Assembly: GCA_013205085.1 (NCBI GenBank)
Contig: JABMLH010000002.1
Location: 561,425 to 625,424 of the forward strand
Length of the DNA stretch: 64,000 nucleotides
Direction: 5' to 3'
Source: Microbacteriaceae bacterium VKM Ac-2854
GTDB taxonomy: Bacteria; Actinomycetota; Actinomycetes; Actinomycetales; Microbacteriaceae
The notes under the pieces were generated by a model, which worked only from the letters and a program-made list of their open reading frames with translations, made no database searches and was not told the DNA's origin. Within the stretch, counting starts at the first letter, position 1; every line of letters starts with the position of its first letter. A program made the translations under genes and the position numbers. This document shows positions 1 through 64,000 of the stretch, in pieces.

Positions 1-2
1 TG

Positions 3-236
3 CTGGAGGATCCCGTGCTCGCCGCCATCGCGCACAAGCACGGAGTCGCGCCCGCCCAGGTGGTCATCCGCTGGCACCTGCAGCTCGGGACCGTGGTGAT
101 CCCGAAGTCGGTGACGCCCGAACGGATCCGCGCGAACATCGACGTGTTCGGCTTCGAACTCGACGACACCGACCTTTCGGCCATCGCCGCGCTCGAAACC
201 GGCGGACGGACCGGCCGCGACCCCTCGCTGGACTGA
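3..236 (+). CDS. Aldo/keto reductase, C-terminal part (cut by window edge)
   Basis: The reading frame is open from the window's first bases and ends at TGA 234-236, so the 5' part lies outside. The visible 77 residues match the C-terminal end of the aldo/keto reductase fold: an AIAxKHGVxPAQVVIRWHLQ helix, then the VIPKSVTPERIRANIDVF cofactor-loop segment, in which IPKS and the Arg of ERIRAN bind the adenosine phosphate of NADPH in this family. Family members reduce aldehydes and ketones with NADPH; the substrate cannot be told from this end. A GTG at position 15 is internal to the domain and is not a credible start. An 18 bp gap separates it from the convergent membrane-protein gene. Confidence 0.88.
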   Translation: MEDPVLAAIAHKHGVAPAQVVIRWHLQLGTVVIPKSVTPERIRANIDVFGFELDDTDLSAIAALETGGRTGRDPSLD

Positions 237-254
237 CTCTCGGTGTACTGACCC

Positions 255-1265
255 CTAGGCGGCCGCCGGGAACGCATCGGCGACCGCCTGCGGGGTCGGC
301 GCGAACGCGCGGCGGAAGTGCCCCGCCACCGCGAGCAGCAGGCCGGCCGCCGCCCAGATCGCCACAACGGCCCAGGACTGCCCGAGGTTGTCGGCGTTCG
401 GGAAGTAGGAGAGATCGCGCAACAGGGTGAAGCCCGCTCCCGGCGGGAAGAACTGGCCGATCGCGCCCCAACTGCCCGGCAGCGCCTCCATCGGCGTCGT
501 CGCCGACGAGATCGGATTCGCGAAAAGCAGGAAGACCACCGGGCCGAAGGCGATCCCCGCGCGGCCGATCAGCGACGCGAGACCCACGATGGGCGCCGAG
601 ATCGCGAGGATCGTCAGACCGATCGCCGCGGCGTTGGCGAGGTAGTCACCCTGCAACGCACCGAACCAGCCCTGCATCACGGCGGCGAGCGCGAAAGCGC
701 CGATCACGGAGTAGCCGAGGATCGCGGCCACCCGACGCATGGCTCCGACGATCATCAGCGAGACGATGATGCCGCCGAGCATGCCGCCGAGCGTCAGGGG
801 GAAGGCCGCGGCGGTGAGACCGGCACCCCGCGGATCCGTCGACGCGAGCGGCACCACATCCGTCACCGCGACCGTCGCGCCTGCGGCCTGCGACTGCAAC
901 GCCGTGGCGACGTTGTTCAACGCCGACGAGACGACCGTGCTCGCCGCCGAGGCCGTGAGCACCTCCGGATCGGCACCCAGCACGATCGCTCCGTACGCCT
1001 CGCGGTGCTCGATCAGGTGCACGGCCGCCGCGCGATCAGCGACCGCGGTGAACTCGAACACGCCGGGCTGCGTGTCGTCGAAGGCCGTCTCGACGGCGGT
1101 GACGGCGGCCTCGGGGCCGACGATCGCGAGCGGCAGCCGCGCGATCGAGCTGGTCACCGCCGGCCAGGCGAAGGCCAGGAGGATCAGGGTGACAACGGCG
1201 GCCAGGCCGAGGCCGAGGCCGAGGCTGCGCCGCCAGGGGCTGAGCGGGGCGACAGAAGTGGACAC
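255..1265 (-). CDS. ABC-2-type / YhgE-like multi-pass membrane protein
   Basis: This 336-residue integral membrane protein has one N-terminal membrane segment (about residues 14-36), an extracytoplasmic domain of about 120 residues, then five or six hydrophobic segments up to residue 320. That layout fits ABC-2 permease and YhgE/Pip-type proteins. The segment with LTLGGMLGG resembles the ABC-2 core. No ATPase gene is adjacent, so partner and cargo are unknown. It is divergent from a TetR repressor across a 124 bp gap holding paired operators, the usual arrangement for a repressor-controlled efflux or envelope-stress protein. The start at 1265 is preceded by GGAGGT (complement of 1271-1276). 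Function in transport is inferred from topology and context. Confidence 0.7.
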   Translation of the reverse strand: MSTSVAPLSPWRRSLGLGLGLAAVVTLILLAFAWPAVTSSIARLPLAIVGPEAAVTAVETAFDDTQPGVFEFTAVADRAAAVHLIEHREAYGAIVLGADPEVLTASAASTVVSSALNNVATALQSQAAGATVAVTDVVPLASTDPRGAGLTAAAFPLTLGGMLGGIIVSLMIVGAMRRVAAILGYSVIGAFALAAVMQGWFGALQGDYLANAAAIGLTILAISAPIVGLASLIGRAGIAFGPVVFLLFANPISSATTPMEALPGSWGAIGQFFPPGAGFTLLRDLSYFPNADNLGQSWAVVAIWAAAGLLLAVAGHFRRAFAPTPQAVADAFPAAA

Positions 1266-1288
1266 GGATGACCTCCGAATTAAAAGCG

Positions 1289-1346
1289 AATGTTCGTTCT
1301 TTTATAGAGTGAGCCACTGCGGTACGCTCTGTCAAGAACGAACGTT
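1289..1346. promoter_or_regulatory. Paired inverted operator sites between the membrane protein and TetR genes
   Basis: AATGTTCGTTCTT at 1289-1301 is the reverse complement, with one mismatch, of AAGAACGAACGTT at 1334-1346. Each copy also holds a short dyad (GAACGTTC at 1340-1347). Two opposed sites in a divergent promoter region are typical of autoregulating TetR proteins. A TTGACA box on the minus strand overlaps the second site. Binding by the adjacent TetR protein is inferred. Confidence 0.65.
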
Positions 1347-1389
1347 CCTTTTGTAGAAAAGGACCCCCGACCGGCTCCAGGAGGCACCG

Positions 1390-1986
1390 TTGCCCAAGGT
1401 CACCCCCGCGCACCGCGACGCCCGCCGCGCCGAGATCACCGCCGCCGCGCTGCGCTGCTTCGCCGAGAAAGGTTTCCAACGCACCTCGATGGCCGACATC
1501 ATCGCGGAGGCCGGCCTGTCCGCCGGCGCGATCTACGGGCACTTCCCGAGCAAGCAGGACATCGTCCTGTCGGTCGCGGACCGCATCCTCGCCGAGCGCT
1601 CGGCGGGCATCGACGCCGCCGCGCAATCCGCCGCGGTACCCACGCCCGGCCGGGTGCTTCTCGACGCCCTCGGTGGCGTGTCCTCCGAATTGCTCGGCAC
1701 CAGGCTGCTGGTGCAGCTCTGGGGCGAGGCGACGACGGATCCGGGGCTGGCCGAGCTGGTGCAGGGGCTCTTCGCCCGATTGCGACGCGCCTGGGTCGAC
1801 TACCTCCGCGCGTGGGCCGTCTCGGGCGGTCGCCTCGACGACGACGGCGCAACGGCCTGGGCGGAGGAGCGGATGCCGCTCCTGCTCGGGCTCGCCCAGG
1901 GCTTCATCGTGCAGTCGGCGCTGCTGCCGGAGTTCGACGACGAGGCTTACATCCGCGGGGTGGACGCGCTGCTCGCACAGCCGTAA
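1390..1986 (+). CDS. TetR/AcrR family transcriptional regulator
   Basis: This 198-residue protein has an N-terminal TetR helix-turn-helix (about residues 14-60: AALRCFAEKGF, then MADIIAEAGLSAGAIYGHFPSK), which is the DNA-binding signature. The rest is a helical ligand-binding and dimerisation domain. The start is TTG at 1390, chosen because CAGGAGG lies 5-6 nt upstream and the HTH starts at the normal distance. It is divergent from the multi-pass membrane protein gene, and the shared intergenic region carries two opposed copies of an AAGAACGAACRTT element. It is therefore probably a repressor of itself and of that gene. The inducing ligand is unknown. Confidence 0.9.
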   Translation: MPKVTPAHRDARRAEITAAALRCFAEKGFQRTSMADIIAEAGLSAGAIYGHFPSKQDIVLSVADRILAERSAGIDAAAQSAAVPTPGRVLLDALGGVSSELLGTRLLVQLWGEATTDPGLAELVQGLFARLRRAWVDYLRAWAVSGGRLDDDGATAWAEERMPLLLGLAQGFIVQSALLPEFDDEAYIRGVDALLAQP

Positions 1987-2041
1987 CGGACAGCCGTCGG
2001 CGAGATCCGGCCATCAGCCGTCGGGTCGTGCCACGCTCCCC

Positions 2042-2047
2042 TACCCT
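2042..2047 (+). promoter_or_regulatory. -10 box of a leaderless promoter
   Basis: TACCCT fits the actinobacterial TAnnnT -10 consensus and lies exactly 6 nt before ATG 2054, so transcription should start at or beside the start codon. No ribosome binding site precedes that ATG. A clear -35 box is not visible. Confidence 0.5.
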
Positions 2048-2053
2048 GGCCCC

Positions 2054-2794
2054 ATGACCGCCGACTCCCGCTCCGCCCTCCTGCTGCACGGACTCGGCGC
2101 CTCCGCCGAGGCCTGGTGGGCGGTGGCGGATGCGCTCGGCCGCGCCGGCTGGCACGTCACGACTCCCGAACTGCGCGGCCACGGCACGGGTATCCGCGCC
2201 GCCGACTACAGCCACGACGCCTACGCCGACGACGCGCTCGCGATCGGTACCCCGCCCTGGGATCTCGTCGTCGGCCACTCCCTCGGTGCGGCCATCGCGG
2301 TGCGCGCCGCCGCCCGTGGCGGCTCCTGGACCCGCAGACTCGCCCTGATCGACCCCGTGCTGCACCTGCCGGAGGAGCTGCGTGCCGAGGTGCGCGCGGG
2401 CGAACTCACGGATCTGAACGTCACGGCGGAGCAGATCGCGACCGCGAAGCCGCACTGGCACGAACGCGACCGCGCGGCGAAGCTCAGCGGTGCCCGCGCC
2501 GCCGATCCCGCCGCCGTGGCCGCCACCGTCGATCAGAACACGCCATGGGATGTCCGCCCCGATGCCGCACGGCTGACGATACCGACGCTGGTGCTCGCCG
2601 GCGATCCGGCGGTGTTCACCTTCTTCGGCACCGCCGCCGCCGCCGAACTGCTCCGAGCGAACCCGCGCGTGCGCTACGCCCCGATCGCCGGGACCGGACA
2701 CGCGCCGCACCGCGACGATCCGGAGACGACCGTCGCCGCATTGCTGGAGTGGGCGGGGTCGGATCTCACCGCATCGCGTTTCGGGCAGGTTTAA
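2054..2794 (+). CDS. Alpha/beta-fold hydrolase
   Basis: This 246-residue protein has the alpha/beta hydrolase layout. It has an oxyanion HG motif in LLLHGLGAS (residues 9-17), the nucleophile elbow GHSLG (Ser near residue 77), a late Asp region (LVLAGDP) and a catalytic His in GTGHAPHRDDP. The set suggests a serine esterase, lipase or C-C hydrolase of the single-domain type; the substrate is unknown. ATG 2054 is the first start giving the canonical N-terminus, and it has a TAnnnT box 6 nt upstream instead of a Shine-Dalgarno, suggesting leaderless translation. It stands alone between the TetR gene and a peptidase gene. Confidence 0.85.
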   Translation: MTADSRSALLLHGLGASAEAWWAVADALGRAGWHVTTPELRGHGTGIRAADYSHDAYADDALAIGTPPWDLVVGHSLGAAIAVRAAARGGSWTRRLALIDPVLHLPEELRAEVRAGELTDLNVTAEQIATAKPHWHERDRAAKLSGARAADPAAVAATVDQNTPWDVRPDAARLTIPTLVLAGDPAVFTFFGTAAAAELLRANPRVRYAPIAGTGHAPHRDDPETTVAALLEWAGSDLTASRFGQV

Positions 2795-2938
2795 AGTCGC
2801 AGCAAGGGGTTCCCGTCACCGAAAGCTGTACATAGCCTCGGTGCAGGCGATCGACTCTCTCAGCCTCGACCTCCCTCCTTTTGCGGTGGGCTGCCGGGCC
2901 GACGATCGCCTCGTCCAGAAACCGACGAAGGGAACACC

Positions 2939-4714
2939 GTGGTTCGACCCATTCCAGAGCACGCCGTCCGAAGGACCCGGGGCACGCTGATCGCTGCCGG
3001 CACCACGATCGGGGTCGGGGCGGTGATCATCGGGATGGCCTTCGCACCCAGCGCGTCGGCCGTCGAGCCGGGATCGTTCGCCGAAGCCGTCACGGTGGAC
3101 GGCATCATGACGCACCTCGAGGCCCTGCAGGGTGTGGCGGATGCCAACGACGGCAACCGCGCAGCGGGGACGGCCGGGTACGAGGCGAGCGCCGAGTACG
3201 TCGAGTCGGTCCTCACCGCTGCGGGCTACACCCCGACGCGGCAGGCGTTCGACACCTGGGTGTACACGTCGGAGGGCTACAGCCTGGAGGTGCCGCCAGG
3301 GACGCTGGTCGACGACGCCGGTATCCCGATGGAGTTCAGCCCGTCGACGCCCGTGGGCGGAGTGACCGGCGAACTGGTCGCACCGGTCTCGGCGGTGCAG
3401 GGCTGTGCGGCGGACGACGCCTGGGCCGGCGTCGACCTCACCGGCAAGATCGCGCTGGTCAGCCGCGGCACCTGCTCCTTCGCCGAGAAGTCGGTCGAAG
3501 CCGGTGCGGCGGGCGCCTCGGCCATCTTCATCTACAACAACTCGACCGTCGGTGACGAGGCGCTCAGCGGCACGCTCGGCCAGCCGGAGGACGGCACCAT
3601 CCCCGCCGTCGGCTTCACCGCCGACGAGGGCGCCGTCGCCATCGCCGCCCTCGCTCAGGGCCCGGTGACCGCGACGGTCGACGTGCAGGGCTCGTCCGAG
3701 TTCGTCGAGACCTTCAACATCATCGCCGAGACCGCGACCGGAGCCGCCGACAACGTCGTAATGCTCGGCGCCCATCTCGACAGCGTTCCGGAAGGTGCCG
3801 GTATCAACGACAACGGCAGCGGATCCGCCGCCCTGCTGGAGACCGCCGTGCAACTCGGCGCGAACGGTGACGTGAACAACAAGGTCCGCTTCGCCTGGTG
3901 GGGTGCGGAAGAGGTCGGCTTGGTCGGCTCGTACTACTACACCGACAACCTGACGGAGGACGAGGCCGCCGACATCGCGACCTACCTGAACTTCGACATG
4001 GTCGCCTCGCCGAACTACGTGATCTCGGTCTACGACGCCAACGAGTCCACCTATCCGGCCCCGGACGGACTGGTGATCCCGGAGGGATCGATCGCCACGG
4101 AGGCCGCGTTCACGGACTACTTCGACTCGATCGACCAGCCGTGGATCGACACCGCGTTCGATGGCCGCAGTGACTACGACGGCTTCATCTCGGCCGGCAT
4201 CCCCGCCTCCGGTGTCTTCACCGGTGCGGACGATGTGAAGACGCAGGAGGAAGCCGATCTCTTCGGCGGCACCGTGGGCGAGACGCACGACCCGAACTAC
4301 CACTCCCCCGCTGACGACATCAACAACATCAACGCGGAGGCGCTCGGGATCACCTCGAAGGCGATCGCCTACGTGACGGCGCAGTTCGCGATGGACACCT
4401 CGTCCATCAACGGCGTCGTGCCGCCCACGCCCACCCCGACGGCGACGCCCACCGCGACCCCGACCGCGACGGCGACTCCGACGCCGACCGCGACCGCGAC
4501 CCCGACCGCGACGGCGACTCCGACGCCGACCGCGACCCCGACCGCCACGGCCACGCCGACCGCGACGGCCGCCCCGGTTCCGACGAAGACGCCCAAGCCG
4601 CACCTGGCGGCGACCGGAACCGACACGGCTCTGCCGCTCGGTATCGGTGGCCTGCTGATCGCCGGAGGTGTCGGCGCCGTGCTGCTGACCACGCTGCGCC
4701 GCCGCAAGGCGTAA
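2939..4714 (+). CDS. Secreted M28-family zinc aminopeptidase with PA domain and LAXTG sorting signal
   Basis: This 591-residue protein has a signal peptide ending near ASA (residue 41) and a PA-domain insert ([16 protein letters not shown]). The M28 metallopeptidase core follows, with the expected zinc and catalytic motifs in order: [26 protein letters not shown] and [13 protein letters not shown]28 enzymes remove N-terminal residues from peptides outside the cell. The C-terminus has about 60 residues of Pro-Thr-Ala spacer, LAATG, a hydrophobic stretch and RRRKA, which is a class E sortase sorting signal, so the enzyme is probably linked to the cell wall. The start is GTG 2939 with AAGGGA upstream. 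A duplicated terminator follows it. Confidence 0.9.
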
Positions 4715-4725
4715 CGCCGTCACGC

Positions 4726-4815
4726 GGAAGGGCCCGCCGTCTCCGTCAGGAGAGGGCGGACCCTTCCGTCACGCGGAAGGGCCCGCCGTCTCCGTCAGGA
4801 GAGGGCGGGCCCTTC
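4726..4815. terminator. Tandemly duplicated hairpin terminator between convergent genes
   Basis: Two copies of the same hairpin lie head to tail with a 49 bp period. The first pairs GGAAGGGCCCGCC (4726-4738) with 4755-4767 with one G-T/A mismatch. The second pairs 4776-4787 with 4804-4815 perfectly. The gap lies between stop codons of convergent genes, 11 nt and 17 nt away, so it is probably a bidirectional terminator. Confidence 0.75.
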
Positions 4816-4832
4816 GGCTCGGGAGGTACTCC

Positions 4833-5045
4833 TCAGCGGAGTTCCTCTTTGTACTCGTTCTTCGCCTGCGTACTGTCGCGCTCGGCTTCGGCCTTCTTGA
4901 CGTCGGCTTCCGCCTTCTTGACGTCGGCCTCGGCCTTGAGCTCATCGACCTTGTCGGAGACGCGCTCTTTGGCGTCGTCCACGGCTTCGCCGATCTTCTT
5001 GCCCGTCGCGTGCAGGGCGTCTTTCGCATCGTCTACGAATCCCAT
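4833..5045 (-). CDS. Small coiled-coil / amphipathic helical protein, CsbD-like in character
   Basis: This 70-residue protein is almost all charged amphipathic helix (DDAKDALHATGKKIGEAVDDA, 20 residues of it from position 5) with a tandem internal repeat EADVKKAEADVKKAEAE. It has no signal peptide and no membrane segment. Composition and length resemble small stress-induced CsbD/YtxH-type proteins, but I cannot assign a family. The start is ATG 5045, preceded by GGAGGAGG at good spacing; longer reading through the leader has no such support. It converges on the M28 peptidase gene and is divergent from the DUF4349 lipoprotein. Confidence 0.75.
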   Translation of the reverse strand: MGFVDDAKDALHATGKKIGEAVDDAKERVSDKVDELKAEADVKKAEADVKKAEAERDSTQAKNEYKEELR

Positions 5046-5229
5046 AGAACCTCCTCCGTCCGGGCCGCGCGCAGGTTCTCGGCGGCTGTCTGTGTGGAAG
5101 GGGCGCCGCCGAGCTGATGCTCCGGACGGCGCCACCGCCGTCTCCGACGCTACGCGGTAGCGTCCTGCCGACACCCGATTGTGACCGAACTCCCAGAGAT
5201 CGGCCCGGCGCCGGATCCGCCGCTCGGCC

Positions 5230-5235
5230 TACCGT
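5230..5235 (+). promoter_or_regulatory. -10 box of a leaderless promoter
   Basis: TACCGT matches TAnnnT and is followed by exactly 6 nt and then ATG 5242, the same spacing as at 2042 and 47613. No Shine-Dalgarno precedes the ATG, so a leaderless transcript is likely. Confidence 0.5.
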
Positions 5236-5241
5236 GACGGC

Positions 5242-6159
5242 ATGCGCAGACCATCACGAACCGTCGCCCTCGCAGCCCTCCTCCTCGCCGCCGCCCTCGG
5301 ACTCAGCGGCTGCGTCGCCGCGGGCGGCAGCGACTCCTCCGTCTCGGTCGACGCCCCGGTGTCGGGCGGTGAAGAGGCCGGGGTCGCCGCCGGCTCGGCC
5401 GGCGACTCCGCCGCCGCCGACCCGGCCACCCAGGCGGAGGGCGAGCGACAGGTGATCCAGACGGGCTATGCGACGATCACGGTGACCGACCCGGCCGAAG
5501 CCGCGGACGAGGCCACCCGCATCGCCCTCGCGGCGGGCGGGCGGGTCGATGACCGCACCGAGCAGAGCGCGGACGGCGTCACCCAGGCGCGCGCATCACT
5601 CACCCTGCGCGTGCCGGCCGATGCCCTCGAGGATGCGCTGACGAAGCTGAAGGCGCTCGGCGACCCGGTCTCCGTCTCGATCTCAGCGAACGACGTCACC
5701 TCGACGGTCACCGATCTGGACGCGCGGATCGCGGCGCTGCAGGCCTCCGTGGATCGGCTGCTCGCCCTGCTGGCGCAGGCGACCTCGACCGCCGACCTGA
5801 TCACGATCGAGGGCAGCCTCTCCTCCCGACAGGCCGATCTGGACGCACTCACCGCCCAGCGCGCGGCCCTCGGCGAGCAGGTGGCGATGTCGACGCTCTC
5901 GGTGGAACTCGTCGCCCCCGGCACGGTCGTCGGATCCGGGCCGCAGGATTTCTGGCAGGGTCTGGCCGCCGGCTGGGCGGGGCTGATCGCCGCCGGGTCC
6001 GGTCTGCTGGTGGGGCTCGGGGTGCTGATCCCGTGGCTGCTGCCGCTGGCCGTGATCGCACTGCTCGTGCTGCTGGTCATCCGTCGGTCCCGCAAGCGCA
6101 GAATCGCCCCGATCACGGTCGCCCCGGCGGCTCCCCCGTCCAACGCCGAGGGCGAATGA
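5242..6159 (+). CDS. DUF4349 domain lipoprotein
   Basis: This 305-residue protein starts with a lipoprotein signal peptide whose lipobox is LSGC (Cys near residue 24). A Ser/Ala/Gly-rich linker follows, then the DUF4349 domain (about residues 70-235). That domain contains paired strands and a long coiled coil (LDARIAALQASVDRLLALL) ending in a VELVAP strand. A C-terminal membrane segment (about 250-280) and a basic RRSRKRR tail anchor it. DUF4349 proteins are envelope proteins of unknown function common in Actinobacteria. The gene appears leaderless. It converges on the acyl-lipid operon, separated by a hairpin. Confidence 0.85.
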   Translation: MRRPSRTVALAALLLAAALGLSGCVAAGGSDSSVSVDAPVSGGEEAGVAAGSAGDSAAADPATQAEGERQVIQTGYATITVTDPAEAADEATRIALAAGGRVDDRTEQSADGVTQARASLTLRVPADALEDALTKLKALGDPVSVSISANDVTSTVTDLDARIAALQASVDRLLALLAQATSTADLITIEGSLSSRQADLDALTAQRAALGEQVAMSTLSVELVAPGTVVGSGPQDFWQGLAAGWAGLIAAGSGLLVGLGVLIPWLLPLAVIALLVLLVIRRSRKRRIAPITVAPAAPPSNAEGE

Positions 6160-6177
6160 CGTCACTCCCTCCGCGAA

Positions 6178-6235
6178 CGGCGGTTGAGAACCGGTCGTGA
6201 ACGGTATCTCGTTCGCGCCGCACTCTCAACCGCCG
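6178..6235. terminator. Long-stem palindrome between convergent genes (family I)
   Basis: CGGCGGTTGAGA (6178-6189) pairs perfectly with TCTCAACCGCCG (6224-6235) around a 34 nt loop. It lies 18 nt after the DUF4349 stop and 14 nt from the acyltransferase stop, so it is well placed as a bidirectional terminator. Seen once in the window. Confidence 0.65.
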
Positions 6236-6249
6236 CTCGTGTTAGGGAC

Positions 6250-7545
6250 CTACCGCGGGGGCACGCCGTCGCGGACACCCTCCTCGATGGCGGCGCCGAC
6301 CGCGGCGAGCAGCGCGGCGACGTCGGTGCTCGTGCGCGTGGTCATCGTGATCACCAGTCGCCCCGCGTACGAGGTGGCGAAGCAGGCGATGTCGTGCGCC
6401 GGGTCGCCCGCCGGCCAGGCGAGAACCTGCTCCAGGCGGGCGCTGCCGAGGTAGCGGTCCTTGCCCGTCAGCGGGATGAACGTGGCGTAGCCCGACACCG
6501 GCTCGGTGACGGGCGGCAGCCCGGCCGACCCCGCCGAGATCGCGGCGCGGATCTGGCCCCGCACCGCCGGCACCACCTCCGTGAGCTCCTGCCCACCGGG
6601 GATCGACACCCGCACCACGCTGACGTGGTTGCGGGCCGTCGCGTGCGCCTTCGTGCGCCGCGAGACCGGCACCAGCAGTGCCGCCCCCGCGCCGTCGCGG
6701 GCGGCGATCGCGGCCAGCACCGTGGAGAGCACCAGGTCGCTGACGGTGCACGGGTACCGCTTGGCGTGGCCCGTGACCACCGTCAGGTCGAGAACGAGGG
6801 CGGCGGAGTGCCGGGCCGGCAGGTAACTCGCGCGTAGCCCGCGCCGCTCGATCACCTGATCGCGCATCGGCCGCAGCAGCCGCCCGCCCGAGCGCCGCAA
6901 CCGGCGACGCAGGGGCTTGCGCCAGTACTCCGCCCACGCCGCCCGCGGCGAGGCCTGCTGGGCGTACCACTGCCGCCAGGCGACCATCAGCAACTCGGCC
7001 AGGTGCCGCGGCCCTCGACTCGACGGCAGAGCGGGCTCGGCCCGCTCGCCGCTCGGACCGACCGTCAGCAGCCGATCGAGCACACCCATCGCCCAGATCG
7101 CGTCGCCCATCACGTGCTGGAAGCGCACGATCAGCACCGCGCGGCCGTCCAGCGCCTCCGCCACCACGACCTCCCACGGCGAGTGCCGCAGCGGGAGGTG
7201 CGGGAAGGCGCGTCCCGTGAGCAGCTCCGTGCCCGCCGGCCCGAGGTCGACCGGTTCGTCGAGGAACCGCACGTGGTTCTCGATCGCGAAGTGCGCATCC
7301 GGCACCCAGGCCGGCGTCGTGAGTCCGAACGGAACGCGAACGATCCGCTTGCGCAGCTCCGGCGTCGCGGCGGCGAGCCAGGCGATCTGCTCCGAGATCG
7401 CCGCCCGGTCGAGGGAGCCGTCCGCGCGCCGCCACGTCGTCGCATCGAGCACCAGCGCCGCCGCGGCGTGCATCGCCTCGTAGGCGACGACGTTCACCAC
7501 GTACTTCTCGTCGAGGGTGCGCAGCAGCTCGACGTCGACGCTCAT
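6250..7545 (-). CDS. WS/DGAT-like acyltransferase, last gene of the FAAL operon
   Basis: This 431-residue protein has the wax ester synthase/diacylglycerol acyltransferase fold, a relative of NRPS condensation domains. The catalytic HHxxxDG motif appears as QHVMGDA (residues 143-149): the second His and the Asp are kept, the first His is Gln and the Gly is Ala. A later RNHVSVVRVSIP segment matches the conserved NxVSxxxxxLP region. The family transfers acyl groups from CoA or carrier proteins to alcohols or amines. Here the natural donor is the acyl-ACP made by the operon; the acceptor is unknown. The ATG at 7545 overlaps the phosphopantetheinyl transferase stop by 4 nt, so the two are translationally coupled. 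Confidence 0.75.
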   Translation of the reverse strand: MSVDVELLRTLDEKYVVNVVAYEAMHAAAALVLDATTWRRADGSLDRAAISEQIAWLAAATPELRKRIVRVPFGLTTPAWVPDAHFAIENHVRFLDEPVDLGPAGTELLTGRAFPHLPLRHSPWEVVVAEALDGRAVLIVRFQHVMGDAIWAMGVLDRLLTVGPSGERAEPALPSSRGPRHLAELLMVAWRQWYAQQASPRAAWAEYWRKPLRRRLRRSGGRLLRPMRDQVIERRGLRASYLPARHSAALVLDLTVVTGHAKRYPCTVSDLVLSTVLAAIAARDGAGAALLVPVSRRTKAHATARNHVSVVRVSIPGGQELTEVVPAVRGQIRAAISAGSAGLPPVTEPVSGYATFIPLTGKDRYLGSARLEQVLAWPAGDPAHDIACFATSYAGRLVITMTTRTSTDVAALLAAVGAAIEEGVRDGVPPR

Positions 7546-8075
7546 GCGCCCGCCTCGATCCACACGGCGCAGATCCGCAGCGCCCCCAGCCGGTGGCGCA
7601 GCACATGCACCCCCGGCATCCGTTCGATCTCGGCGACGCCGACGCGGTCGAAGCCGAGCGCGAGGCCCACCCCGCGCGCCTTGGCGTACGCCTCCTTCAC
7701 GGCGAGCACCTCGGCGAGTTCGAGGCCGCGGTCGCCCGGCGCGCAGAGCCGGCGCTCGATCGCGGTGGGCAGCGGATGCGCGGCGACGTCGATCCCGACG
7801 GATCCGGACTCGACGATCGCCACCGCGACCAGACCAGCGCCGTGGCTGATGCTGAGGTCGTAGCCGCCGCCGACCGGCGCGGGCTTGTGCCGGATGGACG
7901 ACGCCGCGAGACCGTGCCAGCCCAGCCCGGCCGCGTCGGCCAGTCGTCGAGCCAGGGCGCGACCGGCGACGAACTCGGCGGCGCGACGGGACGGCATCCG
8001 CGCCCAACGTCGGCTCTCGCCACGCAGGACGCTCGGATCCTGGACCGTCGAGACCGGGGCGGCCGCCAGCCGCAT
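7542..8075 (-). CDS. 4'-phosphopantetheinyl transferase, Sfp superfamily
   Basis: This 177-residue protein carries the Sfp-type motifs: LSISHGAG (His 78), VGIDVA (Asp 96) and the AVKEAYAKARG magnesium/catalytic motif (Lys 127, Glu 128). These enzymes move the 4'-phosphopantetheine arm of CoA onto a serine of a carrier protein. The obvious client is the ACP encoded just upstream in the same operon (2 nt gap). It is shorter than Sfp, as many EntD/AcpT-like forms are. One oddity is that the acidic residue after GID-V, usually Glu, is Ala. An in-operon activating enzyme suggests a dedicated carrier protein rather than shared fatty-acid ACP. Confidence 0.82.
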   Translation of the reverse strand: MRLAAAPVSTVQDPSVLRGESRRWARMPSRRAAEFVAGRALARRLADAAGLGWHGLAASSIRHKPAPVGGGYDLSISHGAGLVAVAIVESGSVGIDVAAHPLPTAIERRLCAPGDRGLELAEVLAVKEAYAKARGVGLALGFDRVGVAEIERMPGVHVLRHRLGALRICAVWIEAGA

Positions 8076-8077
8076 GC

Positions 8078-8344
8078 TCAGGGCTTCGCCTCGGCGATCG
8101 CGCCGGCGACGCCCTCACTCAGCGAGCGCAGGGTCGGGTAGTCCCAGGCGAACGTCGGATCGACCTCGATGCCGTAGGTGTCCTCGATGTCGCCGGCGAG
8201 GGTGAGCGCGAAAGCCGAGTCCAGGCCGAGTTCGACGAGCGAGACGTCCGGCCCGATGTCGGACTCGTCGATGTCGGTGTAGACGAGGGCCTTCTCGACG
8301 ATCCAACTCTGGATCTCGTCGGCGGTGGGGGTGAGGGTGGTCAT
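8078..8344 (-). CDS. Acyl carrier protein
   Basis: This 88-residue acidic helical protein has the carrier-protein attachment motif ELGLDSAFAL, with the serine to be phosphopantetheinylated at residue 43. The helix-II segment LTLAGDIEDTYGIEV follows. It is a free-standing carrier protein that would hold an acyl chain as a thioester. It lies between the acyl-CoA dehydrogenase-like gene (4 nt overlap at the start) and the phosphopantetheinyl transferase. Gene order indicates loading by the fatty acyl-AMP ligase and modification of the bound chain by the two dehydrogenase-like proteins; that order is inferred from the families. Confidence 0.9.
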   Translation of the reverse strand: MTTLTPTADEIQSWIVEKALVYTDIDESDIGPDVSLVELGLDSAFALTLAGDIEDTYGIEVDPTFAWDYPTLRSLSEGVAGAIAEAKP

Positions 8345-10077
8345 CCGGGGAGCCTTTCAGTGCTGGGGATGGTGGGCGTTCTGGTGGCGACGGTGACGGG
8401 GGTCGCGTCGAGGCCGAGGCTGAGGCCGGCCTCGCGGCGGCGCAGGGTGCGCTCGACGAGGAACTCGACGCTGTCGGCGTCGAGCACGGCGCGTCGGCCG
8501 CGGTACTGGGCGAGCAACCGCTGCAGTGCGGCGCTCAACCAGCGCGGATCGGCGGTGTCGGCATCGGAGGCATCGGAGCCGTCGGCGTCGTCGGCAGCAG
8601 CGGCGGCGGCGCACCGCCACACCCCCACGCACGCGCCGGCCGCCTGCACGAGTGTGTAGCGCCGCGCCAGGGCGAAGGTGGCGGGCGACGCATCCGGTCC
8701 GAGGCCCCGCGGATCCAGCGCGGCCGTCGCGGCGAGCAGCTCGGCCCGCAGCTGCGCGAACGTGGCGATCAGGCCGTCGACCCGTGCGGATCCCGTGGTC
8801 GCGGCGAGCAGCTCCGCGCCGAAGGGATCCCCGGCACCGGCACCGATCTCGAAGCGCGCGAAGTCGATCTCGGTCGTGACGGAACCGGGGGTGAACAGCT
8901 CATCCTGCGGCGGCATCGCCCGTTCGGCTCGACGACGCCACGCGGGCAGGTTGGGGATGATCGACAGCAGGCACGTCGTGGCGCCCGCGTGCCCGATCGG
9001 CACCACCAGCAGATCGCGGCAGAGCTTCTCGAACGCCGCGTACGGGCTGACCCTGGCGTAGAACGTGGAGCCGAACAGCACCGAGAGCGTGCGCATCGCC
9101 TCGTTGAGGGTCGAGGGCACCAGGTACTTGCTGGCGGCGCTCAGCAGGAACGCGCTGCGCGGCGCGTGATGCAGCGCGCGCACGACGCTGGCGCTGAACG
9201 CATCGCAGAGCAGGAGGTCGGCGGCCGCATCGGCCAGCAGCGCTCCGGCGTGCGGCAGATCGAGCACGCGGCCGCGGTAGAGCCGGCGCTGCGCCGCGTA
9301 GTCCACGGCCAGGCGCAGGCCGGTGTCCAGCCCGCCGACCGCGAGCGCCGGCACAACGGCCCGCGTCACCTGGAATGCGCGCAACGCGGTGCCGACGGCC
9401 CCGCCGAGTTCACCGACCACGGCGGAGCGATCCAGCAGCAGGCCGTCGAAGTCGGCGCCGCCCAACCGGCAGCCACGCATCCCCGCGGTCGGATAGCGGT
9501 GCGCGGTGTCGGCGTGCCCCGCATCCGCAGCGCCTTTGCGCCAGAGCACCAGGGTGTGGCTGCGCGGTCCCAGCGCTTCCGAACTGCGCGCGAAGAGCAG
9601 AACGGCCTCGGCGCGGTCGAGGTTGTTCACCACCTGCTTGCCGCCGTCGATCCGGACGGCCTCGTCGGTGATGGTGGCGCGGCAGTCGTTGGCCAGGAGG
9701 TCGTTGCCGTGAGCCAGCTCGTGGAAGCCGACCGCGATCCGCTCGCCGGCCAGCAGGCGCCCGGCGACCTCGGTGCGGACGCGCTCGTCGCCTCCGGCCC
9801 ACACGTTGACGGCCGCCATCAGCGAGGTGAGCCCGTGTCCGAGCCCGAGGGCGGGGTCGCGGCGGAACACCGGTCGCAGCCGGTGCACCAGCTGCTCCGT
9901 CGAGACCCAGCGGCCGCCGGCGGAGGCCGGCACGAACTCGGCGCCCCAGCCCCAGGCGGCGAGCGCACGTTCGCCCCAATCGCTGAGTTCCCGGGCGTCG
10001 TCAGCGGCGACGATCGCCTCGAAGTCGAAGGGCCCCGGCACGGTCGGATCGCCGAGCACCGTCTCGAGGTCGCTCAC
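8341..10077 (-). CDS. Acyl-CoA dehydrogenase-like flavoprotein, subunit lacking the canonical catalytic Glu
   Basis: This 578-residue protein has the acyl-CoA dehydrogenase fold with a C-terminal extension beyond the usual 380-400 residues. The flavin-region motif is degenerate (FHELAHGNDLLAN, residues 118-130, where the family has TEPGAGSDL). At the position of the catalytic base (IYEGT in family members) it reads IGHAG, giving His 363 in place of Glu. It is coupled to a second dehydrogenase-like gene by a 4 nt overlap. Actinobacterial acyl-CoA dehydrogenases can be two-gene heterotetramers with only one catalytic subunit. This protein may be the structural or FAD-sharing partner. Substrate is presumably acyl-ACP. 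Confidence 0.8.
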   Translation of the reverse strand: MSDLETVLGDPTVPGPFDFEAIVAADDARELSDWGERALAAWGWGAEFVPASAGGRWVSTEQLVHRLRPVFRRDPALGLGHGLTSLMAAVNVWAGGDERVRTEVAGRLLAGERIAVGFHELAHGNDLLANDCRATITDEAVRIDGGKQVVNNLDRAEAVLLFARSSEALGPRSHTLVLWRKGAADAGHADTAHRYPTAGMRGCRLGGADFDGLLLDRSAVVGELGGAVGTALRAFQVTRAVVPALAVGGLDTGLRLAVDYAAQRRLYRGRVLDLPHAGALLADAAADLLLCDAFSASVVRALHHAPRSAFLLSAASKYLVPSTLNEAMRTLSVLFGSTFYARVSPYAAFEKLCRDLLVVPIGHAGATTCLLSIIPNLPAWRRRAERAMPPQDELFTPGSVTTEIDFARFEIGAGAGDPFGAELLAATTGSARVDGLIATFAQLRAELLAATAALDPRGLGPDASPATFALARRYTLVQAAGACVGVWRCAAAAAADDADGSDASDADTADPRWLSAALQRLLAQYRGRRAVLDADSVEFLVERTLRRREAGLSLGLDATPVTVATRTPTIPSTERLPG

Positions 10078-11768
10078 GTCGCCGCCTCGAACGCCGGCGC
10101 CTCGGAGCGCGCGGCGTCGAACACCGACGCGTCACCCCCCGCGCCGAGGCGCTCCGCCACGGCCTCGAATCCCTCGGCCACCAGCGCGTCACCGGGGTCT
10201 GACAGCCCCAGTCGTTGAGCGAGCCGGGCGATCACCAGTCGCGCCGTCAGGGCATCCGGGCCGAATCCGCCGCCGTTCTCGGTCAGCGTGAGCACCGACG
10301 CCGCCGCGAACAGCGTCGCCACCCGCTCGGCCGCGAGGTAGTGCTCGGGCGGCGGGAACGGCGCCCGCTTGAACGTGCGGACCTCGGCCATGGTCTGGGT
10401 GAACTCCCGCAGCAGCGCCGCGCAGTCCCGGCCGAAATCCGGATCCGGGATGCGCGCCGCCGCCGCATCCAGCAGCTCCGGCAGCGCACGCAGCAGAGCG
10501 GATCCGCGGCGCGAGAACAGGCGCAGGCTGCCGAAATCGATGGGCACCGGCTCGGTCAGGGTCGCGCTGGTGCCGAGCGCGGCGCGCGCGCGAGCATCCG
10601 CCGCCTCCCCCTCGCGCAGCATCGACGGGAACTCGCCCACGATGACACCGAGGTTGACCACCGAGTTGCCGTCGAAGATCGCCACGATCCGGTGGTCGCG
10701 CAGCACCTTCTGGAAGACGTTGCCGGGAGCGAGCTCGGTCAGCTGCGAACGAGCGCCGAGCAGTTGGCTGAGGTCCCGCAACAGCAGATCGACGGTGTCG
10801 GGCACGAAGAACTTGACCAGCGAGCTGACCAGCGCCATCTCGTCGATCCGGTGGTGCACGTGCCGGGCACCGACGATCGCGACCGCCTCGGCGCTGAGGG
10901 CATCGGAGGCGGCGGCCACGAGCGCGGCGCGGGCCGCCGGCAGCGTCGCAAGGTCGCGGCCGAACATCCGCCGTTCGAGCACGAAGCCGCCGACCACGCG
11001 CAGGCCCAGATCGGCGGCCCCGAGCGAGAGCGCGGTGCACAGCGGGCGCGTCAGCTGCAGGCTCTTCAGCACGATCTCCAAGCCCTCGCCCGGCGCGCCG
11101 ATCACGGCGTCCGTCGACACCGGCGCCGCTTCGAAGCCGAGCCCGCTGATGTCGGCCCCGCGGATGCCGTGAGTGGCCACCTTGGGCAGCGGCGCGAAGC
11201 GGTTCGCCGGCAGCTGGGCCTTGTCGACGTACAGCAGCGTGTGCGCACGCGGCCCGCTGCGCTCGTCCACCCGGGCCAGCACAGTCATCGCCCGGCCCCG
11301 CGTCGCATTGTTGATCGGCCACTTCTCGCCGTCCAGCACGATCCCGCGGGGGCCGAAGCGGGCCGTGGTGGCGGTGGCACCGAGGTCGCTGCCGCGGCCG
11401 CGCTCGGTGAGCCCCCACGAAACGGGCTGCCCGGCGAGCACGGTGTCCGCGACCCGACGCCGCACGGCCTCGTCGCCGGCGACCCAGGTGCTCACCGAAC
11501 CGAGGAAGGTCTTGCCGTGCGCGACCGCCGCCGTGAGGTCGCGGCCGGCGATGGCCCGGATCATCCGCATCGGCGCCAGCACGTCGCCGAGGTCGCCGCC
11601 GTCCTCGAGCGGCACGTAGCTGCGGGCGAGCCCCAGCTCGTCGATCGCGTCGATCGCGCGCTGCGGGAAGGCGCTGCGCTCGTCGTCGGCGAGCGAGCTC
11701 GCGAAGTCGATGACGCCGCCGGGCACCGCGGGGTCGCCGAGAGCGGCCGCGAACGACTCCGGGGTCAC
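10074..11768 (-). CDS. Acyl-CoA dehydrogenase-like flavoprotein, probable catalytic subunit
   Basis: This 564-residue protein has a well-kept acyl-CoA dehydrogenase core. LTERGRGSDLGATATTA (residues 120-136) is the flavin/substrate motif, and the DGEKWPINNA strand follows it. The catalytic-base region reads AIFDGNS, so an Asp (366) replaces the usual Glu. Family enzymes oxidise an acyl thioester to the 2,3-enoyl thioester with FAD. With a carrier protein and fatty acyl-AMP ligase beside it, the substrate is probably acyl-ACP, as known for FadE14/MbtN in mycobactin acyl-chain desaturation. It overlaps both neighbours by 4 nt (ATGA). Activity with Asp as base is an inference. Confidence 0.82.
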   Translation of the reverse strand: MTPESFAAALGDPAVPGGVIDFASSLADDERSAFPQRAIDAIDELGLARSYVPLEDGGDLGDVLAPMRMIRAIAGRDLTAAVAHGKTFLGSVSTWVAGDEAVRRRVADTVLAGQPVSWGLTERGRGSDLGATATTARFGPRGIVLDGEKWPINNATRGRAMTVLARVDERSGPRAHTLLYVDKAQLPANRFAPLPKVATHGIRGADISGLGFEAAPVSTDAVIGAPGEGLEIVLKSLQLTRPLCTALSLGAADLGLRVVGGFVLERRMFGRDLATLPAARAALVAAASDALSAEAVAIVGARHVHHRIDEMALVSSLVKFFVPDTVDLLLRDLSQLLGARSQLTELAPGNVFQKVLRDHRIVAIFDGNSVVNLGVIVGEFPSMLREGEAADARARAALGTSATLTEPVPIDFGSLRLFSRRGSALLRALPELLDAAAARIPDPDFGRDCAALLREFTQTMAEVRTFKRAPFPPPEHYLAAERVATLFAAASVLTLTENGGGFGPDALTARLVIARLAQRLGLSDPGDALVAEGFEAVAERLGAGGDASVFDAARSEAPAFEAAT

Positions 11769-13480
11769 GACACCGACACCGGAAGGTCGACGCGGACGAG
11801 GGCGTCGGTCTCGAACAGCGCCCGAGCGCCCGAGCGCTGGATCTTGCCGCTGGTGGTGCGCGGCAGCGAGCCGCGGCGCACGGTAACGAGGTCCAGCGAG
11901 GGCAGACCGAACTCCTGCACCAGCGTGCGACGCATCCGCTCGAGTTCGGCCGCCGCGCCGGCCGCGGTCAGCGCCCGCGGCTCGACCTCGAGCGCGAGTC
12001 CGACCCGGTCCCCGTCGGAGCCGTGCGAGAAGGCGGCACTGTTGGGTCCGGCCAGCGCCGGTACCAGCACCGCGGCGCGCTCCTCGATGTCCTGCGGGTA
12101 GACGTTCTTGCCGCGCACGATGATGAGGTCCTTGATCCGGCCGGTCACGATCACGTCGCCGTCGATCACGATGCCGAGGTCGCCGGTGCGCAGCTGCCGC
12201 ACCCCCGGTTCCCCGTCGATCTCGGCCCCGAAGTCGGCCAGAGTCGCGGCCTCGTCACGCCAGTAGCCGGCCGAGACGCTCGGGCCGCTGACCCAGAGCT
12301 CGCCGATCTCGCCCGCGGAGCGCCGTCTCCTGGTGGCGGGATCGACCACGCTGACCCGGTGGCCCGGGGCGACGGCGCCGCAGGAGACGGATTCGATCGC
12401 CAGGGCAGCCGGTTCGGCCACCTCGAAGCGGCCGGCGGCGAGCGCCGCGACATCGGCCCGACGGATGCGCACGCCCTCGCCCTCGGGGCGGAAGCCGGAG
12501 ACCAGCAGGGTCGTCTCGGCCATGCCGTACGCCGGCACGAACGCGTCCGCGCGGAAGCCGGCGGGAGCGAAACGCTCCGCGAACTGCGCCAGGGTGCGGG
12601 CCTTGACGGGCTCGGCGCCCGTGATCGCGACGTCCAGGGCCGAGAGATCGAGCTCGGCGATCACCTCGTCGCTGACCAGGCGGGCGCACATCGCGTAGGC
12701 GAAGTCGGGAGCCACCGTTGTGCTCGCGCGGTGCTCGGACAGCAGTCGGAGCCAGAACGCGGGGCGCTTGAGGAACTGCAGCGGCGAGGTCAGCACCGCG
12801 TCCATGCCGCGGTACATCGGATGCAGCAGCAGGCCGATCAGGCCCATGTCGTGATAGTGCGGCAGCCAGCCGACCGCGACCCCGTCGGGGCGAGTGCGCA
12901 GCGCCTGACCGATCACCGCCTGGTTCGCCAGCAGGTTCGCGTGCGTGACCATCACACCCTTGGGCGTGCCGGTGGAGCCCGAGGTGTACTGCAGGATCGC
13001 CAGCGCCTCCGCCGGGAGGGCCGGGCGGCGCCAATCGGCGGCGTCGCCGAGCGCATCCGTGTCGATCAGGCGCACGGTCACGCCGTCGAGGGCGCCCACC
13101 GTGCTGTCGGCCAGCAGCGCCCAGGTCACCGTGTCGGTGAGGATGAGCCGAGCCCCCGAGTGGCGCAGCATCGCCAGCATCCGCTCGACGACGACGGCGG
13201 CCGGGGCGGAGGCGGTCACCGCGACCGGGGCGATCGTGATGCCGGCGTACATCGCAGCGGTGACGGCGCGCGCGACGTTCAGCCCGGCCGAGAAGGCGAG
13301 CAGGGCGATGTCTCCTGGCCCGAAACCGTCGGCGTTCAGCGCGACGGCGCGGGCCGCCGCCTCCTGATCCAGCTCGGCGTAGCTGAGTCGGGAGTTCTGC
13401 GTCGGCGACGCAGCGAAGGTGATCCCACGCTCGGCGGATGCCGATTCGCGCAACGCGTCGACGAACGTCCGACCCGCCAT
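11765..13480 (-). CDS. Fatty acyl-AMP ligase (FAAL), first gene of the acyl-lipid operon
   Basis: This 571-residue adenylating enzyme activates a fatty acid as acyl-AMP and passes it to a carrier protein. Motifs include the phosphate loop YTSGSTGTPKG (residues 165-175), WLPHYHDMGLIG (205-216) and PAYGMAETTLLVSG, the last two characteristic of FAALs rather than CoA ligases. The hinge TGDLG and a C-terminal catalytic lysine in TTSGKIQ are also present. Starts at 13480 and 13492 are both possible; GGAGG lies 12 nt before the first and too close to the second. Upstream in-frame sequence to 13783 overlaps the Ku promoter region and has no domain homology. It leads an operon of six genes. Confidence 0.9.
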   Translation of the reverse strand: MAGRTFVDALRESASAERGITFAASPTQNSRLSYAELDQEAAARAVALNADGFGPGDIALLAFSAGLNVARAVTAAMYAGITIAPVAVTASAPAAVVVERMLAMLRHSGARLILTDTVTWALLADSTVGALDGVTVRLIDTDALGDAADWRRPALPAEALAILQYTSGSTGTPKGVMVTHANLLANQAVIGQALRTRPDGVAVGWLPHYHDMGLIGLLLHPMYRGMDAVLTSPLQFLKRPAFWLRLLSEHRASTTVAPDFAYAMCARLVSDEVIAELDLSALDVAITGAEPVKARTLAQFAERFAPAGFRADAFVPAYGMAETTLLVSGFRPEGEGVRIRRADVAALAAGRFEVAEPAALAIESVSCGAVAPGHRVSVVDPATRRRRSAGEIGELWVSGPSVSAGYWRDEAATLADFGAEIDGEPGVRQLRTGDLGIVIDGDVIVTGRIKDLIIVRGKNVYPQDIEERAAVLVPALAGPNSAAFSHGSDGDRVGLALEVEPRALTAAGAAAELERMRRTLVQEFGLPSLDLVTVRRGSLPRTTSGKIQRSGARALFETDALVRVDLPVSVS

Positions 13481-13727
13481 AGCCGCCCCCATTCCTCCGC
13501 ATCCCTGCGGTTCGACCGACAACCTAGCGGTGGGCTGAACCTGGGTCGAGAGAGTTCTCATGTTGTTTACACGCGCCGGCACCCCCCGATCGAGCCGAGC
13601 GGGCCGAGGGGGCTCGTCGGGCGGACGGCCGACGACACCGACCGGACGTGAGCACACCGAGCATCCGCTGCCCACCGCTGCGGCGCGCGTCTTCCCGATC
13701 CGCGCGCGCAGGGTATCTAATGAGGCC

Positions 13728-14639
13728 ATGAGAGCCATCTGGAAGGGCGCGATCACATTCGGCCTCGTCAACGTGCCGGTCAAGATCTACAGCGCGACCG
13801 AGAGCCACGACATCGCCCTGCACCAGGTGCACGACGCGGACGGCGGGCGGATCCGCTACCAGCGTCGCTGCGAGATCTGCAGCAAGATCGTGCCGTACGA
13901 GCACATCGACAAGGCCTACGACGACGGCGAGAAGACGGTGGTGCTGACGGCGGAGGACATCAAGTCGCTGCCGGCCGAACGCGACCGCGAGATCGACGTG
14001 GTGCAGTTCGTGCCGAACGACCAGATCGATCCGATCATGTTCGACAGCGCCTATGTGCTCGAGCCCGACGGCTCCTCCCCCAAGGCCTACGTGCTGCTGC
14101 GGCGCACGCTGGAGCAGACCGATCGCACGGCGATCGTCGAGTTCGCGCTGCGCCAGAAGACCCGACTGGCGGCGCTCCGGGTCCGCGGCAAGCTGCTGAT
14201 GCTGCAGACACTGCTCTGGTCGGACGAGGTGCGCGAGGTGTCCTTCCCGGCGCTGGACGAGGACATCCGCATCGCCAAGCGCGAGCTGGACATGTCGTCG
14301 AAGCTGGTCGAGTCGTACTCGGAGGACTTCGATCCGACGGCGTTCCGCGACGAGTACCAGGAGGAGATGCGGGTGCTGATCGAGGCGAAGCTGGAGCAGG
14401 GCGATGCGCTCGACACCGCCGCGACCTTCGGCGAGGTGCCGGAGGCCGAGGAGAAGGCCGAGGGCGACGGCAATGTGATCGACCTGATGGAGGCGCTGAA
14501 GCGCTCGGTCGACAGCAAGCGTTCGAAGGCGAAGCAGCCGGCCGAGAAGAAGGAGCCGGCCACGAAGGCCACCGCGGCCAAGACCGCCACGAAGACCGCC
14601 ACCAAGACCGCGCCGAAGAAGAAGGCGTCCGGCGAGTAG
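13728..14639 (+). CDS. ku: Ku protein, non-homologous end joining
   Basis: This 303-residue bacterial Ku homologue begins with the canonical MRAIWKGAITFGLVNVPVKI and keeps the core (GGRIRYQRRCEICSKIV, then the DEVREV region). A roughly 60-residue Lys/Ala-rich tail (KAKQPAEKKEPATKATAAKT) follows, of the kind that contacts DNA in actinobacterial Ku. Ku homodimers thread onto broken DNA ends and recruit ligase D. No ligD lies in the window, so the partner is elsewhere. The start at 13728 has GAGG 3 nt upstream and a TATCTA-like box close by, so a very short leader is possible. The next gene begins 1 nt after its stop. Confidence 0.95.
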   Translation: MRAIWKGAITFGLVNVPVKIYSATESHDIALHQVHDADGGRIRYQRRCEICSKIVPYEHIDKAYDDGEKTVVLTAEDIKSLPAERDREIDVVQFVPNDQIDPIMFDSAYVLEPDGSSPKAYVLLRRTLEQTDRTAIVEFALRQKTRLAALRVRGKLLMLQTLLWSDEVREVSFPALDEDIRIAKRELDMSSKLVESYSEDFDPTAFRDEYQEEMRVLIEAKLEQGDALDTAATFGEVPEAEEKAEGDGNVIDLMEALKRSVDSKRSKAKQPAEKKEPATKATAAKTATKTATKTAPKKKASGE

Positions 14640-14640
14640 C

Positions 14641-15159
14641 GTGCCCGAGTTCGACTTCACCCGGCTGGATGCGCCGGGCACCGAACACGTCGAGGTGTCG
14701 GTGGATGGGCGCGGCGTGGCCGCGACCGGGCACATCGTCGGCGACGGCTGGGTGCTCGACTACACCCTGCTCTGCGACGCCGCGTGGCGGGTGCGCTCGC
14801 TCTGGCTGTCCTGCGGCGACCGCATCCGCACGCTCGTGTCCGACGGCGAGGGCTCCTGGACCTGCGGCGACTACCTGCCCGAGTTGCAGGGTGCGATCGA
14901 TGTGGACATCAGCGCGACGCCCCTGACCAACACGCTGCCGATCCGCCGGCTCGACCTCGCCGTGGGCGAGAGCGCCGAGATCGTCACCGCCTACGTCGAC
15001 GTGCCCTCGCTCGACGTTGTGCTCGACCCCCAGCGCTACACCCGCCTCTCCGAGCTGGTCTACCGCTACGAATCCCTCGACTCCACCTTCACCCGCGACG
15101 TCACCGTCGACCCCGACGGCTTCATCCTCGCCTACCCGGGCCTCTTCGCCCGCGCCTGA
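14641..15159 (+). CDS. Putative glycolipid-binding domain protein (DUF1089-like)
   Basis: This 172-residue, probably cytoplasmic, all-beta protein has no signal peptide. The repeated strand pattern (GTEHVEVSVDGRGVAATGHI, VLDYTLLCDAAWRVRSLWL, LPIRRLDL, YRYESLDSTFTRDVTVDPDGFILAYPGLF) matches the putative glycolipid-binding family, which is structurally a lipocalin/LolA-like barrel. The start is GTG 14641, one nucleotide after the Ku stop, so the two genes are co-transcribed and probably translationally coupled. A link to DNA repair is not obvious; the pairing may just be operon packing. Family assignment is by sequence pattern from memory and is moderately sure. Confidence 0.72.
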   Translation: MPEFDFTRLDAPGTEHVEVSVDGRGVAATGHIVGDGWVLDYTLLCDAAWRVRSLWLSCGDRIRTLVSDGEGSWTCGDYLPELQGAIDVDISATPLTNTLPIRRLDLAVGESAEIVTAYVDVPSLDVVLDPQRYTRLSELVYRYESLDSTFTRDVTVDPDGFILAYPGLFARA

Positions 15160-15169
15160 CGCCCCCTCT

Positions 15170-15215
15170 GGCGAAAAGTTGCAGGCCAACGCGAGTTGAC
15201 CTGCAACTTTTCGCC
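15170..15215. terminator. Palindromic terminator between convergent genes (family F)
   Basis: GGCGAAAAGTTGCAGG (15170-15185) pairs perfectly with CCTGCAACTTTTCGCC (15200-15215), with a further GTTG/CAAC inside the loop. It lies 10 nt from the stop codons on both sides, the geometry of a shared bidirectional terminator. Short A/T runs lie inside the stem. Confidence 0.75.
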
Positions 15216-15225
15216 GGTGGAGGGG

Positions 15226-15651
15226 TCAGTCGAGGTCGGAGGTGTCGACGGTGGAGGACGCCACCAGCGTGAGGAGGGCCTCGGCGTAGGCGTTGGCGGC
15301 GACGGGGTCGGTGAAGTACTCGGTGACGCCGTGCAGTTCGATCGCGACCTCGAAGAAGGCGCCCGCGACGCGGAGGTGGCGGAAGGTGCCGCGCAGCAGT
15401 TCGCGCAGCTGCTCCTCGCGGGGCAGCCAGAGCGAGTCCTCGACCGAGACCGAGTCGAGCGCCCACTCCGTGGTGCCGTTGAAGCCGAGGATCGTGCCGC
15501 TGGGGTACTCGTGCGCCTCGATCGTCATGTCGCTGACGGTGAAGACGTCGCTCTCGAACCCGTCGCGCTCGATCCGGAAGACGTCGCCGGTGACCGGCTT
15601 CCAGCGGACGCCCGCGGTCCGCAGCGCCCGCGCCAACTCTGAGGAGATCAT
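15226..15651 (-). CDS. Conserved hypothetical protein of Microbacteriaceae type
   Basis: This 141-residue soluble protein has no signal peptide or membrane segment. It begins with a helix (ISSELARALRTAGVRW), followed by paired strands and a motif FNGTTEWALDSVSVEDSLWLPREEQLREL. I believe this family is widespread in Microbacteriaceae, sometimes carrying a pilus-assembly label that nothing here supports. Trp, Phe and acidic residues are conserved-looking, but no catalytic signature is visible. The start is ATG 15651; sequence upstream to 15825 runs through a palindromic repeat and is not coding. It converges on the glycolipid-binding gene. Function unknown. Confidence 0.7.
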   Translation of the reverse strand: MISSELARALRTAGVRWKPVTGDVFRIERDGFESDVFTVSDMTIEAHEYPSGTILGFNGTTEWALDSVSVEDSLWLPREEQLRELLRGTFRHLRVAGAFFEVAIELHGVTEYFTDPVAANAYAEALLTLVASSTVDTSDLD

Positions 15652-15687
15652 CCCGCCATTATCCTGCCCGCCCCCACGCCACGCCTC

Positions 15688-15752
15688 CCCGCGAGATGCC
15701 TCTTGTGTACGCGACACGCCGAGCGCAGCGTACAGAAGAGGCATCTCGCGGG
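15688..15752. repeat. Dispersed palindromic repeat, family B, copy 1
   Basis: A 25 bp arm (15688-15712, core GCGAGATGCCTCTTGTGTAC) pairs with 15728-15752 with one mismatch; the loop holds GCGACACGCC. The same element recurs at 36565 and 60687. This is the only long palindrome in the window that sits between divergent genes. The rest of the 344 bp gap (15652-15995) holds a small dyad at 15836 and the nuclease leader, with no gene. Confidence 0.85.
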
Positions 15753-15835
15753 ATCCGCGGGCGCGCCCCGTTCGCGGGGGTCGGACCGGAGTAGGGATGC
15801 GCGGTTCGGGGCGGAGCTTCGGCACGACCCCCGAA

Positions 15836-15856
15836 AAGGTGACCCGCGTTCACCTT
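15836..15856. promoter_or_regulatory. Short dyad upstream of the secreted nuclease gene
   Basis: AAGGTGA (15836-15842), a 7 nt spacer, then TCACCTT (15850-15856), a perfect 7+7 dyad in an AT-richer patch before a TAGCGT -10-like box at 15911. It could be an operator. Secreted nucleases are often phosphate-regulated and GTTCACC resembles half a PHO box, but that link is weak. Confidence 0.35.
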
Positions 15857-15995
15857 TCTGAATTAACCCTCACGAAACATGCGGTTCACGCCGGACGCGC
15901 TTTCAGTGCATAGCGTGGCTAAGTCGGTCGTCCTCATTTCGGGGACACGCCGAGCATCCCGCAGCACTCCGAGACACCGCCCGAGAGGACCTTCG

Positions 15996-18900
15996 ATGCC
16001 CGAGGTCGTACCCCCGCCCACCCGTGACGCCCGGCCGCGACGCCGCTTGGGCCTCGCGCTCGCCGGCCTCGTCGGACTCGCCCTCGTCGGCGCGCCGCTC
16101 GTGGCCGCTCCCGCCACCGCGAATCCCGCCGGCACCGATCTGGTGATCAGCGAGGTGTACGCGCGCGGCGGCTCGGTCGGCGCCACGTACAAGAACCGCT
16201 TCATCGAGCTGTACAACCCGACCGGCACCGCCATCCCCCTCGCGGGCACGTCGATCCAGTACCGCAGCCCCGCGGGCACCGCGAACCCGACGACGACGAT
16301 CGCCCTGGTCGGCACGGTCCCGGCCAACGGGCACTTCCTGATCCAGGGCGCGAGCAACGGCGCGAACGGCGCCGACCTGCCCACGCCGGATCAGGTGACG
16401 AGCATCAACTTCGGCGCGGCCGGCGGCACGCTGTTCCTGGCCGAGGGCACCAGCACCCTGGTCGCCCCGCCCACCGGCTCGGTGACGGCGAATGCGGCCA
16501 TCATCGACCTGGTCGGCTACGGCACGTCGAACACCTACGAGGGCTCGGTCGCCGCGGCGCCGAACTACACCGAGTCGATCACGCGCTCGGCCACGGGCGG
16601 CGACACGGATGCGAACGGCGCCGACTTCACGGTCGCGGCGATGACCCCGGAGAACGCGGGCGGCGCAGGCACGCCGACCCCGACGGCGACTCCCACGACA
16701 ACCCCGACGCCGACCCCGACGCCGACGGCCGCGCCCACGGTGACGATCGCCGAGATCCAGGGCAGCGGCGACGCGTCGCCGCTCGTCGGCCAGACCGTGA
16801 CCACCTCGGGTGTCGTCACCGCGCGCTACCCCACCGGCGGCTTCAGCGGCTACGTGATCCAGACGCCGGGTACCGGCGGCGACGTCGACCTCGGCACGCA
16901 CACCGCATCGGACGCCGTCTTCGTCTACTCCTCCGCCTCCGTCGGCAACGTCGCGATCGGCGACCACGTGCAGATCACCGGTGCCGTGAGCGAGTTCAAC
17001 GGCCTGACCGAGCTCACGCCCACCTCCGCCACGACCGTGACGCAGCTGCCCGCCGCGGCGGCTCCGACGCCGGCAACGGTCGCGTTCCCGCGAGAATCCG
17101 CGCAGCGCGAGACGCTGGAGAGCATGCTGATCGCGCCGCAGGGCGACTACACGATCACCGACACCTACGACCTGAACAGCTACGGATCCATCGGCCTCGC
17201 CACCGGAACGACTCCGCTGCTCACTCCGACCGAGATCGCCCGTCCGGGCACCGCCGCCTACACCGCGGCGGTCGCCGACAACGCGGCCCGCGGCGTCATC
17301 CTCGACGACGGCTCCTCGATCAACTTCCTCGGCGCGACCGCGAACAAGGCGATCCCGCTGCCGTACCTCACCATCGACAGCCCCGTTCGGGTGGGAGCGG
17401 CGACCACCTTCACCGCGCCGGTGATCCTCGACTACCGCAACGGCGCCTGGAACTTCCAGCCCACGCAGCAGCTCACCGCCGCGAACGCCGCCACCGTGCA
17501 GCCCGCCACCTTCGAGAACACCCGCGAGCCGGCCCCCGAGGCCGTCGGCGGCGACATCGCGATCGCCTCCTTCAACGTGCTGAACTACTTCCCGACCACC
17601 GGCGACTCGCTGACCGGCTGCTCCTACTACACCGACCGCGACGGCAACCCCGTCACGGTGAACAGCGGCTGCGACGCGCGCGGAGCCGCGAACGCGGACG
17701 ACCTCGCCCGCCAGCAGGCCAAGATCGTCACCGCGATCAACAGCCTCGGCGCCAGCGTCGTCTCGCTCGAGGAGATCGAGAACTCGGCCAAGTTCGGCAA
17801 GCCGCGCGACTTCGCACTCTCGACGCTCACCGACGCGCTGAACGCGGCAGCCGGTAGCGACGTCTGGGCGTACGTCGCCTCGCCGTCCGTGCTCCCGGCG
17901 CTGGCGAACGAAGACGTCATCCGCACCGCCTTCATCTACAAGAAGGCGACCGTCGAGCCCGTCGGCGAGTCGGTCATCCTGGATGACAACGTCGCGTTCT
18001 CGAACGCCCGCAAGCCGCTCGCGCAGGAGTTCCGCCTGATCGGCGACGCTTCCAGCGAATTCCTCGCGATCGTGAACCACTTCAAGTCCAAGGGTTCCGG
18101 ATCGGGCGCGGATGCCGACCAGAACGACGGTCAGGGCGCCTCGAACGCCTCTCGCGTCGCCCAGGCGAACGCGCTCGTCGCCTTCGCCGAGCAGCTGGAG
18201 ACCGAGAAGGCGACCGACCTCGTCTACCTGCTCGGCGACTTCAACGCCTATACGCAGGAGGACCCGATCCGGGCGCTCGTGGATGCGGGCTTCGTCGACC
18301 AGGGCTCGAAGGACGGCAAGTACTCGTACTCGTTCGACGGCGCGGTCGGTTCGCTCGACCACGTCTTCGCCTCCGCGGCGGGCGACGCGAAGGTGACCGG
18401 GGTCGACACCTGGAACATCAACAGCGGCGAGTCCGTGGCGCTGGAGTACAGCCGCTACAACTACAACGCGACGCTGTTCTACGACACCTCGGCCTACCGC
18501 TCCAGCGACCACGACCCGGTGGTCGTCGGCCTCGCCCTGGCGGCGGATGCGAACGCCGTGACCGCGCTGCGCTCGTTCGGCTCCGCACAGACCGTCGAGA
18601 CCGGCTCCGCCGTCGCGGCACGCAGCGTCGAGGCCCGTAAGGCGGACGGCTCGCTCGCGGCCGGCGCCGAGGTCACCTTCACGATCGACGGCCCCGCGTC
18701 GTTCGTCGGTGGCGGCTTCACCGCCACCGCGACCAGCAACGCGGCCGGCATCGCGACCACCCCGGCCATCACGGCCGGCCCCATCGCCGGTGCCGTCACG
18801 GTCACGGCCACCGCCGGCTCGGCCACCGCCACGCTGTCGAGCATCACCGTGGTCGAGCCGGCTGCGTCGATCGACGTCGCCACCTCGGCGTCGACCTCGA

Positions 18901-19145
18901 TCGTCTCCGGAAAGGTCGTGCTGACCGTCACCGCGACCAACAACGGCGACGAGCCGGTGCAGATCGTGATCACCACCAAGTACGGCAGCAAGAAGACCGT
19001 GGGCGTCGCCCCCGGTGCCACCGTCAGCTACGCGGCGAAGACGTACCTCTCGTCGATCCCCGCCGGCACCGCCTCCGTGGTGGTCACCGCAGCCGACGGC
19101 TCGCAGCTCACGTACCCCACGCCCTACGCGGCGAGCGCCAACTGA
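15996..19145 (+). CDS. Secreted ExeM/NucH-type extracellular nuclease with lamin-tail and Ig-like domains
   Basis: This 1049-residue exported protein has a signal peptide (residues 1-44, ending ATANPA) and a lamin-tail domain (VISEVYARGGS to about 210). A Thr-Pro spacer follows, then an OB-like domain (ASPLVGQTVTTSGVVTARY). The endonuclease/exonuclease/phosphatase domain (about 520-850) has catalytic motifs IASFNVLNYF, SLEEIEN, NHFKSKGS, LLGDFNAY and SSDHDPV. Two Ig-like modules follow at the C-terminus. The family degrades extracellular DNA. There is no sortase motif, so it is released or held non-covalently. The start at 15996 is the only one that puts the signal peptide at the N-terminus. 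Its stop overlaps a possible downstream start, and two small Ig-like proteins follow. Confidence 0.92.
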   Translation: MPEVVPPPTRDARPRRRLGLALAGLVGLALVGAPLVAAPATANPAGTDLVISEVYARGGSVGATYKNRFIELYNPTGTAIPLAGTSIQYRSPAGTANPTTTIALVGTVPANGHFLIQGASNGANGADLPTPDQVTSINFGAAGGTLFLAEGTSTLVAPPTGSVTANAAIIDLVGYGTSNTYEGSVAAAPNYTESITRSATGGDTDANGADFTVAAMTPENAGGAGTPTPTATPTTTPTPTPTPTAAPTVTIAEIQGSGDASPLVGQTVTTSGVVTARYPTGGFSGYVIQTPGTGGDVDLGTHTASDAVFVYSSASVGNVAIGDHVQITGAVSEFNGLTELTPTSATTVTQLPAAAAPTPATVAFPRESAQRETLESMLIAPQGDYTITDTYDLNSYGSIGLATGTTPLLTPTEIARPGTAAYTAAVADNAARGVILDDGSSINFLGATANKAIPLPYLTIDSPVRVGAATTFTAPVILDYRNGAWNFQPTQQLTAANAATVQPATFENTREPAPEAVGGDIAIASFNVLNYFPTTGDSLTGCSYYTDRDGNPVTVNSGCDARGAANADDLARQQAKIVTAINSLGASVVSLEEIENSAKFGKPRDFALSTLTDALNAAAGSDVWAYVASPSVLPALANEDVIRTAFIYKKATVEPVGESVILDDNVAFSNARKPLAQEFRLIGDASSEFLAIVNHFKSKGSGSGADADQNDGQGASNASRVAQANALVAFAEQLETEKATDLVYLLGDFNAYTQEDPIRALVDAGFVDQGSKDGKYSYSFDGAVGSLDHVFASAAGDAKVTGVDTWNINSGESVALEYSRYNYNATLFYDTSAYRSSDHDPVVVGLALAADANAVTALRSFGSAQTVETGSAVAARSVEARKADGSLAAGAEVTFTIDGPASFVGGGFTATATSNAAGIATTPAITAGPIAGAVTVTATAGSATATLSSITVVEPAASIDVATSASTSIVSGKVVLTVTATNNGDEPVQIVITTKYGSKKTVGVAPGATVSYAAKTYLSSIPAGTASVVVTAADGSQLTYPTPYAASAN

Positions 19146-19183
19146 TGCGCGTCGCCCACCCGAATCCCCTGGAGCACAACCCC

Positions 19184-19621
19184 GTGAAGAACATCACCGA
19201 CAACCCTGCTGCCGCCCCGACCCGTCGCACGATCGTCCGCGGCGCCGCCTGGTCGGTGCCCGCGATCGCCGTCGCGGTCGCCGCCCCGATGGCCGCCGCC
19301 TCCACCGGCGTCCCCGCGCGGATCGAGATCATCAGCGACAGCACGCAGTCGATCGAGGAGGGCGTGAACCTGCTCGTGCTCGTCTACGACGCCGAGGGCA
19401 ACACCGTCTCGGCGGGCGTCGTGGCGACGCTGGCGGCGAACCCGTCGGCCGTCTTCCTGTTCCCGGACGAGAGCGCCGCCGACGGGCTGACCGCCTCGTA
19501 CACGACCGACGTCGACGGCGTCGCGCCGTTCCCGATCGACGCGAGCGGGCCGGTCGACGTGCTGGTGACCCTCACCAGCGGATCGGCCTCCGCCAGCACC
19601 ATCCTCACGATCGTCGCGTGA
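19184..19621 (+). CDS. Small secreted Ig-like protein with twin-arginine-type signal
   Basis: This is a 145-residue exported protein from GTG 19184, chosen for GGAG 9 nt upstream. An ATG at 19145 overlapping the nuclease stop would add 13 residues. The signal region has TRRTIVRGAAWSVPA followed by an Ala/Val core ending AAAS, a twin-arginine-like pattern. The mature part is a single invasin-type (Big_1-like) Ig fold: EEGVNLLVLVYDAEGNTVS, ASYTTDVDGVAPFPI, VLVTLTSGSASASTILTI. No enzyme motif is visible. It lies between the nuclease and a lipoprotein with the same fold, overlapping the latter by 4 nt. It is probably a surface accessory protein; its role is unknown. Confidence 0.72.
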   Translation: MKNITDNPAAAPTRRTIVRGAAWSVPAIAVAVAAPMAAASTGVPARIEIISDSTQSIEEGVNLLVLVYDAEGNTVSAGVVATLAANPSAVFLFPDESAADGLTASYTTDVDGVAPFPIDASGPVDVLVTLTSGSASASTILTIVA

Positions 19622-20052
19622 GCATCCGCACCACCCGTCGGCCGGCGTCGCTCCTCGCGGCGCCGGCCGTCGGCCTGCTGGCCGTGCTGCTGCTGGGCGG
19701 ATGCACGCCGACCGCGCCGACTCCGACCGCCTCCGCATCCGCCTCCGTCGCGCTGCCGGGCCTGGCCGTCACCGGCGATGCGCCGACCACCGCCGCACCC
19801 GGCGAGGAGTTCGCGCCGGTCAACGTGCTGCTCACCGACACGGCCGGCGAGCCGGTCGCGGATGCGGCGGTGACCTTCTCGGTCGCAGCCGGCGACGCGG
19901 CTTTCCCCGACGACGTGTTCACGACCACAACGGATTCGTCCGGCGTCGCGACCGCCTACGGTCTCGTCGCGGGCCCGACTCCTGGCGAGGTCGACGTCGC
20001 GGTCACGTCCGGCGAGCGCACCCTCGAGGTGACGCTCACCGTGCTCGACTGA
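19618..20052 (+). CDS. Small Ig-like lipoprotein
   Basis: This 144-residue protein has a lipoprotein signal peptide (lipobox LLGGC, Cys near residue 29), a short Thr/Ala/Ser linker and one Big_1-like Ig domain. The domain motifs are APVNVLLTDTAGEPVADAAVTF, TTTTDSSGVATAY and GEVDVAVTSGERTLEVTLTV. The start GTG at 19618 overlaps the preceding stop (GTGA), so it is translationally coupled. It shares the strand-motif order with the upstream small protein and the C-terminus of the nuclease, suggesting duplication of one module within an operon. It would be lipid-anchored on the outer face of the membrane. No partner is known. Confidence 0.72.
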   Translation: MSIRTTRRPASLLAAPAVGLLAVLLLGGCTPTAPTPTASASASVALPGLAVTGDAPTTAAPGEEFAPVNVLLTDTAGEPVADAAVTFSVAAGDAAFPDDVFTTTTDSSGVATAYGLVAGPTPGEVDVAVTSGERTLEVTLTVLD

Positions 20053-20065
20053 CGCCGCGCCCGAA

Positions 20066-20116
20066 AGGGGGTTGTCACTCCGTCCCGCCGTGCGTGGGAC
20101 GGAGTGACAACCCCCT
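20066..20116. repeat. Dispersed palindromic repeat, family A (CC subtype), copy 1
   Basis: Perfect 21 bp arms, 20066-20086 and 20096-20116, with core GGGTTGTCACTCCGTCCC and a 9 nt loop. It lies 13 nt from each of the two convergent stop codons. Probably acts as a bidirectional terminator. Confidence 0.9.
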
Positions 20117-20129
20117 CCCTTGAGCGTCA

Positions 20130-21977
20130 TCAGACGCCACCGCCGCCACCGCCGCCACCGCCGCCGCCCGACGAACCGCCGCCGGAAGCGCCGCCGCTGG
20201 AGGAGCTGCTCGCCGAGCCCGACCAGCTGCTCGCGGTCGTCGCGGAGAAGGACGACACGCTGCCCGCGAAGAGGGCGGCGTTGAATCCGCTCGATCCCGC
20301 GTACCAGCTCGGGTCTGCGCCGCCCTGCTCGTAGGCGACGGCGAGCACTTGCGCCCACTCCTTCTCCTGCCCGAACAGCACCGCGTACGGCAGCAGCCGT
20401 TCGGTCAGTTCGACCACGTTCTCGTCGCGCTCGGCCCCCTCCGGCGACTGCAGCATCCGCATCCGGTCGGCCTCGGCCAAGCGGATGTACAGCTCGAGAC
20501 CCCGCAGGTGATCGCGCAGTTCGGCGCCGGCTGCGGTGAGCGGTGTCTTCAGCACCAGGAAGAACACCGCGAACACGAAGACGAAGGAAGAGATCAGCAG
20601 GACCAGCGGCAGCACGCCGCCGCGATCGTCGACCAGGAGCAGCACACCGAAGACGATCGTGGCGATCATTCCGACGACGGAGGCGATGATCGTCCAGACG
20701 CTCGGTGCGACGGATGCGCGCGAACGCAGCCCCGCCTCCGTCGTTCGCTTCGGCAGCGCCGACATGAACGTCGTGAGCGCCGTGCCGAAGGCAGTGTCCT
20801 TGTCGGACAGATCGCGCTCGGTGCCGGGCGTGAGCGACGGGCCGAAGATCAGGGTCAAGAACTCGTGCTCGTCGGTGCTGAGATCCCGCGGGCGCACGAA
20901 ACGGGTCGGAGCGGGGGTCGGATCCACCAAGCGCAGCACGTAGTGCTCCTTCTCGCGCCCGAGCAACCCGGTCTCGGTGTGCTCCTCGATCCGCAGCACA
21001 CCGCGCACGGCCAGGTCGACGAACGCCGCCGCCGTGGCCTTCGCGGTGCGACCGAGCACCTGCGCCGAGGTGAACAGGCTCGCGGCGGGCGGCGCGTACT
21101 CGGCGATCACGGTGGCGCGACCGCGCGCATCCCGCAGTCGGGTCGAGCGCAGCACGATCGCGGTGATCAGCGCGGCCAGGGCGACGGCGAAGCTGAAGAG
21201 TTGCAGGATGCCGAACACGGAACCGAAATACGAACTGTCACGCGAGACGAACGTGCCGGGCTCGAAACCGAGGGCGATCGTCACGTTCTCGCCCGGGCCG
21301 AGGTCGGTGCCGGATGCGACGGCGAGCGCGACCGGCGGCGTGAACTGCGCCGGGTCGGAACTGGGCTGCTCGATCGCGCACTCCTGCCGCGAGCCCTCGG
21401 CACCGCGGTAGCAGGCGGACTCGCCCGTGAGTTCGGCGCCGAGATCACCGGAGTCGCGGCTCGCGACCACCTGGATGCTGTACCGGTCGAACGGCTGCTC
21501 CCAGCCGAGCCCGTTGGTGTCCCAGTAGAACTCGTCCTGACCCGATTCGGTCTCAGCGGCGGGCAAGGTCACGTTGCGTTGCGTGTAGGTGAAGACGTAC
21601 GTCTGCTCGCCGTGCACGAAATCGTCGGCCGCGCTGGTGACGACGAGGAAGCCGTCGTCGGTGTCGGTGTCGACGGGTCGAGCGGCGCCGTTCCCATCCG
21701 TCACCGAAACGAGCTCGAGACCGGTCGGATGCCCCTCGTACCGCGTCGGGATCGCGCGCTGCATCCCGCGATTCTGATCGCTCTCCGGGAAGACCGCGAC
21801 GAAGGTCTCGGTCGTCGTCAGCGTCGAGTGGCCCTCGTCGTCACGGCCGAGTTCGTAGACGACGTCGTAGCCGGCGAATCGGAAGTCGTTCGCGTCAGCG
21901 CTCGCGGGCGCCGCGCCCACCACCGCCCCGGTGATCGCGAGCAGCAGGACGACTAGGACACGATGGATCCCCCTCAT
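20130..21977 (-). CDS. DUF2207 membrane protein with glycine-rich tail
   Basis: This 615-residue membrane protein has a signal peptide (to about ASA, residue 29) and a large DUF2207 extracytoplasmic domain (about 30-245; DVVYELGRDDEGHSTLTTTETF, FTYTQRNV). Membrane segments lie near 250-275 and a pair near 415-460. A cytoplasmic stretch between has VDLAVRGVLRIEE, typical of this family. The C-terminus ends in a Ser/Gly run finishing GGGGGGGGGGGV, as in many DUF2207 proteins (TPM/TerD-like tails). Function is unknown. The start ATG 21977 puts the signal peptide first. It lies downstream of the MFS gene, separated by a family C palindrome. Confidence 0.88.
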   Translation of the reverse strand: MRGIHRVLVVLLLAITGAVVGAAPASADANDFRFAGYDVVYELGRDDEGHSTLTTTETFVAVFPESDQNRGMQRAIPTRYEGHPTGLELVSVTDGNGAARPVDTDTDDGFLVVTSAADDFVHGEQTYVFTYTQRNVTLPAAETESGQDEFYWDTNGLGWEQPFDRYSIQVVASRDSGDLGAELTGESACYRGAEGSRQECAIEQPSSDPAQFTPPVALAVASGTDLGPGENVTIALGFEPGTFVSRDSSYFGSVFGILQLFSFAVALAALITAIVLRSTRLRDARGRATVIAEYAPPAASLFTSAQVLGRTAKATAAAFVDLAVRGVLRIEEHTETGLLGREKEHYVLRLVDPTPAPTRFVRPRDLSTDEHEFLTLIFGPSLTPGTERDLSDKDTAFGTALTTFMSALPKRTTEAGLRSRASVAPSVWTIIASVVGMIATIVFGVLLLVDDRGGVLPLVLLISSFVFVFAVFFLVLKTPLTAAGAELRDHLRGLELYIRLAEADRMRMLQSPEGAERDENVVELTERLLPYAVLFGQEKEWAQVLAVAYEQGGADPSWYAGSSGFNAALFAGSVSSFSATTASSWSGSASSSSSGGASGGGSSGGGGGGGGGGGV

Positions 21978-22020
21978 GCTCCGAGCGTATCCGCCCCGCC
22001 CTCCCCCGGCGATCTGCACT

Positions 22021-22111
22021 GCGCTGTCGTTGTAGTGCGCTGTCGTTTTCACCGCGCGCGGGTGGCATGCCACTCGCGCGCGGCCAAAACGACAGCGCGG
22101 CACGACAGCGC
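22021..22111. repeat. Dispersed palindromic repeat, family C, copy 1 (nested)
   Basis: Nested inverted arms: GCGCTGTCGT (22021-22030) with 22102-22111, GCGCTGTCGTTTT (22037-22049) with 22086-22098, and an apex centred on GTGGCATGCCAC. All listed arms are perfect. It ends 18 nt from the MFS stop codon. A second copy is at 27534. Confidence 0.85.
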
Positions 22112-22129
22112 CGTGAGTGAGTCGCGCGG

Positions 22130-23440
22130 TCAGTCGAGGATGCGCACGCCGTGCGTCGAGAAGCGCAGGCCCATCTGGGCGCGAGCCGCGACCACGACCG
22201 AGACCGCGGCGGCCCCGACCACGAGCGTGCCGCCCATCAGCACGAACGTGGCGGAGGCGCCGATCGCGTCGCAGAGGGCCCCTACGAGCGGAGCGCCGAG
22301 GGTCTGGAAGCCGAGCAGCACCAGCATGTACAGCGCCATGATCCGGCCGCGGACCGCGACGTTCGAGGAGGACTGGATCAGCGTGTTCGCCGCGGTCACG
22401 AAGAGCAGGTTGCCCACACCCACGCCGATCAGCGTCATCGCGAACAGCGCCTGCACCGGCATAAATCCGGCCACGATCTCGAAACAGCCCAGCAGTACCG
22501 CGCCACCCACCACGGTGCGCAGCCGCAGGCTCACGCGCCGTGTCGAGGACACCGCGCCGATCACGGCGCCGATCGCGGCCATCGAGTTGAACAATCCGTA
22601 GCCGCCCGGGCCGGCGTCGAAGACGGAATCGGCGTAGTCGGCGAAGACGACGGCGGTGTTGAACGCGAACATCGAGGCGATCGCGATCAGCAGCAACGAC
22701 CACGCGATCGCCGGCTTGCCGAGTGCGTACTCGAGCCCCTCGCGCAGCTGGCCCCTCGCCCGCGGGATGGGCGTGACGGTCTGCAGCTTCGACGCGTTCA
22801 TCGACAGCAGCCCCGACACCGCGACGAAACAGGCGGCCGCGTTGATCAGGAAGGCCGGTCCGGAGCCGACGGCGAGGATCAGCGCACCGCTGATCGCGGG
22901 GCCGATCAGGGCGCCGAGCTGGAACACCGTGGCGTTCATGCTGATCGCGTTGCGCAGCAGGCTCGAGCCGACGACCTCGTTCACGAACGACTGCCGGCTC
23001 GGCACATCCACCACCGTGACGAAGCCGAGCAGGAACGCGACCAGGAAGATGTGCCACGCCTGCACGGTGCCCGTCAGCGCGAGGATGCCCAGTACCGCGC
23101 TGAGCGCGCCGGAGGTCGACTGCGCGAGAACGAGCAGTCGCCGCTTGGGATAGCGGTCGGCGAGCACGCCGCCGTACAGGCCGAAGAACAGCATCGGGGC
23201 GAACTGCAGTGCCACGGTCACGCCGACGGCGACGACGCTGCCGGTGAGTTCGAGCACCAGCCAGTCCTGCGCGATCCGCTGGATCCACATGGCGGTCGAG
23301 CCGATGAAGTGCGCGCCGGTGTAGATGCGGAAGTTGGGTACCGAAAGGGCGAGGAAGGTGTGGCGCCACTGCGGACGCTCGGAGACGATGGTGAGCGGGA
23401 CGGTGGCCGGCGCCGAGACGTCGGTGTTGGACAGGGCCAC
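22130..23440 (-). CDS. MFS transporter, EntS-like (MFS_3)
   Basis: This 436-residue protein has 12 hydrophobic segments and no signal peptide. It has the EntS/MFS_3 signature N-terminus FRIYTGAHFIGSTAMWIQRIAQDWLVLELTG and the cytoplasmic loop motif GGVLADRYPKRR (motif A variant). A second half repeat begins RGRIMALYMLVLLGFQTLGAPLVG. Members export siderophores, macrolides or other small molecules with proton exchange. Cargo is unknown here. It is divergent from a LysR-type regulator across a gap containing a 17 bp dyad, so its expression is probably controlled by that protein. Confidence 0.88.
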   Translation of the reverse strand: MALSNTDVSAPATVPLTIVSERPQWRHTFLALSVPNFRIYTGAHFIGSTAMWIQRIAQDWLVLELTGSVVAVGVTVALQFAPMLFFGLYGGVLADRYPKRRLLVLAQSTSGALSAVLGILALTGTVQAWHIFLVAFLLGFVTVVDVPSRQSFVNEVVGSSLLRNAISMNATVFQLGALIGPAISGALILAVGSGPAFLINAAACFVAVSGLLSMNASKLQTVTPIPRARGQLREGLEYALGKPAIAWSLLLIAIASMFAFNTAVVFADYADSVFDAGPGGYGLFNSMAAIGAVIGAVSSTRRVSLRLRTVVGGAVLLGCFEIVAGFMPVQALFAMTLIGVGVGNLLFVTAANTLIQSSSNVAVRGRIMALYMLVLLGFQTLGAPLVGALCDAIGASATFVLMGGTLVVGAAAVSVVVAARAQMGLRFSTHGVRILD

Positions 23441-23487
23441 GGGAGCGATTTCCTTACGGGTCGGCCTCGGCTGGATCGCCGGGCTAT

Positions 23488-23504
23488 GCGTTCCCTCAGA
23501 ACGC
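23488..23504. promoter_or_regulatory. LysR-type operator dyad
   Basis: GCGTTC-N5-GAACGC is a perfect 6+6 dyad with the spacing of LysR binding sites (T-N11-A class), in the middle of the MFS/LysR divergent gap. A second weaker inverted repeat, ATTGCG (23534-23539) and CGCAAT (23561-23566), lies nearer the LysR start. Confidence 0.55.
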
Positions 23505-23589
23505 TACTCGCGCTCGGCGCATAAGCGGAGTAAATTGCGGCTATAACTCCCATTGGGCAACGCAATGACAACGCCGTCGAAGGGCTCCC

Positions 23590-24447
23590 GTGTTCGAACC
23601 CGTCCTGCTGAAGACATTCCTCGCCGTGGCGGAGACCCGCGGATTCACGCGGGCGGCGGCCCAGCTCGGGCTGAGCCAGCCGACGGTGAGCCAGCACGTG
23701 CGTCGACTCGAGGACGCGGCGGGCCGCATCCTGGTCTCGCGCGACACCCGCGAGGTCGAACTCACCGACAACGGCGTCGCGATGGCGGGCTTCGCCCGGA
23801 CGATCCTGGCGGCGCACACCTCGGCCGAGAACTACTTCACCGGCACCGCGATGAAGGGCAGGCTGCGGTTCGGCTCCGCGGACGACCTCGCGATCACGCA
23901 GCTGCCGCGCATCCTCCGGCACTTCCGCCAGCTGCATCCGCAGGTCAAGCTCGAGCTGACCGTCGATCAGAGCCAGCCGCTGCGGCGCAAGCTCGAGGCG
24001 GGCCAGCTGGACCTGATCTTCGTGAAGACGGCGCCCGGCGCGCCGGACGGCCGGCTGGTGCGACGCGACACCATGGTCTGGGTGGCGCACGAGAAGACGG
24101 TGGTCGAGCCACACGAGACGGTGCCGCTGATCGCCTACCGCGGCGCGAGCGTGTCGCGGCAGATCGCGATCGACGCCCTCGAGGCCGCGGGGCGGACTTG
24201 GCGGATCACCTGCAACACCCGCGAGGTGAACGGCGTGCTCGCGGCGGTGCGCGCCGGCATCGGCATCGCGGTGTTCCCGCGCTCGCTCATCCCGAATGAT
24301 CTGGTCACCGTTTCGAACCGCTTCGGGCTGCCCGAGCTGGAGGACATCGACTTCCGACTCCTGCAGGGCCCGATGGCGCCGAAGGAGCCGGTGGATGCGC
24401 TGACCACGGCGATCATGGACCGCACGCACGTCCGAACGGCGAGCTGA
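23590..24447 (+). CDS. LysR family transcriptional regulator
   Basis: This 285-residue protein has an N-terminal winged helix-turn-helix (residues 1-60: FEPVLLKTFLAVAETRGFTRAA, LGLSQPTVSQHVRRLED) and a C-terminal periplasmic-binding-protein-like effector domain (about 90-280). These features are diagnostic of LysR regulators. The effector domain ends slightly early (FRLLQGPMAPKEPVDALTTAIMD) but looks complete. The start is GTG 23590, with AAGGG upstream. It is divergent from the MFS exporter and likely regulates it and itself through the dyad at 23488. The co-inducer is unknown. Confidence 0.92.
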   Translation: MFEPVLLKTFLAVAETRGFTRAAAQLGLSQPTVSQHVRRLEDAAGRILVSRDTREVELTDNGVAMAGFARTILAAHTSAENYFTGTAMKGRLRFGSADDLAITQLPRILRHFRQLHPQVKLELTVDQSQPLRRKLEAGQLDLIFVKTAPGAPDGRLVRRDTMVWVAHEKTVVEPHETVPLIAYRGASVSRQIAIDALEAAGRTWRITCNTREVNGVLAAVRAGIGIAVFPRSLIPNDLVTVSNRFGLPELEDIDFRLLQGPMAPKEPVDALTTAIMDRTHVRTAS

Positions 24448-24479
24448 GGCTGTCACCGGCGCTGGTACATGAATAGGGG

Positions 24480-25253
24480 ATGAACGCTCGGCGCCGCAAG
24501 CCAATCTTCTGGGGCGTGTTAGCCGACGTTCGTCGTCGATATCGTGCGGGAGGCTCATCCCCAGCCACCGTGCCCGCTCCTCTGCACGGGTTCTCCGCTC
24601 CACCCGACGAACGGACCACCCGCTTGACCCTGCGCGATTCCCTCCCTGCCCACGACTCCCCCGGGTCCTCCCCCGCCCACCACTCCCCCGGGCTTTTCCC
24701 CGCCCCCACCCGACGCTCGCTCGTCCAGGCCGGCGCCTGGACGATTCCGGCCGTCGGAATCGCCATCGCCGCCCCCGTCGCCAGCGCCTCCGGCCCCGAC
24801 AGTTACGACCTGCGTCCGTTCGCCTCCGGTGACGGCCACGTCGGGATCAAGATGCCCAATCCCCTGAACGTCCGCGTGCTGAACCTGCTCGGCACGCCGT
24901 TCACGGGCACGATGGTGCTGACCGTCACCGTGGCAGCGACCTACAGCGCGAACGTGTACATCATCCCGAGCGGCAGCGCGCTCAACCCGACCGCGGCCAG
25001 CGCGAGCCAGGGCTGGGGCACCGGCACGATCGTGGCGAACACCGTGATGACCTTCCCCTGGTCGGGCACGATCGCCGGCAACGGCGCGGTCTCCTTCGAA
25101 CTCGACGGCAGCGCGAACTCGCAGTGGACGCCGACCCTGATCGGCTCGGGCACGCCGCTGCCGTTCAGCGACGTGATCGAGTACTCGATCGCCACGACGC
25201 CGGGCGACATCGTCGCCAACAACGTCACCACCAGCTCCGAGAGCTGGTTCTGA
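24480..25253 (+). CDS. Secreted hypothetical protein with twin-arginine-type signal
   Basis: This reading frame codes for up to 257 residues. The exported part is clear: TRRSLVQAGAWTIPAVGIAI followed by APVASASG, the same signal pattern as the small Ig-like protein at 19184. A beta-rich mature domain of about 150 residues follows (NVRVLNLLGTPFTGTMVLTVTV, NTVMTFPWSGTIAG). No catalytic motif is seen. The true start is uncertain. ATG 24480 has AGGGG very close; a TTG at 24624 would give a more normal signal length, and the Pro/Ser/His-rich stretch between looks non-conserved. Function unknown; probably a surface or extracellular protein. Confidence 0.6.
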   Translation: MNARRRKPIFWGVLADVRRRYRAGGSSPATVPAPLHGFSAPPDERTTRLTLRDSLPAHDSPGSSPAHHSPGLFPAPTRRSLVQAGAWTIPAVGIAIAAPVASASGPDSYDLRPFASGDGHVGIKMPNPLNVRVLNLLGTPFTGTMVLTVTVAATYSANVYIIPSGSALNPTAASASQGWGTGTIVANTVMTFPWSGTIAGNGAVSFELDGSANSQWTPTLIGSGTPLPFSDVIEYSIATTPGDIVANNVTTSSESWF

Positions 25254-25364
25254 TCCACCGGGCGACCCGGGCGCGTTCTCCGGCCCGGGTCGCCCGTTCG
25301 GTGGACGCGCGTCCGGCCCGACGTGGCTACGGTGGTCTCAGGCACCTATCGAGGGGACGCGACG

Positions 25365-25751
25365 ATGACCGATTGGGGAACGCCCGACAGCCTGGGCGAC
25401 CGGGCGAAGCAGGACGCGCCGAACTACCCGCCGCCCGTCGTACGGCCTGCCGCGGGATCGCCGTCACTGCCCTCACGCGAGGAGGCGGTGCGCGCCGCCG
25501 CCCTGAAGCGGTTGAAGAAGAAGCGCGACTTCCGCGGCACCCTCACCGGATGGGCGGGCACCTCTGCACTGACCACCGTCATCTGGGCGGTCACCGGCGC
25601 CCACTCCTACTTCTGGCCGATCTGGCCCATCATCGGCATCGGCATCGGCGTCGTCGCCCAGGCCGCATCGATCTGGGGGCCGGGAAAGACCGAGATCTCC
25701 GAAGAGGACGTCGAGGCCGAGATGCGCCGCCTGCAGGGCCCGACGGGCTGA
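25365..25751 (+). CDS. 2TM domain-containing membrane protein
   Basis: This 128-residue protein has a polar N-terminus of about 55 residues including a basic patch (ALKRLKKKRDFRGT). Two closely spaced hydrophobic segments follow (AGTSALTTVIWAVTGAHSYFWPIWPIIGIGIGVVAQAASIW region, residues 62-102), then an acidic tail. This is the 2TM domain pattern (RDFRGHLxxYxxVN-like start, WPIWPxxGWGIGLxxH in relatives), found in small actinobacterial membrane proteins and fused to some histidine kinases. The role is unknown. The start ATG 25365 has GAGGGG upstream and a TACGGT -10-like box at 25329. Confidence 0.75.
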   Translation: MTDWGTPDSLGDRAKQDAPNYPPPVVRPAAGSPSLPSREEAVRAAALKRLKKKRDFRGTLTGWAGTSALTTVIWAVTGAHSYFWPIWPIIGIGIGVVAQAASIWGPGKTEISEEDVEAEMRRLQGPTG

Positions 25752-25764
25752 GGCTCGGCCCGGT

Positions 25765-25888
25765 GCGAACACCTGGGCTGCTCTGAGCGATGGCCACCCC
25801 TCTTCGCGCGACCGAGATCCGCGCGATCACGCGGATCGAGCGCAGTGGCCATGGGATGCGGTTCGCTCAGACCAGCCCACGTGTTCGC
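25765..25888. repeat. 124 nt nested palindrome (family H), possible structured RNA or terminator
   Basis: The outer arm 25765-25790 pairs with 25863-25888 at 24 of 26 positions. Inside, TGGCCAC (25791-25797) faces GTGGCCA (25845-25851), and GATCCGCG-N6-CGCGGATC forms a perfect apical hairpin. It starts 13 nt after the 2TM gene stop. The surrounding 352 bp gap (25752-26103) contains this element plus two family A palindromes and no gene. Confidence 0.75.
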
Positions 25889-25941
25889 CTCGCCGTCAGA
25901 GCGTCGCCCGCAGCCGCACTTCGGGCAGGCCGGCCCGCGCA

Positions 25942-25990
25942 AAAGGGTTGTCACTTCGTCGGTCGCTCACCGACAAAGTGACAACCCTTT
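25942..25990. repeat. Dispersed palindromic repeat, family A (TT subtype), copy 2
   Basis: 21 bp arms, 25942-25962 and 25970-25990, with one mismatch; core AAAGGGTTGTCACTT. The 7 nt loop makes a compact hairpin with short A and T runs at its two ends, as expected of a two-way intrinsic terminator. Confidence 0.9.
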
Positions 25991-26038
25991 CAAAGGTCCG
26001 CGTCTCCAGCCGCCCCCGCCCCGAGCAAGAACGACGAA

Positions 26039-26090
26039 AGGGGGTTGTCACTCCGTCCCGCGAAGCGGTGGGACGGAGTGACAACTCCCT
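26039..26090. repeat. Dispersed palindromic repeat, family A (CC subtype), copy 3
   Basis: 21 bp arms, 26039-26059 and 26070-26090, with one mismatch; core GGGTTGTCACTCCGTCCC. It ends 13 nt from the stop codon of the flavin monooxygenase gene and sits beside copy 2 of the other subtype. Confidence 0.9.
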
Positions 26091-26103
26091 TCGAGCAGGA
26101 ACG

Positions 26104-27453
26104 CTAGACGGCGGCGCGGATGCGGGCGCCCGGGTGGTCGGCCGCGAGGCGGGCGCGGCCGTCGCCGCGGAGGCGTCCGCGCAGGGTGTCGCCGGCCTGC
26201 GGCTCGACGACGAGACCGCGTGCGCGCAGCTCCGGCATCACCAGGTCGATGAAGCTGTCGAAGTTGCCGTACGGGTCCGGCTGCACCAGGAAGCCGTCCG
26301 CGCCGGTCGCCGCGACCGCGGCCTCCGCCTGATCCACGACCTCGCTCGGCGAGCCGATGAACGGCGCGCCCATCACGTTGTTGGCCTGGAACTCCTCCAG
26401 CACCTCGCGCACCGTCGGCGCGTTCGGGCCGAGGAAGCGCTCGAGGTTCGTGCGCCCGGTCTGGGTCACCGTCGAGGGATCGATCGGCTTGTCCGGGTCC
26501 ATCACCGAGAGGTCGACGCCCGTGTAGAAGGAGTAGGAGGCGGCGGCCTCGTCCAGCGTGCGGGTCGCGACCTGGCGCGCGCGCAGCTCGTGCGCCTCCG
26601 CACTAGTCGGCGCGACGATGAAGGTGCCCGCCATCAGGCATTTGATCGACTGCGGGTCGCGGCCGAACTCGGCGGCACGGCGGCGGATGTCCGCGATCTG
26701 CTCCGCGACGGCCGGGATCTCGGCGGCCAGGAACACACCTTCGGCGTACTTCGCCGCCAGATCGCGCCCCGGACCCGAGGCGCCGGCCTGGAACAGCATC
26801 GGCGTGCGCTGCGGCCCGGGCGGCACGTTCAGCATGCCCTTGGACTGGACGAAGGGGCCATTGTGCTCGATCTCGCGCACTTTGTCGGGATCGGCGTAGA
26901 CGGCGCCCTCGCGATCGAGCACGATCGCGTCGTCCTCCCAGCAGCCCTCCCAGAGCTTGAGGCTCAGCTCGACGTGATCGGTCGCGATCTCGTAGCGCTT
27001 GTCGTGCTCGACCATCGGAGCGCCGAACAGCCGGGCCGAGGCGTTCTGGCCGGCGCCCGTGACGATGTTCCAGCCGATCCGACCGTTGGTCAGGTGGTCC
27101 AGCGTCGCCATCTTGCGGGCGACCATCGGCGGCTTCTCGACCGAGGTCGACAGCGTGGTCACGAGGCCGAGCCGCTCGGTCACCGCGGCGAGCGCGGGCA
27201 GGATCATCGCCGGGTCCGCCTTGGGCGTCTGCACCCCGTTGCGCAGCGCCGCCGCCGGCACCGCGTCGTTCACCACGGGGTAGCCGTAGTCGTCGGCCAT
27301 GAACAGGAAGTCGACGCCCGCTTCCTCGCAGCGACGAGCCATCTCGATCCAATGCTGCAGGTCCAGGAAGTTCGTCGAGGTGTTCTCGGGCAGGCGCCAC
27401 GATCCCATCAACATCGCGGATTGAAACATCCCGATCTTCCACGGTGCCGCCAT
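26104..27453 (-). CDS. LLM-class flavin-dependent monooxygenase (NtaA/SnaA/DszA-like)
   Basis: This 449-residue luciferase-like TIM-barrel enzyme is FMN-dependent and needs a separate flavin reductase. NtaA-type features include KIGMFQSAMLMGSWRLPEN near the start, DFLFMADD, VTERLGLVTTLSTSVEKP, TNGRIGWNIVTG and the LFQAGASGPGRDLAA segment. Relatives oxidise nitrilotriacetate, EDTA, organosulphur compounds or pyrimidines; the substrate is not predictable here. The start ATG 27453 is preceded by AAGGAG. A 16 bp perfect palindrome lies 26 nt upstream and is nearly identical to one before the ABC importer operon. The enzyme is therefore likely part of that regulon and acts on the imported compound or a breakdown product. 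Confidence 0.88.
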   Translation of the reverse strand: MAAPWKIGMFQSAMLMGSWRLPENTSTNFLDLQHWIEMARRCEEAGVDFLFMADDYGYPVVNDAVPAAALRNGVQTPKADPAMILPALAAVTERLGLVTTLSTSVEKPPMVARKMATLDHLTNGRIGWNIVTGAGQNASARLFGAPMVEHDKRYEIATDHVELSLKLWEGCWEDDAIVLDREGAVYADPDKVREIEHNGPFVQSKGMLNVPPGPQRTPMLFQAGASGPGRDLAAKYAEGVFLAAEIPAVAEQIADIRRRAAEFGRDPQSIKCLMAGTFIVAPTSAEAHELRARQVATRTLDEAAASYSFYTGVDLSVMDPDKPIDPSTVTQTGRTNLERFLGPNAPTVREVLEEFQANNVMGAPFIGSPSEVVDQAEAAVAATGADGFLVQPDPYGNFDSFIDLVMPELRARGLVVEPQAGDTLRGRLRGDGRARLAADHPGARIRAAV

Positions 27454-27478
27454 CGTCTTTCTCCTTGTTCCTCTAACT

Positions 27479-27494
27479 TGAACTGATCAGTTCA
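27479..27494. promoter_or_regulatory. Palindromic operator upstream of the LLM monooxygenase
   Basis: TGAACTGATCAGTTCA is a perfect 16 bp palindrome, extended by T at 27478. The 17-mer TTGAACTGATCAGTTCA matches TTGAATTGATTAGTTCA before the ABC operon (32800-32816) at 15 of 17 positions, and the two differences are symmetric. Probable site of the TetR regulator encoded at 27670. Confidence 0.75.
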
Positions 27495-27533
27495 CACTCT
27501 ACGCAACGGATGTTTCCGCGGTGTGAACCGGCT

Positions 27534-27595
27534 GCGCTGTCGTTTTCACCGCGCGCGGCCGGCATGTCACCAGCGCGCGGCGAAAGCGACAGCGC
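27534..27595. repeat. Dispersed palindromic repeat, family C, copy 2
   Basis: GCGCTGTCGTTTTC (27534-27547) pairs with 27582-27595 with one mismatch. The inner CCGCGCGCGG-like arms match copy 1 at 22021. It lies 74 nt from the TetR gene stop, farther than other copies. Confidence 0.85.
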
Positions 27596-27669
27596 GGCCG
27601 GAACGACCGCGCGGTACGAGAGCGCCGGGAGGGCCGCCGACCCAGCGCCGACGGCTCAATGCCGACGGC

Positions 27670-28248
27670 TCAGCGCTCGGCGTCCAGCTCCGCGACCAGG
27701 GCGCGCACGCGGGCGGCGTGCGCGGCGGACAGTTCGTCCGCGTCCCCGCCCGTCAGCAGCAGGATCTGCAGCCCGCGCCAGAGCGAGGTGATCTCGATCG
27801 CGGTGACGCGGCTGCGTTCGGCGCCGTAGCCCTCGGCCCGCAGCACGCCGTCGATCCGCTCCAGCCACTGCGTGTTCGACCGGCTGATGAACGGCGCCCA
27901 GACGTGGCTGGCGTGAATGGCGATCCCGAGCTGCTGGAAGTACAGCCGCAGGTAGGGGATGTTCTCCGCCGCCGACAGGTCCGCCCACGCTCGGATGAGC
28001 CGCTCGGCGAAGTCGCCCGACTCGGCCAGGCGCACGAAGAGGTCGCGCAACCTCGGGAAGCGCTCGAAGGCGCGCACCGCGGCCTCGTCCAGCAGATCCT
28101 CCCGCGAGCCGAAGTAGTACAGCAGCATCCGGTTGTTCGAGCCGATGCTGCGGGCGATGCCGCTCAGGCTCATCTGGATCATGCTCTGATCGAGGATGCG
28201 GTCGACCACGAGTTCGAGCAGCCGATCCCGCTCCGCCGTCCCCGCCAC
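27670..28248 (-). CDS. TetR family transcriptional regulator of the importer/monooxygenase regulon
   Basis: This 192-residue protein has a TetR-type HTH: ELVVDRILDQSMIQMSLSGIARSIGSNNRMLLYYFGSREDLLDEA (about residues 10-54), with the YYFxSREDL recognition helix end. The helical effector domain follows. The start is taken as GTG 28248, since upstream sequence runs back into the deaminase gene. It is the last gene of the ABC importer-deaminase operon (47 nt gap). Two near-identical palindromes, before that operon and before the LLM monooxygenase gene, are its probable targets. The inducer would be the transported compound or a metabolite; that is inferred. Confidence 0.82.
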   Translation of the reverse strand: MAGTAERDRLLELVVDRILDQSMIQMSLSGIARSIGSNNRMLLYYFGSREDLLDEAAVRAFERFPRLRDLFVRLAESGDFAERLIRAWADLSAAENIPYLRLYFQQLGIAIHASHVWAPFISRSNTQWLERIDGVLRAEGYGAERSRVTAIEITSLWRGLQILLLTGGDADELSAAHAARVRALVAELDAER

Positions 28249-28295
28249 GCCCCCGACTCTACCCGGCGCCCGCAGCCGCTCGTGCGGCGTGAGGG

Positions 28296-29279
28296 TCACG
28301 CCGTGGCGAGCCAGGCGTCGATGCGCTCGCGCGCCGCCGCCTTGACCTCGTCGGGCGCGAGCGTGGTCTCGATCGAGGTCCACGCGCAGGCGGCGAGCTG
28401 CTCATCCGTGAGCCCCAGCTCGCTGCGGCAGAGCTCGTACTCGGCGAGGATGTTCGGCCCGAAGATGATCGGATCGTCGGCGTTGATCGAGCACCGCACG
28501 CCGGCGGCGAGCAGCAGCGGCAGCGGATGCGCGCCGATCTCCTCGACCACGTCCAGCAGCACGTTCGAGGTCGGGCAGACGTCGAGGGTGATCCCCCGCG
28601 CCACGATCTCGGCGATCAGTTCCGGATCCTCGATCGCGCGGACCCCGTGCAGCACGCGGTCGGCGTGCAGCACCTCGATCGCTTCGCGCACCGACTCGGG
28701 CCCGACCAGTTCGCCGGCGTGCGGCGTCGCGTGCAGGCCGGCGGCCTTGGCGATCGCGAACGCCTCGGCGAAGTCCGCGCCGGGGTGACCGCGCTCGTCG
28801 CTCGCCAGCCCGAGCGAGACGACCCCCTTCCCGGCCAGCGAGGCGGCGGCCTCCGCGATCAGGATCGAGTGCTCGATGCTGGCGGTGCGGTCGATCGTCG
28901 CCATAAAACCGAAGGCGAGGCCGTGCTTCGCGGAGGCGGCGCGGGCGTGCCCGAGCATCACCTCCAGGGCCGCGACGTGCGAGCCGTACCGCTCGACGTA
29001 GAAGGACGAGTCGACGCCCAGCTCCAGGTAGACGACCCCGTCGGCGACCTGATCCTCGAAGATCTCGTCGATCAGCCGGGCCATGTGCGCCGGCTCGTCC
29101 AGCACGGCGAGCAGCGTGCGGTAGACCACATCGAACTGGCTGAAGCCGCTGAAGGTAGTGGTCTGCGGCGGCTCGACGCCGAGCGTCGCGGCCATCTCGG
29201 CGAGCGAGGACGGCCGGATGGCGGCCTCCATGTGCAGGTGCAGGTGGCCCTTGGGCAGGTCCGTGAGGGTGCGGGTCAT
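28296..29279 (-). CDS. Adenosine deaminase family enzyme
   Basis: This 327-residue amidohydrolase has the full adenosine deaminase signature. Zinc histidines lie in KGHLHLHMEAA (residues 10-20). LGLASDERGHP, HAGE (catalytic Glu), DVCPTSNV and SINADDP (metal and catalytic Asp) are in the right order. The family hydrolyses the amino group of adenosine, adenine or related purines and aminofutalosine. The HMEAA variant in place of HLEGS/HLDGS suggests a substrate other than plain adenosine. It lies directly downstream of an NMT1-type substrate-binding protein gene in an importer operon, so it probably acts on an imported N-heterocycle. Start ATG 29279. Confidence 0.85.
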   Translation of the reverse strand: MTRTLTDLPKGHLHLHMEAAIRPSSLAEMAATLGVEPPQTTTFSGFSQFDVVYRTLLAVLDEPAHMARLIDEIFEDQVADGVVYLELGVDSSFYVERYGSHVAALEVMLGHARAASAKHGLAFGFMATIDRTASIEHSILIAEAAASLAGKGVVSLGLASDERGHPGADFAEAFAIAKAAGLHATPHAGELVGPESVREAIEVLHADRVLHGVRAIEDPELIAEIVARGITLDVCPTSNVLLDVVEEIGAHPLPLLLAAGVRCSINADDPIIFGPNILAEYELCRSELGLTDEQLAACAWTSIETTLAPDEVKAAARERIDAWLATA

Positions 29280-29348
29280 GCGGATTCTTCCGTCGAAAGC
29301 TGGCGAAGGATGGAGGGAGGGGCGACGCGCGCCGCCCCTCCCGCGAGA

Positions 29349-30395
29349 TCACTCGAGGTCGGCGGTCGCCGCTTCGAGGTAGCTCATGTCGATGTAGTCG
29401 GCGGGCTCCGGCAGGTCCGTGTATCCGGCCGCGGTGAGACCCGGGTAGATCTCGTTCGTCATCCGCTCGACGCTCATCGAGAGGATCGGGGCGTCGGTGT
29501 CGCCGAGCACGAGCGGCTGCTGCAGCGCGTTCTCCCGGGTCTGCTGAGTGAGGTCGAGACCGAGGTCGGCGCCGTACTCGTTCACGGCCAGCTCGGCCGC
29601 TTCTGCCGGGTCGTCGCTGTTCTCGGTCCAGCCCTTGGCGGAGGCGCGCAGGAAGCCCTCCATCGCCGAGCCGTTCTCCTCGACGTACGCGGAGTCGCCG
29701 TAGATCACGTTGCCGTAGGTCGGGATGCCCAGCTCGGAGTAGAGCGTGACGACGTAGTCGTCGGGCGCGAGGCCGTACTGCTCCTCCAGCGTGATCGGCT
29801 GGTTGGTGGCGTACGCGGTGTACGCGACGCCCTGGCCCTCGACGAGCGGGGCGATGTCGAAGCCGGCGGGGATGAACTCGTAGTCGGGCTCCAGGCCCGC
29901 GATCGTGAAGATCGCGTCGTAGTCGATCTGGGTGCCCTCCTGACCGAGCACGGTCTTGCCGACCAGATCCTCGGCCGAGGTCACCGGGTCGGAGGCGAGC
30001 GAGACGATCGAGCTGGGGCTGTCCTGGTAAACGGAGCCGATGGCGGTCCAGTCGTTGCCGGCCGCGAAGCTGGACAGCCACGCCTGCGAGCCGGGCTCGA
30101 CGCCCAGGTCGGCGTCGCCCGCGGCGACGGTCGCCATGGTGGTCGGCGCGTTGGGGCCGCCGCCGATCCACTCGATGTCCAGGCCCTCGTCCGCGTAGTA
30201 GCCCTTCGAGTCGGCGAGCCAGAAGCCCGCCCACTCGACGTTGGTGATCCAGCCGAGCGAGACGCGGATGGTGGTGAGGTCGTCGGATTCGGACTCGGCG
30301 GTCGCGGTGCCGGAGCAGCCCGAGAGGGCGACGGCCGTGACGGCGACCAGACCGACACCGACGGTGCGCAGGAGTCGCTGGGGAGTGCGGAACAT
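29349..30395 (-). CDS. ABC importer substrate-binding lipoprotein, NMT1/THI5-like
   Basis: This 348-residue protein has a lipoprotein signal (lipobox LSGC, Cys near residue 27), then an NMT1/THI5-like periplasmic-binding fold. Motifs include VSLGWITNVEWAGFWLADSKGYYADEGLDIEW, AGDADLGVEPGS and GKTVLGQEGTQIDYD. Relatives bind pyrimidine precursors of thiamin, riboflavin, sulfonates or nitrate/taurine-type ligands. No thiamin riboswitch precedes the operon, which argues against a thiamin role. It captures the ligand outside the cell for the two permeases and ATPase encoded upstream in the same operon. A GGAGCAC ribosome site lies before ATG 30395. Confidence 0.9.
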   Translation of the reverse strand: MFRTPQRLLRTVGVGLVAVTAVALSGCSGTATAESESDDLTTIRVSLGWITNVEWAGFWLADSKGYYADEGLDIEWIGGGPNAPTTMATVAAGDADLGVEPGSQAWLSSFAAGNDWTAIGSVYQDSPSSIVSLASDPVTSAEDLVGKTVLGQEGTQIDYDAIFTIAGLEPDYEFIPAGFDIAPLVEGQGVAYTAYATNQPITLEEQYGLAPDDYVVTLYSELGIPTYGNVIYGDSAYVEENGSAMEGFLRASAKGWTENSDDPAEAAELAVNEYGADLGLDLTQQTRENALQQPLVLGDTDAPILSMSVERMTNEIYPGLTAAGYTDLPEPADYIDMSYLEAATADLE

Positions 30396-30476
30396 GGTGC
30401 TCCTTCAGGGTTTCGGGGTGGGTTCGTTGCAGGGGGGATCGAACCGACCGCGGGCGCGGCCGGGAGTGAGTGGAGG

Positions 30477-31232
30477 TCAGCTGACCCGTGCATCCACGCG
30501 GCGTTCGAGGGCGCGCGCCGCGATGAAGACGAGGACGGAGACGACGGTGGCGACCAGGGCGACGCCCCAGGCGCGCTCCATGTCCATGTAGCTGCGCGAC
30601 TCCGAGAACAGCGCGCCGAGGCCATGCGCGCCCATCAAGAACTCGGCCAGCATCGCGGCGAGCACCGCGGTCGGTGCCGTGATCCGGATCGAGACCATCA
30701 GGTTCGGCAGCGCGTAGAGCACCCCGAGCCGGCCGAGTAGCTGCAGCTTGTTGGCGCCGAGTACTCGGAACAGGTCACGGCCCGCGGCGGGGATCGCGGC
30801 CAGCCCCGAGAGGGTGAACACGAACGCCGGGAAGAAGCAGATCAGCGCGGTCGAGGTGAGCACCGCCGGGTCGCCGTAGCCCACGATCCGCGCGATGATC
30901 GGGATCATCGCCGTGATCGGTACCGAGCGGATGATCAGCGCAGCCGGAGTGACGACGCCGGCGACCGCGGCGGAGGACCACACTAGGATCGCGCCGAGGA
31001 AGCCGATCAGCGTGCCGCCGACCAGACCCGCCAGCGCGACGCCGAGCGTGTACGACACGTCCGGCAGGTAATCGCCGAAGCCGAGCACGACGTCGGCGAT
31101 CACCGGCCACGGCCGCGGCGCGACGGTGGAGGTGTAACCGTTCAGCACCACCCAGGCGTCCCAGGCGACGAGCACCAGGGCGATCGGCCACAGGTGCAGC
31201 AGGGCGGCGGCGGCGGAGCGGGCGCGACTCAT
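30477..31232 (-). CDS. ABC importer permease (SsuC/TauC type), second permease
   Basis: This 251-residue inner-membrane protein has six hydrophobic segments and the BPD_transp_1 cytoplasmic EAA-like loop (GLAAIPAAGRDLFRVLGANKLQLLGRLGVLYALPN, residues near 150-185). That loop contacts the ATPase. It pairs with the upstream permease as a heterodimer. The start at 31232 overlaps the preceding stop by 4 nt (ATGA); longer reading is inside the neighbour. The family imports small organic anions or heterocycles. Confidence 0.9.
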   Translation of the reverse strand: MSRARSAAAALLHLWPIALVLVAWDAWVVLNGYTSTVAPRPWPVIADVVLGFGDYLPDVSYTLGVALAGLVGGTLIGFLGAILVWSSAAVAGVVTPAALIIRSVPITAMIPIIARIVGYGDPAVLTSTALICFFPAFVFTLSGLAAIPAAGRDLFRVLGANKLQLLGRLGVLYALPNLMVSIRITAPTAVLAAMLAEFLMGAHGLGALFSESRSYMDMERAWGVALVATVVSVLVFIAARALERRVDARVS

Positions 31233-31966
31233 CCGAATCTCCTCACGGCGAGGCGCTGCAGCTGCACGAATACCAGGTAGGCGACGAGCGAGAGCACGGT
31301 GGCGACCAGCGCCGCCGACCAGAGCAGCGACATCTGGTAGTTCTGCATGGCGCTGACCAGCAGCAGCCCGAGGCCCTTCGGGGCGCCGAACCACTCACCG
31401 ATCGTGGCGCCGAGGATGGCGGCCGGGGCGCTGAGGGTGAGCCCGTCGAAGAACGCAGGCACGGCGCGCGGCAGCTCGAGCCGGAGCAGGCGCTGCCAGC
31501 GGGAGGAGCCGAGCACCGTGAATACGTCGGCGTGCGCGGCCGGCACGGTGGCGAAGGCGGAGGTCATCGTGACGAACATCACGAAGCCGACGCTCAGCGC
31601 GGCGATGACCATCGGGGTGTCGGTGCGGCCGACCGTGGTGATCAGCAGCGGGGCGAGCGCGATGGTCGGCACGGCGTTGAGGATCGCAGCGAAGCGATCC
31701 AGGCCCGGGCGCAGCAGCGGCACGATCAGCGCGAGGGCGGCGCCGAGCACGGCCACCACAACGCCGAGCACGAGGCCCTGGCCGGCGGCGATCAGGGTGA
31801 CCAGGCCGTTGCGCTGCAGCAGCGCGCCGCCCGCCGGCGTGGCGAGGTAGGCGAGCACCTCCGTCAGCGGCGGCCAGGCGCGGCCGGCGACGCCGGTGCG
31901 GCCGATCAGCTCGGCGGCGAGGATCAGGAGCAGCGCGCCGCCGACACCGTAGAGCGCGCGCCTCAC
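31229..31966 (-). CDS. ABC importer permease (SsuC/TauC type), first permease
   Basis: This 245-residue membrane protein has about six membrane segments and an EAA loop (FATVPAAHADVFTVLGSSRWQRLLRLELPRAVPAFFDGL) typical of binding-protein-dependent permeases. It overlaps both the ATPase gene (4 nt) and the second permease gene (4 nt). Such coupling ensures balanced synthesis of the complex. Two distinct permease genes point to a heterodimeric channel, as in ThiX/Y-like and RibX-like systems. The ligand is unknown. Confidence 0.9.
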   Translation of the reverse strand: MRRALYGVGGALLLILAAELIGRTGVAGRAWPPLTEVLAYLATPAGGALLQRNGLVTLIAAGQGLVLGVVVAVLGAALALIVPLLRPGLDRFAAILNAVPTIALAPLLITTVGRTDTPMVIAALSVGFVMFVTMTSAFATVPAAHADVFTVLGSSRWQRLLRLELPRAVPAFFDGLTLSAPAAILGATIGEWFGAPKGLGLLLVSAMQNYQMSLLWSAALVATVLSLVAYLVFVQLQRLAVRRFG

Positions 31967-32781
31967 GCCGCGTCCGGATCGCTGTGGTCGAGCAGGGCCG
32001 TCAGCTCGTCGACGAGCTCGTGGAACTCGGGGCTGCGGGTGGTCGCGGCGTCACGCGGGCGCTCGAAGTCGACCGTCTTGACCGTGCGGATGCGGCCGGG
32101 GCGGCCGGTCATCACGATCACGCGGTCGGCGAGGATGAGGGCCTCGTCGACGTCGTGGGTGATCAGGATGGTGGTGATCTTCTCCTCGCCCCAGATCCGC
32201 GCGAGCTCGGCGTTCATCCGGCGCCGGGTCACGGCGTCGAGCGCGCCGAACGGCTCGTCGAGCAGGAGGAGGTCGGGGCTGAGCGCCAGGGCGCGCGCGA
32301 TCGAGGCGCGCTGGCGCATGCCGCCGGAGAGCTGCTTGGGGCGGGCGTTCTCGAAGCCGGCCAGGCCGACCAGCTGGATCAGCTCGTCGACCCGGGCGTC
32401 GTCGACGCGGCGACCGGCGACCTTGAACGGCAGCGCGATGTTGGCGCGGACGGAGGCCCAGGGCAGCAGCGCGTGCTCCTGGAACGCGACGCCCAGGCGG
32501 TGCTGCTTGGCCAGGCGCTGCGGGTCGTCGCCGAAGACCTCGACGCTGCCGGTCGTCGGGGTGTCCAGGCCGGCCGCGAGCCGCAGCACGGTGGACTTGC
32601 CGCAGCCGGAGGGGCCGATGATCGCGACGAATTCGCCCTCGGCGATCTCGATGTCGACCTCGGCGAGCGCCTGCAGCGTCTTGCCGCGACCGAGCGGGAA
32701 GACCTTCTCGGCGCCGCGGATCGACACGGCCGCGGTGCCGACGGCGGCCGCCGGCATCGTGAGGTCAGTGCTCGTGGACAT
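31963..32781 (-). CDS. ABC importer ATPase (SsuB/TauB type), first gene of the operon
   Basis: This 272-residue nucleotide-binding subunit has Walker A IIGPSGCGKST (about residues 55-65), a Q-loop in AFQEHALLPW, signature LSGGMRQRASIARAL, Walker B LLLLDEPFGALD and the switch His in ILITHDVDEA. It hydrolyses ATP at the cytoplasmic face to drive import. It leads the operon ATPase-permease-permease-binding protein-deaminase-TetR. ATG 32781 has a GGAG site, and a palindromic operator lies 17 nt upstream of it, overlapping the probable promoter. Confidence 0.93.
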   Translation of the reverse strand: MSTSTDLTMPAAAVGTAAVSIRGAEKVFPLGRGKTLQALAEVDIEIAEGEFVAIIGPSGCGKSTVLRLAAGLDTPTTGSVEVFGDDPQRLAKQHRLGVAFQEHALLPWASVRANIALPFKVAGRRVDDARVDELIQLVGLAGFENARPKQLSGGMRQRASIARALALSPDLLLLDEPFGALDAVTRRRMNAELARIWGEEKITTILITHDVDEALILADRVIVMTGRPGRIRTVKTVDFERPRDAATTRSPEFHELVDELTALLDHSDPDAA

Positions 32782-32797
32782 GCGCCCGCTCCGTTCG

Positions 32798-32819
32798 AGT
32801 TGAATTGATTAGTTCAACT
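32798..32819. promoter_or_regulatory. Palindromic operator upstream of the ABC importer operon
   Basis: AGTTGAA (32798-32804), 8 nt, TTCAACT (32813-32819): perfect 7 bp arms. Its core TTGAATTGATTAGTTCA matches the operator before the LLM monooxygenase. Likely bound by the TetR protein at 27670. No thiamin-type riboswitch is visible between here and the start codon. Confidence 0.75.
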
Positions 32820-33176
32820 GTAAGAGGGGTCTGTTTCCGACAGATGTCGGATTCGTGCGGAGCGTGTTACGCGCGTTCTGGCGCCCTTCCGCTGGTCGAG
32901 CTGCCGGAATCGCTGCACCCCTCGCGAGCCGGAACGCACCGGGTCCGCAGATGGGTGGGGCGCCATCGGCGGAACTGCGGTGTTGAGGCACCCACCCCTT
33001 CGCTGGTTGAGTAGGGAGGCCGCCTGCGGCCGACCGTATCGAAACCCTTGCGCCGGCTCTCGAGAAAGGGCGCGATGGGCTACTCGACACTCCTCAGAAG
33101 GAAGATTCCGCGGACCGACCCCTCCCCCGGCGAAGTGCCGCCGGGAGCGATCCGACGTGATGACGCCCGAGCGCGA
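32820..33176. other. Non-coding stretch with a remnant of a CTGGTTGAG...TCGAAACC palindrome
   Basis: About 350 bp between the importer promoter and the MarR gene with no credible gene. GCTGGTTGAGTAG (from 33002) and ATCGAAACCC (33038-33047) resemble the arms of the GGTTTCGGCAAGCTCAACC repeat at 53451 but no longer form a clean hairpin, so this looks like a decayed copy. Other reading frames here lack ribosome sites and codon bias. Confidence 0.5.
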
Positions 33177-33596
33177 CTACTCCGCCAGCACGATCGCGAA
33201 GAGCGCCCGCCATTGGCGCTGCTGAGCCGCGCTGAGACGGTTGGTCGGGGCGGATTCGAGCATCAGCTCCAGCAGGCGGATGCGCGCCGCGCGCCCCGCA
33301 TCCGTCAGCACCACGACCCGGGAGCGGCGGTCGTGCGCGTCCGACACCCGCTCCACGAATCCGCGCTCCTGCAGCTTGTCCACCAGCGACGTCAGCGTCG
33401 ATCGCTCGCAGCGCAGCCGATCGGCAAGCACACTCATCGCCGGAGCCGGGCGCTCGGGATCGACGAGGTACAGCGCCTGCGACATCGGCACGGTGAGGCC
33501 GAGCTCGCCCAGGCGCGGCTCGAGCATCGCGTTCAGCCGCCCCATGCCGGAGAGCAGGTCGGCCATCGCACCCAGTGCGAGGAGATCGGTGGTCAT
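33177..33596 (-). CDS. MarR family transcriptional regulator
   Basis: This 139-residue winged-helix protein has a dimerisation helix (LLALGAMADLLSGMGRLNAMLEPRL), the recognition region AMSVLADRLRCERSTLTSLVDKLQERGFVER and a wing with DAHDRRSRVVVLTDAGRA. The wing motif DxRxxxxxLT is diagnostic of MarR. It is divergent from an NADPH-dependent oxidoreductase gene, with a 15 bp inverted repeat (14 matches) bracketing the promoter region. It probably represses that gene and itself. The effector is unknown, often a phenolic or reactive electrophile in this family. Confidence 0.92.
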   Translation of the reverse strand: MTTDLLALGAMADLLSGMGRLNAMLEPRLGELGLTVPMSQALYLVDPERPAPAMSVLADRLRCERSTLTSLVDKLQERGFVERVSDAHDRRSRVVVLTDAGRAARIRLLELMLESAPTNRLSAAQQRQWRALFAIVLAE

Positions 33597-33607
33597 CCGT
33601 TCAGAAT

Positions 33608-33670
33608 AGTTCAGCTTTCGGACTTTCTCACCGCAGTGCCGTAGGGTCGAAATGATCCGAAATCTGAACT
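33608..33670. promoter_or_regulatory. Inverted repeat bracketing the MarR/oxidoreductase promoters
   Basis: AGTTCAGCTTTCGGA (33608-33622) and TCCGAAATCTGAACT (33656-33670) are inverted copies with 14 of 15 matches. They flank TAGGGT (33642-33647), a -10 candidate for the oxidoreductase. A GTTCAG half-site also overlaps 33599-33604. Probable MarR operators. Confidence 0.65.
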
Positions 33671-33687
33671 ACTTCGACAGGAACAGC

Positions 33688-34692
33688 ATGACCCTCAGCA
33701 CGCAATGGCACCTCGTGGCCCGCCCGTCCGGCGAGCCGACCTCCTCCGACGTCGCGAAGGTCGAGGTCGAGCTGCCCCCGCTGGCCGAGGGCGAGGTGCG
33801 CGTCGCGAACGAGTTCCTCTCCGTCGACCCCTACATGCGCGGGCGGATGAACGACGTGCGCTCGTACACCCCGCCGTACGCGCTCGGCGAGGCGATGACC
33901 GGCGGCGCGGTGGGCCGCGTGATCGAGTCGCGTGCCGAGGGCGTCGCCGTCGGCGACACGGTGCAGTCGATGCTCGGTTGGCGCGACGTGGCGCAGGGGC
34001 CGGCGTCGGCGTTCCGGCCGGCCCCGCTCATCCCGGGCCTGCCGCTCTCGCTGCACCTGAGCGTGCTCGGCGTCACCGGACTGACCGCGTGGGTAGGCCT
34101 GGAGCGCGTCGCACGGATGCGGGAGGGCGACGTGGTGTTCGTCTCGGGAGCGGCCGGCGGCGTGGGCACCATGGTCGGGCAGATCGCCCGCCTGAAGGGC
34201 GCGTCGCGCGTGATCGGCAGCGCCGGCAGCGCCGAGAAGCTCGCCCTGCTCACGGACAAGTACGGCTTCGACGCCGTGTTCGACTACAAGCAGGGCGACC
34301 TGATCGGGCAGCTCGATGCGGCCGCCCCCGAGGGCATCGACGTCTACTTCGACAACGTCGGCGGCGAGCACCTGGAGGCGGCGCTGCACGCCTTCACGGA
34401 CGGCGGCCGCGCGGCGCTGTGCGGTTCGATCTCGGGCTACAACACCGAGGGCGAGGCCCCCGGCATCCGCTTCATGACCAACATGGTCACCCGCGGCCTC
34501 AGCCTCACCGGTTTCACCGTGGGCAACTACCTGGATGCCGCGCCGGAGTTCCGCGCCGACATGACCCGCTGGCTCGCGGCCGGCGAGATCGTCTTCGACG
34601 AGACGATCGTCGACGGCATCGACAACGCCTTCGACGCGTTCACCGGCATGATGCGCGGCGCCAACATCGGCAAGATGATCGTCCGCCTCTGA
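33688..34692 (+). CDS. NADPH-dependent medium-chain reductase, leukotriene B4 dehydrogenase/CurA type
   Basis: This 334-residue MDR-family enzyme lacks zinc motifs. Features of the 2-alkenal/prostaglandin reductase branch are VDPYMRGRMNDVRSY, GLTAWVGLERVA, the nucleotide loop GAAGGVGTMVGQIARLKG and YFDNVGGEHLEAAL. These enzymes use NADPH to reduce the double bond of alpha,beta-unsaturated carbonyls, which fits a MarR-controlled electrophile-detoxification unit. The start ATG 33688 has AGGAA upstream; 12 earlier in-frame codons overlap the inverted repeat operator and are not taken as coding. It converges on an EamA transporter gene. Confidence 0.9.
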   Translation: MTLSTQWHLVARPSGEPTSSDVAKVEVELPPLAEGEVRVANEFLSVDPYMRGRMNDVRSYTPPYALGEAMTGGAVGRVIESRAEGVAVGDTVQSMLGWRDVAQGPASAFRPAPLIPGLPLSLHLSVLGVTGLTAWVGLERVARMREGDVVFVSGAAGGVGTMVGQIARLKGASRVIGSAGSAEKLALLTDKYGFDAVFDYKQGDLIGQLDAAAPEGIDVYFDNVGGEHLEAALHAFTDGGRAALCGSISGYNTEGEAPGIRFMTNMVTRGLSLTGFTVGNYLDAAPEFRADMTRWLAAGEIVFDETIVDGIDNAFDAFTGMMRGANIGKMIVRL

Positions 34693-34710
34693 CCCCCGGC
34701 CGCCTCGAAA

Positions 34711-34784
34711 GGGTTGTCACTTTGTCGGCAACCACCCGACAAAGTGACAACCCCTCTCGCGGCGGGACGGAGTGACAACCCCCT
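34711..34784. repeat. Dispersed palindromic repeat, family A (TT subtype), copy 4, plus a solo CC-subtype arm
   Basis: Perfect 18 bp arms GGGTTGTCACTTTGTCGG (34711-34728) and 34736-34753. Ten nucleotides on, 34764-34784 is the right arm of the CC subtype with no left arm, ending on the first base of the EamA stop codon complement. This looks like a composite or partly deleted pair, as in the intact A2-A3 pair at 25942-26090. Confidence 0.88.
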
Positions 34785-35668
34785 CACACGGCGGGCGCCC
34801 GACGGAACGCGCGCTCGTTGGCGACGGCGACGCCGGCGATCACGATCACGCCGCCCACGATCTGCGCGAGCGTGAACGGATGCCCGGCCAGCACGGTGAA
34901 CAGCGCCGTGAACACCGTGATCAAGTTCAGGAACACACCCGCCCGTGCCGGCGGGATCACCGTCAGCGCCCGGTTCCACAGCACGTACGACAGCACCGAC
35001 GGGAAGATCGCGATGAACACCAGCGCACCCCAGCCGCCGCTCGTGCTCGGCAGCACCAGCCCGCCGGTGAACAGCACCACCGGCAGCATCACGAGCACCG
35101 CGAACCCCGCCTGCACCGCGGTCGACGAGATCGGCGGCAGCCGCGGGCCCCGACGACCCACGATCGTGTAGGCCGTCCACGCCAGGATCGCGCCGATCAT
35201 CAGCAGGTCGCCGGTGCCGAAGCCGGTGCTCAGCAGCCGACCGACGTCGCCGCCGCTGAGCACCACCAGCACTCCGACCAGCGCGACGATGATGCCCAGT
35301 ACGGCCGTCCGAGTCAGCCGCTCGCGGAGGAAGATCACCGCGGCCAGTGTGATCAGGGCCGGGTTGAACGCGTTGATCAGCGAGGCGTTGAACGCGTCCG
35401 TGAACTGCAGCGCCGCGTACAGGAACAGCGTGTAGCCGAGCATCCCGAGCACGCTCAGCAGCAAATGCCAGCGCCAGGCCCGCAGCAGCTCGCGCCAGCG
35501 CGGCCGCTCGATCAGCTGCGCGATCGCGAACAGCGGCAGCACCGCGAACGCCCAGCGCAGGAGGACCAGGCTCAGCGGCGGGATCTCGGCGACGGCCGCC
35601 ACACCGACGATGTAGTTGCCGGCCCAGAACAGCGTCGCCGCGAGCAGCGAGACGACGCCCGCGATCAC
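34784..35668 (-). CDS. EamA-family (DMT) metabolite exporter
   Basis: This 294-residue protein has ten membrane segments arranged as two EamA repeats: LAATLFWAGNYIVG to about 145, then LMIGAILAWTAYTIVGRR to the end. The family exports amino acids, purines or other metabolites, or supplies sugar nucleotides. No specific clue to cargo is visible. The start at 35668 overlaps the stop of the PhzF gene by 4 nt, so the two form an operon. Its stop codon touches a palindromic repeat arm. Confidence 0.9.
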   Translation of the reverse strand: MIAGVVSLLAATLFWAGNYIVGVAAVAEIPPLSLVLLRWAFAVLPLFAIAQLIERPRWRELLRAWRWHLLLSVLGMLGYTLFLYAALQFTDAFNASLINAFNPALITLAAVIFLRERLTRTAVLGIIVALVGVLVVLSGGDVGRLLSTGFGTGDLLMIGAILAWTAYTIVGRRGPRLPPISSTAVQAGFAVLVMLPVVLFTGGLVLPSTSGGWGALVFIAIFPSVLSYVLWNRALTVIPPARAGVFLNLITVFTALFTVLAGHPFTLAQIVGGVIVIAGVAVANERAFRRAPAV

Positions 35669-36492
35669 AGCGACACGGCGCCGCGGATGAGTGTTCGGCT
35701 CGCCCCGCCGATCCAGACGTCATCGCCCTCGGCGAGCACATCGATCACGCCCGCCCGGTCGACCCGGGCACCCTGCGAGAGCGAGTACGCGTCCGCAGCC
35801 CCCTCGCGCCGCAGCCACTGCGCGAGCCCTGCCGCGAAGCTGCCCGTCACCGGATCCTCCACGATCCCCATCCCCGGCGCGAAGACGCGCACCTCGTAGG
35901 CGTGCGCGGATCCGTCGGAATACGCCCCGAAGACACCGAACGGCACCGGCGGCACGCTGGCGAGTTCGAGGGCGAGCACGTCCTCCGCCGAGGCGAGCTG
36001 CACCGCCGCCCAGCCCGGACCGTTGTCGACCCACTGGTGCGCGACGAAGCGCTTGCGGCCGATGCCGAGGCAGTCGGCGATGCCGTTCAGATCCGCTTTG
36101 TCCACCGCGCCCGTGCGCAGCGTCGGCGGCGCCGCGAACGCGAGGCCGGTCTCCGTGAACCGCAACCGCACCATCCCGGCGGCGCACTCCTGCACGAGGT
36201 ACTCCCCCGCCGGCTGGCCGCCGTGTTCCAACCAGGCGTGCGCAGAGCCCAGGGTCGGATGCCCGGCGAAGGGCAGCTCGCGACCGGGCGTGAAGATCCG
36301 CAGCCGGTAGTCGGCCTCCAGCGTCGTCGGCGGCAGCACGAACGTGGTCTCGGAGAGGTTGGTCCAGCGCGCGAACGCGGCCATCTCCGCATCCGTCAGT
36401 CCATCGGCGTCGAGAACGACGGCGAGGGCGTTGCCGAGCATCGGCTCGGCGGAGAAGACGTCGACCTGGGCGAAGTCACGGAGGCGGGGCAT
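35665..36492 (-). CDS. PhzF family isomerase/epimerase-like protein
   Basis: This 275-residue protein has the two-lobed PhzF fold. DVFSAEPMLGNALAVVLDADGL and NLSETTFVLPP hold the family's catalytic glutamate (Glu 48 here); FTPGRELPFAGHPTLGSAHAWL and a late PGMGIVEDPVTGSFAAGLA repeat the pattern. PhzF isomerises trans-2,3-dihydro-3-hydroxyanthranilate in phenazine synthesis, but most homologues outside phenazine clusters have unknown substrates, and no phenazine genes are near. It is co-transcribed with an EamA exporter (4 nt overlap), hinting at metabolite disposal. Confidence 0.88.
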   Translation of the reverse strand: MPRLRDFAQVDVFSAEPMLGNALAVVLDADGLTDAEMAAFARWTNLSETTFVLPPTTLEADYRLRIFTPGRELPFAGHPTLGSAHAWLEHGGQPAGEYLVQECAAGMVRLRFTETGLAFAAPPTLRTGAVDKADLNGIADCLGIGRKRFVAHQWVDNGPGWAAVQLASAEDVLALELASVPPVPFGVFGAYSDGSAHAYEVRVFAPGMGIVEDPVTGSFAAGLAQWLRREGAADAYSLSQGARVDRAGVIDVLAEGDDVWIGGASRTLIRGAVSL

Positions 36493-36564
36493 GGCGGGTC
36501 CTTCACTGCATTCGGGGACCCTACGACCCTAGCCACTTCCCGCGCAGCGGCGCCCGGTCCACCT

Positions 36565-36631
36565 CCCCGCGAGATGCCTCTTCTGTACGCGACACGCCGA
36601 GGGAGGCGTACAGAAGTGGCATCTCGCGGGG
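36565..36631. repeat. Dispersed palindromic repeat, family B, copy 2
   Basis: The 26 bp arm 36565-36590 (core GAGATGCCTCTTCTGTACGC) pairs with 36606-36631 with one mismatch. The loop GACACGCCGAGGGAG matches copy 1 in orientation. It lies 13 nt from the transaldolase stop codon. Confidence 0.9.
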
Positions 36632-36644
36632 AGGGACGAGGGCG

Positions 36645-37769
36645 CTACTTCTTGTCCGGGTTGGGCACCACGACGTCGCGGACGAGGGCCTCGAGCGTGT
36701 TGTTCGCGGCGAGGAACTGGCGCAGCGTCCGCGCCGTCGGCCCGAAGGTCGCGAACTCGTCGACGGTCAGACCGTCCTCGTCGTAGGCGCGGCGGAAGTC
36801 CGGGATGCGTTCGTACAGCTCATCGATGATGTGCTGCTCGACGGGGATGTCGATGCGCGACTCGCCCGTGAGCGGGTTCGCGTTGATCAGCTTCTGCCAG
36901 GCGAACGGCGGCGAGACCACGAGGTCGCCGCCCACCAGCTCGGACCACTGCAGCGTGTTGCGGAACGCGGCCGAGAGGATGCGGGTGCGGTAACCGCGCT
37001 GCTTGAAGACCTCGTAGCCCTTCTTCAGCGCCGCGACGCCGGCCCACTCGAAGTAGCCGGGCTCGGTCAGCACGATGTTGTCGCGTGCCGCGACGAACTT
37101 GATCCAGTCGTCCAGGCGACCGCCCATGATCGTGCAGACGGGGCCCATGGTCGAGATGTCCAGGCCTTCGGCCTCGCGACGCTGCAGGCCGCGCTCCACG
37201 GCGGCACCGACGGCGAGCGCCTGCGGCACCGAGAACGACACGGTCGCGTTGATGGAGACACCGCGGTAGGTGACCTCTTCGATCGCCTCGATGCCCGCCG
37301 CGACGGCGGGGATCTTCACGATGATGTTCGGGGCGAGCGTGTCGAAGTAGAGCGTCTGCTCGACCAGCTTCTCCGCGGAACGGTGGAATCGTGGGTCGGT
37401 CTGGATGCTGAGACGGCCGTTGCGGCCGTTCTGCTCGTGGAAGATCGGCTCCAGCAGCGCGGCGGCCTGGATGCTCAGCTCCTCGACGGCTTTCCAGCCC
37501 AGCCAGTCCTCGGTGGCCGTCGGATACTCGGCGGCGAGCTCCGCCAGCCGCGGCAGCCAGATGTCGGGGTTCTGCTGGATCGCGGTCAGCGCGATCACCG
37601 GGTTGCAGGTGGCACCCACCGCGCCGAAGGCGATGGACTGCGCGAGCTCCTTGGGGTCTGCAGAGTCGTTCCAGAGCGCCGTCGGGGTGTCTTGAGCGGC
37701 GCGCAGGAGCGGGGGGCGGGAGTCGGCCGGGGTAGCGGCCTCGGTTGCCTGGGTCAGAGACACTTTCAT
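36645..37769 (-). CDS. Transaldolase family protein
   Basis: This 374-residue TIM-barrel protein has transaldolase motifs VGATCNPVIAL (residues 52-61), a Schiff-base lysine in NIIVKIP (Lys 152) and SINATVSFSVPQALAVG. Transaldolase moves a dihydroxyacetone unit between sugar phosphates in the pentose phosphate pathway. No transketolase, G6PDH or opcA gene lies alongside, unlike the usual actinobacterial tal cluster. The DxWLxWKAVEEL region also differs from standard Tal, so a specialised sugar-phosphate role is possible. The start is taken as ATG 37769. An upstream TTG (37799) and GTG (37775) are alternatives. Confidence 0.8.
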   Translation of the reverse strand: MKVSLTQATEAATPADSRPPLLRAAQDTPTALWNDSADPKELAQSIAFGAVGATCNPVIALTAIQQNPDIWLPRLAELAAEYPTATEDWLGWKAVEELSIQAAALLEPIFHEQNGRNGRLSIQTDPRFHRSAEKLVEQTLYFDTLAPNIIVKIPAVAAGIEAIEEVTYRGVSINATVSFSVPQALAVGAAVERGLQRREAEGLDISTMGPVCTIMGGRLDDWIKFVAARDNIVLTEPGYFEWAGVAALKKGYEVFKQRGYRTRILSAAFRNTLQWSELVGGDLVVSPPFAWQKLINANPLTGESRIDIPVEQHIIDELYERIPDFRRAYDEDGLTVDEFATFGPTARTLRQFLAANNTLEALVRDVVVPNPDKK

Positions 37770-37827
37770 CCTCACTGTCGGTATGCCGTCATGCTGCAAT
37801 CGTCATCGACGCACCCATGACTGGTCG

Positions 37828-37838
37828 TACTGACAGTA
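37828..37838. promoter_or_regulatory. Odd-centred dyad upstream of the transaldolase gene
   Basis: TACTGACAGTA (TACTG-A-CAGTA) in an AT-rich patch about 60 nt before the start codon. It could be part of a promoter or an operator for a regulator encoded elsewhere; no second copy was found. Confidence 0.35.
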
Positions 37839-37877
37839 TGTCCTAACAAACTCAACAACGGAAGCGCCTTCTGCCTT

Positions 37878-37950
37878 TGCGAAGGACCCCGGCAGCGCGC
37901 CGCGGACCCGCGGGCCGCGGCGCCCTCGCGCGCTGGCGGGGTCCCTCGCA
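37878..37950. repeat. Dispersed palindromic repeat, family D, copy 1
   Basis: The 23 bp arm 37878-37900 pairs with 37928-37950 with two mismatches; the inside is a GC-rich secondary palindrome. Its right half (from 37919) matches the right arm of copy 2 at 61690 at 32 of 33 positions, while the left arms differ. It ends 15 nt from the LysM gene stop. Confidence 0.85.
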
Positions 37951-37965
37951 GGAGGAGGGGGCGCG

Positions 37966-38793
37966 TCAGCGGAGGCGCTTGGCGAGGTTGAGCGTCTCGC
38001 CGGCGTGGGCGGTGCGGTCGCGCGGGTCGGGCTGACGCGCCGGGTTCAGGTAGAGCAGGTCGTCGACGCCGATGCCGAAGCGGACGGCGATGGACGCCAT
38101 GTCGTCTCCCTCGGCGACCGTGTACGCCTCCGGCTGCCCATCGGCGCCGATCGCGACCGCGCCGTTCGCGCCGTCGTCGGCGCCCGAATCCGCGACCACG
38201 ATGTCCGGGCGCAGATCGGGCATGCTCCACTGCAACTGCGCGAGCGCGACGACCCGCGCCACGCAGTCCGGGTCATCGGTCGGGCGCACGAGGGCGAGGC
38301 TGTCGACGAAGCTCGGGTCGCCGCCGGTGCTCGCGTTCGAGATCGACACGGCGGTGCGGCGGATGCTCGCCAGCGATCCGACCGGGTACGCGAGTCCGGT
38401 TCCGAGGCACGTGATGTCATCCGCGACCCGTGACGGCGTCGCGACCACTTCGGAGTCGCCGCCGAGCGACGTCCAGAAGTCGGGGATCACCAGCTGGAAC
38501 GCCGAGGTCGATCGGCCCGCGATCGCCACGATCTGCACCGAGCCGCCGGTGGCGCCGTCCGCGGAGACGATGTCGCCCGTCGCCACCACGGTGCCCGGCG
38601 GCACAACGGGTCGCGGGATCTTCGTCGCGACCGGAGTCGGGGTGGGCGGCAGCCCTCGAGCTGCGGCTTTCGGCGCGGATTCCACGGCAGCGCTACCGCC
38701 GAAGAGGGCGATCGCGATGACGACGGCAGCGGCCACGATCACGCCCAGGACAACGAGCGCACGGCGAGGCCGAACGCGGCTTTGCGTCGTCAT
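37966..38793 (-). CDS. LysM domain membrane-anchored or secreted protein
   Basis: This 275-residue protein has a basic N-terminus, one hydrophobic segment (residues 13-32) acting as signal anchor, and a Pro/Thr linker. A middle domain of about 120 residues is unknown (VVATGDIVSADGATGGSVQIVAI, DDITCLGTGLAYPVGSL, with two Cys). The C-terminal LysM domain (YTVAEGDDMASIAVRFGIGVDDLLYLNP, ending HAGETLNL) is the peptidoglycan-binding fold. It probably sits in the cell wall. It is divergent from the beta-helix protein gene and may act with it, though nothing shows that directly. The Cys pair suggests a disulphide outside the cell. Confidence 0.82.
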   Translation of the reverse strand: MTTQSRVRPRRALVVLGVIVAAAVVIAIALFGGSAAVESAPKAAARGLPPTPTPVATKIPRPVVPPGTVVATGDIVSADGATGGSVQIVAIAGRSTSAFQLVIPDFWTSLGGDSEVVATPSRVADDITCLGTGLAYPVGSLASIRRTAVSISNASTGGDPSFVDSLALVRPTDDPDCVARVVALAQLQWSMPDLRPDIVVADSGADDGANGAVAIGADGQPEAYTVAEGDDMASIAVRFGIGVDDLLYLNPARQPDPRDRTAHAGETLNLAKRLR

Positions 38794-39032
38794 GTGGCTC
38801 CCCCATACTGCGATTGCCCTTCGACGCTATCAACCTGCTGCGGGCCCGATCACCGATCGATGTGCCCCATCCGGGCGACAGCCGGTACCGCCTCCCGGTT
38901 TCGCGCCACCCGCCCCTGTTACGATTCGGCGACAGCGGAGGCCCCCGAGCCGCCGCGACCAGGTACCCCGCCGCACGCTCACCCCGAAGCGAGCGGCGTT
39001 CCGATCACCGCCCATGACGGGAACTGCGCACC

Positions 39033-40352
39033 TTGGCCGAGAAATCCGACCACCCGACCTCCGACGAGCCGCGCCGCGGTCCGAGCCGACGCGCCCTCGT
39101 GCTGGGCGGTGTCGGCGTCGGTGCCGTCGTCATCGCGGGCGGAGCCGTCGGCGCGAACGTCCTGATCGACCGCCTCCGCGGGGTCTTCGGCTCTTCCGAC
39201 GGCCCGGACGACACGGATCCGAACGCGTCGACCTCCCCGCATCCGCTGGACCAACTCGCCAACGTGCCGACGGCGGAACCTTCGTTCGGCCCCAACGGCA
39301 CGCACTGGCCCAGCGGAACGCCCTGGCTGAGCGGCGACGTCGACCTCGAGGTCGAGGTCGCCTGCGGTTGGGATGCGATCAAGGCCGCGATCGCGGACGC
39401 GGCGAAAACCGCCGATCCCGCCGCGAGCGTGCGCATCCTGGTCGCGCCCGGCACGCTGCCCGGCTACGGCGCGGGCTCCGGCTCCCCCGCCGTCCTGCAG
39501 GACGTGGGCGACGTCGAGCGCAGCACCCGCATCCTCGTCTACCCGCGCGACGGCTACGGCACGGTCACGGTCTCGGAGTCGTGGCGCTGGCTGCGCGTCT
39601 ACGGCGTCAGCTTCGCGGGTGTCATCACCACGGGCGGATTCCTCGCCAGCGGATGCACCGGCTCCGCCTTCGCGCGGATGCGAGTGGACACGGCCTACAA
39701 CGTCTACGGCGTCGACGGCGTCGACTCGACCGAGAACATCGAGCTGGTCGAGATCGTGGTGCCGAACTCGCAGCTGCGCGACGAGGACGTGTCCAGCTTC
39801 CGCACGCCGAGCCAGGGTCGCGGCGCCCTGCGCTACATCAGCCGGATCGGCTGCTACACCGCACCGGGCTACAAGAAGAAGGGCTCGAACGCGCACACCG
39901 ACACGGTGCAGCTCTCGGGTCAGAACGACAACTACTACGGCGACTTCAGCAGCGTGGACTGCATCGACTTCGCCTCCACCAACACCGCCCTGCAGATCGG
40001 CTCGGCCCCCAACGTGAGCTACCGGCACTGCCTGGTCGTGGGCGGTGACGTCGGCAAGAGCGTCTACCCCCTGCCCGATGAGGCGGAGCAGGACGGCAGT
40101 CACGGGGCCTCCAACGGTCCCGGCAGCCGCTTCGGCTGCTCCGCCACCGACAGCACGTTCATCGGCTCGATGGGGGCGGCCACGTGGAGTTCGGTCGAGG
40201 ACTCGACCGTCGGATACGCCTCCACCGCCGACGAGCCGGACTCGGGTGGCTGGAGTATCGATCCGAGCATCCTGGAGTGGCGAGCGGACGATATCCGCGA
40301 ACTCTCTCCCGCGCCTGACGACGAGTACCTCGCCCGGATCTGGGCGTCCTAG
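39033..40352 (+). CDS. Secreted or anchored right-handed beta-helix protein with twin-arginine-like signal
   Basis: This 439-residue protein begins with PSRRALVLGGVGVGAVVIAGG, an RR-motif signal or anchor, then an acidic Ser/Thr/Pro linker. The rest is a long repetitive beta region (residues 110-420) with turns such as STRILVYPRDGYGTVTV, WLRVYGVSFAGVITTGGFLASGCTGSAFARMRV and CIDFASTNTALQIG. This fits a right-handed parallel beta-helix as in polysaccharide lyases or adhesins. No lyase active site is recognised. The start TTG 39033 is the best placed for the signal, but the ribosome site is weak. It overlaps the convergent acyltransferase gene by sharing CTAG as both stop codons. Confidence 0.7.
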   Translation: MAEKSDHPTSDEPRRGPSRRALVLGGVGVGAVVIAGGAVGANVLIDRLRGVFGSSDGPDDTDPNASTSPHPLDQLANVPTAEPSFGPNGTHWPSGTPWLSGDVDLEVEVACGWDAIKAAIADAAKTADPAASVRILVAPGTLPGYGAGSGSPAVLQDVGDVERSTRILVYPRDGYGTVTVSESWRWLRVYGVSFAGVITTGGFLASGCTGSAFARMRVDTAYNVYGVDGVDSTENIELVEIVVPNSQLRDEDVSSFRTPSQGRGALRYISRIGCYTAPGYKKKGSNAHTDTVQLSGQNDNYYGDFSSVDCIDFASTNTALQIGSAPNVSYRHCLVVGGDVGKSVYPLPDEAEQDGSHGASNGPGSRFGCSATDSTFIGSMGAATWSSVEDSTVGYASTADEPDSGGWSIDPSILEWRADDIRELSPAPDDEYLARIWAS

Positions 40353-41383
40353 GCCGCGTGCGCCCGGCGGCGCGAACGCACGGCCGCCAGCAGCCGGGCG
40401 GGCGGGGTCAGCAGCGGATCGGTCGGGATGCGCCGCAGCAGCGCGCCGATCCCGAGTGAGCCGGCGACCAGCACCGCGGTGAGCAGCACCGGAAAAACGG
40501 CGGCGAGCAAGGGCTGCGCGAGGGCCGCCTCGAGCACGCCGCTCGGCAGCAGCGACCAGAGCCCCAGCAGCGGAACGTGCAGCAGGTAGATCGAGAGGGT
40601 CCGCGAACCGACGAACGCCCCCAGCCGCGCGGCCGGCGTCCAGGCGGAGATCCGCGCGGCGCAGGCGATCGCGAGGGGGATGGCCGCGGCGCTCGCGAGG
40701 ATGCCGACGTTCTCACCGAGCAGGTGCGTGAGCAGCACCGCCACCAGGAAGGCGCAGAACGGCAACAGGATGCGGGCCGCGCCGGGCTCGGCGAAGGAGC
40801 GCAGCCAGCCGGTCGCGTGCACCCCGAAGGCGAAGAAGACGAAGTTCAGCAGCAGCGCCCCACCGAAGAGCGGGGCGGTGAGATTCGAACCGAGCAGCCA
40901 CAGGCCGACCCCGAACAGCAGCACGGCCCACGGCGGCAGCCGCAACCGCGCCAGCAGCAGCACGAGCAGCGGATACAGCGCCAGCGCGAACAGGAACCAC
41001 AGCGTCGTGGTCGGGTAGTACAGCTGGGTCGCCCACTGCCCGACGGTGTCGATGGAGTGCGGGAAGTCGGGCCGGGCGAGCGCGAAGAAGAAGAGGCCGT
41101 ACAGCACCAGCCAGAGCAGGTAGAGGTAGCCGTTCGCTACCAGACGCACCCGCGCGGCTCCCCGTCCGGCCAGCAGACTCCGGCTGGCGAGCAAGCCGGC
41201 GAGACCGAAGAGGATCGGCATCCGGATCCGGCCGAGCGAGCTGCCGATCTGATCCCACACCGTCGTGACGATCCCGGACGGTGCGACGGCGTCGAGGCTC
41301 CAGATCAGGGAGTGGAACAGCACCACGGCGAGGACGCCGAGCCCACGGGTCACGTCGGGCCAGGCCAGCCGGTCCTGTTGCAC
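40349..41383 (-). CDS. Acyltransferase 3 family membrane protein (OafA/YrhL-like)
   Basis: This 344-residue protein has ten or so hydrophobic segments and the acyltransferase-3 start DVTRGLGVLAVVLFHS, where the His is catalytic in the family. An RIMPILFGLAGLLASRSL-like second segment follows, with SRTLSIYLLHVPLLG near the end. These enzymes move acetyl or other acyl groups onto surface sugars, peptidoglycan or antibiotics across the membrane. The start is GTG 41383 with GGAGG 4 nt upstream. It is convergent with the beta-helix gene. The acceptor is unknown; a cell-surface glycan is the usual role. Confidence 0.88.
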   Translation of the reverse strand: MQQDRLAWPDVTRGLGVLAVVLFHSLIWSLDAVAPSGIVTTVWDQIGSSLGRIRMPILFGLAGLLASRSLLAGRGAARVRLVANGYLYLLWLVLYGLFFFALARPDFPHSIDTVGQWATQLYYPTTTLWFLFALALYPLLVLLLARLRLPPWAVLLFGVGLWLLGSNLTAPLFGGALLLNFVFFAFGVHATGWLRSFAEPGAARILLPFCAFLVAVLLTHLLGENVGILASAAAIPLAIACAARISAWTPAARLGAFVGSRTLSIYLLHVPLLGLWSLLPSGVLEAALAQPLLAAVFPVLLTAVLVAGSLGIGALLRRIPTDPLLTPPARLLAAVRSRRRAHAA

Positions 41384-41451
41384 GCGTCCTCCCCGCAGTC
41401 GATACGACGATCCAGTATCGCCGACGACGCCGGATCGCCGGGGGGCTTGCC

Positions 41452-42243
41452 TCAGAGCGAGAACCCGCCGTCGGAGGTCAGCACCTGGCCGGCGACCCAA
41501 CGGCCCTCGGCCGTGGCCAGCCAGGCGATCAGCCGGGCGGGATCATCGGGGGCGCCGAATCGCCGCATCGGCATGTCGGCCGCCCACTCCTCCTGGCCGT
41601 CGAGGTAGGCCGTGTTCACCGGTCCGGGGTTGAGGGTGTTCAGGATGATGCCGTGCGGCAGCAGCTCGGCCGCCACCGTCCGGGTGATCCCCGCGAGCCC
41701 CGCCTTGCTGGTGGCGTAGGCGACCTCGCCCGGCATCTTCCCGAGGCCCTGGCCGGAGGTCATCCAGAACACGCGGCCGTACTCGTTCTCGTCGGTCGCG
41801 GTGCCGAACTGCTCCGCGAAGTAGCGGGTGAGCAGCAGCGTCGAGCGCGCGTTCACCTGCCAGTGCGCATCCAGGCTCTCGGCGGTCTGCTCGAAGATCG
41901 AGCCGTCGCCGCCGCTCTGCGCGTGGATGCAGACCAGCAGGTCCAGCCGCCCCGTGAGTTCGCGCGCGGCCGCGATCAGCGGCTCCAGCGCGTCGGCGTC
42001 CCGGAGGTCGACGCTGCGTTCGCCGAAGGACGCTCCGGCGAACAGCTCGGCGCGCAGTTCTCCACGAAGCTGGCTCTGCGCATCCCCGCCCCACGGCTGC
42101 AGATCGTCGTGCGGCGCCCAATGCTGGATGTAGACGGAGGCGCCCAGCTGCGCGAAGCGCTTGGCGACCGCGAAGCCGATCCCCCGTCGCCGCGACACCC
42201 CGGTCACGAGCACGGTCTTCCCCCACAGCGCCGGTTGGTTCAT
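41452..42243 (-). CDS. Short-chain dehydrogenase/reductase
   Basis: This 263-residue SDR has a Rossmann start VLVTGVSRRRGIGFAVAKRF (a TGxSxRxGIG variant seen in FabL/YgfF-like SDRs). Acidic and active-site parts are WMTSGQGLGKMPGEVAYATSKAGL, with Ser and Tyr-x3-Lys, and NTLNPGPVNTAYL. Close relatives are annotated as 3-ketoacyl-ACP reductase-like, but the substrate is not certain. The start ATG 42243 is chosen because the upstream in-frame stretch to 42294 runs through a palindromic repeat. It lies downstream of the helicase gene on the same strand. Confidence 0.87.
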   Translation of the reverse strand: MNQPALWGKTVLVTGVSRRRGIGFAVAKRFAQLGASVYIQHWAPHDDLQPWGGDAQSQLRGELRAELFAGASFGERSVDLRDADALEPLIAAARELTGRLDLLVCIHAQSGGDGSIFEQTAESLDAHWQVNARSTLLLTRYFAEQFGTATDENEYGRVFWMTSGQGLGKMPGEVAYATSKAGLAGITRTVAAELLPHGIILNTLNPGPVNTAYLDGQEEWAADMPMRRFGAPDDPARLIAWLATAEGRWVAGQVLTSDGGFSL

Positions 42244-42253
42244 CCGCCCAGAG

Positions 42254-42327
42254 TAGGGGGTTGTCACTGCGTCCCGCGGCCGGGCTTCGCGCATCCTCCG
42301 AGTGTGGGACGGAGTGACAACCCCCTA
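42254..42327. repeat. Dispersed palindromic repeat, family A (CC subtype), copy 5
   Basis: 22 bp arms, 42254-42275 and 42306-42327, with one mismatch and a long 30 nt loop. The outer end of the right arm (CTA, 42325-42327) is the complement of the helicase TAG stop, so the repeat begins on the stop codon itself. Confidence 0.9.
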
Positions 42328-44847
42328 CAACCGGCTGACCGCGGTGATGCGGACGACAGCGGTGCCCGCCTCGTCGGACTCGGCGAGGTCGACGGTGGCG
42401 CTGATGCCCCAGTCGTGGTCGCCGGCGGGGTCGTCGAAGATCTGGCGCACGCGCCACTCGGTCGCGGTCTCGGTGACCAGCAGCATCGCCGGGCCCCGCG
42501 CATCCGGGCCGGTGCCGAGGTCATCGTGCTCGTCCCAATAGGGATCCATCGCGTCGGCCCAGGCGTCAGCGTCGAAGCCGGCTGCCGCATCCAGCTCGCC
42601 GAGCGCCTCCCAGTTCTCCAGCGCCGCGAGCTGCACCCGGCGGAAGAGCTCGTTGCGGATGAGCACCCGGAAGGCACGCACGTTCGCGCTCAGGCGGCGC
42701 GGAGCGGGCGGCACGATCGCGCCGTCCGCATCGTGAAGCGCGGGGTTGATCAGCTCCTCCCATTCATCGACCAGCGAGGAGTCGACCTGGCGGACCAGCT
42801 CGCCCAGCCACTCGATCAGGTCGTGCAATTCCTCGTTCTTGATCTCGTCAGGGATGGTCTGCCGCGCCGCACGGAACGCATCCGACAGGTAGCGCAGCAC
42901 CAGCCCCTCCGAGCGCGAGAGTTTGTACAGCGCGGTGTACTCGCCGAAGGTCATCGCCCGCTCGTACATGTCGCGCACGACCGACTTGGGCGAGAGCTCG
43001 AAGTCGCGCACCCACGGCTGCGAGGCCGTGTAGGTCTCGAAGGCGGCGTCGAGCAGTTCTTCCAGGGGCTTGGGATGCGTGACCGACTCGAGCAGTTCCA
43101 TCCGCTCGTCGAACTCGATGCCCTCGGCCTTCATCGCCGCGACCGCCTCGCCGCGGGCCTGGAACTGCTGCTGGCTCAGGATCGGGCGCGGGTCGTCCAG
43201 CGTCGCCTCGAGCACCGAGATCACGTCGAGCGCGAAGCTGGGCGACTCCGGATCGAGCAGCTCGAACACGGCCAGCGCGAACGGCGAGAGCGGCTGGTTC
43301 AGCGCGAAGTTCGGCTGCAGGTCGACGGTCAGCCGGATCTGCACGGAGCCGTCGGGCTGCGGGAACTGCTCGACGACCCCCGCCGCGCGCAGCGTGCGGT
43401 AGATGCCGAGGGCGCGCCGGGCCAGCTGCAGCTGCCGCCGCCACGGCTCGTGGTTGTCGAACACCAGCGAGTACACGTTGGCGTAGGCGTCGCCGCCGCG
43501 GGCGATCACGTTCAGCAGCATCGCGCTGGTGATCTGCATGTTCGAGGTCAGCGTCTCGGGCTCGGCGTCGACCAGCTTGCGGAAGCTCGGCTCGCCCCAC
43601 GAGACGAAGCCCTGCGGCGCCTTCTTCGAGACCCACTTGCGCCGCTTCTTCGGGTCGTCGCCCATCTTGGCCAGCGCCTTGCGGTTCTCGGACTCGTGCT
43701 CCGGGGCCTGTACCACCACGGTGCCGGCGGTGTCGTAGCCGGCGCGGCCGGCCCGCCCCGCGATCTGGTGGAACTCGCGAGCCGTGAGCTGGCGCATCCG
43801 AGTGCCGTCGAACTTGGTCAGCGCGCTGAGCAGCACGGTGCGGATGGGCACGTTGATGCCGACGCCGAGCGTGTCGGTGCCGCAGATCACCCGGAGCATG
43901 CCCTGTTGGGCGAGCTGCTCGACCAGGCGGCGGTACTTGGGCAGCATGCCCGCGTGGTGCACGCCGATGCCGAGGCGCAGCAGCCGCGACAGCGTCTTCC
44001 CGAACGTCGTGGTGAAGCGGAAGCCGCCGATCACCTCGGCGATGCGGTCGCGGTGCTCGCGGCTGGCGATGTTCGCGCTGGTCAGCGCCTGCGCCCGCTC
44101 GAGCGCGGCGAGCTGCGAGAAGTGCACGATGTAGATCGGGTACTGATTGGTGTGCAGCAGCTCCTCGATCGAGTCGTGGATCGGCAGGATCTCGTAGTAG
44201 TAGTGCAGCGGCACGGGGCGCTCGACGCCGGTGACATTCGCCGTCGGCCTGCTCGTGCGACGCGTCAGGTCCTTCGACAGCTCGGTCACGTCGCCGAGCG
44301 TCGCGGACATCAGGATGAACTGGGTGTGCGGCAGGGTGAGCAGCGGCACCTGCCAGGCCCAGCCGCGATCCGGATCCGCGTAGAAGTGGAACTCATCCAT
44401 CACGACCTGGTCGACGTCGGTCTCGGCGCCGTGCCGGAGCGCGAGGTTGGCCAGGATCTCGGCGGTGCAGCAGATGATCGGGGCATCCGCGTTGACGGAG
44501 GAGTCGCCGGTGACCATCCCGACATTGGCAGCGCCGAAGATGTCGACCAGCGCGAAGAACTTCTCGCTGACCAGGGCCTTGATCGGCGCCGTGTAGTAAC
44601 TCCGCTTGCCCTGCGCGAGGGCGTAGGCGTGCGCGCCGATCGCGACCAGCGACTTGCCGGTGCCGGTGGGCGTGGACAGGATCAGGTTCGCCCCGGAGAC
44701 GATTTCGATCATCGCCTCGTCCTGCGCGGGATACAGCGCGAGGCCGCGGGATTCGGCCCAGTCGGCGAACGCCAGGTAGATCGCGTCCTCGTCGATGCTC
44801 CCGTCGTTCAGTTGCGGGGGCATCCGGTCGAGCAGGGAGGCGGTCAT
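42325..44847 (-). CDS. Ski2-like DEAD/DEAH-box helicase with DUF3516 domain
   Basis: This 840-residue superfamily-2 helicase has motif I TPTGTGKS (residues 59-66), Ia APIKALVSEKFF, motif II DEFH (151-154), motif III MSATLGD (180-186), FGKTLSRLLRLGIGVHHAGML in the second RecA domain and motif VI HQIAGRAGRAGYD. The C-terminal half is the DUF3516 region found in Actinobacteria (from about residue 400). It resembles Mtr4/Ski2-type RNA helicases, which feed RNA to exonucleases or unwind RNA-DNA hybrids, but the bacterial role is not established. It stands alone as a transcription unit ahead of the SDR. Length is normal for the family. Confidence 0.9.
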   Translation of the reverse strand: MTASLLDRMPPQLNDGSIDEDAIYLAFADWAESRGLALYPAQDEAMIEIVSGANLILSTPTGTGKSLVAIGAHAYALAQGKRSYYTAPIKALVSEKFFALVDIFGAANVGMVTGDSSVNADAPIICCTAEILANLALRHGAETDVDQVVMDEFHFYADPDRGWAWQVPLLTLPHTQFILMSATLGDVTELSKDLTRRTSRPTANVTGVERPVPLHYYYEILPIHDSIEELLHTNQYPIYIVHFSQLAALERAQALTSANIASREHRDRIAEVIGGFRFTTTFGKTLSRLLRLGIGVHHAGMLPKYRRLVEQLAQQGMLRVICGTDTLGVGINVPIRTVLLSALTKFDGTRMRQLTAREFHQIAGRAGRAGYDTAGTVVVQAPEHESENRKALAKMGDDPKKRRKWVSKKAPQGFVSWGEPSFRKLVDAEPETLTSNMQITSAMLLNVIARGGDAYANVYSLVFDNHEPWRRQLQLARRALGIYRTLRAAGVVEQFPQPDGSVQIRLTVDLQPNFALNQPLSPFALAVFELLDPESPSFALDVISVLEATLDDPRPILSQQQFQARGEAVAAMKAEGIEFDERMELLESVTHPKPLEELLDAAFETYTASQPWVRDFELSPKSVVRDMYERAMTFGEYTALYKLSRSEGLVLRYLSDAFRAARQTIPDEIKNEELHDLIEWLGELVRQVDSSLVDEWEELINPALHDADGAIVPPAPRRLSANVRAFRVLIRNELFRRVQLAALENWEALGELDAAAGFDADAWADAMDPYWDEHDDLGTGPDARGPAMLLVTETATEWRVRQIFDDPAGDHDWGISATVDLAESDEAGTAVVRITAVSRL

Positions 44848-44892
44848 CCGGCCATTCTCCCAGGCCTACGGTCCGCCTCTGGGCGTGGTGCT

Positions 44893-44968
44893 GTTCGCAA
44901 ATGACGTCAGATCGGGCGGAACCGGGCCGAAACCGCACATCGACCCCGACCTGACGTCATTTCCGAAC
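44893..44968. terminator. Long-arm palindrome downstream of the MOSC gene (family E)
   Basis: GTTCGCAAATGACGTCAG (44893-44910) pairs with CTGACGTCATTTCCGAAC (44951-44968) at 17 of 18 positions, with further ATCGGG/CCCGAC complementarity inside. It lies 8 nt from the MOSC stop codon and 45 nt upstream of the helicase start. Probably a terminator; TGACGTCA is itself palindromic. Confidence 0.7.
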
Positions 44969-44976
44969 GTCTCCCG

Positions 44977-45621
44977 CTACGCCAGCGCGCGGTCGACGTA
45001 CTCGCGGAGGTCCTCCGCGATGCGCAGCTCGCCGGAGCGTTCCGCGGCGTACAAGGCCTCGGCGTCGCTGCGGCGGCGGCCGGTGAACCAACCCATCACG
45101 CTCACCGCGTGACCGGGGCGGGAGAGCACCTCGATGTCGTCCCCCGCCCGCACAGAACCACGCTCGATCACCCGCAGGTACGCGCCCGTACGCCCCGCCG
45201 CCGCGAATCGCTTCACCCACTGCGGCTCGTCGAGGTGCCGCTGGAAGGTGGCGCAGGGCGTGCGCGGCATGGTCACCTCGACCACGAGCCCGTCGCCGAT
45301 CCGCCAGCGCTCGCCGATCAGGGCGGCCCCGAGGTCGACGCCAGTGGTGCGCAGGTTCTCGCCGAAGAGGCCGGGCACGACTTCCCGACCGAGCCGCTCG
45401 CCCCACCAGTCCGCATCCTCCTGCGCGTAGGCGTACAGCGCTTTCGCCTCGCCGCCGTGATTCGCGCGGTCGGCCTGCACGTCGGCGTAGAGCCCGAGCG
45501 CGCGCACCTTCACCGGCCCCTCGACCGGCCGTTTGTCGATCGCCGTGACGCCGACGATGCCGGGATCCGGCAGGAGACGGTCGACGCGACAGACGGCGAG
45601 AAGGGTGCCCATGCCGCCCAT
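44977..45621 (-). CDS. MOSC domain protein, YiiM-like
   Basis: This 214-residue protein has a MOSC (molybdenum cofactor sulfurase C-terminal) domain: TAIDKRPVEGPVKVRALGL, DVQADRANHGGEAKALYAYAQED, GLFGENLRTTGVDL and a conserved cysteine in MPRTPCATFQ (Cys 123). YiiM/YuaD members bind molybdopterin and take part in reduction of N-hydroxylated bases and amines. A second possible start lies at 45612; neither has a strong ribosome site. A C-terminal extension (residues 165-214) follows the MOSC core as in YiiM. No other molybdopterin gene is near. Confidence 0.88.
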   Translation of the reverse strand: MGGMGTLLAVCRVDRLLPDPGIVGVTAIDKRPVEGPVKVRALGLYADVQADRANHGGEAKALYAYAQEDADWWGERLGREVVPGLFGENLRTTGVDLGAALIGERWRIGDGLVVEVTMPRTPCATFQRHLDEPQWVKRFAAAGRTGAYLRVIERGSVRAGDDIEVLSRPGHAVSVMGWFTGRRRSDAEALYAAERSGELRIAEDLREYVDRALA

Positions 45622-45791
45622 CGTGGCTGATCGAGAAAGATGAGCGCAAATTCAGGTGCGGTGCGCGAGCCGTAACACTAGAGTCACTCCCACGACGAAT
45701 TACGAGCGTAGAAATGGTGATAGACGCTGTTTTCAGCACCAACTGACGGTATTCACGACTGAATCCGCAGTACGACAACAGAGGTAGGCGG

Positions 45792-47546
45792 ATGACCACA
45801 ACGGCACCGGCGGCGAGCAACGCCGTCGACAGCAAGGGACTCAAGGGCGGCGCCCTCGGCCTGATGGGCAGCATCGTGGTGGGCATCGCCTCCACGGCGC
45901 CCGCGTATTCGCTCGCGGCGAGCCTCGGCTTCATCGTGGCCTCGGGCGGAGCGCTGCTCGCGGGCGTCAAGTCGCCGGGCATCATCCTGCTCGCGTTCGT
46001 GCCGATGTACTTCATCGCCGTCGCCTATCAGGAGTTGAACAAGGCGGAACCCGACTGCGGCACCACCTTCACCTGGGCCTCGCGGGCATTCGGCCCGAAG
46101 ACCGGCTGGCTCGGCGGCTGGGGCATCATCGCCGCCGACGTGATCGTGATGGCGAACCTCGCCCAGATCGCCGGCTCCTACTCCTTCACCCTCGTGGGCG
46201 GATTGGTGAACAATCCCGACATCTCCGCGCTCAGCGGCGACGTGGTGTGGTCGACGCTTGCCGGCCTGCTCTGGATCGCGATCATGACCTACATCTGCTA
46301 CCGCGGCATCGAGGTCTCGGCCCGACTGCAGTACGCGCTGCTGGGGATCGAGGTGGTCATCCTCGTCGCGTTCGCCGTCTTCGCCCTCGTGCGCGTCTAC
46401 TCCGGCACCGGCGAGTCGTACTCGCTGATGCCCGACTTCAGCTGGTTCTGGCCGTTCGACCTCGACTTCGGCTCGATCATCGCCCCCGCCCTGCTTACCG
46501 CGATCTTCATCTACTGGGGCTGGGACACGGCGGTCTCCGTGAATGAGGAGAGCGACGACCCGGGCAAGACCCCGGGCCGCGCCGCCGTGATCTCGACCGT
46601 GCTGCTGCTGGCGACGTACGCCCTCGTCGCGGTCGCGGTGATCGCCTTCGCGGGCGTCGGCACGGATGGAGTGGGCCTGGGCAACCCCGACAACGCGGAC
46701 GACGTGTTCTCCGCGATCGGGCCGGAGCTGTTCGGCACCTCGCCGATCGGCATCATCCTGCTGAATCTGCTCTACATCTCCATCCTCACCTCGGCCTCCG
46801 CGTCGACCCAGACCACGATCCTGCCCACGGCCCGCACGGCGCTGTCGATGGCGGTCTACAAGGCGGTGCCGGCCAGCTTCGCGAAGGTGCACCCGAAGTT
46901 CCTCACGCCGACGTGGTCCACGATCGGCATGGGCATCATCTCGGCCGCGTTCTACCTGCTGTTCACCCTGATCTCGGCCGACCTGCTCTCCGCGCTGATC
47001 GGATCCGTCGGCCTGATGATCGCGTTCTACTACGGCCTCACCGGCTACGCCTGTGTCTGGTTCTACCGCAAGACTCTCACCTCCTCCTTCCGCAACTTCA
47101 TGATGCGCGGGGTACTGCCGCTGCTGGGCGGGCTGATGCTGACCGCGATCTTCGTCTTCGGTCTGGTGCAGTACGCGCTGCCCGATTGGCTGACGGATGC
47201 GGACGGGAACAACGTCACGATCTTCGGCATCGGCGCGGTCGCGGTGGTCGGCATCGGCGCGATGCTGCTGGGCGTGGTGCTGATGTTCGTCTGGCAGTGG
47301 CGCCGGCCCGCGTTCTTCCGCGGGCAGACGCTGGAGAAGCGCAGCGACCTGATCCTGTACGGCGAGGGCTACCCGCAGGGCATTCGGCTGCCGGACTCCG
47401 AGGAGACCACGGTGATCGCCCCCGACCTGTCCAACCTGCCGACCGGCCGGATCGCGATCGATCTCGAGACCGGCGAGAAGTACGAGAAGCGGCGCTCGCG
47501 CCGACACACTTCGGAGGAACCCGATCCTTCGAACCCCGACGCCTGA
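45792..47546 (+). CDS. APC superfamily amino acid/amine permease
   Basis: This 584-residue protein has 12 membrane segments. The N-terminal LKGGALGLMGSIVVGIASTAPAYSLAASLG is the unwound first segment of APC transporters. It also has PDCGTTFTWASRAFGPKTGWLGGW and WGWDTAVSVNEESDDPGKTPG, and a cytoplasmic C-terminal tail of about 90 residues (from RRPAFFRGQTLEKRSDLILYGE). The family imports amino acids or amines by proton symport or exchange. The long acidic tail may be regulatory. The start ATG 45792 has GAGG 6 nt upstream. The 170 nt leader upstream shows a small GCTG-TTTT-CAGC hairpin but no riboswitch. Confidence 0.92.
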   Translation: MTTTAPAASNAVDSKGLKGGALGLMGSIVVGIASTAPAYSLAASLGFIVASGGALLAGVKSPGIILLAFVPMYFIAVAYQELNKAEPDCGTTFTWASRAFGPKTGWLGGWGIIAADVIVMANLAQIAGSYSFTLVGGLVNNPDISALSGDVVWSTLAGLLWIAIMTYICYRGIEVSARLQYALLGIEVVILVAFAVFALVRVYSGTGESYSLMPDFSWFWPFDLDFGSIIAPALLTAIFIYWGWDTAVSVNEESDDPGKTPGRAAVISTVLLLATYALVAVAVIAFAGVGTDGVGLGNPDNADDVFSAIGPELFGTSPIGIILLNLLYISILTSASASTQTTILPTARTALSMAVYKAVPASFAKVHPKFLTPTWSTIGMGIISAAFYLLFTLISADLLSALIGSVGLMIAFYYGLTGYACVWFYRKTLTSSFRNFMMRGVLPLLGGLMLTAIFVFGLVQYALPDWLTDADGNNVTIFGIGAVAVVGIGAMLLGVVLMFVWQWRRPAFFRGQTLEKRSDLILYGEGYPQGIRLPDSEETTVIAPDLSNLPTGRIAIDLETGEKYEKRRSRRHTSEEPDPSNPDA

Positions 47547-47564
47547 CCGGCGTCGCCCCCAGAG

Positions 47565-47612
47565 GGGGTTGTCACTCCGTCCCGCTTCGCGGTGGGACGG
47601 AGTGACAACCCC
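47565..47612. repeat. Dispersed palindromic repeat, family A (CC subtype), copy 6
   Basis: Perfect 19 bp arms, 47565-47583 and 47594-47612, loop GCTTCGCGGT. It lies 18 nt after the permease stop. The next base, 47613, begins the TACGTT -10 box of the next gene, so terminator and promoter touch. Confidence 0.9.
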
Positions 47613-47618
47613 TACGTT
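47613..47618 (+). promoter_or_regulatory. -10 box of a leaderless promoter
   Basis: TACGTT (TAnnnT) followed by 6 nt then GTG 47625. No ribosome site is present. It directly abuts the right arm of the family A palindrome. Confidence 0.45.
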
Positions 47619-47624
47619 TGACGA

Positions 47625-48275
47625 GTGAAACGCACCCTGGCACCCCGACTCGACCCCATCCGTCTGCACGATCTCGCCCCCGGATTCGCGGGCGATCTCG
47701 GGCCGCGCGAGAGCGTCGAGGGCCTCGCTTTCGACGGCGTCGACGTCTCGGGCGCGGTGCTGACCGGACTCAGCGTCAGCGAGTGCTCGTTCAGCGAGGC
47801 GAGTTTCAGCGACACGGATCTGCGCGCCTCCTCCTTCGTCGAGAGCAGCTTCGAGCGCCTGGACGCGCCGATCCTGCGCGCCCCGCGCAGCCGGTTCAAG
47901 GATGTGCAGATCGCGCACTCGCGGATCGGCTCGGGCGAGCTGTACGAGAGCACGCTCGAGTCGGTGCTTTTCAGCGACTGCAAACTCGGTTACGTGAACC
48001 TGCGCGGCGCGAAGCTGCAGGACGTGATCTTCGAGCGCTGCACTATCGACGAGCTCGACCTCGGCGGAGCGACCGCGACCCGCGTCGCGCTCACCGACAC
48101 CGACGTCCGCTCGATCGACTTCGCCGGCGGCACGTTCGCGAACGTCGACCTCCGCGCCGCCGAGCTGCACACGGTCGCGGGCTTGGACGGGATGTCCGGC
48201 GTGACGCTCTCCGAGTTCCAGGTCTCTCTGATGGCGGGCCTCTTCGCGGCACACTTCGGCATCCGGGTGGAGTGA
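47625..48275 (+). CDS. Pentapeptide repeat protein
   Basis: This 216-residue protein has repeated A(D/N)LXX-type units between about residues 38 and 190 (LSVSECSFSEASFSDTDLRASSFVESSF, VNLRGAKLQDVIFERC, VDLRAAELHTV). They would fold as a right-handed quadrilateral beta-helix. The first 35 residues and the last 25 are non-repeat caps. Some pentapeptide proteins mimic DNA and protect gyrase (Qnr, MfpA), but most have unknown roles, and no gyrase-specific loop is seen. It starts at GTG 47625, apparently leaderless. It converges on the DUF3054 gene across 32 bp. Confidence 0.88.
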   Translation: MKRTLAPRLDPIRLHDLAPGFAGDLGPRESVEGLAFDGVDVSGAVLTGLSVSECSFSEASFSDTDLRASSFVESSFERLDAPILRAPRSRFKDVQIAHSRIGSGELYESTLESVLFSDCKLGYVNLRGAKLQDVIFERCTIDELDLGGATATRVALTDTDVRSIDFAGGTFANVDLRAAELHTVAGLDGMSGVTLSEFQVSLMAGLFAAHFGIRVE

Positions 48276-48307
48276 CCGCCACGGGTGGCGCCGCGAGCGA
48301 TCCGAAG

Positions 48308-48670
48308 TCAGGCGCGACGGCGGCGCCGCATCAGCGCCACGAGCCCGCGCCAGCCGAGCAGGAACACTGCGAGCACCACGGTCGTGACGATCACGAAGCT
48401 CCACTGCACACCCTGCCCGGAGGCGATCCGCAGCAGCATGCCGACCACAACGGCCGAGACCCAGGCCAGCACCCCCGTCGGCCACAGCGCCAGCGGCCGG
48501 CGCCAGCCGAAGCTCGCCGCCCAGCCGAGCAGCACCCCCACCGCGAACGGCCAGAAGGTGACCAGCAGCCCCGAGATCTGGTTCTCCTCGTCGTGGCTGC
48601 GGCGACCGATCAGCACGAAGACGAGCACCAGCAGCAGGTCGGTGGCGAGCGCCGCCGCGGGCCGCCTCAC
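48308..48670 (-). CDS. DUF3054 membrane protein
   Basis: This 120-residue protein has four hydrophobic segments: ALATDLLLVLVFVLIGR with the typical RRSHDEENQ after it, LLVTFWPFAVGVLLGW, a third and a fourth. It ends in a basic RRRRRA tail. This is the DUF3054 family, small four-helix membrane proteins of unknown function found in Actinobacteria. The start is GTG 48670, overlapping the stop of the DUF3097 gene by 4 nt (GTGA), so it is translationally coupled. Longer in-frame reading lies wholly inside the DUF3097 gene and is not used. Confidence 0.85.
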   Translation of the reverse strand: MRRPAAALATDLLLVLVFVLIGRRSHDEENQISGLLVTFWPFAVGVLLGWAASFGWRRPLALWPTGVLAWVSAVVVGMLLRIASGQGVQWSFVIVTTVVLAVFLLGWRGLVALMRRRRRA

Positions 48671-49515
48671 GCGGGATCCGTTACGAAGTCGATCAACTGC
48701 TCCACGCGGCCGAGCAGCGCGGGCTCCAAGTCCTTGAAGGTACTCACCTGCCCGAGGATGCGCTGCCACGCGCGGGCGATGTCGGCCTGTTCCGCGTGCG
48801 GCCAACCGAGCGCGGCGCAGATCCCCTTCTTCCATTCGATGCTGCGCGGGATGGTCGGCCACGCCTTCAGGCCCACTCGCTCGGGCTTCACGGCCTGCCA
48901 GATGTCGACGTACGGATGCCCGACGACGAGCACGTGCGATCCGTAGGGGCCGGCGGCGACCGCATCCGCGATCCGCGACTCCTTCGAGTTCGGCACCAGG
49001 TGATCCACCAGCACGCCGATCTTGCGGCCCGGGCCGGGCTTGAACGCCCGCACGAGTTCGTCGAGGTTATCGACGCCCTCGATGAACTCGACGACGACGC
49101 CCTCGACCCGGAGGTCGTGCCCCCAGACCTTCTCGACCAGCTCGGCGTCGTGCTTGCCCTCGACGTAGATGCGGCTGGGCAGCGCGACGCGCGCCTTCGC
49201 ATCCGCCACGTAGATCGAACCGGAGGCACTGCGGCCGGGAGCGAGGTTGGCATCGCGCTTCAATCCCGGCGCCTTGAGCGACACCGGTTTGCCGTCGATC
49301 AGGAAGCCCGGCCCGATCGGGAAGACGCGCACCTTGCCGCGCCGATCCTCCAGCCGCACCATCCGGGTCTCGACACCGAGCACGGCGCCGACGAATCCGC
49401 TGGCGACCTCCTCGACGACGAGGCCGCGCTCGGCCTCGACGACCGCCACTTCGACCTTGTTCTTCGCCCGCCAGTCCCCGGCGAGCACGTCCTGCCCGTA
49501 TCTGTCCTCGTACAT
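48667..49515 (-). CDS. DUF3097 protein with Toprim-like region
   Basis: This 282-residue soluble protein opens with MYEDRYGQDVLAGDWR, the normal DUF3097 start. An N-terminal beta domain (about 20-100) leads to IYVEGKHDAELVEKVWG (Glu and Asp-x-Glu spacing) and IGVLVDHLVPNSKESRIA, then HVLVVGHPYVDIWQAV. These resemble the metal-binding acidic residues of Toprim folds, suggesting nucleic-acid processing. The function is not known. It is coupled to DUF3054 and divergent from the riboflavin operon across 437 bp. Confidence 0.86.
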   Translation of the reverse strand: MYEDRYGQDVLAGDWRAKNKVEVAVVEAERGLVVEEVASGFVGAVLGVETRMVRLEDRRGKVRVFPIGPGFLIDGKPVSLKAPGLKRDANLAPGRSASGSIYVADAKARVALPSRIYVEGKHDAELVEKVWGHDLRVEGVVVEFIEGVDNLDELVRAFKPGPGRKIGVLVDHLVPNSKESRIADAVAAGPYGSHVLVVGHPYVDIWQAVKPERVGLKAWPTIPRSIEWKKGICAALGWPHAEQADIARAWQRILGQVSTFKDLEPALLGRVEQLIDFVTDPA

Positions 49516-49732
49516 CGCCAGTCAGGCTAATCGGCGCACGCGCGAATCCGGCTCCGGCTCGCTCGAACGGGCGGAATGAGCGAGCCGCGCCGCGCGGCAC
49601 GCGACACGGGCGTCGGATCCGCGGCTGATTGCCGCGCGGATCCGCGAGAGGACGCGGCCGAGCGCGGCGTAATCCGCGTGTTACGGAGGAATACCTCCGG
49701 CGTAATGGCGTTCGATTACGATGAACATCAAG
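49516..49732. other. Upstream part of the rib/DUF3097 divergent gap
   Basis: About 215 bp without a gene. It holds a GCGGC-N5-GCCGC hairpin around 49618-49640 and CGGAGG-N4-CCTCCG (49684-49689, 49694-49699) within a TTA...TAA frame. TACGAT near 49716 is a possible -10 for the riboflavin transcript. No clear -35 is seen. Confidence 0.4.
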
Positions 49733-49877
49733 AAACGTGCTCCGGGGTCGGTGAGAATCCGAACCGGCGGTGATAGTCCGCGAGCCGTTCGATCCACCGG
49801 GAGGTGCGTCGAGTGGTTGATCCGGTGGAAATCCGGAACCGACGGTTAAAGTCCGGATGGGAGGCAGCACGAGCGTT
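49733..49877 (+). ncRNA. FMN riboswitch (RFN element)
   Basis: The conserved RFN core is present in order: GGGGTCGGTGAGAATCCGAA, CCGGCGGTGATAGTCCGCGA, a variable stem, GATCCGGTGGAAATCCGGAA, CCGACGGTTAAAGTCCGGAT and GGGAGGCAGCACG. The closing helix P1 is formed by AACGTGCTC and GAGCGTT. FMN binding shuts off the downstream ribD-ribE-ribBA-ribH operon. Downstream, CTCGT (49928-49932) and ACGAG (49938-49942) can pair just before the ribD start region. Control could therefore be at translation, at termination, or both; the sequence does not decide. Confidence 0.97.
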
Positions 49878-49952
49878 CCGGCGACCCTGCCGGCACGCGT
49901 TGCACGGCTGCGCCGCAACCCCGGAGCTCGTCACAGAACGAGAGATCCGAGC

Positions 49953-51014
49953 ATGACCGACAGCTACGAGCACGCGATGCGCAGGGCGCTGACCCTCGCC
50001 GATCGCGGCCCCCGCCGGGGCGTGAACCCGCGGGTGGGCTGCGTCATCCTGGCGCCGGATGGCACCGTCCTCGCCGAGGGCTGGCACCACGGCGCCGGCA
50101 CCGCGCACGCCGAGGTCGACGCCCTGTCGAAGCTCGCGCCGGGGGCGGCGCGCGGCGCGACCGCCATCGTGACGCTCGAACCGTGCAACCACACCGGACG
50201 CACCGGCCCGTGCAGCCGCGCGTTGATCGACGCCGGCGTCGCGAAGGTGGTCTTCGCCGTCGCCGATCCGGGCGATCGATCGTCCGGTGGCGCGCAGACC
50301 CTCCGCGACGCGGGGGTCGAGGTGGAGCAGGGGGTGTTGGCCGACGAGGCCGAGGAGTTCCTGCACGTCTGGCTCACCGCCACCCGCGCGCACCGCCCCT
50401 TCGTCACGCTCAAGTGGGCCTCGACCCTCGACGGGCGCACCGCGGCGGCCGACGGCACGAGCCGGTGGATCACGGGCACCGCCGCCCGGCAACGCGTGCA
50501 CGAGCAGCGAGCGAAGGCGGATGCGATCGTGATCGGCACCGGCACGGTGCTCGCCGACGACCCGAGCCTCACCGCCCGAGGCGATGGCGGCGAACTGCTG
50601 GCCGAGCAGCCGATCCCCGTGGTGATCGGCAACCGCGCGGTCCCGGTCGTGGCGCGGCTGCACGATCATCCGCACGCCGCCATCCTCGCCCGCGGCCACG
50701 ACCTGAACGCGATCCTGCGCGAGCTCTACGACGCCGAGATCCGACACGTCTACGTCGAGGGTGGGCCGACGCTCGCCTCCGCCTTCGTCGCGGCCGGTCT
50801 CGTCGATGAGTACCTCGTCTACCTCGCCCCCGCCTTGCTCGGCGGCCCCCGGCTCGCCCTCGGCGACATCGGCGTCGACACGATCGGCGAGGCCCGGCGC
50901 CTGCGCGCCCACGCCGTCGAGTTGCTCGGCGACGACATCCTGATCACCGCGCGTCCCGTGGCTGCGGCCCCGGCACCCGCCCCGCAGCCCACTCTGCACT
51001 TGGAGGCCCACTGA
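49953..51014 (+). CDS. ribD: Bifunctional riboflavin deaminase/reductase RibD
   Basis: This 353-residue enzyme has an N-terminal pyrimidine deaminase domain with zinc motifs HAEV (residues 52-55) and PCNHTGRTGPC (77-87). The C-terminal reductase domain has FVTLKWASTLDGRTA, ITGTAARQRVHEQRA, VIGTGTVLADDP and HVYVEGGPTLASAF. It deaminates and then NADPH-reduces the first pyrimidine intermediate of riboflavin synthesis. It is the first gene after the FMN riboswitch. Its TGA overlaps the ATG of the riboflavin synthase gene. The start 49953 gives the standard N-terminus. Confidence 0.97.
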   Translation: MTDSYEHAMRRALTLADRGPRRGVNPRVGCVILAPDGTVLAEGWHHGAGTAHAEVDALSKLAPGAARGATAIVTLEPCNHTGRTGPCSRALIDAGVAKVVFAVADPGDRSSGGAQTLRDAGVEVEQGVLADEAEEFLHVWLTATRAHRPFVTLKWASTLDGRTAAADGTSRWITGTAARQRVHEQRAKADAIVIGTGTVLADDPSLTARGDGGELLAEQPIPVVIGNRAVPVVARLHDHPHAAILARGHDLNAILRELYDAEIRHVYVEGGPTLASAFVAAGLVDEYLVYLAPALLGGPRLALGDIGVDTIGEARRLRAHAVELLGDDILITARPVAAAPAPAPQPTLHLEAH

Positions 51015-51646
51015 TGTTCACCGGCATCATCGAAGAACTCGGCGAGATCGTCGCGATCGACCCCGGCACGGATGCGATCCGCCTGACCGTCCGCGGTCCG
51101 CTCGCGGTCACTGGCGCCCGACACGGCGACTCGATCGCCGTCTCCGGCGTGTGTCTGACCGTGGTCGAGCAGACCCCGGAGTCGTTCACCGCCGATGTGA
51201 TGGCGCAGACGCTCGCGATGTCGACGCTCGACGGCGTCGCGGTCGGTGACGCCGTGAACCTCGAGCGCGCCGCCCAGGTCGGCGACCGGCTCGGCGGCCA
51301 CATCGTGCAGGGCCACGTCGACGGCACCGCGACCCTGCTCAGCATCACCCCCGGCGACGCGTGGCGCGTGCTGCGCTTCTCGCTGCCCGCCGACGCCGCC
51401 GCTCTGGTCACCGACAAGGGCTCCATCGCCGTCGACGGCGTCTCGCTCACCGTGAGCGGCATCAGCCCCGCGCTGGATGAGCAGCAGTGGTTCGAGGTCT
51501 CGCTCATCCCCGAGACCCTGGCCGCGACGACGCTCGGTGCCCGAGTCGTGGGCGATCGGGTCAACATCGAGACGGACATCCTCGCCCGTCACGTCGAACG
51601 GATGCTCGCGGTCTCCGCGGCAGCCCTCGGAAGGAACGCAGCATGA
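51014..51646 (+). CDS. ribE: Riboflavin synthase, alpha chain
   Basis: This 210-residue protein has two tandem lumazine-binding domains. It starts with the invariant MFTGIIEELGEI; GGHIVQGHVDGTATL opens the second repeat (about residue 96), and SIAVDGVSLTV lies within it. It converts two 6,7-dimethyl-8-ribityllumazine molecules into riboflavin. The start overlaps the ribD stop by one base and its stop overlaps the ribBA start (ATGA), showing tight translational coupling. Some authors call this gene ribC. Confidence 0.96.
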   Translation: MFTGIIEELGEIVAIDPGTDAIRLTVRGPLAVTGARHGDSIAVSGVCLTVVEQTPESFTADVMAQTLAMSTLDGVAVGDAVNLERAAQVGDRLGGHIVQGHVDGTATLLSITPGDAWRVLRFSLPADAAALVTDKGSIAVDGVSLTVSGISPALDEQQWFEVSLIPETLAATTLGARVVGDRVNIETDILARHVERMLAVSAAALGRNAA

Positions 51647-52887
51647 GTCTCTCCAGCATCCCCGCCGCCCTCGAGGCGCTCCGTCAGGGCCTGCCCGTCA
51701 TCGTCGCCGACGACGAGGGGCGCGAGAACGAGGGCGACGTGATCATCTCGGCGCAGCTCGCGAGCCAGCAGTGGATCGCCTGGCTGGTCAAGCATTCCTC
51801 GGGCTTCATCTGCGCGCCGATGACCAACGAGATCGCGGATGAGCTCGAACTGCCGATGATGGTGACCGAGAACCAGGACCCGCGCGGCACCGCGTACACG
51901 GTCTCGGTGGACGCCTCCGATCGACTCTCGACCGGCATCTCCGCCGCCGACCGCGCGCACACGCTGCGTGTGCTGGCCGACCCGGCGTCGACGCCGGCCA
52001 GCCTGAACCGGCCCGGACACATCCTGCCGCTGCGCGCGGTGGACGGCGGCGTGCGCGAGCGCGACGGTCACACCGAGGCGGCGGTCGACCTGATGAAGCT
52101 GGCCGGGCTGGTGCCGGTGGCGGCGATCTCGGAGATCGTGGCGGACGACGGCGAGATGATGCGACTGCCCGGCCTGATCGAGCTCGGCGAGCGCGAGGGC
52201 GTCTTGGTCACAACGATCGCCGCGCTGATCGAGTACCTGGAGGAGCACCACGCGGAGGCCGAGGTCGGCGAGGCGATCGCCATCCCCGAGACCTCGCGCG
52301 TGATCTTCGAGGTGGAGACCACGGTGCCCACGACGCACGGCCCGTTCCGGATCCGTGCCTACCGCGATCGGATGACCGGCGCGGACCACGTGGCGGTGAT
52401 CGCCGGCACGATCGGCGACGGCCTGCCGACGCTGGTGCGGGTGCACTCGGAGTGCCTGACCGGTGAGGCGTTCGGCTCGCTGAAGTGCGAGTGCGGCCCG
52501 CAGCTGGATGCGGCGCTGGACACCATCCAGCGCGACGGCGGCGTGGTGATCTACCTGCGCGGCCACGAGGGCCGCGGCATCGGGCTGATCAACAAGCTGC
52601 GCGCGTACAAGCTGCAGGAGGAGGGCTACGACACTCTCGACGCGAACCTGGCGCTCGGCCTGCCCGCGGATGCCCGCGACTACGGCGCCGCCGCCGCGAT
52701 CCTGGAGGATCTGGCGGTGGCCGATGTCCGACTGCTGACCAACAACCCCGAGAAGGTGCGCCAGCTCACCGATCGCGGCATCGCCGTCTCCGAGCGGGTA
52801 CCGCTCGTGGTCGGCGTCGGCGCATTCAACGCCGGCTACCTCGAGACCAAGCGCGACCGTATGGGTCACGCGATCACCCAGCTCTAA
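51643..52887 (+). CDS. ribBA: Bifunctional DHBP synthase / GTP cyclohydrolase II
   Basis: This 414-residue fusion has an N-terminal 3,4-dihydroxy-2-butanone-4-phosphate synthase (DDEGRENEGD at residues 23-32; RPGHILPLRAVDGGVRERDGHTEAAVDL). The C-terminal part is GTP cyclohydrolase II, with zinc cysteines in SECLTGEAFGSLKCECGPQ, catalytic RGHEGRGIGL and LLTNNPEKV. It makes both starting compounds of riboflavin from ribulose 5-phosphate and GTP. The start ATG 51643 has GGAAGGAA upstream. All motifs of both halves look intact, so both activities are expected. Confidence 0.97.
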   Translation: MSLSSIPAALEALRQGLPVIVADDEGRENEGDVIISAQLASQQWIAWLVKHSSGFICAPMTNEIADELELPMMVTENQDPRGTAYTVSVDASDRLSTGISAADRAHTLRVLADPASTPASLNRPGHILPLRAVDGGVRERDGHTEAAVDLMKLAGLVPVAAISEIVADDGEMMRLPGLIELGEREGVLVTTIAALIEYLEEHHAEAEVGEAIAIPETSRVIFEVETTVPTTHGPFRIRAYRDRMTGADHVAVIAGTIGDGLPTLVRVHSECLTGEAFGSLKCECGPQLDAALDTIQRDGGVVIYLRGHEGRGIGLINKLRAYKLQEEGYDTLDANLALGLPADARDYGAAAAILEDLAVADVRLLTNNPEKVRQLTDRGIAVSERVPLVVGVGAFNAGYLETKRDRMGHAITQL

Positions 52888-52913
52888 CAGCCCCTATCTA
52901 GGAGATACGCACC

Positions 52914-53387
52914 ATGGCCGGATCCGGCTCCCCCACCCCCTTCCACGTCGACGGCTCCGGCCTGACGGTCGTTGTCATCGCCGGTACCTGGCACGAGGTG
53001 ATCACCGACGGCCTGATCGCCGGTGCCGCTGCGGCGCTGGACGAGTCGGGCGCGTCCTGGTCGCTCGTGCGCGTGCCCGGATCCTTCGAGCTGCCCGTCA
53101 CCGCGAAGGCGGCGCTCGAGGCCGGCGCGGACGCGGTGGTCGCGCTCGGCGTGATCATCCGCGGCGGCACCCCGCACTTCGAGTACGTGTCGGATGCGGC
53201 CACCTCGGGCCTCACGAACGTCACCATCCAGACGGGCAAGCCGGTCGGCTTCGGTGTGCTGACCCTCGACACCGAGCAGCAGGGCATCGACCGCGCGGGC
53301 CTGCCGGGCTCGAAGGAGGACAAGGGCCGCGAGGCGGCGGAGGCGGCGCTGGCGACAGCGGTGCTGCTGCGCGAGCTGCGCGCGTAG
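52914..53387 (+). CDS. ribH: 6,7-dimethyl-8-ribityllumazine synthase
   Basis: This 157-residue protein has the lumazine synthase motifs [34 protein letters not shown] and [20 protein letters not shown] (catalytic His), and [16 protein letters not shown]. The family assembles into 60-mer capsids or pentamers. It joins the RibD and RibB products to give the lumazine used by RibE. It is the last gene of the operon, 26 nt after ribBA, with AGGAGA before ATG 52914. The N-terminus has a few extra residues relative to Bacillus RibH. Confidence 0.97.
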
Positions 53388-53450
53388 GGCCGTTCCCTCG
53401 CCGCCCTCCGCTCGTTGCACGTTCCGAAACCAGCATCCCCACCGACGAAT

Positions 53451-53680
53451 GGTTTCGGCAAGCTCAACCAGCATCCGCACGGCCGACCACTCCACCAACG
53501 CAGGGTTTCGGCAAGCTCAACCAGCATCCGCACGGCCGACCACTCCACCAACGCAGGGTTTCGGCAAGCTCAACCAGCATCCGCACGGCCGACCACTCCA
53601 CCAACGCAGGGTTTCGGCAGGCTCAACCAGCATCCGCACGACCGAACAGCCACCCTTTGCTGGTTGAGCTTGCCGAAACC
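53451..53680. repeat. 53 bp tandem direct repeats closed by an inverted copy (family G)
   Basis: Direct units start at 53452, 53505, 53558 and 53611; the first three are identical and the fourth diverges after about 40 nt. Each contains TTTCGGCAAGCTCAACCAGC (G for A once in the fourth). The stretch at 53659-53680 is a perfect 22 bp inverted copy of 53451-53472. It fills the 299 bp convergent gap between ribH and the carboxypeptidase gene, ending 6 nt from the latter's stop. No gene is present. Confidence 0.92.
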
Positions 53681-53686
53681 AATGGC

Positions 53687-56600
53687 TCACCCGAGGTACG
53701 CCAGGATGGCCTTCACCGCCCGCGCGCGGTCGGCATCCGTGGCGAGTTGCTCCAGGCCGAAGCCCAGCAGCACCGTGTCGTCGGTGCGGACGGCCGCGTT
53801 GATGCCGCCGAGGCCCGGGGTGCGCTCGAAGTCCGAGGCGTTGCCCGGGCTGCCCTCCGGCGCGCCGAGCACGCTCCACGCGCCCAGCCCGGTCTCGAAG
53901 CCCTCGGCCTGCGACTCGACACCGGCCACCGTGAGCCGGGTGTCGTCCACGATCAGCCCGGCCTCACCGGTCGACGGGTCCGTCACGTAACTCACCACCA
54001 CCTCGACGCTCTGCCCGGCGTAGGCCGACAGGTCGAACGAGACGTCGACCCAGCCGCCGGAGTCGCCGGTGAACGAGTTCCACTCGCCGCTCGAACCCGT
54101 GGGCAGACAGGGATCCGCGAGCGTCAGGTACCGGCCGAGCGCGGGGTGCTCATCGATGAAGAAGCCGGCCTCGCACTCGAACGGTACGTCGGTGCTGGTG
54201 CGTCCGCCGAGCTCGGGCAACGTCGTCCAGTCCTCGGTACCGACCGGCCGCGCCTCCACGATCACGTGGTCGTAGCCCTCCTCCGTGGCGTAGGAGAACT
54301 GGGCGTCGAACGTCGCGGTCTCCCCCGCGGCGAGCGCCGGCACGTCGTAGCTGCGGCCGAGTCGCTGCCAGCCGTCGTCGATGTGCACCGCCGCGGCCGC
54401 GTAGCCGCCCTCGACCGCGATGAACGGGCCGCTCGGTTCGAGGTAGTCGATCACCGGGGAGCTGGCGAACTGCGGAAACTCACTCGTCGGCAGCACCGAG
54501 CTCGTCGGCAGGAACGCACCGGCCTCGTCCACCGGGTTGTCCCCGGCGCCGAACTCGGCGACGAACGGTGCCCCGGCCGTGACACCATCCGCGGCCAACG
54601 CCGTGCGCGAGAACGCGCCGAGGTAGTACTGCGTGAAGTCGTCGGCCAGGATCAGGCAGTCGTCGAACAGGCTCGTCGTGATCACACACGGCTGATCCGG
54701 CGCGCCGTTCAGCCCGTAGTACAGGCCGCCCACCGTGCCAGCGAGCAGGCCGTAGTAGCCAGCCGTCTCGCCCGCGTAGGCGAGCTCGCCGCCCTCGTTC
54801 AGGAAGTCGCGGACCGAGAGAGTCAGATCCTGCGCCCGCTTGGCGACGGCCAGGTCGGGGATGAGATCGCCGCCCACATCCGTCAGTTCGTCGTCGGCGT
54901 CCTGCGTCAGCCGGTTGTCGCCGAGGTACCAGAGCACCGTGTCGTAGTGGCTCAGTACAGCGAGGTCGTGCGGCACGCCCTGGGCATCGACGTCCCAGGT
55001 GTCGGCCTGGACGCCGTTCGCCGCGAACGCCGCGACGTGGGCGTCGAGGTACTTCGGCCCGTCGGTGCCCGCTGGATACGTCGGGTTCACGCCGGTGTAG
55101 TCCTCGTTCGCGATCACCAGCACGGAGGCGCCGGTGTCCTGCTCGAGCGTGTAGCTGAAGTGCTCGCTGGTCACGGGCTTGATGCCCTGCTTCGGGATGT
55201 CGCGCAGCGCCGGCCGGGCGCTGAACCAGACCTCGACGGTGTCGCCCGGCTTCGCCCCCGTCACCTTCCCGCGGTACTCCGCGTAGTAGTCCGTGTTCTC
55301 GGCACCGTAGCGCTCGCCGCCGTTCCACTTCTGCACGGGCTTCGTGACGGTGCGGCCGTTGTTGATCCTGTAGTTCAGCTGCTTCAGCAGCAGCGACTTC
55401 TTCGCCACCACCGCGACCGTCTGCGGGTCTCCGTAGGAGACGGAGAAGGAGTCGACGCGGAAGTTCTCGGTGTCGCGGTCGACCACGCTGACCGGGTCGT
55501 CCGGATCCGCGGCCGACTGCGCGACGGCCAGCGCGAACGGCAGATTGTTCTCGAACTCGGCCTGGATCAGCTCCTCGTCGTCGGGGAAGTTGAAGCCGCT
55601 GAGGCAGTCCTCCGGCAGCCACTCGTCGTCGGGATCGATCGCCGAGGCCGTCTCGCAGGTCGTCATCTCCGGGGTGAAGCCGAGGGTGCCGTACGCCTCC
55701 TGCATGTGCGCATCCGTGTCGCCGTTGGTCGTGTAGAGCTCGGCGCTGAGATCCGGGTCGTAGCCGGGCACGGCCGGATCGGCGTCGTCGCCCACCATCG
55801 CCTCGTAGATCACGTCGTCGGGGCTGGGCGTCGCCACCTGCCAGCCGATGCCGTGCAGCAGCAGCTCGGCAGCGGAGTGGTAGTTCACGAAGAACTGCGG
55901 CGTGAGCTTCGTGAACAGCGCGTCCAGAGCCTGCGTCTCCGGCTCGGAGGCCGGGGAGGCGCCGCGGTAGGTCTCGCTCGCCGGGTTGGGCGAGGAGCCC
56001 TCGTCGTCGTAGCCCCACCGGGTCGGGTAGTTGCGGTTCAGGTCGACGCCGTCGCCGGGTGTGATCTGCCCGTCACCGTTGTTGTCGTGCAGGTTCTTGC
56101 GCCAGAGCCGCTGGCCCTCCTGGAACGTGAAGTCGTAGCCGTCCGGATTCGCGACCGGGATGAACCACAGCTCGTTCGTGTCGATCAGCGCGGTGATCGC
56201 CGGGTCGGTGCCGTAGCCGCTCAGCATCGTGGCCAGCAGGCGGCGCACCATCTCGGGCGTGATCCACTCGCGGGCGTGTTGGGCGCCGATGTAGACGGTG
56301 GTCGGGCGCTTGCCCTCAGCGACCGCATCCGGGTTCTTGGTCACCCGCACCGCCGTGATGTCCTGGCCGTTGATGGTCTGCCCGATCGCGCGCAACTGCG
56401 CGATCTGCGGATGCGCTGCCGCCTGCGCGACCAGCTCCTCCTGCAGTCCACCCGCTCCGCTGTACGGGCGGAACACGCCGGGCGCGACCGCCTGCAGCGA
56501 GCGCTGCTGGGCGGCCGGCTCCTTCGGCGCGAGTTCGGAGCCCGCCTCGACCAGCGCCTCCGCCTGCTCCCCGCTGAGGATCGCCTCGACCGAGATCCGT

Positions 56601-56821
56601 CCGTCGGCGAGCGGCTTCGCGACGAGGTCGTGCCGGTCGACGCCGAGGTCGATGATCGCGGCCAGGCCCGCCGCGTCGAGCTCGCCGGTGTAGACCGACA
56701 TCCGGTCACCGCTCTCCGGTGGTGGAGCGGCGGCACTCGGCGTGGCCGTGAGACCCGCGAGCACCAGAGCGGTGGCGGCGATCACGGCGGATCGGCGGAC
56801 GAGCGTAAAGCGACGGATCAT
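53687..56821 (-). CDS. Secreted M14 zinc carboxypeptidase, multidomain
   Basis: This 1044-residue exported enzyme has a signal peptide (about residues 1-31) and a propeptide-like segment. The M14 carboxypeptidase core (about 110-460) has zinc ligands in GAQHAREW and VNYHSAAE, substrate-binding DGVDLNRNYP and a catalytic Glu in TPEMTTCETAS. A large middle part (about 540-800) resembles a Rossmann-like amidase/ThuA-type fold (VLVIANEDYTGV, ALSHYDTVLWYLGDN-like). The C-terminal domain resembles the immune-inhibitor-A/MAM module (DAQFSYATEEGYDHVIVEA). The start at 56821 is preferred because GAGGT lies 6 nt upstream; ATG 56833 would add four residues. It removes C-terminal residues from extracellular peptides. 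It has no anchor motif. Confidence 0.9.
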   Translation of the reverse strand: MIRRFTLVRRSAVIAATALVLAGLTATPSAAAPPPESGDRMSVYTGELDAAGLAAIIDLGVDRHDLVAKPLADGRISVEAILSGEQAEALVEAGSELAPKEPAAQQRSLQAVAPGVFRPYSGAGGLQEELVAQAAAHPQIAQLRAIGQTINGQDITAVRVTKNPDAVAEGKRPTTVYIGAQHAREWITPEMVRRLLATMLSGYGTDPAITALIDTNELWFIPVANPDGYDFTFQEGQRLWRKNLHDNNGDGQITPGDGVDLNRNYPTRWGYDDEGSSPNPASETYRGASPASEPETQALDALFTKLTPQFFVNYHSAAELLLHGIGWQVATPSPDDVIYEAMVGDDADPAVPGYDPDLSAELYTTNGDTDAHMQEAYGTLGFTPEMTTCETASAIDPDDEWLPEDCLSGFNFPDDEELIQAEFENNLPFALAVAQSAADPDDPVSVVDRDTENFRVDSFSVSYGDPQTVAVVAKKSLLLKQLNYRINNGRTVTKPVQKWNGGERYGAENTDYYAEYRGKVTGAKPGDTVEVWFSARPALRDIPKQGIKPVTSEHFSYTLEQDTGASVLVIANEDYTGVNPTYPAGTDGPKYLDAHVAAFAANGVQADTWDVDAQGVPHDLAVLSHYDTVLWYLGDNRLTQDADDELTDVGGDLIPDLAVAKRAQDLTLSVRDFLNEGGELAYAGETAGYYGLLAGTVGGLYYGLNGAPDQPCVITTSLFDDCLILADDFTQYYLGAFSRTALAADGVTAGAPFVAEFGAGDNPVDEAGAFLPTSSVLPTSEFPQFASSPVIDYLEPSGPFIAVEGGYAAAAVHIDDGWQRLGRSYDVPALAAGETATFDAQFSYATEEGYDHVIVEARPVGTEDWTTLPELGGRTSTDVPFECEAGFFIDEHPALGRYLTLADPCLPTGSSGEWNSFTGDSGGWVDVSFDLSAYAGQSVEVVVSYVTDPSTGEAGLIVDDTRLTVAGVESQAEGFETGLGAWSVLGAPEGSPGNASDFERTPGLGGINAAVRTDDTVLLGFGLEQLATDADRARAVKAILAYLG

Positions 56822-57082
56822 GGCGCACCTCATCGTGCAATCGACGGCTTCCGATGCGGGCCAGCATGAACCTCCGCTCAGGCCGCGTCAAGCCCTTACT
56901 CGAGAGCGACCACCCGGAAAGCGAGCCGGACTGAAAGCGACAAGCGAGGAATAGTCGCAGCCGGAGCGCCGTTGGAGGCGTAGGGTAGTCGGGCCGTCAC
57001 GAGCGGCCCCCGCGCCTCCACCTTCCTGCGCCCCACTGGTCCGCGACGCCCGATCGACGCCTCGCCTGCTGGCCGCACAGTC

Positions 57083-58441
57083 ATGCCTACTCGGAGTATC
57101 CCCTTGTCTTCCACCACCGCTGCGGCCCCCGCCCAGCAGAACACCCGTGGCCGTGTCATCCTGGCCAGCCTCATCGGCACGTCGATCGAGTTCTACGACT
57201 TCTACGCGTACGCGACCGCCGCGGTCCTGGTCTTCCCGAAGCTCTTCTTCGTGAACGACGACCCGACCACGGCCCTGCTCGCCTCCTTCGCCGTCTTCGG
57301 CGTCGCGTTCGTCGCCCGCCCGATCGGCTCGATCGTCTTCGGTCACTTCGGCGACCGCATCGGCCGCAAGGGCACCCTGGTCGCCTCGCTGCTGACCATG
57401 GGCATCGCGACGTTCCTGATCGGCTGCCTGCCCACCGCGCTCACGCCCGGGTGGGAGTTCTGGGCGCCCGCCCTGCTGGTCGTGATGCGCTTCTGCCAGG
57501 GCCTCGGCCTCGGCGGCGAGTGGTCCGGAGCCGCGCTGCTGGCCACCGAGAACGCGCCGGCGAACAAGCGCGCGATCTACGGCACCTTCCCGCAGCTGGG
57601 CGCCCCGATCGGCTTCATCATCGCCAACGTGCTGTTCCTGGTGCTGAACCTGACGATGTCGGCCGAGGCCTTCGAGGCCTTCGGCTGGCGCATCCCGTTC
57701 CTCGCCTCCGCACTGCTGGTGATCGTCGGCCTGTACGTGCGCCTCAAGCTCGTCGAGACCCCGGCCTTCCAGAAGGTCGTCGACTCCGGTGAGGTCGCCA
57801 AGCTGCCGCTCGCGCGCGTCTTCGTGGGCAGCTGGCGTCCGCTGATCCTGGGCACCTTCATCATGCTGGCGACCTACGTGCTCTTCTACCTGATGACCAC
57901 GTTCACGCTCACCTACGGCACCACGGCCACGGATGCGCCGGTGGCGGGCCTCGGCTACACCCGCAACGACTTCCTGATCATGCTGATCGTCGGCGTCGTC
58001 TTCTTCGGCATCTTCACGTTGGTCTCCGGCCCGCTGGCCGAGAAGTACGGCCGCCGCAAGATGCTGATGTCGGTCACCGCGGGCATCTTCGTGTTCGGCC
58101 TGCTGTTCGTGCCGCTGTTCGGCGGCGGCTTCGTCGGCGTGATGGCCGTGCTCATCCTCGGCTTCACCCTGATGGGCCTGACCTTCGGGCCGATGGGCGC
58201 CGTGCTGCCCGAGCTGTTCCCGACCAACGTGCGCTACACCGGCTCCGCGATCTCGTACAACGTCGCCTCCATCCTCGGTGCGGCGCTCGCGCCGTTCGTC
58301 GCTGTCGCGCTGTGGACCGCCGCCGGCGGCTCGACGGTGCTGGTCGGCGTCTACCTCAGCGCCGCCGCGCTGCTGACGCTGCTCGCGCTGTTCATCTCCA
58401 AGGAGACCAAGGACGTGTCGTACACCGACAACGTGAAGTAA
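57083..58441 (+). CDS. MFS metabolite:proton symporter, MHS family (ShiA/ProP-like)
   Basis: This 452-residue protein has 12 membrane segments with MHS signatures: SLIGTSIEFYDFYAYATAAVLVFPKLFF, RPIGSIVFGHFGDRIGRKGTL (motif A), MRFCQGLGLGGEWSGAALLATENAPANKR and FPTNVRYTGSAISYNVASILGAALAPF. Relatives import shikimate, proline/betaine, alpha-ketoglutarate or citrate; the substrate is unknown. Two starts are possible: ATG 57083 or TTG 57104, the latter with CGGAG at better spacing. A TAGGGT -10-like box at 56981 would give a leader of about 90 nt. A palindromic repeat follows the stop. Confidence 0.9.
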   Translation: MPTRSIPLSSTTAAAPAQQNTRGRVILASLIGTSIEFYDFYAYATAAVLVFPKLFFVNDDPTTALLASFAVFGVAFVARPIGSIVFGHFGDRIGRKGTLVASLLTMGIATFLIGCLPTALTPGWEFWAPALLVVMRFCQGLGLGGEWSGAALLATENAPANKRAIYGTFPQLGAPIGFIIANVLFLVLNLTMSAEAFEAFGWRIPFLASALLVIVGLYVRLKLVETPAFQKVVDSGEVAKLPLARVFVGSWRPLILGTFIMLATYVLFYLMTTFTLTYGTTATDAPVAGLGYTRNDFLIMLIVGVVFFGIFTLVSGPLAEKYGRRKMLMSVTAGIFVFGLLFVPLFGGGFVGVMAVLILGFTLMGLTFGPMGAVLPELFPTNVRYTGSAISYNVASILGAALAPFVAVALWTAAGGSTVLVGVYLSAAALLTLLALFISKETKDVSYTDNVK

Positions 58442-58457
58442 CCGCCGCTCCCGCGCG

Positions 58458-58506
58458 AAAGGGTTGTCACTTTGTCGGTCACTCACCGACAAAGTGACAA
58501 CCCTTT
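58458..58506. repeat. Dispersed palindromic repeat, family A (TT subtype), copy 7
   Basis: Perfect 22 bp arms, 58458-58479 and 58485-58506, with a 5 nt loop, followed by TT. It is the most terminator-like copy. It lies 16 nt after the MFS stop, and the operator of the next operon begins two bases after it. Confidence 0.92.
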
Positions 58507-58507
58507 T

Positions 58508-58550
58508 GTCAACGTAGATTGACATCGGGCAGGCGTCAACGTAGGTTGAC
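58508..58550 (+). promoter_or_regulatory. Promoter with two overlapping operators, HTH-ABC operon
   Basis: Two 16 bp dyads of GTCAA-N6-TTGAC lie at 58508-58523 and 58535-58550 (GTCAACGTAGATTGAC and GTCAACGTAGGTTGAC). A consensus -35 TTGACA (58519-58524) and a -10 TAGGTT (58542-58547) with 17 bp spacing are embedded so that one dyad covers each box. Binding would block polymerase directly. The likely repressor is the small HTH protein encoded next. Confidence 0.75.
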
Positions 58551-58601
58551 AATGCGTCGGCAGCCGCCGACCGTCCACCGAGACGCACGGGAGAGCGCAG
58601 A

Positions 58602-58817
58602 ATGGATGTCGGCACGATTCACACCTTGGCAGGGGAGGCCGGATCCGAGGATCCGATCGAGGCCCTCCGCGCCATCCATCGCCTCCACCGCGAGCTGGAT
58701 CGCGTCGAGGCCCTCGCGGTGCGTCGGGCCCGCAACGCCAACGCCTCCTGGCAACTGATCGCCCTCTGCCTCGGGGTGAGCCGGCAGGCGGTCCACAAGA
58801 AGTACGGGAAGGCCTGA
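58602..58817 (+). CDS. Small helix-turn-helix protein, probable autoregulator
   Basis: This 71-residue protein has an N-terminal helix with AIHRLHRELDRVEALAVRRAR and a C-terminal HTH (ASWQLIALCLGVSRQAVHKKYGKA), where SRQAVHKKY is a recognition helix. It consists of little else. This class of short protein is often found beside ABC or Clp genes in Actinobacteria; it dimerises through the helix and binds DNA. The start ATG 58602 has GGGAGAG upstream. It lies 7 nt before the ABC exporter gene and after a promoter with two dyads, so it is a likely repressor of its operon. Confidence 0.82.
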   Translation: MDVGTIHTLAGEAGSEDPIEALRAIHRLHRELDRVEALAVRRARNANASWQLIALCLGVSRQAVHKKYGKA

Positions 58818-58824
58818 AGCCACG

Positions 58825-60669
58825 ATGACCACCACGGATGCCCGACCGGGCCGACAGCGCCGCAACAGGCCGGGCCGCGGCAAGCAGGACGGCCCCCGCG
58901 CCACCTTCTCGCAGTTGCTCCCCTATCTGCTCGAGCACAAGGGCGTTCTCGGTATCGTGATCGTGCTCAGCCTGCTCGGCGCCGCGGCGAGCCTGGGCCA
59001 GCCGCTCCTGGTCAGCCAGGTGATCACGCTGGTGCAGAACGGCGACACCCTCGGCCCCTTGGTCTGGGCACTGATCGGGCTCGTGGTCGCGTCCGGCATC
59101 ATCTCGGGCTTCGCGCACTACCTGCTGCAGCGCACCGGTGAGGGCATCGTGCTCTCCTCGCGCCGCCGTCTGGTCTCGCGGATGCTGCGCCTGCCCATCC
59201 GCGAGTTCGACGCCCGTCGCACCGGCGATCTCGTCTCGCGCGTCGGCTCCGACAGCACGCTGCTGCGCGCCGTGCTCACCCAGGGCCTGGTCGACTCCGT
59301 CGCCGGCTCGCTCGTCTTCGTCGGCGCGATCATCGCCATGGCGATCATCGATCCCGTGCTGCTGCTGATCATCGTCGCCGTCGTCGCCGTCGCACTCACC
59401 CTCGCGCTCACCCTCGGCCGCGGCATCCGCAAGGCCAGCCAGCAGGCGCAGGAGAAGGTCGGCGACCTCGCCGCCGCGGTCGAGCGTGCGATCAGCGCCG
59501 TCCGCACGGTCCGCGCCGCGAACGCCACCGAACGCGAGATCGCGGTCGTGGACGAGCACGCCTCGGAGGCGTACCGGCTCGGCATCCGCGTCGCGCACGT
59601 CTCGGCGCTGGTCGTCCCGGTCGCCGGCATCGCGATGCAAATCGCCTTCCTCGCCGTGCTCGGCGTCGGCGGCTACCGGGTCGCGGCCGGAGCGATCACG
59701 ATCGCGCAGCTGGTGTCGTTCATCCTGTTCCTTTTTATGATGATCATGCCGCTGGGCAACTTCATCGGCGCGATCACCTCGGTGAACGCCGCGCTCGGCG
59801 CGCTCGGCCGCATCCAGGAGATCATCGAGCTGCCTACGGAGGGCGAAGCGGATGCGGTGGGCGCGGGCCTCGGCGCCGGCACCGGCTCCGACGCGATCGA
59901 GTTCTCGAACGTGGTGTTCGAGTACGACGAGAAGGCGCGTCCGCGCTCGGACGACGATCCCGACGCGATCGAGCTCGAACACAAGGACCGCACCGTGCTG
60001 CACGGCGTCTCCTTCACCGTGCCACGCGGCAAGCGCACCGCTCTGGTCGGCCCCTCCGGCGCCGGCAAGAGCACGGTGCTCGCGCTGATCGAGCGCTTCT
60101 ACGATCCGGCCGACGGCGTGATCCGCCTCGGCGGCGTCGACATCACCGCGATCGATCGCGACGCCCTGCGGGCCCAGATCGGCTACGTGGAGCAGGACGC
60201 TCCCGTGCTCGCCGGCTCGATCCGCGACAACCTCACGCTCGCCCGCCCGGACGCGACGGATGCGGACTGCCTCCGCGTCCTGGAGGCCGTGAACCTCACC
60301 GACGTGCTGGAGCGCAACGAACTCGGGCTGCTGGCCCCGGTCGGCGAGCAGGGCGTGATGCTCTCCGGCGGCGAGCGCCAGCGCCTGGCGATCGCGCGTG
60401 CGCTGCTCGCGGCGCCGCCCATCCTGCTGCTGGACGAGTCGACGTCGAGCCTGGACGGCCTGAACGAGCAGCGCCTGCGCCTGGCGATCGACGCCGTCGC
60501 CGAGAACCGCACCCTGCTGGTGATCGCGCACCGCCTCTCCACCGTGGTCGACTCCGACCAGATCGTGGTGCTCGAGAAGGGCCGCGTCATCGGCGTCGGC
60601 ACCCACTCCGAGCTCGTGCAGACCACGCCGCTCTACCGCGACCTCGCTAAGCACCAGCTCCTGGTCTAG
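58825..60669 (+). CDS. ABC exporter, fused permease-ATPase (half-transporter)
   Basis: This 614-residue exporter has six membrane segments in the N-terminal half (LLPYLLEHKGVLGIVIVLSLLGA to about 340). The nucleotide-binding domain has Walker A GPSGAGKST (near residue 410), signature LSGGERQRLAIARALL, Walker B ILLLDESTSSLD and a switch region LLVIAHRLSTV. It would act as a homodimer, as in BmrA/MsbA-like multidrug or lipid exporters. A basic N-terminal tail (about 30 residues) precedes the permease. It is probably controlled by the small HTH protein before it. Cargo is unknown. Confidence 0.93.
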   Translation: MTTTDARPGRQRRNRPGRGKQDGPRATFSQLLPYLLEHKGVLGIVIVLSLLGAAASLGQPLLVSQVITLVQNGDTLGPLVWALIGLVVASGIISGFAHYLLQRTGEGIVLSSRRRLVSRMLRLPIREFDARRTGDLVSRVGSDSTLLRAVLTQGLVDSVAGSLVFVGAIIAMAIIDPVLLLIIVAVVAVALTLALTLGRGIRKASQQAQEKVGDLAAAVERAISAVRTVRAANATEREIAVVDEHASEAYRLGIRVAHVSALVVPVAGIAMQIAFLAVLGVGGYRVAAGAITIAQLVSFILFLFMMIMPLGNFIGAITSVNAALGALGRIQEIIELPTEGEADAVGAGLGAGTGSDAIEFSNVVFEYDEKARPRSDDDPDAIELEHKDRTVLHGVSFTVPRGKRTALVGPSGAGKSTVLALIERFYDPADGVIRLGGVDITAIDRDALRAQIGYVEQDAPVLAGSIRDNLTLARPDATDADCLRVLEAVNLTDVLERNELGLLAPVGEQGVMLSGGERQRLAIARALLAAPPILLLDESTSSLDGLNEQRLRLAIDAVAENRTLLVIAHRLSTVVDSDQIVVLEKGRVIGVGTHSELVQTTPLYRDLAKHQLLV

Positions 60670-60686
60670 GCGGCTTCCGCCCTTCC

Positions 60687-60747
60687 CGCGAGATGCCTCT
60701 TGTGCACGCCTTTCCCGGCGTGTCGCGTACACAAGTGGCATCTCGCG
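60687..60747. repeat. Dispersed palindromic repeat, family B, copy 3 (loop inverted)
   Basis: The 23 bp arm 60687-60709 pairs with 60725-60747 with two mismatches. The loop reads GGCGTGTCGC, the reverse complement of the GCGACACGCC loop in copies 1 and 2, so the element sits in the opposite orientation here. It begins 17 nt after the ABC gene stop. Confidence 0.88.
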
Positions 60748-60821
60748 GCGTCCCGAACGGGGCGTCGCCCGGACGTTGCGCGCAGCACTACGGTGAGACG
60801 CCCTGACTCGGAGGTCCGCCC

Positions 60822-61643
60822 GTGATCCGCAAGACGCTCATCCCCCTGTTCGCCGCGATCGCGCTGGTGCTGGGGGTGGCGCCGCCCGCCTCCGCCGCCG
60901 TGACCTACCCGACGTCCATGGCCGCACTCGGCGACTCCGTCTCGCAGGCGATGAACTCGTGCGGCAAGTACGACAACTGCCCGGCGAACAGCTGGTCGAC
61001 GGGCACCTCCGCCGCGGTGAACTCGCACGCCAGCCGAATCCGCACCGCGCGCGGCACCACGATCACCACCTACAACGACGCGGTCTCGGCCACCGCCTCC
61101 GCCGATCTACTGCGCCAGGCGACCCTCGCGGTGACGCAGAAGCCGCAGTACGTCACGATCGAATCCGGCGCGAACGACGCCTGCACCGCGACCGCGGCGA
61201 AGATGACGCCGGTCGCCACCTACGAGTCCAACGTGCGCGCTGCGCTGAAAAAGCTCTCGACCGGACTGCCGAACACCACGATCTTCGTCGCGAGCGTGCC
61301 GAACCTGAAGACGCTCTGGTCGGTGAACAAGGGCAACGCCCTCGCGCGACTGACCTGGTCGGCGGCGAAGATCTGCCCGTCGATGCTCGCGAACCCGACC
61401 GACACCTCCGCGGCCGCGACGGCCCGACGTGACTCGGTGCAGCAGCGCGTCGTCGACTACAACGCCGCGCTCGCCCGGGCCTGCGCCGCCACCGCGAAGT
61501 GCACGTTCGACGGCAACGCGGTCTACACCTACACGTTCGTCGCCAAGGAGATCTCCAGCCAGGACTTCTTCCACCCCAGCGTCGCCGGCCAGGCCAAGCT
61601 CTCGGCGATCACCTGGCCGCTGTCGCCCTACGGGAAGTCGTAG
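60822..61643 (+). CDS. Secreted SGNH/GDSL-type esterase or lipase
   Basis: This 273-residue exported protein has a signal peptide ending ASA (residue 25-26). The SGNH motifs are ALGDSVS (catalytic Ser 39), ESGANDA (block III Asn) and a C-terminal QDFFHPS (catalytic Asp-x-x-His). Two cysteine pairs probably form disulphides. It resembles SGNH hydrolases of actinobacteria acting on acyl esters or acylated sugars; the substrate is not known. The start GTG 60822 has GGAGG 7 nt upstream, and TACGGT at 60789 fits a -10. It converges on the SDR-thiolase unit. Confidence 0.88.
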   Translation: MIRKTLIPLFAAIALVLGVAPPASAAVTYPTSMAALGDSVSQAMNSCGKYDNCPANSWSTGTSAAVNSHASRIRTARGTTITTYNDAVSATASADLLRQATLAVTQKPQYVTIESGANDACTATAAKMTPVATYESNVRAALKKLSTGLPNTTIFVASVPNLKTLWSVNKGNALARLTWSAAKICPSMLANPTDTSAAATARRDSVQQRVVDYNAALARACAATAKCTFDGNAVYTYTFVAKEISSQDFFHPSVAGQAKLSAITWPLSPYGKS

Positions 61644-61647
61644 TCAT

Positions 61648-61722
61648 CTGCGAGGGACCCCGCGAGCGCGCGAGGGCGCCGCTGCCCGGGGCGCCCTCGC
61701 GCGCTGGAGGGGTCCCTCGCAG
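61648..61722. repeat. Dispersed palindromic repeat, family D, copy 2
   Basis: The 33 bp arm 61648-61680 pairs with 61690-61722 at 31 of 33 positions around a 9 nt loop, the longest arm in the window. It lies 4 nt and 6 nt from the stops of the two convergent genes. Confidence 0.92.
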
Positions 61723-61728
61723 GGAGAG

Positions 61729-62466
61729 TCAGCGCGGCGCCATTCGGATGGCGCCGTCGAGGCGGATCGTCTCGCCGTTCAGCATCGGGTTCTCGCAGAT
61801 GTGCCGCACCAGCGCGGCGTATTCGGACGGATGCCCGAGGCGCGACGGATGCGGCACCTGCGCGCCCAGGGACTCGCGCGCCGCCTCCGGCAGAGCGGCC
61901 ATCATCGGCGTGTCGAAGATGCCGGGCGCGATCGTCACGACGCGGATGAGGGAGGCCGCGAATTCCCTCGCCAGAGGGAGGGTCATCGCCGCCACCGCAC
62001 CCTTCGACGCCGCGTAGGCCGCCTGGCCGATCTGCCCGTCGAACGCCGCGACCGAGGCCGTGTTCACGATCACGCCGCGCTCGCCGTCCACCGGCTCCGT
62101 CCGCGCCATCGCTGCGGCCGCGAGCCGCACCACGTTGAACGTGCCGACGGTGTTGATCCGCAGCACCCGCTCGAACACGTCCAGCGGCAGTGGGCCGTCG
62201 CGCCCCAGGGTGCGGCCCGGCGTCGCCACGCCCGCGCAGTTCACCACGATCCGCAGCGGCGCGAGATCCGTGGCGCGCGCGATGGCCGCCGACACGGCCG
62301 TCTCATCCAGCACGTCGCCGCCCACCGCATCCGAGAGGCCCACGACGGCCGCCGGCAGGTCGAGCACAACCACCCGCGCGCCCGCCTCGGCGAGCGCCGC
62401 AGCCGTCGCCGCGCCGAGGCCAGAGGCTCCGCCGGTGACCAGCGCCGCGCATCCGTCGATCCGCAT
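61729..62466 (-). CDS. SDR, 3-hydroxyacyl-CoA dehydrogenase type 2-like
   Basis: This 245-residue short-chain dehydrogenase has [27 protein letters not shown] (NAD-type acidic end), [33 protein letters not shown] (Ser and Tyr-x3-Lys) and [11 protein letters not shown]. The pattern resembles human HSD17B10-type 3-hydroxyacyl-CoA dehydrogenases, which work with thiolases in branched or short fatty-acid breakdown. The start ATG 62466 has GAGGT 6 nt upstream; GTG 62469 is an alternative. It lies 13 nt after the thiolase stop on the same strand, so the two enzymes likely act in sequence. Confidence 0.9.
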
Positions 62467-62479
62467 CACAACACCTCGT

Positions 62480-63652
62480 TCACAGTCGCTCGATCACCGT
62501 CGCGTTCGCCATGCCGCCGCCCTCGCACATCGTCTGCAGGCCGTAGCGGCCACCCGTGTGCTCCAGGGTGTTCAGCATCGTCGCCAGCAGCCGGGTGCCG
62601 CTCGAACCGAGCGCGTGGCCGAGCGCGATCGCTCCGCCCCACGGGTTCAGCAGCGCCGGATCGACATCGAACTCGCGCAACCACGCCAGCGGCACGGAGG
62701 CGAAGGCCTCGTTCACCTCGATCGTCGCCAGCTCGTCCAGTGACAGCGCCGCCCGCGCCATCGCCTGGTGCGTCGCGGGGATGATCCCGGTCAACATCTC
62801 GACCGGATCGCTGCCGACGCTGGCGAACGAGACGAAGCGCGCCCGCGGCACCAGCCCGAGCTGTTCGGCGCGTTCGGCGCTCATCAGCAGCGCCGCCGAG
62901 GCGCCGTCCGAGAGCGGCGACGACGAACCGGCCGTGATGCTCCAGCGGATCTCCGGGAAGCGCGCGCTCATCTCGGCGCTCTCGAAGGCGGGCTTCAGAC
63001 CGGCCAGCGACTCGACGCTCGTACCCTCCCGCACCGTCTCGTCCCGGCGCAGCCCGACGCCCGGCACCGGCACCACCTCGCCGTCGAAGCGGCCGCTGCG
63101 CCACGCCTCGGCGCCCCGAGCGTGCGACTGCGCCGCGAAGGCGTCCAGCGCGTCCCGGCTCAGGCCCCAGCGGGCCGCGACCAGCTCCGCCGAGACGCCC
63201 TGCTCGATCAGACCGTCGGGGAACCGCGCCGCGATGTCGGGGCCGTACGGATCCCGTCCGCCGAGCGAGGAGCGCAACGGTACGCGGCTCATCGACTCCA
63301 CACCGCAGGCGATCACCACGTCCTGCCAGCCCGAACCGATCGCCTGCGCCGCGAACGTGGCCGCCTGCTGGCTCGATCCGCACTGCCGATCGATCGTCAC
63401 GCCCGGCACCGACAGCGGCAACCCCGCGGCGAGCAGCGCGTTGCGCGCGATGTTGAAACCCTGCTCCCCCGCCTGCGAGACGCAACCCGCGATCACATCA
63501 TCGATCGTGCCCGGATCGATACCGGTGCGCTCCAGAAGGGCCGAGATCGTTCCGGCCAACAGCGACGTCGGATGCACATCGGCCAGCGCCCCACCCGCCT
63601 TGCCACGACCGCAGGGGGTACGGACGGCATCGATGATCACCACGTCACGCAT
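62480..63652 (-). CDS. Acetyl-CoA C-acyltransferase (thiolase)
   Basis: This 390-residue thiolase has a nucleophilic cysteine in [10 protein letters not shown] (Cys 91), [27 protein letters not shown] (catalytic His) and the second cysteine in [13 protein letters not shown]. It performs the last step of beta-oxidation, splitting 3-ketoacyl-CoA into acetyl-CoA and a shortened acyl-CoA, or the reverse condensation. The start ATG 63652 is preceded by GAGGAGG. Followed by a 3-hydroxyacyl-CoA dehydrogenase-like SDR, it forms a minimal degradation pair; hydratase and dehydrogenase would come from elsewhere. Confidence 0.93.
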
Positions 63653-63694
63653 CGCGACCTCCTCGTCGAGTCGTCTCCAGCGTAGCTGCGGCGA

Positions 63695-64000
63695 TCAGGG
63701 CGTCGGCGTCGCGCTCGGCTCACTCTCGGCCGCGTGACACTGCGCGAGCACGGTGTCGTAGCGCACCTGGTCCTCCAACAGCTGCTGGGCACGGGCCGCG
63801 AGCTCGGCGATCTCCTCATCGGTCACTTCGCCGGGGTCCGTCGCGGGCCCGGCGACGGGGCGGGAGGCGAAGCCGCTCTGCGCGATGCAGGCGGCCAGGT
63901 CGGCGTCGATGTCGGTGCCGACCGGCGCGGTCGCCGCGTCGGTCGGGGTCGGGGCCGTGGTCGCGGCGCGCGAGCCGCTACCGCCGGGGATCTCGGCGAG
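63695..64000 (-). CDS. C-terminal end of an unidentified, probably secreted, protein (cut by window edge)
   Basis: An open frame with strong G/C third positions enters from the window's right edge and stops at 63695. The 101 visible residues have a Thr/Pro/Ala linker (ATTAPTPTDAATAP), then DADLAACIAQSGFAS and an acidic helical stretch with two cysteines (AACIAQ, VLAQCHAA), ending in SATPTP. The linker and cysteines suggest an extracytoplasmic protein. No family is recognised. It was not reported as a complete gene because its start is outside. Confidence 0.5.
   Translation of the reverse strand, partial: LAEIPGGSGSRAATTAPTPTDAATAPVGTDIDADLAACIAQSGFASRPVAGPATDPGEVTDEEIAELAARAQQLLEDQVRYDTVLAQCHAAESEPSATPTP

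Follow-up and report, generated by a model that had tools for sequence, protein, structure and literature searches.

What does a fatty acyl-AMP ligase (FAAL) operon make when its last gene encodes not a megasynthase component but an acyltransferase, and on to which acceptor is its acyl chain passed? The question is raised by six minus-strand open reading frames in a 64 kb stretch of DNA from Microbacteriaceae bacterium VKM Ac-2854 (hereafter the window), which encode in transcription order a FAAL, two acyl-CoA-dehydrogenase-like proteins (ACADs), a free acyl carrier protein (ACP), a phosphopantetheinyl transferase (PPTase) and an acyltransferase of the WS/DGAT fold. We tentatively propose that these genes build a 2-unsaturated acyl-ACP, the chain of which would be esterified to a sugar hydroxyl of an exopolysaccharide (EPS) repeat unit or a glycolipid; this is our leading reading, held with rather less than full conviction.

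A six-gene operon conserved in two genomes

The identities and order of the genes given in a first-pass annotation are upheld by the reading frames, by Pfam matches and by conservation in a related genome, and its account of the spacing is exact: four junctions (FAAL/ACAD1, ACAD1/ACAD2, ACAD2/ACP and PPTase/WS) are 4-nt overlaps, and the ACP/PPTase junction, the sole non-overlapping one of the five, is a 2-nt gap. The FAAL, both ACADs, the ACP and the WS enzyme exceed their Pfam cut-offs; the PPTase falls just below when scanned as a protein and just above (PF01648, 25.3 bits against a cut-off of 25) in a genome scan with its neighbours in frame.

Table 1. Genes of the operon in transcription order, with window coordinates and principal Pfam matches.
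Gene	Position	Strand	Length	Match
FAAL (fatty acyl-AMP ligase, gene 1)	11765..13480	-	571 aa	PF00501 8.5e-61
ACAD1 (acyl-CoA-dehydrogenase-like; Asp at usual catalytic-Glu column)	10074..11768	-	564 aa	PF00441 1.5e-13, PF02770 9.9e-12
ACAD2 (acyl-CoA-dehydrogenase-like; His at usual catalytic-Glu column)	8341..10077	-	578 aa	PF00441 2.7e-9
ACP (free-standing; phosphopantetheine Ser in GLDS)	8078..8344	-	88 aa	PF00550 6.1e-14
PPTase (short, fast-evolving)	7542..8075	-	177 aa	PF01648 (ACPS) 24.2 of 25 bits as protein
WS/DGAT-fold acyltransferase (gene 6; active-site motif QHVMGDA)	6250..7545	-	431 aa	WS_DGAT_cat 3.3e-9

In the related genome VKM Ac-2855 (G004) the six genes and five junctions are all conserved, the proteins being 58-88% identical in amino-acid sequence; dN/dS between the two operons is 0.16-0.22 (0.50 for the PPTase). 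The six-gene operon is under purifying selection in the two genomes, and this conservation rules out a chance packing of reading frames. A scan of positions 5900-14000 gave no sigma-70-like promoter site and a single terminator-like site (10831-10814, inside ACAD1), where shuffled sequences predict 1.4.

The six-gene order, which the first-pass annotation had singled out for a search across actinobacterial genomes, is present in 2 of 398 family genomes, both of one Microbacteriaceae genus; an ACAD2 match occurs in seven of the 398. A match to the WS enzyme was found at none of 25 class-level loci and at one of 27 related loci, that one being G004; the acyltransferase ending looks specific. Searches of the open PMC literature by exact wordings, without synonyms, returned no account of a FAAL, ACAD, ACP and wax ester synthase together, of a FAAL with an ACAD, acyltransferase, PPTase and ACP, of a Microbacteriaceae FAAL, or of a wax ester synthase with EPS, glycosyltransferase and acyltransferase. 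The first four genes form a kit of the rotihibin type, already known for antibiotic tails, and the acyltransferase ending is, as far as could be found, undescribed.

The acyl-ACP cassette

The solved structures closest to the window FAAL are 7r7g (374.9 bits, residues 6-560), 3kxw and 3pbk ('Fatty Acyl-Adenylate Ligase'), with further matches to 7r7e, 7r7f, FadD23 and 5d6j ('Acyl-CoA synthase'). Although 7r7g, 7r7e and 7r7f are recorded as polyketide synthase and 3kxw as saframycin Mx1 synthetase B, we take these entries and 5d6j to be FAALs. The FAAL-specific insertion lies after the YGMAE motif, and the alignment to 7r7g is gap-free across query residues 306-407; by its closest relatives and this insertion the protein is a predicted FAAL. 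FAALs from collinear cassettes share 34-80% identity with it (FAAL tree built without row L048, an NRPS match).

Both dehydrogenases depart from the usual catalytic glutamate. ACAD1 (IFDG motif) has Asp at this column in 31 of 33 alignment rows and ACAD2 (GH motif) has His in 27 of 29, four of 33 rows having been left out of the latter alignment as longer than 650 aa; the exceptions are L068 and L090 and, for ACAD1 only, also L055. This Asp/His pair emerges here as a signature of the cassette, to which the window conforms. The ACAD2 profile matches ACAD structures (3pfd, 2.4e-32); its want of an acidic residue at the base column is a point counter to the proposed pathway. In the class sample, ACAD2 relatives do not always lie within a cassette. 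That the two are ordinary beta-oxidation enzymes is unlikely, as they sit in a FAAL/ACP operon and depart from the usual residue at the base column. The phosphopantetheine Ser of the ACP is present in all 29 alignment rows. PPTases of the Sfp/AcpS type carry GID and KEA motifs and two acidic metal ligands; the window PPTase retains GIDV and VKEA, and the acidic residue after GIDV is absent from it and present in G004 (VGIDVVDA).

These assignments suggest a sequence of steps in which the PPTase would arm the ACP, the FAAL would convert a fatty acid to acyl-AMP and load it on to the ACP, and ACAD1 and ACAD2 would act jointly on the bound chain, giving a 2-unsaturated acyl-ACP, probably cis-2-enoyl or 2,4-dienoyl. 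The prediction is well supported by homology as far as the acyl-ACP. What the data show is the gene content, the homologies, the motif residues, the selection and the tie between the acyltransferase subfamily and EPS loci; each reaction, the chain length, the double-bond position and the sugar acceptor are inferred.

Among 27 related loci, 22 carry the whole four-gene cassette in collinear order. A class-level search sampled 394 genomes and gave a match at 1e-30 in 27, for 25 of which wider DNA was taken (the others being G000 and G177). All four genes are collinear at eight of these 25 loci (L179-L181, L183-L185, L187 and L200), at two more (L182, L186) the set is full and the FAAL lies on the opposite side, and 15 are without one or more cassette matches.

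The terminal acyltransferase and its acceptor

The last protein has the WS/DGAT fold, closest to wax ester synthases (PF03007, 37.4 bits against a cut-off of 23.6). The motif of this family is HHxxxDG; in QHVMGDA the second His and the Asp are kept, and the first His and the Gly are replaced. The acyltransferases 6chj and 7nxg are 14-17% identical to it and differ in this first His, here Gln. The donor is likely to be acyl-ACP rather than acyl-CoA.

Its relatives in Microbacteriaceae, 29-40% identical (alignment A1: 20 sequences, 22 invariant residues, row L107 omitted for a stop in the frame taken), lie in EPS loci of the order GT4-GT2-WS-hexapeptide transferase at 18 of 20 loci examined; L108 and L109 are without GT2 or hexapeptide transferase neighbours. 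Of 25 genomes, the five with weaker WS matches (G100, G125, G225, G272 and G345) had no locus and were left out. Since its relatives sit in exopolysaccharide loci, a sugar hydroxyl is the favored acceptor, to which the WS/DGAT-fold enzyme would esterify the unsaturated chain; this narrows the 'alcohol or amine' proposed before, and the choice of a sugar is itself plausible but tentative. Whereas the EPS-locus copies lie among glycosyltransferases, the operon copy closes a FAAL operon: eight EPS probes had no match in the window, where the enzyme is not among glycosyltransferases or a hexapeptide transferase. No EPS locus adjoins the operon, which counts against the EPS model. In another genus (G375, G177) a FAAL-ACAD-ACAD-ACP-PPTase unit directly adjoins an EPS locus, the WS gene of which is about 17 kb from the unit; as both genomes are of one genus, this adjacency is probably one event. 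Many genomes that lack the cassette have an EPS-type WS, which therefore need not use the acyl-ACP of the cassette. In the best tree the operon WS and the g100 EPS WS do not form one clade (88/90 for the split), and a forced grouping of the two is not rejected (p-AU 0.116). An origin of the operon WS by recent duplication of the genome's own EPS WS is rejected (p-AU 3e-43).

The same acyl-ACP could instead be transferred to a small alcohol, diacylglycerol or amine, yielding a free secreted ester or amide lipid. The wax ester synthase-like fold, the lack of EPS probe matches near the operon and TIGR02946 as the sole NCBIfam match (79.2 bits, below the cut-off of 309.95) agree with such a product; the EPS copy of G375 is likewise below that cut-off (92.8 bits), and the setting of the nearest subfamily members amid EPS genes leaves this outcome unlikely, though the best placed of the alternatives.

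A second alternative concerns megasynthases. Probes for condensation (C), adenylation (A) and ketosynthase (KS) domains had no match at 1e-8 within the window, in agreement with the reported lack of local PKS or NRPS genes, and the adjacent NRPS with an acyl-accepting condensation domain that goes with a lipopeptide starter cassette was not found there. The window is not unique in this, as seven of 26 related loci gave no C, A or KS match within the DNA compared; one of them, L064, has a PKS-acyltransferase-like frame by eye, so the lack of a probe match is not proof of absence. Contig C15 of the source genome carries a separate small NRPS/PKS pair, a C-A-T and a KS-T-TE frame, and the operon may not be self-contained. 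The cassette might feed this pair in trans, giving a lipo-amino-acid or short lipopeptide-ketide that the WS enzyme releases or modifies: the C domain keeps a His...Asp motif and is the first domain if the start codon read by eye is correct, and 15 of the 22 complete cassettes adjoin condensation- or KS-domain genes. The pair lies on a different contig, however, the operon has its own acyltransferase, and the five nearest cassette relatives are likewise without a local C or KS match, which makes this improbable. That the WS-fold enzyme is no O-acyltransferase and releases or dehydrates the acyl-ACP to a free 2-enoic acid, such as a DSF-like signal, is very unlikely, given the retained motif His and Asp, a QH variant shared with five EPS-locus relatives (G007, G003, G261, G301 and G158) and an operon without a thioesterase.

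Comparison with known lipid-initiation systems

Should the esterification of a sugar hydroxyl hold, the FAAL-ACAD-ACAD-ACP set would be a portable source of unsaturated acyl-ACP for varied acceptors, beyond an accessory role to NRPS and PKS; by gene adjacency its partners elsewhere are NRPS, PKS, a nitrosuccinate-lyase cluster or an aldehyde dehydrogenase, and in this operon an acyltransferase. The operon would also be a candidate route for attaching fatty acids to actinobacterial exopolysaccharides. A more speculative extension, to which we give little credence, is that coupling to a polysaccharide acyltransferase yields surface or secreted glycans with 2-enoyl (DSF-like) esters, hydrolysis of which could free diffusible 2-enoic acid signals; a GDSL lipase lies within the EPS locus of G375.

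Mycobacterial glycolipids are made by the logic of FAAL-PKS-Pap pathways, from which the operon differs in that the window has no PKS match and the chain is presumably modified by the ACADs on a free ACP. The mycobactin genes mbtM-mbtL-mbtN, offered earlier as the nearest precedent, share with it a FAAL, an ACP and a dehydrogenase; they have one dehydrogenase and no WS enzyme where the operon has two ACADs and a WS, and the window FAAL scores 221.8 of 621 bits against the MbtM model. Judged by gene content and order, the closest precedent is instead a lipopeptide starter cassette. Daptomycin-type lipopeptides are initiated by a FAAL:ACP:C-III system, in which, as a 2021 review describes it, the FAAL and free ACP are accompanied by one or two ACAD genes in the case of lipids with one or two double bonds (PMC9113097). 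FAAL, free ACP and ACADs are common to both systems, while the window has no condensation-domain match. That review states that no mechanistic studies of such ACADs on ACP-bound chains had been reported (PMC9113097), and a six-gene unit free of a megasynthase would offer a simple system for the paired Asp/His enzymes. In the rotihibin cluster of Streptomyces scabiei, as outlined in its description, the starter-lipid cassette RthH-RthI-RthJ-RthK is FAAL-ACAD-ACAD-ACP (PMC8552735), equal in content and order to operon genes 1-4 and sharing the Asp/His pair; homologues at L051 are 33-43% identical to the operon proteins. As these four genes match in order, a known kit makes up two thirds of the operon. 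The systems part after the ACP, the gene for which flanks the pentamodular NRPS RthA in the rotihibin cluster as described, whereas in the window it is followed by a PPTase and a WS/DGAT-fold acyltransferase.

Organization and distribution of the six-gene operon

The first-pass annotation had described six minus-strand genes without neighbouring NRPS or PKS modules, and both points are borne out: their coordinates and strand are confirmed, and NRPS/PKS probes gave no match within the 64-kb window. Probes for exopolysaccharide (EPS) genes likewise had no match there. Four of the operon junctions are 4-nt overlaps and one is a 2-nt gap. Elsewhere in the window, an FMN riboswitch scores 95.7 bits, and an ARAGORN tRNA-Ser call lies antisense within the Thr/Pro-repeat part of an M28 peptidase gene; the latter is not listed by the Rfam gathering search and is probably a false call.

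Features of the window and of the loci compared
Sequence	Feature	Position	Strand	Remark
Window	FAAL (fatty acyl-AMP ligase)	11765-13480	-	gene 1 in transcription order
Window	ACAD1 (acyl-CoA-dehydrogenase-like)	10074-11768	-	gene 2
Window	ACAD2	8341-10077	-	gene 3
Window	ACP	8078-8344	-	gene 4
Window	PPTase	7542-8075	-	gene 5
Window	WS/DGAT-like acyltransferase (WS)	6250-7545	-	gene 6, last
Window	Ku	13725-14639	+	upstream of operon, divergent
Window	DUF4349 protein	5242-6159	+	downstream of operon, convergent
Window	tRNA-Ser call	4461-4552		
Window	FMN riboswitch	49734-49873	+	
L066 (G004)	HNH-domain ORF	14825-16501		between WS and DUF4349
L067; L069 (G002)	cassette locus	9112-20000; 1-2290		
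L040 (Sphaerimonospora mesophila)	cassette locus	6265-16052		
L044 (Streptomyces lasiicapitis)	cassette locus	6538-13724		
L131	EPS locus with WS	13230-17394		
L135	EPS locus with WS	12918-17897		
L137	EPS locus with WS	5431-10482		
L148 (source genome, contig C15)	C-A-T and KS-T-TE frames	6448-13790		adjoining
L051 (S. scabiei, NC_013929.1)	rotihibin locus	352593-374263		

When the six-gene order was sought across genomes, as had been proposed, the four-gene core proved recurrent, while the complete set was found only in the source genome and in G004 (VKM Ac-2855), two of 398 family genomes. The ACAD2 query (threshold 1e-20) matched seven of these. G375 and G177, of one other genus, and G002 carry FAAL-ACAD-ACAD-ACP-PPTase with no adjacent WS; G001 has FAAL, ACP and one ACAD in a different order, and G292 two ACADs and a PPTase match, with no match to the FAAL probe. 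The core is collinear in 22 of 27 cassette-related loci fetched from the genome_contigs set, the other five (L048, L053, L055, L057 and L064) missing at least one core gene within the locus DNA. PPTase and WS accompany the core in one locus, from the same genome as G004 (L039). Within the locus DNA of the other 26, 13 have a C-domain match, three a KS match, three an adenylation-domain match only and seven none of these, although L064, among these seven, contains an ORF that by eye resembles a PKS acyltransferase; C or KS matches occur in 15 of the 22 complete cassettes. At class level, 27 of 394 sampled genomes matched (1e-30); among 25 loci of 13-20 kb inspected, the four genes are collinear in eight, all present with FAAL on the opposite side in two, and at least one match is missing in 15, with two WS queries finding no WS in any of the 25.

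Relatives of the operon and its lineage

The window, G004, G375, G177, G002 and Sphaerimonospora group together in trees of FAAL and of ACAD2 (support 99/95 and 100/100), separate from the NRPS-linked Streptomyces set. Local C or KS matches are absent from all six (the Sphaerimonospora locus being a 16-kb contig), and their adenylation-probe matches are the FAAL itself. Downstream of the cassette, G002 and Sphaerimonospora mesophila have TetR-like, AMP-binding and further genes in common. G002 also has a PPTase after the ACP, and a single long frame fusing an FAD/NAD(P)-binding part to a lyase that matches nitrosuccinate lyase (541.5 of 650 bits); this locus is possibly a lipid cluster that draws on nitrous acid chemistry. 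In Streptomyces lasiicapitis an aldehyde dehydrogenase (PF00171, 5.7e-126) comes after the cassette, and none of the C, A and KS probes matched within the locus DNA.

G004 retains all six genes with junctions identical to those of the window. From FAAL to WS, amino-acid identities are 80, 78, 79, 88, 58 and 80%, and dN/dS values 0.18, 0.22, 0.21, 0.16, 0.50 and 0.21, making the PPTase the fastest-evolving gene. The HNH-domain ORF of G004 is missing from the window. The Ku loci of 12 same-genus relatives lacking the operon, compared with flanks of up to 1.5 kb each side, contain none of its genes, and it was therefore gained in this lineage or lost elsewhere. Nine of these 12 Ku flanks include the M28 peptidase gene that the window has on the far side of DUF4349; L114 and L122 have no M28 match, and L121 ends at a contig edge.

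The acyltransferase, the ACAD pair and a proposed pathway

WS matches (1e-5) occur in 25 of the 398 family genomes, and loci were obtained for 20, leaving out the five weakest (G100, G125, G225, G272 and G345). GT2 and hexapeptide-transferase genes neighbour WS in 16 of 18 non-operon loci, or 18 of 20 counting the EPS copies of the source genome and G004; the exceptions are L108 and L109, the latter with a sugar-transferase match. This WS/DGAT-fold subfamily thus recurs in Microbacteriaceae EPS loci, in the arrangement GT4-GT2-WS-hexapeptide transferase. In G375 and G177 the FAAL start adjoins a divergent polysaccharide pyruvyl transferase gene (by Pfam in G375; by a tblastn match, 80% identical, in G177) at the edge of an EPS locus, inside which, about 17 kb from FAAL, lies the closest non-operon WS found (41%). 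The G375 locus encodes glycosyltransferases, a Wzy_C protein, a GDSL lipase and an EPS initiating sugar transferase above the NCBIfam cut-off; a UDP-sugar dehydrogenase is encoded some 4 kb past WS. The operon WS is nearest by path to these two EPS enzymes; the best tree does not unite them as a clade, and a topology constrained to join them is not rejected (p-AU 0.116). A common group of the operon WS and the source genome's own EPS WS is rejected (p-AU 3e-43).

We propose a pathway, each reaction of which is assigned by homology, in which the PPTase would arm the ACP, the FAAL would load a fatty acid, the ACADs would introduce 2-unsaturation and the WS would esterify the acyl chain to a sugar. 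The acceptor is the weakest step. Ester-linked fatty acids are reported for a Rhodococcus EPS (PMC12786566), and the proposed product class therefore exists chemically. It is unlikely, but still to be considered, that the cassette instead serves a small NRPS/PKS pair in trans, an alternative we retain because C-A-T and KS-T-TE frames occur on another contig of the source genome. The two frames adjoin as a putative pair, with no AT-domain match in the KS-T-TE frame.

At the alignment column where a catalytic Glu is usual (MCAD Glu376), 31 of 33 ACAD1 rows show Asp; among the ACAD2 rows, after removal of four over-long ones, 27 of 29 show His. The pair is therefore conserved in NRPS-linked and stand-alone cassettes alike. 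Three loci depart from the pattern: L068 shows Glu and L090 Asp in both sets, each having entered the two sets with one and the same stretch, and the L055 row of the ACAD1 set is really its ACAD2. Possibly, the two proteins form a heteromer with one active site, rather than acting as two successive desaturases.

Comparison with known lipid-starter cassettes

The first-pass annotation could name no characterised pathway with exactly this set of genes, a reading that is partly supported. Exact-wording searches of the open-access literature yielded no report of the core combined with PPTase and WS/DGAT, and within that scope this ending is the new part; the four-gene core is already known, as the rotihibin starter cassette. 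In daptomycin-type lipopeptides, according to a review (PMC9113097), one or two ACAD genes lie between FAAL and ACP, matching one or two lipid double bonds; the review states that mechanistic studies had yet to be reported. The S. scabiei locus falls inside the cosmid insert reported for rotihibin, and its gene order agrees with that given in PMC8552735: RthH (FAAL), RthI and RthJ (ACADs) and RthK (ACP), followed by the NRPS RthA.
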